Positions 1-29,856 of a stretch of 29,856 nt of DNA are shown one piece after another. Within the stretch, counting starts at the first letter, position 1. Every line of letters starts with the position of its first letter. The notes under the pieces are model-generated. The model searched no databases. It was given only the letters and a program-made list of their open reading frames with translations, and had not been told where the DNA came from. Both the position numbers and the translations under genes were made by a program. Source of the DNA: a virus. The stretch spans positions 1-29,856 of IMG/VR virus record IMGVR_UViG_3300023116_000221. One strand, written 5' to 3'.

Positions 1-1507
1 AACCACAGTAAAACAAGATTACCAAGTACATAGTAATAGAAACATAAGACTCAAAGCAGATAGAACAATGCATCAAAAGAGTGGTGCAAGTACGTTTCGT
101 TATGCAGGAGTTAATATGCACGATCTTACAGCTGGTTTAAGATACGACAAATCCGCAAGTTATAATTTATCAACCACTGGCGCAGGAATGGACAGTGGAG
201 ATTGTAGATTCCGTATTAATGGTAATATGGAAGGAAAAATAACCGGATGGGATCACAGAGATATTGATGGAGATTTAAGCCTTAAAGTTACTGGTAACAT
301 TGTAACAGAAACCGAAGCAAATATGACAGATATTAGTGGCGGAAATATGCACCAAGAAGCTACTGGGTCGCATCACGTTATTACTGCACAAAGTTCATAT
401 CATAATGCTGCAACAAATGTAAATGTTCAAGCAGTAGGAGTTATACAAGAAGATGCAGATCAAATACATTTAAATAGTGGATTAAGTAGCGCAGCATCTG
501 AAGGTGATGATCCTATTGTTTCACTTACAGCATTTGATGCAACAGAAGCATCCGATCCTCAAGATGCAGCTCCGATATCTCCACTTACAACAGTAGTATT
601 GCCATATATGTTCCCCGGTGCGCAACAGCCTGTTCCTTATGAAAGTATACTAACTCGTGCTCCACAACACGAACCCTGGATGCATCACGAAAATATGAAT
701 CCAGCATCATTTAAGAAAGAACAAACAGATAGAGAAAGTCCTGGACCGCTTAATCCTTCTACACGTATTGAAAGCCCAGATACATTTAACAAAAATAAAG
801 CAGTTAATACAACATCAAGAACAGTAGTTGGATCTGGCGGCAACGGCGGAGATTTTGACGGTCGAACTGGAGACGGTAATGTAAACAGAAATCCAAATTC
901 AACACAGCGTAGTGATACACAATTTGATCCTAACGGCCAAGGTAAACTTGTTACAGTTTATGCTAGACGAGCAGGACTAAGTTGCCAAGTTGCAGAAGTA
1001 TTCCAGAAGAATTTCCAAGACTTCTTAGACGAGTTTGAAGCCACCGGATATGAAATTAAACAATTAGGCGGATATGCATATAGAGAAACTATTACTGGAA
1101 GGGCCTGGAGTTGTCACGCTAGTGGTGCAGCGATTGACATTAATTGGCCTAATCCGGTGAGAGATACATATCCAAATGGTTTTTATGATCCACGACCTGC
1201 TAACGCACCTATGACAGATATGCCAGCAAATACTAAAGAAATTGCTAATAAACACGGATTAGGCTGGGGCGGCGCTTGGACTAGCTTAGACGATGCTATG
1301 CACTTCAGTGCCCATACACAAGAAGGCGGCGCATATACATTCCCAAGAGACGGAACAATACCTGCAGGCCCATCTAATTATAACGAAACAACACATCCGA
1401 TTGTTGACGAAGAAAGAGGAAACGATCTAGAAGAACCTTCAGATCAGGATGAAACAAATTTACCAGGACCGCAAAATAGTGACGGTACCCCTAATAACGA
1501 AGGGTAA
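1..1507 (+). CDS. gp5: Baseplate hub/needle protein with C-terminal M15 zinc peptidase (5'-partial)
   Basis: The frame is open from base 2, so the true start lies left of the window; the ATG at 68 is internal. Residues below count from that ATG. Residues 1-140 are short polar beta-strand repeats rich in N, G, D and T with recurring GN and MH steps, as in the needle part of T4-like gp5. Next come a HEPWMHHEN motif (201-209), which I recall from cyanophage gp5-like proteins, and a Gly/Asn linker to about 290. Residues 293-416 form a peptidase M15 (VanY/L-alanyl-D-glutamate peptidase-like) domain: SCHASGAAIDI supplies H350 and D357, and WGGAW followed by MHF supplies H412, the expected zinc ligands. 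The likely role is envelope puncture plus cleavage of peptidoglycan stem peptides at the tail tip. No T4-type lysozyme domain is visible, but the missing amino end could hold more domains. The tail from 417 is acidic and low-complexity. gp25 follows 7 nt downstream. Confidence 0.85.
   Translation, partial: TTVKQDYQVHSNRNIRLKADRTMHQKSGASTFRYAGVNMHDLTAGLRYDKSASYNLSTTGAGMDSGDCRFRINGNMEGKITGWDHRDIDGDLSLKVTGNIVTETEANMTDISGGNMHQEATGSHHVITAQSSYHNAATNVNVQAVGVIQEDADQIHLNSGLSSAASEGDDPIVSLTAFDATEASDPQDAAPISPLTTVVLPYMFPGAQQPVPYESILTRAPQHEPWMHHENMNPASFKKEQTDRESPGPLNPSTRIESPDTFNKNKAVNTTSRTVVGSGGNGGDFDGRTGDGNVNRNPNSTQRSDTQFDPNGQGKLVTVYARRAGLSCQVAEVFQKNFQDFLDEFEATGYEIKQLGGYAYRETITGRAWSCHASGAAIDINWPNPVRDTYPNGFYDPRPANAPMTDMPANTKEIANKHGLGWGGAWTSLDDAMHFSAHTQEGGAYTFPRDGTIPAGPSNYNETTHPIVDEERGNDLEEPSDQDETNLPGPQNSDGTPNNEG
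1499..1504 (+). promoter_or_regulatory. Shine-Dalgarno site that fixes the gp25 start
   Basis: GAAGGG lies 10 nt before the ATG at 1515. It is embedded in the last codons of the hub gene, so translation of the two genes is probably coupled. It favours 1515 over the in-frame ATG at 1449, which would add 22 unrelated residues and overlap the hub gene by 59 nt. Confidence 0.65.
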
Positions 1508-1510
1508 ATA
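1503..1510 (+). promoter_or_regulatory. Weak late-promoter-like sequence over the hub stop codon
   Basis: GGTAAATA overlaps the TAA stop at 1505-1507. It differs from the T4-type late core (TATAAATA, or NATAAATA in cyanophages) at the second base. The run TAAATACAATAT here recurs with one mismatch at 21471-21482, again over a stop codon and just before a start. This is a low-confidence call. Confidence 0.3.
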
Positions 1511-1514
1511 CAAT

Positions 1515-1952
1515 ATGAGCGAATTAGAAAAAAATTTATATAAACGTGTTACTGTTACTAACTCTAAAAGGACTGCTAAAAAAGGCAGAGCTTACAGAGG
1601 GTTCAGTACCCTTGCTATAGGCAAAAAGGGATATAGTTTATATGATTTTGAACTAATCAAACAGGATTTGATTAACCACTTTCATATTCGTCAAGGGGAA
1701 AAATTAAGTAATCCTGCGTTTGGTTGTATAATATGGGATCTACTATTTGAACCGTTTACTCCTGCTATACAAGAAGCTATTATAGAAAATGTTACAAATA
1801 TTGTAAATTATGATAAAAGACTCCAAGTTAATGAAGTTATTGTAGATACCTACGAACAAGGTATAAGCATTGAATGTAACCTAACATATCTTCCGTATGA
1901 CATTTCTGAAAGTTTAAAATTTAAGTTTGATCAAGCTAACGGCTTGCTGTAA
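1515..1952 (+). CDS. gp25: gp25-like baseplate wedge protein
   Basis: A 145-residue protein of the GPW/gp25 family, close in length to T4 gp25. In contractile tails this protein lies in the inner wedge core, contacts gp6 and templates the first sheath ring. The family pattern is clear: NPAFGCIIWDLLFEP (66-80), a helix (TPAIQEAIIENVTNIV), then a beta strand ending in a short polar tail. At the place where the family usually carries Glu-Pro-Arg, this protein reads YDKRL (99-103), so the Arg is kept but Glu-Pro is changed. The amino end (KRTAKKGRAYRGFS) is basic and longer than in minimal family members. The start at 1515 is set by the GAAGGG site. It sits between the hub gene and gp6, which fits a wedge operon. 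Confidence 0.93.
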   Translation: MSELEKNLYKRVTVTNSKRTAKKGRAYRGFSTLAIGKKGYSLYDFELIKQDLINHFHIRQGEKLSNPAFGCIIWDLLFEPFTPAIQEAIIENVTNIVNYDKRLQVNEVIVDTYEQGISIECNLTYLPYDISESLKFKFDQANGLL

Positions 1953-1979
1953 AAATTAAATACGCACTTTTTCATAACA

Positions 1980-1987
1980 GATAAATA
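1980..1987 (+). promoter_or_regulatory. Putative T4-type late promoter upstream of gp6
   Basis: GATAAATA matches the NATAAATA late-promoter core known from T4-like cyanophages (TATAAATA in T4, read by a gp55-type sigma factor). It lies in the 61-nt gap after gp25, the largest gap in the window, 26 nt before the gp6 ATG. A further TAAATA at 1957-1962 lies in the same gap. The site is inferred from sequence and position only. Confidence 0.55.
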
Positions 1988-2013
1988 TTTTTAAGTTTAA
2001 CAAGGAAAAAGCT

Positions 2014-5000
2014 ATGTCGTCAAGCGAAAGACAATCCAGACTACTTGTAGCAGAAGATTGGAAAAAAATATATCAAAGTTTTAGAAATGCTGATTTTCAA
2101 AGCTATGATTTTGATAATTTACGTAGAACAATGATTAATTATCTACGTCAAAATTATCCAGAAGATTTTAACGATTATATTGAATCTAGTGAATATCTTG
2201 CACTAATTGATATGATTGCATTCCTTGGGCAAAACTTATCGTTCCGTATTGACTTAAACGCTAGAGAAAACTTCCTTGAAACAGCAGAACGCAGAGAAAG
2301 CATACTACGACTTGCACGTATGCTTTCTTACAATCCCCGTAGAAATCAACCTTCTAGAGGATTGTTGAAATTAGCCACAGTAAAAACTTCGGAAAATCTT
2401 ACTGACAGTACAGGTGCTCAATTAGCTGGAAGAGTAATCAAGTGGAATGACCAAACAAATACAAATTATTTTGAACAGTTTATTAAGATTCTTAATGCTG
2501 CATTGCCTGTTACTAATTCAATAGGTAGTCCATTAAAAAGCGAAAACATCGATGGTGTACAAACACAAAAATACAGATTCAATGCTACAAATACTACAAG
2601 TGCAATATTTCCATTTTCAAAAAATATAGAAGGTATTAGCACTGTTTTTGAAATAGTTAGCACTGATATACAAGGTGATGTTATAATAGAAGAGCCGCCT
2701 GTTCCAGGAACTAGTCCTGCATTTTTATTTAGAGATGATGGACAAGGCGCTGCAAGTGTGAACACAGGATTCTTTATGCATTTCCGTCAGGGCAAATTAG
2801 ATACTGGTAATTTTTCAATTTCAAATCCTATTCCTAATCAAATTATTGCTATAGATGCAGAAAATATTAACAATGATGATATATGGTTATACAATACAGA
2901 TTCAAATGGCTTTGAAACAACTTCTTGGACAAAATTATCTAGTGTAGAAGGTAATAATGTTATATACAACAGCTTGTTTGAAGGTATAAGAAATGTATTT
3001 GCAGTCACAACTAGAATAGGCGATAGAGTAAACTTAGTATTCAGTGACGGAGTATTTGGAAACTTACCTTCAGGTAACTTTAAAGTGTTTTATAGAACAA
3101 GTGCAAACACAAATATGGTAGTAACACCTGCAAGCATAGGCAATGTAAATATCGAAATCCCTTATCAAGGTAGAAACGGAAATCTTGAAACACTAACTTT
3201 AGGATTTAGATTAAATTATACAGTATCTAATAGTACAACTACAGAAACAAATACAAGTATAAAACAAAATGCACCTGCAACTTATTATACACAAAACAGA
3301 CTTATAACGGCTGAAGATTATAACATAGGACCTTTAGCTATAAGTCAAGATATCATTAAGACAAAATCAGTGAACAGAATATCAAGTGGTATCAGTAGAT
3401 ATTTTGATTTAATAGACGCAAGCGGAAAATATTCAAATACAAGTTTATTTGCAGACGATGGTGTAATTTATAAAGAGTTTTTTGATTCAACATCTACATT
3501 TACATTTGTAACACAAAGTGATATTGAGGGAGTAATTTATAATACTATAGAAGGTATTATACAATCTACAAATTTACGTAATTTTTATTACAGTGAGTAT
3601 CCTAGAATATCTACATTAGATCTAAATGCTGTTTGGAAAAATAGCTATCAAGCAACAGACCAAAATACAGGCACGTTGTCTTCCGGTGCCGATAGCCAGT
3701 CGAAGTTTAAAACAGGAACTTTTACATCAAATAATTTAAGATTTGTAGAAGCAGGATCAATGTTAAAATTCCAAGCACCTAAGCTAAATGGTACGCAACA
3801 ATATTTTTTACCTAATGGCTCATTAACTACAAATGCAGAAGAATTTGGTGCTTCTATGATTAGATGGACTAAAGTCTTTTCAGTTGCAAATGAAGGCGAC
3901 GGAGTGCTTAATAACATTGGAGACATTGTATTAACAGACGTAATAAATGAAGATAGTATATTAGTAGAAATAGTTGCAAAATTTAGTAAGATACTTAATA
4001 ATGATACTAAAGTACAAATTATTGATCAAGCATTTGCTTACAAAGATTTTGCATTAAGATATGATATTGAAGAAAGAGATTGGAAAATAGTATTAAATGA
4101 AAATATCAATACTATTAATAATTTTGCTTTAGGTAAAGCCGGTGACGCTACTGGAGAAAATTTAGATTCGAGCTGGTTATTATATTTTAAAACTGATGGA
4201 GAAAAGTATACTGTAAAAAATAGAAATCAAAGATACATTTTTGAAAGTGAAAATGAGATTAGATTTTTCTTTGATAATGCTGATAAAATATATGATCCTA
4301 AAACAGGAAAAATTGTAAGAGACCAAATCAAAGTTTTAAGTATTAACAAACAAGCAGGCGGAACATCTTCTTATAGCCAAGATTATGTTTGGAGTATTAG
4401 CGATGCATATAGAGACAAAGAAGGTTATGTAGATTCAAGAAAAATACAAATTCAGTTTTTTGACTTAGATGATGACGGAGCAGTTGATAATCTTGATCTT
4501 TTTTATGAAATAGTAGACGAAAATAATAGTGATATTACTGTAGCTAATAAAACAGTTTTTCAAAAAAAATACACTACTACTGATGGCGTAGAAGATTTTA
4601 AATTTTTTAATAATACCTCTAGCGAAATAAAAATAGTTACAAATGAGAATGCAATTGGATCATATTCTACTCATAAAGATAGACAAGTTTTTTACCTTGT
4701 AGAAGAAAAAGTTTTCAAACAACTTGATAAAACAGCTAGTAATTTAACAATTAATACAGATTATAAAGCATATGTTGGACGATCAAACTTAAAATTCCAT
4801 TATATTCACGTTGCTGATAGTTCTTATAGAATTGATCCAAGTGCAAGTAATATTATTGATACATATATCCTTACAAAAAATTATGATATAGATGTAAGGA
4901 AGTATATCAGCGGAGCATTATCATTAATGCCCTTACCACCTAGCAACGATATTTTAACAAGATCATACGGATCAGAAATAAATGCAATAAAATCAATAAG

Positions 5001-5538
5001 CGACGAAGTTGTCTATCATCCAGTTAAGTATAAAGTATTGTTTGGAAGTAAGGCGAAAGAAGACTTGCAAGTAAATTTCAAAATTGTTAGAAATAAAGAC
5101 TTAGTTGTAAACGAAAATGAACTAAAGGCCGATATTATTTCTGCTATTGACACTTTCTTTGAATTAGAAAATTGGGATTTCGGCGAAACATTTTATTTCC
5201 AAGAGCTTAGTGCTTACATTATGAATACTCTTAGTCCAAAACTACAAAGTATTATAATTGTACCTAAAAAAGCTGATCAAAGTTTTGGTAGTTTATTTGA
5301 AATAAAATCAGAATTTGACGAAATTTTTATAAGTGCTGCAAAGGTTTCTGACATAGAAATTATTGATGAAATAACAGCAACGGAAATAAAAGCAAGCGGA
5401 AAAGTTGTAACAAGTGTTTCTACAAGCACAACAACTGACATAGCAAGTTCTAGTAGTTCTAGCACTACAACAAATTCCGGCGGTTTAACAAGTACAACAA
5501 ACACTACTAGTAATAATAGCGGAGGAACTAGTTACTAA
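2014..5538 (+). CDS. gp6: gp6-like baseplate wedge protein (Baseplate_J type), enlarged
   Basis: A 1174-residue protein, against about 660 in T4 gp6. gp6 dimers join neighbouring wedges into the inner baseplate ring and respond to triggering of contraction. The amino end (about 20-120) is helical and includes EYLALIDMIAFLGQ and RLARMLSYNPRR, the opening expected for T4-like gp6. Around 334-368 is the J-type signature (FSDGVFGNLPSGNFKVFYR). NRLITAEDYN (about 428-437) matches the family's 'xTAxDY' segment. The conserved carboxyl domain runs about 970-1130 and includes ENWDFGETFYFQELSAYI. Between about 480 and 960 is extra beta-rich sequence absent from T4, with an EF-hand-like loop DLDDDGAVDNLD at 817-828. 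The last 45 residues are almost only S, T, N and G. AAGGA at 2002-2006 supports the start. Its stop overlaps the next ATG by one base. Confidence 0.93.
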   Translation: MSSSERQSRLLVAEDWKKIYQSFRNADFQSYDFDNLRRTMINYLRQNYPEDFNDYIESSEYLALIDMIAFLGQNLSFRIDLNARENFLETAERRESILRLARMLSYNPRRNQPSRGLLKLATVKTSENLTDSTGAQLAGRVIKWNDQTNTNYFEQFIKILNAALPVTNSIGSPLKSENIDGVQTQKYRFNATNTTSAIFPFSKNIEGISTVFEIVSTDIQGDVIIEEPPVPGTSPAFLFRDDGQGAASVNTGFFMHFRQGKLDTGNFSISNPIPNQIIAIDAENINNDDIWLYNTDSNGFETTSWTKLSSVEGNNVIYNSLFEGIRNVFAVTTRIGDRVNLVFSDGVFGNLPSGNFKVFYRTSANTNMVVTPASIGNVNIEIPYQGRNGNLETLTLGFRLNYTVSNSTTTETNTSIKQNAPATYYTQNRLITAEDYNIGPLAISQDIIKTKSVNRISSGISRYFDLIDASGKYSNTSLFADDGVIYKEFFDSTSTFTFVTQSDIEGVIYNTIEGIIQSTNLRNFYYSEYPRISTLDLNAVWKNSYQATDQNTGTLSSGADSQSKFKTGTFTSNNLRFVEAGSMLKFQAPKLNGTQQYFLPNGSLTTNAEEFGASMIRWTKVFSVANEGDGVLNNIGDIVLTDVINEDSILVEIVAKFSKILNNDTKVQIIDQAFAYKDFALRYDIEERDWKIVLNENINTINNFALGKAGDATGENLDSSWLLYFKTDGEKYTVKNRNQRYIFESENEIRFFFDNADKIYDPKTGKIVRDQIKVLSINKQAGGTSSYSQDYVWSISDAYRDKEGYVDSRKIQIQFFDLDDDGAVDNLDLFYEIVDENNSDITVANKTVFQKKYTTTDGVEDFKFFNNTSSEIKIVTNENAIGSYSTHKDRQVFYLVEEKVFKQLDKTASNLTINTDYKAYVGRSNLKFHYIHVADSSYRIDPSASNIIDTYILTKNYDIDVRKYISGALSLMPLPPSNDILTRSYGSEINAIKSISDEVVYHPVKYKVLFGSKAKEDLQVNFKIVRNKDLVVNENELKADIISAIDTFFELENWDFGETFYFQELSAYIMNTLSPKLQSIIIVPKKADQSFGSLFEIKSEFDEIFISAAKVSDIEIIDEITATEIKASGKVVTSVSTSTTTDIASSSSSSTTTNSGGLTSTTNTTSNNSGGTSY

Positions 5539-5540
5539 TG
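5521..5540 (+). promoter_or_regulatory. SD site and TAATG stop-start coupling into the giant gene
   Basis: GGAGGA (5521-5526) lies inside the last gp6 codons, 11 nt before the ATG at 5538. The gp6 stop TAA (5536-5538) shares its final A with that ATG. This arrangement suggests that ribosomes finishing gp6 re-initiate on the giant gene, giving linked amounts of two probable wedge partners. Confidence 0.6.
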
Positions 5541-8500
5541 TCCTATAATGATAACTACAATAACGAAAGTTCATTGCCAGACGATACAAATAAAAATCGA
5601 ACAGCAAGTGACTTTTTACCTAAATTTTTCCGCTCTGAAGCAAATAGAAAATTTTTACAAGGAACAATAGATCAGCTTATCCAACCCGGTGTTGCTGAAA
5701 AAATTAATGATTATGTAGGAAGAAAAACTGCTAAATCTTACAAATATTCTGACAATTATTTAGGTGATATCACTCCAGAAAGAGAAGCTTATCAATTAGA
5801 ACCTGCAACTATTATAAAAGATAATCTAGAAAACATTACTTTCTATAAAGATTATAACGATTATCTTGGTACATTGAATTACTTTGGCGGAAATACAAAA
5901 AATCATAGTAGATTAAACAGTTCTGAATATTACACTTGGAATCCAGGCATAGATTGGGATAAATTTGCAAATTTCCGTGAATACTATTGGATGCCTAACG
6001 GACCATTATCTATTCCTGTAAGAGGACAAAGTCAAGATATTGTTAGTACATATACGGTTACAACAGAAGATCAGGGTGATAATGTTGCTTACGTATTTAA
6101 TGACGGATTTGTACGTAACCCGTCTATAAAATTGTATAGAGGTCAGACTTACAGATTTGAAATTAATACACCTGATCATCCTATGGCTATAGCTATAAGC
6201 AGAACATTTACTCCTGGCACAGCAATACTTACTGCTGGTACAGAAGGTATTAGAGATTCTGGATTGTTTGATGCAAATCTATATGACGCAAATAATTTAA
6301 GTTATGATGTAGGAGAATTTATTGTATTACCTGAAAGTGGAAATGTTACATTTACTGAAGGAGATAATGTTTCTACTCTTTATCCTGATGGTATTAGAAA
6401 ACTAGGAGAAGACGGCGAAGAAGTTGCAGTTGTATATATTTCTAACGGAACAATAGAATTTACTATTCCGTTTAATGCCCCAGATAGATTATATTATATT
6501 TCACAAAATGATATTGATACAAGTGGTGTTTTTAGAATTTACGATATAGAAGAAAATACTTCACTAGATGTACAAAATGAAATATTAGGTAAAAAAACTT
6601 ATACAAGTTCTAACGGCGTAACTCTTTCTAATGGAATGAAAATTAGATTCCAAGGAAATATTACACCAAAAATATATGAACAAGATCAATGGTATGTTGA
6701 AGGTGTAGGAGACAAGATAACTTTAATTAACGAAAAGGATGTTATAATACCCTCCGGATATACGCAAGATATTCTTATACCTTTTGATTCCGACCAGTTT
6801 GATGCATTGCCTTTTTCAAACGCAAGTGCATATGCCACAGATAAAGATTATATTATCATAAACAGAGCAAGTAAAGATAAAAATGCTTGGTCTAGATATA
6901 ATAAATGGTTTCATAGAGATGTAATAGAACAAAGTTATAAATTTAATAATATTCCTATCAATCTAAATGAAGATTTTAGGGCTCGCAGGCCAATTTTAGA
7001 ATTTGAAGCCGGATTGAAACTTTATAATTACGGAGTTTTTGCTAAATCAGACGTTGACTTAGTTGATACATTTACAACTGACGTTTTCTCTACAATCGAA
7101 GGTCAGCTAGGATATAATATAGATGGTGTAAATCTAGCAGAAGGAATGAGAATACTTTTTACTGCTGATACAGATTTATTAGTTAACGGTAAAATTTTTA
7201 TTGTAAAATTTCTAACAATTAACAATCAAAGACAAATATCTTTAGTAGAAGCTGAAGATAGCCAACCTTTAGATTTAGAAACTGTATTTGTTAAAAATGG
7301 AACCAAAAATAGTGGTAAAACGTATTTTTATGAAAACAGCGTTTGGAAAGTAGCACAAGAAAAAAATAAAGTAAACCAACCTCCTATGTTTGATTTATGT
7401 TGTCCACAAGGCAATCCTTACGGAGATTTGGATGTATTTAATTCATCTACTTTTAAAGGTACAAAAATATTTTCTTACAAAGAAAACGAAGATGGATTTA
7501 TCGATTCAGAATTAGGATTTGCTTTATCGTATCGATCTATAGAAAATTCTGGTGATATATTATTTGATTTTAATTTACAAACTGACAAGTTTACAGTACA
7601 AAACAATGATCAAATTGTAACTGTTAACACAGATACTGCGTTTTTAAGAAAATATAAAGATAGAACTACGTTTAATTATGTAAATGGCTGGTCTAATACA
7701 CCACAATATAGCAAGCAGTATGTAATAGATCAAAGGGTCGTTAGTTTAGAAAAAACAAACGATTTTCCTGTCAGAGTTTTTAAAGATGCCGGTGACTTAA
7801 ATGATTTAAAAGTAATTGTATACGTTAATAATAAGTTAAAAATTAAAAATACAGACTATGTAATTAACCGTATCAACAAAGAAGCATTAATTAGATTTAA
7901 TACAGATCTATCTATTAATGATTCAATAATTATTAAAGCCTATAGTAGTGCTATAAAAAATAATTTAGGATATTATGAAGTTCCTATAAATTTAGATAGA
8001 AATCCTATGAACGATGACATAGGTGAATTTACTCTAGGTGAAGTAATTGATCACGTAGATAGTATGGTGCCGGAAATTCCTAATTTTATTGGTACGTTTC
8101 CTGGAGTAGGAAATATTAGAGATATAGGAAATGTAAGCAAATACGGAAAAAGATTTGTTAAACATTCTAGTCCGTTAAACTTATCTCTTTATCACATTAC
8201 AAATAAAAATTATAATTTAGTAAAAGCTATCAGGTATTCGAATACTGAATACAATAGATTTAAAAGAATTTTTTTACAAACATCTGAATCTTTAGGTTAT
8301 GACGGAGAAACAAAGCAGCACGTCGATAAAATTCTACAAGAAATTAATAAAGATAAAGTAAAGTCTCAACCGTTTTACTTTTCAGATATGCTAGGTTATG
8401 GTCCTTACAATAGACTAGCATATAAAGTATTAGATTCTAGAATAAGTCAATATGCTCTAAGCAACGCATTTAGCCTTGACGAATTATCAGCAAAAGCTAT

Positions 8501-11500
8501 TAATGTATATTTGAACGGAGTTCAACTTACAGCAGAATTAGATTACAGTTTCAGTAATGACGGTTATGTAATAATTGAAGCAGGACAAACTGAAGATGAT
8601 ATTATTGAAATATACGAGTTTGAAACTACTGACGGTTCTTACATTGCTCCTACGCCGACAAAATTAGGATTGTATCCAAAATACTATCCTGAACTTCTTT
8701 TAGATGACACTTACCAAACAGAAAATGCGTTAGACGATAAAAAATATAAAGTTTATGGCGAAGTTTCTGAAGGATTCCAAAACGCTAAAATGCGAGGATG
8801 GTTCTATCCTTTGTTTACTACACAACAAGCAGCTAAATCAGCAGACATTGAAAATGGTGGCACAGGAGAAATACACAAACACCAATTTAAAGGTTTAAAT
8901 GTTACTCTTTATATGCCAAATACTGGAGGAGTTCACGGCGGCGAAGATAATGTTGAAATAGATTCTTATCCAACCGGTATTCCATTTATTAGAGGTCACG
9001 ACGGAAGTTATGTTAGAGCATACTTAGATTATAGAGATGAATTACTTTTAGAATTAGAAAAAAGAATCTTTAATAATATAAAAGTAAACTATGAAAATAC
9101 AGGATTAGATGTTGATAAGTTTTTAGGTGATGATAAATCTAATAACGTTTTTTCTAGAGCAGAAATTAATAGTTCATTACTGCAATACTTTAAAAGATGG
9201 CTCACATTAGTTGACGCTGATTATTCAGATAATTATTTTTATGATCGCAATAACTCTTTCACATTTAACTATTCAACTGCATTAGATCCTAACGGAAATC
9301 TTTTACCTGGTTTTTGGAGAGGAATCTACAAAAGAGCGTTTGGCACAGATAAACCACATTCGCAGCCTTGGGAAATACTAGGAATAAAACGTAAACCAAA
9401 ATGGTGGGATACAGTATACGGTCCCGCCCCATACACAAGTGATAATTTAATTTTATGGAGAGATATAGAAGCAGGAAAAATTGCTGATCCTGAAAATACA
9501 AGATATACAACTCAATATAGCCGACCTGGAATACTTTCACACATTCCGGTTGATTCAAAAGGTAAATTAAAGCCGCCACAACAAAGCGGTTATGTAAAAG
9601 GTTTTGTACTTAGACAAAGCACAAACAATTTCAATTTTGGCGACGAGGCCCCAGTTGAAACTGCGTGGAGAAGAAGTTCTGATTATCCATTTGCTGTTAT
9701 ATCTAGTATGTTGTTGAATAAACCTTCGGATACATTAAGTAAAGGGTTTGATGTATCAAGAATTTCAAAAAATCTTGCAGGACAGTATGTATATAATAAC
9801 AATAAGCATATTAGAACAGACAGTATTGTATTTCCTAATACATATGCTGACAATCAAAGAGTTTTGGCTGCTGGTTTTATCAACTTTATATATAATCTAG
9901 TAGCAAATGATATACTCACAATCTACGAAGATTATCAAAATGAAGTAAAGTCAATACAAAACCAATTAGGCTTTAAATTAGGTAGTTTTAGTGATACTTC
10001 AAAATTAAATTTAGTTTTAGATAGCCGTAGTCCACAACAACAATTAGAGGAAGGAGGAATATATATTCCTCAAGAAAATTATAAAATTATTTTCAATACT
10101 AGTTCTCCTCAAAAAATTGCAACCTATAGTGGAGTTGTTGTAGAAAAAAGAGCTAACGGATTTACTATTAGAGGATATAATAACGAGAATCCATTTTTTG
10201 AATATTATACTCCAAGAATAGGTAGTAAATCAGTAAATGTAACAGTTGGTGGTATATCCGAATCTTCTACAGACTGGCAATCTGCAAAGTTTTATGTAAA
10301 AGATACAGTAGTAGAATATAATAATAATTTTTATAGAGCTTTAAAAGATCATACGTCAGGTGAAAGTTTTAGTTTACAAAATTTTGTCAAGTTACCTGAA
10401 CTGCCAACTGTTGGCGGCAAAACTGCTGGTTTTAAACGTAATTTTGATAAAACTGAAGTTCTAAGCTTACAATACGGTACAACACTTTCAACCTCGCAAG
10501 ATGTAGTAGATTTCCTTCTTGGCTATGGTGAAAGACTACAAGATATAGGTTTTGAGTTTAATTATGTAGAAGGCGAAGGATTAGTTAACAACTGGGATCA
10601 AATTTGTAAAGAATTTTTATTCTGGACCACACAAGGATGGGCAAGTGGAACAGTTATTACATTATCACCTGCTGCTAATAGTTTTAACTTTAAACAAGAT
10701 TATTTTGTAGTTGATAATATAAATGATGCATTTTATCCTTATAGTATTTTGCAAGCTAACGGTGAGCCATTATCTACAGAATTTACAAGTTTACTCAGAA
10801 ACAAAAATAGTTTTGGTATAGAAACCATTGACACTACCGAAGGATTGTATAGTGCTGCATTACCTCTTGTGCATAAAGAACACGTAGTTGTAATTGATAA
10901 CAAAACTGTGTTCAATGATGTGGTGTTCGAACCTTCAACAGGTTACAGACAAGAAAGAATCAAAGTCACAGGATATCGTGCAGCTGATTGGAACGGAGGC
11001 CTAAATATTCCAGGATTTGTGTATGATGATGCTAAAGTTACAGATTGGACAAATTGGAAAGATTACGCTATAGGTAGTATAGTAAAATATAGACAGTTTT
11101 ATTATGTAGCTACAAATAATATTCCTGGAACTAACAAATTTAATTCTAATGATTGGTATAGATTAAGCAAAAAACCAGAATCAGAACTAATTACAAATTT
11201 TGACTACAGAATTGATCAGTTTAGTGATTTTTATAATTTAGATACAACAGGATTTGATAGTGAATTACAAAAAATGGCTAAGCATCTTACTGGATTCCAA
11301 AAAAGACAATATCTTGCAAATATAATTCAAGATGATGTAAGCCAATATAAATTCTATCAAGGATTTATCCAAGATAAAGGCACAAAGAATGCACTAGATA
11401 AATTATTTTCTTCTTTAGGTAATTCGGGCCAAGACACATTAGAATTTTACGAAGAATGGGCAATTCAAGTAGGTAGATACGGAAACGTTGATAATAAAAA

Positions 11501-14500
11501 TCAAATAGAAATTAATTTTGAAGAAGAAAAAATTGTTGATTCTCCTCAGGCTATAGAATTAGTAACGTCTCTACCAGACACAAACTATGATCGTCATTAT
11601 AGAATTTTACCATTTCAAATGTATGATAAGCCAGCTGATTATGATCACAAGCCGTTCCCTACAAAAATACTAGATACGGAGATTATAAAATCGGGTGGTT
11701 TTGTTAACGAGGAAGATGTTGCATTTGTAGCAGGAAATAATGCGGAATTGCCTACAGGAGATGTAAATCAGCTTATTTTAGGTTCCTATATTTGGGTAGT
11801 TGAACAAGGAGAAAATCCTTGGGCAGTTTATCAACATATAGAATCAGGTGCAAAAGCAATAGATTTTACTGATTTAGAAACTACCGATACAGACGGAAAT
11901 CAACTTTGGCAAATAAAAATTGATAGATGGCCCGGAGACATAATAAAAGTAGGTGATATTATAGGAGTTAAAGGAGCTCAAGAATATGACTTAAATGGAC
12001 TTTATATTGTTGATAATACAAATCTTGATAAAATTACAATTAAAACTTCTTCTGACAATCAACCTTCAAGTTTTACAAATGAAAATTTCTTAGTAACTAT
12101 ACTACGCAATGTAAGAGTAAAAGATATTGAAGCAGCAAATACATTAGCACAACAAAAAGTTTATCAAGGACAACGTTTTTGGGTTGAAAATTTTGAAAAC
12201 AACGATTGGAAAGTAATAGAAAATAATAGTGTTTATGAGGCAAATCAAACAATTATTAACACAAATAGTTTTTTAAATGAAATGCAAGGATTTTCTGATA
12301 GCATTGCAGTAAGTAGTGATAATAAGAATTTGTTTATATCATCTTATTCTGATGCAAATGGAAAAGTTGACTATTATAGAAGATCTAATGATGTTCAAGG
12401 TTTTGTCATTGATCAAACAATTTTACCTCCAGATACAATCGATGTATGGGAACCGAATAAAGATTATTTAAGAAATAACGTTATTGTATACGATGTTGAC
12501 AGTACACGCACGTATTGGAAAGCAATTGACAATCATACTAGTGGCACATTTTTTAGTGACACAGAAGCAAGTACTTATTGGGAACAAATTACAAATGCAT
12601 TTGCGTATTTTGATCCATATAATAGTCAATTCGGAAAATCAATTGATGTTTCTGCAGACGGCGAATTTTTAGCAGTAGGATCTCCAAACGCAAGCTATGT
12701 TCCTACTAGATTTTTAGGAGAATTTGATTCAACTCGCACATACATAAAGGGCGATATAGTTAGATATAGAGAAAGTTTATGGAAAGCAAATAGAGAAATA
12801 TTACCTAAAATCGAAGATCAACCGTTTACTACATTTGACTCTTACATTAACATTACTGAACAACAGGATGCAGATAGCACTACACTTACACTTTTAGTTG
12901 CAGGAAATCCTGGTTTAGAAAATAGTGTTGTAGATCATTTCTTAGTTAGAGCTCCTGCTGATATGTATAATGGAACCCAAGTAGGTGACGGAGTATCATT
13001 ATCTTGGAATTCGAGAAGTTATGCATTTCCAACATTAGATAGATATTTTCCTTTTGATGAAGAAATTTCAGAACTAAGTGCTGCTTATATTTCGCAAGAA
13101 CACATTATACAACAAAAGATTGATAACATTTTCTTTTTAGAAACATTTGTAACACTTCCTAATGTTGGTGATAGAATAGAAACTGACACAGGTTCAGGAA
13201 TAGTCTATTATAGAGCTACTCTAGGTGATAGTGCAGTAATTTATATTACTGATGCAAATGGTGTCTTTCCAATTACTGGCGAAATGTTTACTGATAATAA
13301 AGATTTTGTAGGCTTTTATACAGAAGAAAATACTTATTCTACTACTGACTCTGTAGGCGGTTACTGGTTGTTTAAAACATATGATATCGGCCAAGACCCT
13401 GTACCAACTCACGTAGTTCCTAATTTTTCTGGAGATACATTTACATATAGTAATAACAGTAGATACTATGATGTAGGTAGAGGATTGGTTTATTCTGATG
13501 TGAGACGTATTTCCGAAATACAGGAAAATCATCCTATTAATGCTTATAGTAATATTCAAGATACTGTAGGAACAATTGGACCATACCTTAATAGAAAAAA
13601 TCAAGCTAGTTTTATTACCCACTTATCTTTTAATGGTGATAATGGAGGAGTAAATAGTCCGTATCCTAGTAATAAGTTTGTAGTAAGATTGTCTAAAACA
13701 TATTCTGATTTACTGTATCCTAGATTTTTATCAGAAGGACCTAATAATCTTTCTATAGAAATGAAATATTATGATAATCCAGATTATGATATAAGCTCTA
13801 CTGGCTTACAAGTATCTGACTTAACAAAAACTCATAGCATTAATGATATGTGGGACGGGTTTATTGAATTTGATTTTACTGAATTTGACTTCCAAGGTAA
13901 TGTTTTTGAACCAGAAATTGGAGATATTCTAGTCGATGTACAAACACCTAGAGATGGCCAAGGTGGTTTAGCTGTAACAAGTTCAACTACAAGTGCAGCT
14001 GAAGTTGTTTATTATCAAAGAAACTTTAATAGAATAAGAGTTTACGTTAAATTACGTACAGATATTGCTTCAGGCAATTGGTCACAGTTAACAAATATTG
14101 GAAGATTCCAAGTCAAACGTTTATCTAATCCAACCTTACGTGGTGCTGGAGATCCTGATCAAGTTATTGGTACTATTTTAGATATTAATGATGATATAGC
14201 ATTAGGAACATCACTTATTGGAAAACTTTTAGTTATCGAAGCAGATTCAACATTTCCAGCAGTAGATAATTGGGATGATATTATTCCGATAGTTGATCAA
14301 GAATATTATTTTTATAATGAAGATACATTAACTGGTATTGATAGAGAGCAAAATGCACCGTACTCTTTGAATAAAGACTACACTCAAATTTATAATATTC
14401 CTGCAGACAGAACTGGTACTGGCGGTTTTGAAAACCAAGGAGCCGTGACAATTTATAGAAGAGATGTTTCAGGATTATATCAACTACAAATAGTGTTAAC

Positions 14501-17500
14501 GTCTGAATATGCTGGAAAAGATAAACAGTTTGGTTCTAATGTTAAGATAACGAAAAAGAATAATTTATATAAACTATTAATTTCTAATGAACCTACAGGA
14601 GATGCAAGAAATGATCCATACGAATGGAGGAAAAATCCTGGTGCTATAGAAATTTATAATCACGGTGTATTTGAAGATCAAACTTTTAAAGGAGATTATC
14701 TTCTCGGAGTTGAATACCTAACTGGCGATGTAGTTCTTTATAAAGATGACTATTTTGCTGCAAGAAAAACAATATCATCTTCTAGTAATGAAATTAATAA
14801 TTCGATATTTTGGAATAAAATATCTTGGAGACGTAGTAAAGATTCTAACTACAGAGGCGCCTTTAACAATCTATATTCTTATGCAGAAGGAAATATAGTA
14901 TTACAAGATGGATTATTCTGGAAGGCACTTACTAATATTAGTGCTGGAGCTGTATCACCAAATTCACTTAACAGTTCTTGGCAGCAGCAAATTGCAACAA
15001 TAGATTATTTAGGTTATCTACCAAATTTATCTGGGTTTAACTATCTTGCAGAGCAAGTTTTTGATCCAGATGAAAATATTGAGCAGTTTGCAGATAGCTT
15101 TGAGGTTAGTGAAGATGGAGAAACATTAATAGTTAAATCTAGACAAGTTTTATCTGATAGTAGTTATGAAGTTTCTCTTGTTGTTTATAATTTAGAAAAC
15201 AAAAAATATACGTTAAAACAAATAATTAAAGCACCGGCATCAGGACAAACATTACAAGATAATGATAATGATAGATGGCTGAAAGACGCTAATAATAGTA
15301 ACATACCAGCAGTATATCAAGACACTAATCCTGCAGGATTGCATTATACAACAAATCAAGATGTCGTAGGTACTAGAGTTCCTAATCCAAATGCTACTCC
15401 GGAAGTATATATTGATTCTAATAAATGGGCTGATAGTATTAGTTTGTCTCCAGATGGTTCAGCATTAGCAGTAAGTGTCCCATATATTGATACTGAGAAA
15501 GAAGAACAAGGCGAAGTTTGGATTTATAATTTTGATTACGATAATAGTTATTATGGAATTGTTAATAATGATGTGACTAATCCAACGTTTGTGCTAAGAT
15601 CGCCAAATAACGAAGAAGTTGAAAAATTTGGTTCTACTATCAGTTTTGGCAAAGATAATTTAGTTATATCAAGTTTAAACGGAGATATGAATATTCCAAC
15701 TAGATTTGATACATTTGTTAATACAATTTCTGATGATAGTTATATTTTAGATTCTGATACAGATGCTAGAACGCCAACAACATTTGATATCGGTTATACA
15801 ACCTTTGCCAACAAAAAAGTAGACAGAGGCACAGTATACATATTTGAAAAATTAGGTAATGGGTTTATATATTCAGAACAACTTATATATCCGTCGGTAC
15901 AATTTGAATTTGGAAAAAATTTAAAAGCTAAAAATAATCACATTTATGTGGGTGTACCTAACGCTATAAATCCTTTAGGTGACGAAAGAGGTTATGTAAT
16001 TGACTATCGTAAGCCAAAAAATAAACTTGCTTGGACTAATAAAAGAAGTAGCCAAGTTCCAGTTGATATAGATAAAATTGATGGAGCATTCCTATATAAT
16101 AAAAGAACAAACGAAATTATTTCTTACATAGACTATATTGATCCTATTCAAGGTAAAATTGCAGGAACAGTTGATCAAGAAATTACATATAAACTTAATT
16201 TAGACCCAGCTAGATATAATGTTGGACCATTAGCAGATAGTGATGTTGATCCTAAAGTAGCTTGGACTGACAAAAATGTAGGACAGGTTTGGTGGAATAT
16301 TACTAATGCAAGATTTAGTTATGCATATCAAGGAACTACAACATTCCAGAAAAATGAATGGAATAGATTACTTCCAGGATCAACAATAGATATTTATGAG
16401 TGGGTAGAAAGTGACTATCTACCTAGTCAATGGAATCAGCTTGCAGATACTGACAATGGCATAAAACTAGGTATCAGTGGTACAGCTATCTACGGAGACG
16501 CTAAGTATAGTGCCAAATTATCATACAACGAAGTAAGTAAAACTTTCAGCACCAAATATTATTTCTGGGTAGAAAACAAACAAACAGTTCCAAGGGTAGA
16601 AAATAGAAATATAAATCTATTAACTATGGTAGGTTTGATTGCAAGACCTAGACAATCGGGCTATAGATTTTTAAGTTTAATTGGAAATAATAAGTTAATC
16701 TTAAATAATTTTGATAAACTAATAACCTCAGATGATTTGGTTCTCAATATTAGATATAAAAAAGAAACTGGAAAATCTCAAAACGAGCATAAACAATATC
16801 AAATTATTTCTGATAAGTTGCCTACTAGCAAACCGAATTCAGATATAGAACGCAAATGGATAGACAGTCTTATCGGAGTAGATACTCAACTAAGACGTGT
16901 TCCTGATATAACTATTCCTGTAGCAAAAAGAATTGGTATACAAAATAGACCAAGACAGGGTATGTTTGTCAATAGAGTAGAAGCTTTAAAACAAACTATA
17001 GAAAGAATTAATTATGTGTGTTCAAAAAATCTTATTGTAGATGAAAAGAATTTATCTAGATTATTTGAAAATGAAATTAAACCTACAACTATTAGTAATA
17101 GATTTGATGTAGAGATTGATACATATGAAGAATTAGCATTTGTAAGTACCAACAAACTTACACCTGCAGTGCTTACACCTGTAGTAGTAAATGGAAAAAT
17201 ATTAAGGGTAATAATCACAAATCCTGGAAGAGGCTATAAAGTTCCTCCTAGCTATGATATTGAAGGCGAAGGATCTGGAGCAGCTTTTGACATTACTATT
17301 AATAATTTAGGACAAATTACAGATGTAACTGTAACTGCACAAGGTTCGGGATATAAAGAAAATACAATCATAAACACTCGTAAATTTAGTGTATTAATTA
17401 ATTCTGACAATACAGCATTTAATAAGTGGACAATTTATGATTGGAATAATACTTTAAACAAATGGACTAGAACTGCTATACAGTCCTATGATGTTAGCGT

Positions 17501-20500
17501 GTATTGGGATTATATAGATTGGTATGACGAAGGTTACAATCAGTTTACAAATGTAAAATACAGTGTTGACAACTCTTATGAATTACCTAGTATAAATGAT
17601 TCAATAGGAGATATTGTTAAAATAAACAATGTAGGTTCCGGAGGTTGGCTACTATTACAAAAAGTTTCCAATGAACAAACTGAAGATTATACAATTAACT
17701 ATTCAACAGTTGGCAGACAAAACGGAACTATAGAATTTAAATCTAGTCTTTATGATTTTATAAAGAATTCTATTGGTTATGATAATACAAGTTTTGATAG
17801 TTCATTCTATGATACTAATCCGGTTAAAGAATTACGCATTATATTTGATACTATTAGAGATTACATTTTTACCACAAATCTTGAAATAGAATATAATCAA
17901 TTATTTTTTGCAAGTTTGAGATATATTTTATCTGAGCAGGCTCGTGTAGATTGGATGTTTAAAACTAGCTTTATATCAGCTAAACATAAATTAGGTACAT
18001 TAGAACAAAGCCCTACATTTAAGTATAGTAATTTAGAAGATTACGAATCTTATGTGAAAGAAGTAAAACCTTATAGCACAAACATAAGAGAATTTGTTGA
18101 TAATTACGAAAATTTAGATAACACTAATAGTGTAACAACTGACTTTGACAATGCACCTTATTTTAACGATGAAATTGGAAGAATTTCGTCAAGCAACGCT
18201 AGTATCACCCAAGATATAATAATAGGTGACGAATCTAACACTGCTCAATATCCAAGAAAACATTGGAGAGATAATTTAGGTTATCAAATTAAAGAAATAA
18301 ATGTAGCAGAGCCTGGTACAGGTTATACTTGGACACCAGTTGTAAATATCAGTGGCGGCGGCGGCTCAGGAGCCAAAGCAAAGGCAGTTTTAGGATATGG
18401 TAAAATAACTAAAATTATAGTTACAGATCCCGGCAATGGCTACACTAGTCTTCCTACGGTAACTATAGAAGGGTCTCAACAGGAAAATAGTATTCAAGCC
18501 AAAGCAGTTGCAGTCTTAGGCAACGGAAAAGTTAGATCTCCGCACATAAGAGTTAAATTTGATAGACTGTCTGGAACATATACTTACGATACTATCCAAA
18601 AAACAGCATCATTTACAGGAACAAATATTAATACAGTTTTCACTCTACCGTTTCCTATGGATCTTGAAAATACAAAAGTAAAAGTATATATTAATAAGGT
18701 CGAACAACTTAGAAGCAAATACACATACGAAAATGTAGTAGATAATTCAAAAGGATTTGCTGTAGAAAAAGGTAGAATTAACTTTACAACGCCGCCGGCT
18801 ACTGATGATTTGATATATATTGAATATCAAATACCTCTAAGTATGTTAGGTGCCGAAGATAGAATTTTACATTCATATAATCCTTTGAGTGATATGTACG
18901 GAAAAGATCTTTCTCAGTTAATGACTGGTATAGATTATGGCGGTGTTGAAGTTAGAAGTTATGAGTTTGCAGGAGTGTCAGGTTGGGATTCTAAAGGATG
19001 GTATACCGATTATTGGGACGAATTTGACGATACTTTTGAAGATGAAATCTTTGTTGCAGATCAATCAACTGTTGCAGTTCAACTCAGTTCTCCGTTAGAA
19101 TCGGGTGTCGAATATAATGTTTATAGAAGAAAATATAGTTCAGTATTACCTAATCCTAATCCTTTTGTAAGAATAGATGATCCTAACTTTGGAACTATTA
19201 CACCAGTAACTAATAAAGACGCAGAAATGCAAACTTTAACCGGAGACGGTGTTACCGATATAATAGATCTAGCAGAATTATCTGTTGAATTGTTAGACGG
19301 TGATACATTAATTGTAAGAAAAACCACAAGTGATGGAAGTGTATTACCTGATACAAATAGTTATGATACACAATTAAGTGGCGGAGACTTATCTTATAAC
19401 AATGCAACTGGTATAAATGCAGAAGATATTATTACAGACGGCGACGGATTTATTTCTGAAGCTGCAATGGCAGGCCCAGAGGAACTTGTTCCTGGACAAA
19501 TATACGATACATTAGATTTGAAAGTATTTACTAGAGAAGGATCTGGACAAGGTAAAATATTTGTACAAAATTATCGAGTGAATGAAGATATTAGTGAGTA
19601 CGATCTAGGGGTTACTCCTGGTACAATTGATAGTGTTTTTGTAAAAGTGAATAACTTTATTTTAAGAAGAGGAATTGATTACAGCATTAACTGGAATAGT
19701 AATACAGTAATATTGAATAGTATTTTTACAGAACTACCTAATTATGTTAACGGAGCATCATTAAGTATTGTTTCTATAGCGCAAGCAGGTCAAAGTATCC
19801 TTGATTTCTATAATTACAAAGGTGATGGACAAACTAGAGATTTTGAAACTAATGTAAGATTACAAGAAAATATTTCCGTTTATGCAAGTATTAATGGTGT
19901 TAAGCAAGATGTAACATTTGGAGAAGATTCTACAGACAGCAATCTTATTATAAGTTTTGATAATGCACCAAATCTAAATGATGCTGTTTATATTGCACTA
20001 TTTGCAGGAGATAGTGTAGTAAACTATAGTCAACTGAAAAAAGATCAGTTTACAGGAGATGGGTTAACTACAGATTTTCAATTAAGTAGTGCTCCATTTT
20101 ACAGTAAACCGTCTCAATACAACCTAATTGTAAAAGTAGGTAATTTAATATTGACTCCTGGATACAATATACAATATACAATTCCAGAAAACAGACAAAG
20201 AGAATTTGCATTAGAAGTTTTCCAACAGCCTTCAGGATCATTACTTACAAGTGATATTGTTGTATATATTAATGGCGAACGTATTACTGTAGAGTCACTA
20301 CAATGGAGATTTGATATTGCAAATAGTAGTGTTGTGTTAGCGGACGATGTCGGTCAGCCCGGAGACGTATTAGAAATATTTGTTATTACTGATGGAGATT
20401 ATACATTATCCGCAGAAGATACTGTAAGAATTTACAATCCTCCTGCAGATAGCACTACTATAGAAATCTACCAATTTAGTAATCACGACATTTTAGAAAT

Positions 20501-21473
20501 TGAAAGAATTAATTATGATGTTGTTTCAAGAATAACAATGGCACCAGGTACAACAAATTATATAGACTACAATAGACTATCGGTTGGAGAAATATCTTTA
20601 AGGAAACCAGCTATAGACGGCAAGTATGTTTGGGTAATACAAAACGGAACATTACTTACAAATGATGTTGATTATTATATTAATGATAATAAAGATAAAG
20701 TAATACTGTCGCAATATCCTAGTGAAGATGATGTGTTAGATATAATACATTTTACTGCTGAAACTAGTGTAAGCAAATTTGCATTTAGACAGTTTAAAGA
20801 TATTCTTAACAGAACTCACTTTAAACGTTTAGATGCTCCTGCTACGGTGCTTACTGAACCTCTTACATATTATGATTTACGCATCGAAGTACAAGACGGA
20901 AGTTTATTATCTGAACCAAATAAAGGACAAAACCTCCCAGGTATATTGTTTATAAACGGAGAAAGAATAGAATATTTTGTAAAAGAAGGAAATACGCTAA
21001 GACAATTACGTAGAGGCACACTAGGTACAGGTATAAAAGAAATACACGAAGTTAATTCTAAAGTTTACGACCAGAATATAAGTAAGACTATTCCCTACAG
21101 AGACGAAACAATTGTTCAAACCTTTATTGGTGATGGACAAACTCAAACCTTTAAACTTAACACACCTACAGCAAGTGTAAATGAAATAGAAGTATTTGTT
21201 GGCGGGAAAAGGTTAGATAAAAATGATATTACAAAATATTTGCCTGTTTTTGAACAAACCAGTCCGGAAGGTGATTTTAACTTACCATCTGATATACAAT
21301 TAGACACTGTGAGTCAAAATATCTATTTAAAAACTCCACCTTTAGAGGGAGTAAAGATCACTGTTATTAGACGAAAAGGTAAAATATGGAATGAAGGAAC
21401 CAAAACTTTAGGAGAATCAGAAAATAGTATAGGTAGATTCTTACGTGCAGGAACATCTGAACTGCCTGAATAA
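5538..21473 (+). CDS. Giant mosaic virion structural protein (5311 aa), in the gene 7 position
   Basis: One uninterrupted frame of 5311 codons (roughly 0.6 MDa), with uniform AT-rich codon use and no internal stop. In T4, gene 7 (a peripheral wedge protein) follows gene 6, so a wedge role is inferred from position; I see no direct similarity to T4 gp7. Residues 1-160 hold LPKFFR (27-32) and YYWMPNGP (149-156), motifs I recall from large cyanophage structural proteins. A cupredoxin-like beta domain spans 194-335. Long conserved phage regions run to about 2010 and include PGFWRGIYKRAFGT, WWDTVYGPAPYTSDN and DEAPVETAWRRSSDYPF. Six carbohydrate-binding-like modules begin near 1584, 1836, 2303, 2395, 3050 and 3103. 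FG-GAP/propeller-like repeats lie near 2249, 2363, 3182, 3295, 3361 and 3456. GxGY repeats lie at 3889-3946 and 4252-4320. FxGDGxT-type modules lie near 4359, 4564, 4759, 4836 and 5194. No membrane segment or long coiled coil is visible, which argues against a tape measure. The protein is probably an extended baseplate-periphery scaffold. Confidence 0.88.
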   Translation: MSYNDNYNNESSLPDDTNKNRTASDFLPKFFRSEANRKFLQGTIDQLIQPGVAEKINDYVGRKTAKSYKYSDNYLGDITPEREAYQLEPATIIKDNLENITFYKDYNDYLGTLNYFGGNTKNHSRLNSSEYYTWNPGIDWDKFANFREYYWMPNGPLSIPVRGQSQDIVSTYTVTTEDQGDNVAYVFNDGFVRNPSIKLYRGQTYRFEINTPDHPMAIAISRTFTPGTAILTAGTEGIRDSGLFDANLYDANNLSYDVGEFIVLPESGNVTFTEGDNVSTLYPDGIRKLGEDGEEVAVVYISNGTIEFTIPFNAPDRLYYISQNDIDTSGVFRIYDIEENTSLDVQNEILGKKTYTSSNGVTLSNGMKIRFQGNITPKIYEQDQWYVEGVGDKITLINEKDVIIPSGYTQDILIPFDSDQFDALPFSNASAYATDKDYIIINRASKDKNAWSRYNKWFHRDVIEQSYKFNNIPINLNEDFRARRPILEFEAGLKLYNYGVFAKSDVDLVDTFTTDVFSTIEGQLGYNIDGVNLAEGMRILFTADTDLLVNGKIFIVKFLTINNQRQISLVEAEDSQPLDLETVFVKNGTKNSGKTYFYENSVWKVAQEKNKVNQPPMFDLCCPQGNPYGDLDVFNSSTFKGTKIFSYKENEDGFIDSELGFALSYRSIENSGDILFDFNLQTDKFTVQNNDQIVTVNTDTAFLRKYKDRTTFNYVNGWSNTPQYSKQYVIDQRVVSLEKTNDFPVRVFKDAGDLNDLKVIVYVNNKLKIKNTDYVINRINKEALIRFNTDLSINDSIIIKAYSSAIKNNLGYYEVPINLDRNPMNDDIGEFTLGEVIDHVDSMVPEIPNFIGTFPGVGNIRDIGNVSKYGKRFVKHSSPLNLSLYHITNKNYNLVKAIRYSNTEYNRFKRIFLQTSESLGYDGETKQHVDKILQEINKDKVKSQPFYFSDMLGYGPYNRLAYKVLDSRISQYALSNAFSLDELSAKAINVYLNGVQLTAELDYSFSNDGYVIIEAGQTEDDIIEIYEFETTDGSYIAPTPTKLGLYPKYYPELLLDDTYQTENALDDKKYKVYGEVSEGFQNAKMRGWFYPLFTTQQAAKSADIENGGTGEIHKHQFKGLNVTLYMPNTGGVHGGEDNVEIDSYPTGIPFIRGHDGSYVRAYLDYRDELLLELEKRIFNNIKVNYENTGLDVDKFLGDDKSNNVFSRAEINSSLLQYFKRWLTLVDADYSDNYFYDRNNSFTFNYSTALDPNGNLLPGFWRGIYKRAFGTDKPHSQPWEILGIKRKPKWWDTVYGPAPYTSDNLILWRDIEAGKIADPENTRYTTQYSRPGILSHIPVDSKGKLKPPQQSGYVKGFVLRQSTNNFNFGDEAPVETAWRRSSDYPFAVISSMLLNKPSDTLSKGFDVSRISKNLAGQYVYNNNKHIRTDSIVFPNTYADNQRVLAAGFINFIYNLVANDILTIYEDYQNEVKSIQNQLGFKLGSFSDTSKLNLVLDSRSPQQQLEEGGIYIPQENYKIIFNTSSPQKIATYSGVVVEKRANGFTIRGYNNENPFFEYYTPRIGSKSVNVTVGGISESSTDWQSAKFYVKDTVVEYNNNFYRALKDHTSGESFSLQNFVKLPELPTVGGKTAGFKRNFDKTEVLSLQYGTTLSTSQDVVDFLLGYGERLQDIGFEFNYVEGEGLVNNWDQICKEFLFWTTQGWASGTVITLSPAANSFNFKQDYFVVDNINDAFYPYSILQANGEPLSTEFTSLLRNKNSFGIETIDTTEGLYSAALPLVHKEHVVVIDNKTVFNDVVFEPSTGYRQERIKVTGYRAADWNGGLNIPGFVYDDAKVTDWTNWKDYAIGSIVKYRQFYYVATNNIPGTNKFNSNDWYRLSKKPESELITNFDYRIDQFSDFYNLDTTGFDSELQKMAKHLTGFQKRQYLANIIQDDVSQYKFYQGFIQDKGTKNALDKLFSSLGNSGQDTLEFYEEWAIQVGRYGNVDNKNQIEINFEEEKIVDSPQAIELVTSLPDTNYDRHYRILPFQMYDKPADYDHKPFPTKILDTEIIKSGGFVNEEDVAFVAGNNAELPTGDVNQLILGSYIWVVEQGENPWAVYQHIESGAKAIDFTDLETTDTDGNQLWQIKIDRWPGDIIKVGDIIGVKGAQEYDLNGLYIVDNTNLDKITIKTSSDNQPSSFTNENFLVTILRNVRVKDIEAANTLAQQKVYQGQRFWVENFENNDWKVIENNSVYEANQTIINTNSFLNEMQGFSDSIAVSSDNKNLFISSYSDANGKVDYYRRSNDVQGFVIDQTILPPDTIDVWEPNKDYLRNNVIVYDVDSTRTYWKAIDNHTSGTFFSDTEASTYWEQITNAFAYFDPYNSQFGKSIDVSADGEFLAVGSPNASYVPTRFLGEFDSTRTYIKGDIVRYRESLWKANREILPKIEDQPFTTFDSYINITEQQDADSTTLTLLVAGNPGLENSVVDHFLVRAPADMYNGTQVGDGVSLSWNSRSYAFPTLDRYFPFDEEISELSAAYISQEHIIQQKIDNIFFLETFVTLPNVGDRIETDTGSGIVYYRATLGDSAVIYITDANGVFPITGEMFTDNKDFVGFYTEENTYSTTDSVGGYWLFKTYDIGQDPVPTHVVPNFSGDTFTYSNNSRYYDVGRGLVYSDVRRISEIQENHPINAYSNIQDTVGTIGPYLNRKNQASFITHLSFNGDNGGVNSPYPSNKFVVRLSKTYSDLLYPRFLSEGPNNLSIEMKYYDNPDYDISSTGLQVSDLTKTHSINDMWDGFIEFDFTEFDFQGNVFEPEIGDILVDVQTPRDGQGGLAVTSSTTSAAEVVYYQRNFNRIRVYVKLRTDIASGNWSQLTNIGRFQVKRLSNPTLRGAGDPDQVIGTILDINDDIALGTSLIGKLLVIEADSTFPAVDNWDDIIPIVDQEYYFYNEDTLTGIDREQNAPYSLNKDYTQIYNIPADRTGTGGFENQGAVTIYRRDVSGLYQLQIVLTSEYAGKDKQFGSNVKITKKNNLYKLLISNEPTGDARNDPYEWRKNPGAIEIYNHGVFEDQTFKGDYLLGVEYLTGDVVLYKDDYFAARKTISSSSNEINNSIFWNKISWRRSKDSNYRGAFNNLYSYAEGNIVLQDGLFWKALTNISAGAVSPNSLNSSWQQQIATIDYLGYLPNLSGFNYLAEQVFDPDENIEQFADSFEVSEDGETLIVKSRQVLSDSSYEVSLVVYNLENKKYTLKQIIKAPASGQTLQDNDNDRWLKDANNSNIPAVYQDTNPAGLHYTTNQDVVGTRVPNPNATPEVYIDSNKWADSISLSPDGSALAVSVPYIDTEKEEQGEVWIYNFDYDNSYYGIVNNDVTNPTFVLRSPNNEEVEKFGSTISFGKDNLVISSLNGDMNIPTRFDTFVNTISDDSYILDSDTDARTPTTFDIGYTTFANKKVDRGTVYIFEKLGNGFIYSEQLIYPSVQFEFGKNLKAKNNHIYVGVPNAINPLGDERGYVIDYRKPKNKLAWTNKRSSQVPVDIDKIDGAFLYNKRTNEIISYIDYIDPIQGKIAGTVDQEITYKLNLDPARYNVGPLADSDVDPKVAWTDKNVGQVWWNITNARFSYAYQGTTTFQKNEWNRLLPGSTIDIYEWVESDYLPSQWNQLADTDNGIKLGISGTAIYGDAKYSAKLSYNEVSKTFSTKYYFWVENKQTVPRVENRNINLLTMVGLIARPRQSGYRFLSLIGNNKLILNNFDKLITSDDLVLNIRYKKETGKSQNEHKQYQIISDKLPTSKPNSDIERKWIDSLIGVDTQLRRVPDITIPVAKRIGIQNRPRQGMFVNRVEALKQTIERINYVCSKNLIVDEKNLSRLFENEIKPTTISNRFDVEIDTYEELAFVSTNKLTPAVLTPVVVNGKILRVIITNPGRGYKVPPSYDIEGEGSGAAFDITINNLGQITDVTVTAQGSGYKENTIINTRKFSVLINSDNTAFNKWTIYDWNNTLNKWTRTAIQSYDVSVYWDYIDWYDEGYNQFTNVKYSVDNSYELPSINDSIGDIVKINNVGSGGWLLLQKVSNEQTEDYTINYSTVGRQNGTIEFKSSLYDFIKNSIGYDNTSFDSSFYDTNPVKELRIIFDTIRDYIFTTNLEIEYNQLFFASLRYILSEQARVDWMFKTSFISAKHKLGTLEQSPTFKYSNLEDYESYVKEVKPYSTNIREFVDNYENLDNTNSVTTDFDNAPYFNDEIGRISSSNASITQDIIIGDESNTAQYPRKHWRDNLGYQIKEINVAEPGTGYTWTPVVNISGGGGSGAKAKAVLGYGKITKIIVTDPGNGYTSLPTVTIEGSQQENSIQAKAVAVLGNGKVRSPHIRVKFDRLSGTYTYDTIQKTASFTGTNINTVFTLPFPMDLENTKVKVYINKVEQLRSKYTYENVVDNSKGFAVEKGRINFTTPPATDDLIYIEYQIPLSMLGAEDRILHSYNPLSDMYGKDLSQLMTGIDYGGVEVRSYEFAGVSGWDSKGWYTDYWDEFDDTFEDEIFVADQSTVAVQLSSPLESGVEYNVYRRKYSSVLPNPNPFVRIDDPNFGTITPVTNKDAEMQTLTGDGVTDIIDLAELSVELLDGDTLIVRKTTSDGSVLPDTNSYDTQLSGGDLSYNNATGINAEDIITDGDGFISEAAMAGPEELVPGQIYDTLDLKVFTREGSGQGKIFVQNYRVNEDISEYDLGVTPGTIDSVFVKVNNFILRRGIDYSINWNSNTVILNSIFTELPNYVNGASLSIVSIAQAGQSILDFYNYKGDGQTRDFETNVRLQENISVYASINGVKQDVTFGEDSTDSNLIISFDNAPNLNDAVYIALFAGDSVVNYSQLKKDQFTGDGLTTDFQLSSAPFYSKPSQYNLIVKVGNLILTPGYNIQYTIPENRQREFALEVFQQPSGSLLTSDIVVYINGERITVESLQWRFDIANSSVVLADDVGQPGDVLEIFVITDGDYTLSAEDTVRIYNPPADSTTIEIYQFSNHDILEIERINYDVVSRITMAPGTTNYIDYNRLSVGEISLRKPAIDGKYVWVIQNGTLLTNDVDYYINDNKDKVILSQYPSEDDVLDIIHFTAETSVSKFAFRQFKDILNRTHFKRLDAPATVLTEPLTYYDLRIEVQDGSLLSEPNKGQNLPGILFINGERIEYFVKEGNTLRQLRRGTLGTGIKEIHEVNSKVYDQNISKTIPYRDETIVQTFIGDGQTQTFKLNTPTASVNEIEVFVGGKRLDKNDITKYLPVFEQTSPEGDFNLPSDIQLDTVSQNIYLKTPPLEGVKITVIRRKGKIWNEGTKTLGESENSIGRFLRAGTSELPE

Positions 21474-21476
21474 ATA
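21469..21476 (+). promoter_or_regulatory. Putative late promoter over the giant-gene stop codon
   Basis: AATAAATA fits the NATAAATA late core and includes the TAA stop of the giant gene (21471-21473). The next ATG is 18 nt downstream, with AGGA at 21483-21486 as ribosome site. If transcription starts about 6 nt past the motif, as for T4 late promoters, the leader would be about a dozen bases. A promoter here would let the small protein and fibres be made independently of the 16-kb gene. Confidence 0.55.
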
Positions 21477-21494
21477 CAGTATAGGAAAATCAAA

Positions 21495-22097
21495 ATGAGC
21501 GATAAAATGCAAGATAACAGTGGAGTATTAGTTCAAGGACATATTAAAATATATGATCCTGAATCACAAAAGGTTTACATTGATAAACGTAATGCAATTC
21601 ACTATGAAAATATGAGTATTGCCTTAGCAGAAAGTTTAGCTAATCAAGGGCAAGGTTTTATATATGAAATGGCCTTTGGCAATGGAGGTACTAGCGTAGA
21701 TCCTACAGGTATAATTACTTATTTGACACCAAATTCAACAGGTACAAATGCTGCTTTATATAATCAAACATACACAAAAGTTGTAGATGAACGTAGTGTT
21801 AATAATACAGATCCTGTAAGAAACAAAACAGAAGTACGTCATTTAAGCGGAACTAATTATACAGATATATTAGTAAGTTGTTTGTTAGATTATGGCGAAC
21901 CTGATGGACAGGACGCATTTGATACTGCTGCCAGTCAGACAAATAACTATGTATTTGACGAACTAGGTTTAAAAAGTTACTCTGCAGACGGTTCTGGTAG
22001 ATTAATTACACACGTTATTTTCCATCCTGTACAAAAATCGCTCAATCGTTTAATACAAATCGACTATACTGTTAGAGTTCAGAGCTTGGCAGGGTGA
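21495..22097 (+). CDS. Small virion structural protein of the T4-like baseplate/fibre cluster
   Basis: A 200-residue soluble protein without signal peptide, membrane segment or cysteine-rich motif. I do not recognise a catalytic fold. The stretch VDKRN-type / NAIHYENMSIALAESLANQG (about 31-53) followed by YEMAFGNGGTSVDPTGIITYL resembles small structural proteins I recall from marine T4-like phages next to the giant gene. The carboxyl half is beta-rich and ends in HPVQKSLNRLIQIDYTVRVQS. Position between the giant protein and the fibre genes suggests a connector or wedge component (T4 gene 8 or 9 place), but this is inference from order only. Start supported by AGGA 8 nt upstream. Confidence 0.75.
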   Translation: MSDKMQDNSGVLVQGHIKIYDPESQKVYIDKRNAIHYENMSIALAESLANQGQGFIYEMAFGNGGTSVDPTGIITYLTPNSTGTNAALYNQTYTKVVDERSVNNTDPVRNKTEVRHLSGTNYTDILVSCLLDYGEPDGQDAFDTAASQTNNYVFDELGLKSYSADGSGRLITHVIFHPVQKSLNRLIQIDYTVRVQSLAG

Positions 22098-22101
22098 GGA
22101 G
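22096..22101 (+). promoter_or_regulatory. Strong SD site for the collar-domain fibre gene
   Basis: GAGGAG overlaps the TGA stop of the preceding gene and lies 6 nt before the ATG at 22108. It is one of the strongest ribosome sites in the window. No late-promoter core is seen in this 10-nt gap, so the gene probably relies on read-through. Confidence 0.6.
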
Positions 22102-22107
22102 TAGATA

Positions 22108-24240
22108 ATGGCATATGAAATAAAATTTACCGATATTGTTAATAAAGGTACTATTGTTGTTGAAGATAATACTCTTAACCAAGATACTTCATTATCGTTT
22201 CCGGGAAAAAGTTATACTGGATATGGTTTAGCAGTAAATGAAAATTTTTTACATTTACTAGAAAACTTTGCAAGCGAGAATTCACCTGAACGACCTGTAG
22301 AAGGCCAGCTTTGGTATGATACTACACAGGGTGTTGACCAATTAAAAATTTACGATGGAACTACTTGGATTGCAGCTAGTGGTGTAAAAAAAGCAACTAA
22401 TCAGCCAGCGGTTGCTAATAGTACTACAGGAGATCTTTGGGTAAACACTGAAACTCAACAATTATATCTATTTACTGGAGCGGGCTGGATTTTAGTAGGT
22501 CCTGATTTTAGTGATGGACTGTTAACTGGAGGTCAAACTGAATCAGTTGTTGGTACCGACGATGTGACATATAGCGTTTTTACAATTAAAGTAAAAAACA
22601 AAATTGCAATAATAATTAGTGATTCTTCGTTTATTCCAAAAACTGTAATTCCAGGATTTACTGGAGGTGTCGGTGCAGGTATTAATTTAAGCACAGAACC
22701 ACTAGTAGGATCAGAAAGTTTAAAATATTATGGTACCGCAGAAAAAGCTAATGCACTTGTAGTTGGCGGCGCAACAATCCCAGCAGCTAATTTTTTACGT
22801 GCTGATGCAGAAACTAGTTCCGACTTTAAATTAAGTGTTAAAAACGATCAAGGCATTGCTATTGGAACTAGTGGTCAACTTAGTCTACAAGTAGAAAATC
22901 AAAGCGGTATAATACAGCATAATAGTTCAGGATCATCTATTGATTTTAGAATGCTTAACGGCACTACATATTCTACTGTTTTGCGAGTTGATGCAAGAGG
23001 ACTAGTTGGTATAAACACTGCTGCTCCTGAAGAAGAATTAGATGTAAAAGGTAATATAAAAGTAAATTCCAAAACAGGTGATCCTACTACAGGTCAAATT
23101 TTAATAGATACTACCTTCCAAGCTACAGATCTTAACACTGGGACTATTGTAACAAAAGGCGGCGCCGCTATTTCAAGAAACTTATATGTTGGCGGCGACT
23201 TATCAATGGGCACAGGTGACGGTGCAGGCGTTATAACATCTGGAAATATTGTTCCAGACGGGAGTGGCACAAGATTTATAGGTACATCTAGTAATAAGTA
23301 TGAAGAAATACACGCTGCAACGTTTTACGGTAATATACAAGGAAATGTTAGTGGTACTGTGTCAGGAAGAGCCGGATCAGCAGATAAATTAGCTACAGCA
23401 ACTACCTTCCAATTGACTGGAGATGTGAACACTGTAAGTTTTGATTTTGACGGACAAACAGGCGGCACTAACAAAACTTTCGATGTAAGAATAGGTAACA
23501 GTTTTATATCAAACAAAGGTAGAATACCTTTTTCTAACAACGAAGATGAATTACTTATAAACAAAGTAAATTCATCCGGCGGCTACAACTCAGGTGTTTA
23601 TAAAATTAATAAAAGTACTTTTTTAAGTACAATACCTTTAGTACCGGCTGGAGTTATTGTTCCTTTTGGCGGAATAAATTTACCGGACGGATGGCTATTT
23701 TGCGATGGATCTATTGTAAATATATCAGATTACAGTGTTTTATTTGCAGCAATTGAATATTCATTTAAAGACAGATCATTATTAGCTAATAATGGAGCTA
23801 CAACATTTGGCTTGCCTGATTTAAGAGGTAGATTTCCTTTGGGCTTAGACAATATGAACGATACCTCGGCAAATCGAGTTACAAACGATGCAGCAGATGC
23901 AATAGGTGGCAATGCAGGCCAAGAAGAAGTTACAATTAGAAATACTAATTTACCTGAACACGAACACGACTTAGAAGGCGCAAGCGGAAATCAATATTAC
24001 GCTATTAGAGAAGCAGCAGGTGAACCTGCTGATGACAATGCAATACGATTAACTGTTGAACCGGGATTAGGTGGAACACAAGGATTATCATCTAGTGGAG
24101 GCGTTTCAGGCGGCGGAGCGACAGGCACAGGCGACTTCAGGAATTTAGGCACAGACGAGAATCCTGAATATGTGGGTGCTGCAATTAATGTGTTAAATCC
24201 ATTCTTAGCTGTTAATTACATAATTTATACGGGGCAATAA
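22108..24240 (+). CDS. Tail fibre protein with phage tail-collar domain (gp12-like end)
   Basis: A 710-residue protein, first of three paralogues. Residues 1-132 form the shared amino module (YTGYG, NENFLHLLENF, GQLWYD, LKIYDG, GDLWV, ending at a LVGP box), probably the attachment part. Similarity to the paralogues continues weakly to about 260. The middle has fibre-type repeats, including VGINTAAP (300-307) with LDVKGNIKV, and an IGTSSNKYEEIHAATF segment. The carboxyl end from 512 (VPAGVIVPFGG, LPDGWLFCDGS, LPDLRGRFPLG) is a phage tail-collar domain as in T4 gp12 short tail fibres. LPEHEHDLEG supplies an HxH pair (H618, H620), the arrangement that binds zinc in the T4 gp12 trimer. It is likely a trimeric receptor-binding short fibre. 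Gly-rich turns precede the final strand (INVLNPFLAVNYIIY). Confidence 0.9.
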   Translation: MAYEIKFTDIVNKGTIVVEDNTLNQDTSLSFPGKSYTGYGLAVNENFLHLLENFASENSPERPVEGQLWYDTTQGVDQLKIYDGTTWIAASGVKKATNQPAVANSTTGDLWVNTETQQLYLFTGAGWILVGPDFSDGLLTGGQTESVVGTDDVTYSVFTIKVKNKIAIIISDSSFIPKTVIPGFTGGVGAGINLSTEPLVGSESLKYYGTAEKANALVVGGATIPAANFLRADAETSSDFKLSVKNDQGIAIGTSGQLSLQVENQSGIIQHNSSGSSIDFRMLNGTTYSTVLRVDARGLVGINTAAPEEELDVKGNIKVNSKTGDPTTGQILIDTTFQATDLNTGTIVTKGGAAISRNLYVGGDLSMGTGDGAGVITSGNIVPDGSGTRFIGTSSNKYEEIHAATFYGNIQGNVSGTVSGRAGSADKLATATTFQLTGDVNTVSFDFDGQTGGTNKTFDVRIGNSFISNKGRIPFSNNEDELLINKVNSSGGYNSGVYKINKSTFLSTIPLVPAGVIVPFGGINLPDGWLFCDGSIVNISDYSVLFAAIEYSFKDRSLLANNGATTFGLPDLRGRFPLGLDNMNDTSANRVTNDAADAIGGNAGQEEVTIRNTNLPEHEHDLEGASGNQYYAIREAAGEPADDNAIRLTVEPGLGGTQGLSSSGGVSGGGATGTGDFRNLGTDENPEYVGAAINVLNPFLAVNYIIYTGQ

Positions 24241-24243
24241 TAG

Positions 24244-26172
24244 ATGAGTTATCAATTAAATAAAACAGACGGAACCATACTTACTGATCTAGTTGATGGA
24301 CAAATAGATAATACCAGTACTAACTTAGTGCTTGTAGGAAGAAACTATACAGGGTATGGTGAATATTTTAATGAAAACTTTATTAGATTATTAGAAAGCT
24401 TTTCTAATTCTGCTGCACCTAGTAATCCGTTAACTGGACAAGTTTGGTGGGACACAAGTGATAAACGCCTCAAAGTTTTTGACGGAGAGCAATGGAAAGC
24501 TAGTGGTGGACCATTTGTACAAGATAGCCAGCCACAAATGGTTGCAGGCGATTTGTGGATTGATAACCTAAACAATCAGCTTTATGCATATGACGGGACC
24601 GATCTTATATTAATAGGGCCTAGTTATACTACTACTCAGCAAGAAACAGGTTTTAGAGTAGAAAGTATTTTAGATTCTCAAAGTAGATCTAGAACTGTAG
24701 CAAGTTTATATATAGGAGGTGTAATTACAGCAGTTGTAAGTGAAATAGAATTTACACCTACTTATAGCCAAAGAATTTTAGGACTAGTTACAGATGCAAA
24801 CCCAGATGGAATTATCTATAAAGGATTCAACATTATAGATAAAGACAATTTTAAATATAGAGGAATAGCTGATTCTGCTAACGCACTTGTAACTGAAGGC
24901 GGAATTGTAAGAACAGCTGATTCTTTTTTACCTTCAGCTGCAAATGGAACTACTACCGGAACTTTAACAGTTGCTAATAATGGTGGTTTAACATTAGGAT
25001 TATCACAAAACGTTGTACAACGTATAGTTGGTCCAAGGTTTTATATTGAAAATCAGATTACAGATGAAGATATTAGTTTAAGAATTAAGTCTAGTCAAGC
25101 TGGAAGTGTTACAGTTGATGCAATTTATATAGATGCTAGTACAGAAAGAGTAGGAATTTTTACTAAAGATCCTACTGGCACATCTTCGAGATTACCTGAA
25201 TATACGTTAGATGTTGACGGTGATTTACGAGTTACTGGAAACTTATTAGTTGAAGGAGATACAACAAGTATTGATGTAGCAACATTAAGAGTCGAAGATA
25301 AAAACATAGAAATTGCAAAAACTGCCGATGGCGGCAGACTAAATGGTGTAGAAGCAGACAATGCAGGATTATTATTAGATACAAATGATGTTGGTTCTAA
25401 ATCTTGGACTTGGATAGCAGCAGAAGATGCTTGGACATCTAATGTAAATTTAGATATAAGTGACGCTACAAAAACATATCAAATCGGCGGAGTTGATAAG
25501 CTTACAAATACAAGCTTAACCAATATACAAAAGGGTTTAGACTTAGATGAAATAGGCACATTACTATATTTGAACGTAGATGATATAGGAATAAATGGTG
25601 CGACGATTACAGCATCTCCTTCTTCGGGTACATTTGCAATTGTTTCTAATAACGGTGTTAATTTAACAGCCGGCGGAGATATAGCAATACAAGATTCGCA
25701 AAAAATTACTGGCTTAGCTGATCCATCAAATTTGCAAGATGCTGCAACAAAAAATTATGTTGATAGCTCAATAGCTGAGGAACCTATTGTTTTTAGTATG
25801 GATATTACTGGGTTAGGTTCTGGCATAACATTAGAAAACAACGTAGCTTTAGTAATACAATCTATGTACCCTGCGCACACTATTAATATTGGAAAAGAAG
25901 CAAAAATACACGCTACTTCATATGCAGGAGCAACAGTTGAAGGTATCAATGTAAGCGTAACATTGTCACCAGACACAACAGGAGTTTTAACAAAATCTGC
26001 ATTAGATGTAGACTCAAATGGAACACAAAATGAATCAGTGATACAAGACATCGTAGCATCTAACACAGCAAGCGGTAATGTAATACTTACACCTGTACGC
26101 ACATTGATGGTATTTACATCAAACGGAACAAGTTGGGATCACGTTAGCACAACATCACCTTATTCATTTTAA
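24244..26172 (+). CDS. Tail fibre protein, second paralogue (gp37-like junction motif)
   Basis: A 642-residue protein starting three bases after the previous stop, with only a weak ribosome site (GGGG at 24231-24234), so translation coupling is likely. Residues 1-126 repeat the shared amino module (YTGYGEYFNENFIRLLE, GQVWWD, GDLWID, LILIGP). The middle has fibre strands such as YTLDVDGDLRVTGNL (320-334) and VEDKNIEIAK. Residues 487-507 hold the widespread fibre motif DPSNLQDAATKNYVD, which in phage fibres marks the approach to the distal trimer tip. The last 135 residues are a beta-rich end domain (EEPIVFSMDITG to TTSPYSF) different from both neighbours and not recognised by me, probably the receptor-contacting or trimerising tip. 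Confidence 0.87.
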   Translation: MSYQLNKTDGTILTDLVDGQIDNTSTNLVLVGRNYTGYGEYFNENFIRLLESFSNSAAPSNPLTGQVWWDTSDKRLKVFDGEQWKASGGPFVQDSQPQMVAGDLWIDNLNNQLYAYDGTDLILIGPSYTTTQQETGFRVESILDSQSRSRTVASLYIGGVITAVVSEIEFTPTYSQRILGLVTDANPDGIIYKGFNIIDKDNFKYRGIADSANALVTEGGIVRTADSFLPSAANGTTTGTLTVANNGGLTLGLSQNVVQRIVGPRFYIENQITDEDISLRIKSSQAGSVTVDAIYIDASTERVGIFTKDPTGTSSRLPEYTLDVDGDLRVTGNLLVEGDTTSIDVATLRVEDKNIEIAKTADGGRLNGVEADNAGLLLDTNDVGSKSWTWIAAEDAWTSNVNLDISDATKTYQIGGVDKLTNTSLTNIQKGLDLDEIGTLLYLNVDDIGINGATITASPSSGTFAIVSNNGVNLTAGGDIAIQDSQKITGLADPSNLQDAATKNYVDSSIAEEPIVFSMDITGLGSGITLENNVALVIQSMYPAHTINIGKEAKIHATSYAGATVEGINVSVTLSPDTTGVLTKSALDVDSNGTQNESVIQDIVASNTASGNVILTPVRTLMVFTSNGTSWDHVSTTSPYSF

Positions 26173-26175
26173 ACG

Positions 26176-26183
26176 AATAAATA
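26176..26183 (+). promoter_or_regulatory. Putative late promoter before the third fibre paralogue
   Basis: AATAAATA fits the NATAAATA late core. It sits 3 nt after the stop of the second paralogue and 27 nt before the ATG at 26211, in a 38-nt gap, the second largest in the window. AGGGG at 26197-26201 is the ribosome site for the next gene. The promoter call is by motif and position only. Confidence 0.55.
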
Positions 26184-26210
26184 ACATATAGCACTTAGGG
26201 GTTTATAGGA

Positions 26211-27686
26211 ATGGCATACCAAATAGATAGATATAATAATACCATTTTAACTACAGTTGAAGATGGAACTCTTGATCAAACAACTGACTTAAAATTTATA
26301 GGTAAGAATTATGCCGGATACGGCGAAATACAAAACGAAAACTTTTTGTTTTTGTTAGAAAATTTTTCCGGCACAGTTGCACCGCAAAGGCCTTTAAGTG
26401 GTCAAATTTGGTATGATAGTAATGCAACAAAATTAAAATTTTATGACGGTAATGCTTGGAAAACATCAGGAGGCGCAAACGCTTCGGAATCTCAACCCAC
26501 AGGTGCAACAGTAGGTGATTTTTGGTGGGATACAGTAAATGAACAGTTATATGTATATAATGGAACAAATTTTGTATTAATAGGCCCACAAAATGCTGGC
26601 GAAGGACTTACACAAATGGTAAGTCTTGATATTTTAGGCTTGGACGGTCTTACATATTCAGTAATTGCTTCTACAATCGAAGATCAAGTAGTTACAATAA
26701 TTAGTAATTTTGAATTTAGAATAGATCCTAGTAATGCAATTGCTGGGTTTGATCTAGTACGTAAAGGTGTAACATTAAAGTATACACAAGAAGTTGATTT
26801 AGGCGTTACTAATAGCGCACAAATACCTGATAGAAATTTTGAATTCCACGGTACAGCATCTAATGCAGCAAAATTGAACGGCAGACCATCGACTGATTTC
26901 TTGTTGAGAGATGGTGCATCATTTGTAGGTATAACAAATTTTCCAAATGCTGGATTAACAATAGGCGATAATAACGAGTTTAGAATTTACGTTCAAAATA
27001 ATGATGGTATTTTAGAAAATACACTACCTACACAAAACATTATTTGGCGTACTACAGATAATTTAGGAATAACAAAAGAAATAGGTAGAGTTACTCCTAC
27101 AAATATAGTTCCAGGTGCTGATAATATTTTTGATATTGGTAGTACTGCTTTAAGATGGAACGAAGTTTATGCAGCTAATTTTAGAGGAATATCAGATAAA
27201 GCTGATCAATTAAAATATGCAACAGGATTATATGCAAGCGGAAGCCAATTACTTAGTAATAATACTGTTGCAGTTAGAACAGCAGATGGTAACTTAGTAG
27301 CAAACTTATTTCAAGGTACTGCTACAAGCGCAAGATATGCTGACTTAGCAGAGAAATATACTACTGATCAAGAATATCCAGTAGGAACTGTTATGGCAGT
27401 TGGTGGCGAAGCTGAAGCTAGAGCTGCTAAAGTTAGTGATTTAGTAATAGGTGTTATAAGTGATAAACCAGCATACTTAATGAATTCAGAAGCAGACGGC
27501 CAAGCAATAGGACTAAAAGGTAGAGTACCTGTTAGAGTTGCAGGACCAGTATCAAAAGGACAAACAGTTTATGCTTGGCAGGATGGAGTTGCTTCCACTA
27601 TTGCAAGTAACGGGTTAGTAGGAGTTGCATTAGAAAGCAGCGATGACGAAAATGAAAAATTAATTGAATGCGTTCTAAAAGTATAA
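26211..27686 (+). CDS. Tail fibre protein, third paralogue, YADLAEKY-type end domain
   Basis: A 491-residue protein, the shortest paralogue. Residues 1-126 carry the shared amino module (YAGYGEIQNENFLFLLENF, GQIWYD, LKFYDG, GDFWWD, FVLIGP), and related sequence continues to about 270 (FHGTASNAAKLNG). A fibre repeat (DNIFDIGSTALRWNEVYAANF, starting at 304) matches the IGTSSNKYEEIHAATF segment of the first paralogue. From 376 the end domain begins with YADLAEKY and includes YPVGTVM, VIGVISDKPAYLMN and GLKGRVPVRVAGPVSKG. This type of end domain is frequent in phage fibre and appendage proteins and recalls the family of self-cleaving appendage ends (peptidase G2-like), but I cannot see a catalytic pair, so cleavage is only a possibility. 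It may act as a folding or trimerising end. Confidence 0.87.
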   Translation: MAYQIDRYNNTILTTVEDGTLDQTTDLKFIGKNYAGYGEIQNENFLFLLENFSGTVAPQRPLSGQIWYDSNATKLKFYDGNAWKTSGGANASESQPTGATVGDFWWDTVNEQLYVYNGTNFVLIGPQNAGEGLTQMVSLDILGLDGLTYSVIASTIEDQVVTIISNFEFRIDPSNAIAGFDLVRKGVTLKYTQEVDLGVTNSAQIPDRNFEFHGTASNAAKLNGRPSTDFLLRDGASFVGITNFPNAGLTIGDNNEFRIYVQNNDGILENTLPTQNIIWRTTDNLGITKEIGRVTPTNIVPGADNIFDIGSTALRWNEVYAANFRGISDKADQLKYATGLYASGSQLLSNNTVAVRTADGNLVANLFQGTATSARYADLAEKYTTDQEYPVGTVMAVGGEAEARAAKVSDLVIGVISDKPAYLMNSEADGQAIGLKGRVPVRVAGPVSKGQTVYAWQDGVASTIASNGLVGVALESSDDENEKLIECVLKV

Positions 27687-27695
27687 GGATTTGTT

Positions 27696-29856
27696 ATGGC
27701 AAGTATTCAGGCAGCTGATATTAATAACCTGCAAAATAGAATTGCATTAATTTATGGGACAGGTTCAGGACAAAGCGGATATGGACAGGTTCTAGCTAGT
27801 TCACAAGTCAATGCCTTAGAAGGTATAATTAGAGCATCAGACATTAATAACATTTATGCTGATATTCTAAATGCAAGAGTCCACCAAGTAGGACCTGGCG
27901 ATTTATCTATTGCGCAAGTAACAGCAAATTTAAACACAGTTGCAGAAGAAACTAGTCAATTTATTAATAATCAAGGCCAGTTAAGCACAGATCCAGATGG
28001 ATTCAAAAAAGGTTTTGATGATTTTGAAAGACTAATTGCTCAAGTAGAAGCAGACAAATTCACCGTACATCCATCTCAAGCAGAACAAAAACTATCCTTA
28101 AGAGATTTTAGATCTGCATCGTGGAACTCTTCGGTTTATCATATTTTTACTGTAACATTTGACAATGCTGATCATAGAAGACATTTTTTCAATACAGGCG
28201 GCGAGATTAGATTTACAGCAGCAAATACAGGTGCAAATACACCTAAAGGATTAGATTGGGCTGACATTTGTAGTCAAGTAGGAACAATTTCTTTTGGATA
28301 TACGTCGACTAAAAAAGGTAGCGTAGTTGTAGGAAACATTGGCAACTATGATTTAACATCTAGTTATCAAGAAATTTTTGGACAAACTGGCCGCGGACTT
28401 TATCAACAAATATATGAAGTAAATAGATACTCTATAGAAGCTAGAGCAATTTCAGAAAGTCAACTTGAATTTAAAGTTATATTTAATGATTTAGATACAG
28501 GCACAAACGTAGACAACAATGTAGACGGAAAATTAGAAAGTAATATAGTTATGTATAGGGCTGTAGGCAGTTATGTTCAGATTGCCCAGCCAGATTTTGC
28601 AACAACAACTTCTATTTCTGGATTTGATGTTCCTCCTGCGCCTGCTGCCCCTGAATATAACATCGGTGTTGACCTTGAAAAAACTATGTATGAAGATGAC
28701 GAGAACGGTTCTCGCATTGTATCATTAGATTTTGTGGTATCAGCAAGTGTAAATAATTTTCCGATTACTTTGTATTGGGATACACAAGTTGTTAACGGTA
28801 GCATTACTACAAGCGATTTTAGTGATAATACGTTACAAGGTAGTATAACTATATCAGAAGCTTATACACAAGCTGAAAGAACAATAACTAGAACAACAGT
28901 AGCAGATAGTTTTACAGAAGGTAATGAAAGTTTTAGACTACGGTTATTCACAGATTCTGCTAGAACAAGATTTGTTGATCAAACTGGAGTAGTTACTATT
29001 GTTGACAATTCAGAAGGAGTAGAAACTCCTTCTAATCCTACTTATGCAATTACAGTAAGCACTACAAATCCAGTAGACGATACAATTATCGAAGAAGGAC
29101 AATACACAGCATTTTACGGAGTTCAAACAACTGGATTAGATGCTGGTACAGAACTGTTTTATACTATTGTCGGAAATAATGTAACTGCAAGTGATTTTAC
29201 AAGTAATTCTCTTAGCGGATCATTTACATTAGATAATAATGGAGAAGGAAGCTTTAGTTTAACTGCCACTGCGGACGCATTTACGGATGGTGCAGACGAA
29301 ACATACGATGTACAATTAAGATTAGGATCTGATACTGGTACAGTGGTATTAGAGGTTGGTAATGGCGCCCAAACAATAATTAATGAGACATCATTCTCTC
29401 CACCCTCAGTGCAATATATATCTAACCTTTCGTCACCAGTTTTCGAAGATGTACCGGGATTATATAAGTTTATTGTTCCTAATGATGTAACACAACTTAC
29501 AGTAAGAGTAATCGGAGGCGGTGGCGCTGGTTCAGGTACCGGCGGCGGCGGAGGCGGCGGAGGCGGCGCAGCAGAAAAAACAATCACAGTTACTCCTGGA
29601 CAAGAATTTGATGTTCAAGTTGGGGCTGGCGGCGCAGGCAGTTTTGGTCAACTAGGACAAAACGGGCAACCATCTTGGTTTAAATCTCAAACAGAGATAG
29701 CAGGATTAGGCGGCCGTCGTGGTGGCTACATTGTAAACAATGCAGTTCTTAGTGCAGGCGGCCTCGGCGGAGGCTACTATGGAGATACTGGCGGAAACGG
29801 CGGTTCCGGCGGCCAAGGATACTACGAATATGGTGGCGGCGGCGGAGGCGGCGCTG
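27696..29856 (+). CDS. Fibre/adhesin-like structural protein with Calx-beta-like and glycine-rich domains (3'-partial)
   Basis: An open frame of 720 codons from ATG 27696 runs to the window end without a stop; AAGGA at 27685-27689 gives the ribosome site. The amino end (1-100) is helical with two DINN segments (QAADINNLQNRI and RASDINNIYADI), possibly a duplicated attachment helix. Residues about 125-300 are a mixed domain (RDFRSASWNSSVYHIFTVTF, HHxFNTGGEIRF-like text) of unknown function. Residues 322-437 and 450-562 look like two Calx-beta-type repeats; the first ends in DSFTEGNESFRLRL and VTIVDN. From about 604 a glycine-rich domain begins after a VTQLTVRVIGGGG strand and includes VTPGQEFDVQVGAGGAG, as in glycine-rich phage fibre or adhesin domains. 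Calcium-bound beta repeats plus a Gly-rich tip suit a host-contact fibre. It is unlike the three upstream paralogues at its amino end. Confidence 0.85.
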   Translation, partial: MASIQAADINNLQNRIALIYGTGSGQSGYGQVLASSQVNALEGIIRASDINNIYADILNARVHQVGPGDLSIAQVTANLNTVAEETSQFINNQGQLSTDPDGFKKGFDDFERLIAQVEADKFTVHPSQAEQKLSLRDFRSASWNSSVYHIFTVTFDNADHRRHFFNTGGEIRFTAANTGANTPKGLDWADICSQVGTISFGYTSTKKGSVVVGNIGNYDLTSSYQEIFGQTGRGLYQQIYEVNRYSIEARAISESQLEFKVIFNDLDTGTNVDNNVDGKLESNIVMYRAVGSYVQIAQPDFATTTSISGFDVPPAPAAPEYNIGVDLEKTMYEDDENGSRIVSLDFVVSASVNNFPITLYWDTQVVNGSITTSDFSDNTLQGSITISEAYTQAERTITRTTVADSFTEGNESFRLRLFTDSARTRFVDQTGVVTIVDNSEGVETPSNPTYAITVSTTNPVDDTIIEEGQYTAFYGVQTTGLDAGTELFYTIVGNNVTASDFTSNSLSGSFTLDNNGEGSFSLTATADAFTDGADETYDVQLRLGSDTGTVVLEVGNGAQTIINETSFSPPSVQYISNLSSPVFEDVPGLYKFIVPNDVTQLTVRVIGGGGAGSGTGGGGGGGGGAAEKTITVTPGQEFDVQVGAGGAGSFGQLGQNGQPSWFKSQTEIAGLGGRRGGYIVNNAVLSAGGLGGGYYGDTGGNGGSGGQGYYEYGGGGGGGA
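29508..29856 (+). repeat. GC-rich glycine-codon island with a 19-nt exact direct repeat
   Basis: This stretch encodes the glycine-rich domain and is far richer in GC than the rest of the window, mainly through GGC codons, whereas Gly elsewhere is mostly GGA or GGT. The 19-mer GGCGGCGGCGGAGGCGGCG occurs exactly at 29541-29559 and 29835-29853. The copies are 294 bp apart, a multiple of three, so recombination between them would remove or add 98 codons in frame. Confidence 0.85.

Follow-up and report, generated by a model that had tools for sequence, protein, structure and literature searches.

The 5,311-codon gene that directly follows gp6 in this viral sequence is genuine, and selection constrains it from end to end. 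Its product belongs to PHROG_10938, a known but poorly understood family of virion proteins in T4-related jumbo phages, and represents this family in a marine clade, as a large new member. Our favoured reading, which we hold to be rather probable, is that this giant serves as a wedge scaffold beside gp6 and has taken over peripheral roles of the baseplate, namely fibre docking and contact with the cell surface. The window, by which we mean the whole stretch of DNA analyzed here, is coextensive with a linear IMG/VR record of 29,856 bp; its features are collected in Table 1.

A single reading frame under purifying selection

The giant ORF opens with an ATG that shares one base with the stop codon of gp6 (TAATG), and continues without an internal stop to give a protein of about 602 kDa. 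As the initial annotation had stated, it exceeds five times the length of T4 gp7 (5.1 times the 1,032 aa of the latter) and takes up more than half of the window (53%), the second figure being due in part to the fact that the record is a fragment. Size is all that speaks for an artefact of assembly or gene fusion. Near-identical contigs from other metagenomes align with the window ungapped, at 99.97-99.99% identity over the stretches compared, and in one of these (L089) the near-identical stretch spans window positions 3436-23336 and hence the entire giant ORF. When the giant's first 421 residues served as query, 466 relatives were returned. Queries made from the N-terminal 421 and the C-terminal 600 residues fall in the same stop-free frame in all 28 other long contigs, some of them near-duplicates of one another, with frames of 5,123-5,626 aa. 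The longest relative, on contig L094, has 5,624 aa; an additional insertion of ~340 alignment columns, near window-protein residues 4,500-4,650, probably stems from it. Scanning with core B gave 281 relatives; in a second set of contigs, queried with the 740 residues of this core, 29 of 30 match, the frames being mostly of 4,484-5,351 aa and a few shorter ones (G035, G048 and possibly G050) apparently cut by contig ends.

None of the contigs examined ties either half of the ORF to other sequence, and cultured jumbo phages carry long homologues. In four pairs of closer relatives dN/dS lies at 0.088-0.142 for the ORF as a whole, and no 300-codon window falls outside 0.04-0.22, which bears out the suggestion that the frame is under selection. 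Since the frame is open in dozens of contigs, drawn from different metagenomes, and purifying selection is uniform over the gene, we reject an assembly artefact or frameshift fusion, the chance of which we regard as negligible.

Family membership and conserved gene order

The PHROG_10938 profile matches the giant with E-values of 9e-241 (residues 1-2666) and 4e-80 (residues 2667-5311). The family carries the annotation “virion structural protein”; it is filed under the PHROG category head and packaging, whereas the position of the gene points to the baseplate. Searches with tblastn matched 84 phage records; the listed ones are jumbo phages, among them 121Q, GAP32, RaK2, CBB, PA5oct, Atu_ph07, Phosso, Vibrio phage 2.275.O and SCTP-2. 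The order gp25-gp6-giant is found in Atu_ph07, PA5oct, 121Q, Phosso, GAP32, CBB, phAPEC6, and XacN1, and in Vibrio phage 2.275.O the homologue of the giant is preceded by a gp6-like gene. The T4-type major capsid protein gp23 is encoded in five of eight contigs of the large marine relatives. Scanning viral contigs with the N-terminus of the Atu_ph07 protein matched Atu_ph07 itself and nothing else, and the N-terminus of the SCTP-2 protein gave no match among them.

The window protein thus shares its slot after gp25-gp6, and the two cores described below, with the jumbo-phage proteins 121Q gp582, phAPEC6 gp245, CBB_236, PA5oct gp355, and Atu_ph07 gp180. In the Rak2-like and related jumbo phages the family members measure 3,313-4,555 aa, so that the window protein exceeds them by about 760-2,000 residues, with a cupredoxin-like insertion and a propeller and carbohydrate-binding region of 1,350 residues.

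Orthologues have been detected in virions by mass spectrometry, which speaks to presence in the particle rather than to place or full length: phAPEC6 gp245 (381.88 kDa) with 17 unique peptides (PMC7247149), CBB_236 with 21 peptides (PMC5259590), each at a sequence coverage of only about 8% (PMC7247149; PMC5259590), and also PA5oct gp355. Together with the family assignment, this upholds the initial description of the gene as structural.

Two further observations concern the gp6 position in these relatives. In Vibrio phage 2.275.O the protein encoded there (L005:15974-19837) is annotated with CBM5/12, placing such modules in the neighboring wedge gene as well, and in Salicola phage SCTP-2 (L006:10627-19917) an ORF of 3,096 aa lies directly upstream of the giant.

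Comparison with T4 gp7 and with the cyanophage giants

In T4 the genes run in the order 6, 7, 8, and the initial annotation accordingly placed the giant in the gene 7 slot. As a statement of position this stands, since the gene comes directly after gp25 and gp6; homology with T4 gp7 did not survive the profile tests. A profile of nine gp7 sequences, compared without secondary-structure scoring with six blocks of the giant, matched none of them, and neither did T4 gp53, gp5, gp6, gp8, gp9, gp10, gp11, gp12, or wac in the same kind of comparison. A lineage-balanced profile of the N-terminus of the giant was likewise negative against gp7. Genome-wide, the gp7 profile gave no match in the eight jumbo genomes or in the three marine contigs searched; in the positive controls it found T4 gp7 and, in Syn33 and P-SSM2, solely the giant ORF after gp6. 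Searches for T4 gp8 were negative in the eight jumbo genomes and the marine contigs, and positive in T4 and two cyanophages. The giant and T4 gp7 have in common a gene directly after gp6 and, presumably, gp6 as partner; they differ in that T4 gp7 is one fifth the size, gives no sequence match and shares no detected module. With the profile tests negative and the cyanophage controls working, kinship with T4 gp7 is without support at the level of sequence.

The controls are themselves giants. Syn33_092 (6,376 aa; L114:2120-21250) and P-SSM2 PCMG_00114 (5,195 aa; L115:2013-17600), which belong to PHROG_701 and PHROG_2885, follow gp6 just as the window giant does, are of similar size and contain the GxGYxxxP module; singly, they match the gp7 profile with P-values of 3.6e-5 and 2.4e-4. 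In them a T4 gp7 motif can be detected and gp8 has a homologue of its own, whereas neither is seen in the jumbo family, and we found no overall homology between the cyanophage giants and the jumbo family. Giants thus occupy the gp7 slot in two lineages, of which the cyanophage one has kept a gp7 motif and the jumbo one shows none. The size of the window giant sets no record, since the Syn33 protein in this slot is larger. A published survey found gp7 to be absent from pelagi- and cyanomyophages, where it is seemingly replaced by VrlC (PMC7029224); the motif seen in the cyanophage giants, however, corresponds to the FYSTKG region of T4 gp7. VrlC, as an apparent gp7 replacement in T4-like marine phages, resembles the window giant in its published description (PMC7029224).

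A true but extremely diverged gp7 homologue, in which the gp6-binding helices and the trifurcation domain were kept and the remainder added later, is a possibility to which we give real but lesser credence. The slot after gp6 and the one-base overlap would suit it, as would the same-slot cyanophage giants with their gp7 motif; moreover, a wedge of two gp6-type subunits and one gp7-type subunit is common to T4, XM1, and the type VI secretion system, and in XM1 gp17 the gp6-binding helices are N-terminal (PMC10457771; PMC6300606). On such an account the kept elements would probably lie in residues 27-151, a block that BLAST against the jumbo relatives extends to about residues 11-170 and which is a candidate gp6-binding (wedge core) segment. 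Every profile test at the sequence level argues the other way, and the N-terminal fold is poorly predicted: the AlphaFold model of residues 1-1160 has a pLDDT of 60, and its initial 141 residues score below 50 almost throughout. This model, which is poor at the N-terminus, shows no wedge-core fold, and gp7 was absent from the top Foldseek matches obtained with it; many of the matches among viral structures are T7-type fibre and adaptor proteins.

Architecture of the giant protein

The block boundaries given in Table 1 were drawn from BLAST comparisons with the jumbo relatives. Slices of the protein and a profile of 40 members, when searched against PDB sequences, returned nothing credible. Against PDB structures the N-terminal model matched nitrite reductase, rusticyanin, and CueO by Foldseek (best E-value 6e-4, reported for the model as a whole rather than for a residue range); the marine-clade insertion probably accounts for these cupredoxin-fold matches, and no obvious copper ligands were seen in it.

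Table 1. Features of the window, with coordinates on the 29,856 bp record.
Feature	Coordinates	Strand	Residues or length	Basis
gp5-like spike with C-terminal M15 peptidase	2-1507	+		PF13539, E 3.5e-14; phrog_430
gp25 homologue (sheath initiator)	1449-1952	+		PF04965, E 3e-8
gp6 homologue (baseplate wedge)	2014-5538	+	1,174 aa	phrog_10646, E 1.5e-293
Giant virion structural protein, PHROG_10938 family	5538-21473	+	5,311 aa	Stop-free in complete relatives
N-terminal block	5616-5990	+	27-151	Alignable in marine clade and all jumbo relatives
Marine-clade insertion	6030-6557	+	about 165-340	Candidate cupredoxin-fold source, placed by sequence pattern
Core A	6555-11927	+	340-2130	BLAST blocks, shared with Rak2-like jumbo phages; PHROG_10938
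CBM5/12-like module 1	10266-10388	+	1577-1617	PF02839, E 8e-5, below curated cut-off; internal repeat
CBM5/12-like module 2	11034-11171	+	1833-1878	Internal repeat; motif
Variable region V	11925-15977	+	2130-3480	BLAST blocks
Seven FG-GAP-like blades, integrin-like beta-propeller	12270-16067	+		Motifs, Pfam, AlphaFold, Foldseek
CBM5/12-like module 3	12438-12572	+	2301-2345	Internal repeat; motif
CBM5/12-like module 4	12708-12809	+	2391-2424	PF02839, E 3.7e-5; internal repeat
CBM5/12-like module 5	14682-14825	+	3049-3096	Internal repeat; motif
CBM5/12-like module 6	14844-14939	+	3103-3134	Internal repeat
Core B	15993-18185	+	3486-4216	Conserved in all jumbo relatives tested
GxGYxxxP beta module 1	17196-17378	+	3887-3947	Motif; internal repeat
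C-terminal part	18195-21470	+	4220-5311	Small beta modules, GDGxTxxF type
GxGYxxxP beta modules 2 and 3	18285-18542	+	4250-4335	Internal repeat; phrog_460 module
Conserved downstream protein, phrog_11259	21495-22097	+		PHROG match
Three tandem fibre-like genes	22108-24240, 24244-26172, 26211-27686	+		Alignment; PHROG tail matches

Most of the extra length of the window protein over that of 121Q is due to region V, which measures about 65 aa in 121Q, 320 in PA5oct, 1,350 here, and 1,520 in Atu_ph07. Among the relatives it has the lowest identity and the most gaps, and such low conservation with many indels fits a surface-exposed part. The region is predicted to form a seven-bladed FG-GAP propeller with CBM5/12-like modules. 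FG-GAP-like blades lie near residues 2252, 2365, 2998, 3184, 3297, 3364, and 3458, with insertions between them, and Pfam FG-GAP_2 (PF14312) is found in 41 of the 42 aligned members (best 5.8e-14), the window member being the one unlisted. An AlphaFold model of residues 2325-3520, and so without the first blade, reached a pLDDT of 80 and a pTM of 0.67, and Foldseek matched it to integrin alpha headpieces with probability 0.96-1.00, to other propellers, and over 102 columns to a chitin oligosaccharide deacetylase. CBM_5_12 (PF02839) is detected in 35 of the 42 aligned members (best E-value 1.5e-9); in the window protein itself it scores 22.9-25.5 bits, below the curated cut-off of 26.2, and self-comparison of the marine profile recovered the six CBM5/12-like copies as well as the GxGYxxxP modules. 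Fold and repeat motif are those of integrin-type FG-GAP propellers and CBM5/12 modules; the long insertions between blades set the giant's propeller apart from the integrin type.

The many small beta modules noted in the initial annotation are seen in motifs, self-comparison, Pfam, and models alike. One of them, the GxGYxxxP module of copies 2 and 3, is present in the Syn33 giant as well (P 1.8e-7 by profile comparison). The T7 tail-fibre N-terminal domain (PF03906) was found in 11 of 25 aligned members (best E-value 2.3e-5); Pfam gave no match, PF03906 included, on the C-terminus of the window protein itself, and direct comparison of the beta modules with T7 gp17 stayed below significance. 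The PF03906 matches in relatives, like the T7-type structure matches of the N-terminal model, hint at modules that may dock fibres. The fibrous or sheet-like structure once envisaged around the baseplate is not seen in the models, the only well-predicted large part being a compact propeller with small attached modules.

Neighboring genes

Upstream of the giant, the gp5-like spike carries an M15 peptidase as its C-terminal enzyme in place of lysozyme. The gp25 ORF overlaps gp5 as listed in Table 1; a start at 1515, right after the gp5 stop, seems likelier. A profile of eight jumbo gp6 sequences matches the cyanophage gp6 proteins with P-values of 2e-8 and 3e-9, and matches T4 gp6 weakly (P 0.004), yet above the other T4 proteins tried. 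Downstream, the three tandem fibre-like genes have an N-terminal domain of ~130 aa in common by alignment, which is probably a baseplate anchor; a relation of this domain to T4 gp10 was looked for and none was found. The last ORF (27696-29855), with a glycine-rich end, runs off the contig.

A proposed place in the baseplate wedge

The gp7-type wedge subunit of T4, XM1, and the type VI secretion system has a part in carrying peripheral elements, be they fibres, spikes, or adaptors (PMC10457771; PMC6300606). Given that gp25 and gp6 are there, that gp7 and gp8 are undetectable and that a virion protein is encoded right after gp6, the simplest reading makes the giant the third component of the wedge. 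A location in the wedge, contact with gp6, a copy number of six, fibre docking, and sugar binding are all inferred for the giant. The scaffold would be formed by the cores (residues 1-170 with 340-2130, and 3486-4216); the FG-GAP propeller and CBM5/12-like modules, which lie between the cores, would reach out from the scaffold to make contact with the cell surface or with fibres, and the small C-terminal beta modules, some of them like the T7 fibre-docking domain, may anchor the tandem fibres encoded downstream. At the assumed six copies the giant would amount to about 3.6 MDa per virion, or ~5% of the mass of a major capsid protein shell of phAPEC6 size, so that the heavy translation cost initially ascribed to it would be modest.

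The protein could instead be a peripheral or whisker-type fibre protein, adjacent to gp6 by mere chance and with no part in the wedge scaffold. Rak2-like phages do bear unusual hair-like tail fibres (PMC5259590; PMC7247149), and small beta modules and carbohydrate-binding-like repeats abound in the giant; however, the gp25-gp6 synteny is kept across distant jumbo phages, the genome-wide search gave no other gp7-like candidate, the confidently modeled part is a compact propeller unlike a fibre, and 121Q and GAP32 keep the cores yet are without most of region V. We consider a fibre protein of this kind unlikely.

The wedge scaffold can be extended to a broader proposal, which we put forward tentatively: a single chain of 3,300-5,600 residues, unrelated to gp7 in sequence, may have replaced gp7 and gp8, and perhaps fibre connectors, across a T4-related branch, the marine form bearing an integrin-like propeller and sugar-binding modules. 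A literature search found no account of a PHROG_10938 giant as a wedge protein, an absence that is itself no proof. To what was known of the family the present analysis adds the window giant as a member, a module map, searches for gp7 and gp8 that came out negative, and a contrast that sets one lineage of giants against the other.

Placement in the wedge would correct the annotation, so far only that of a virion structural protein, of hundreds of marine viral contigs. Giants in the gp7 slot of at least two T4-related lineages give structural studies of jumbo-phage baseplates something definite to aim at, and among the candidate determinants of host contact are the propeller and the CBM5/12-like modules. 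If the replacement proposal is true, scaffold and host contact would be one molecule in the marine branch.
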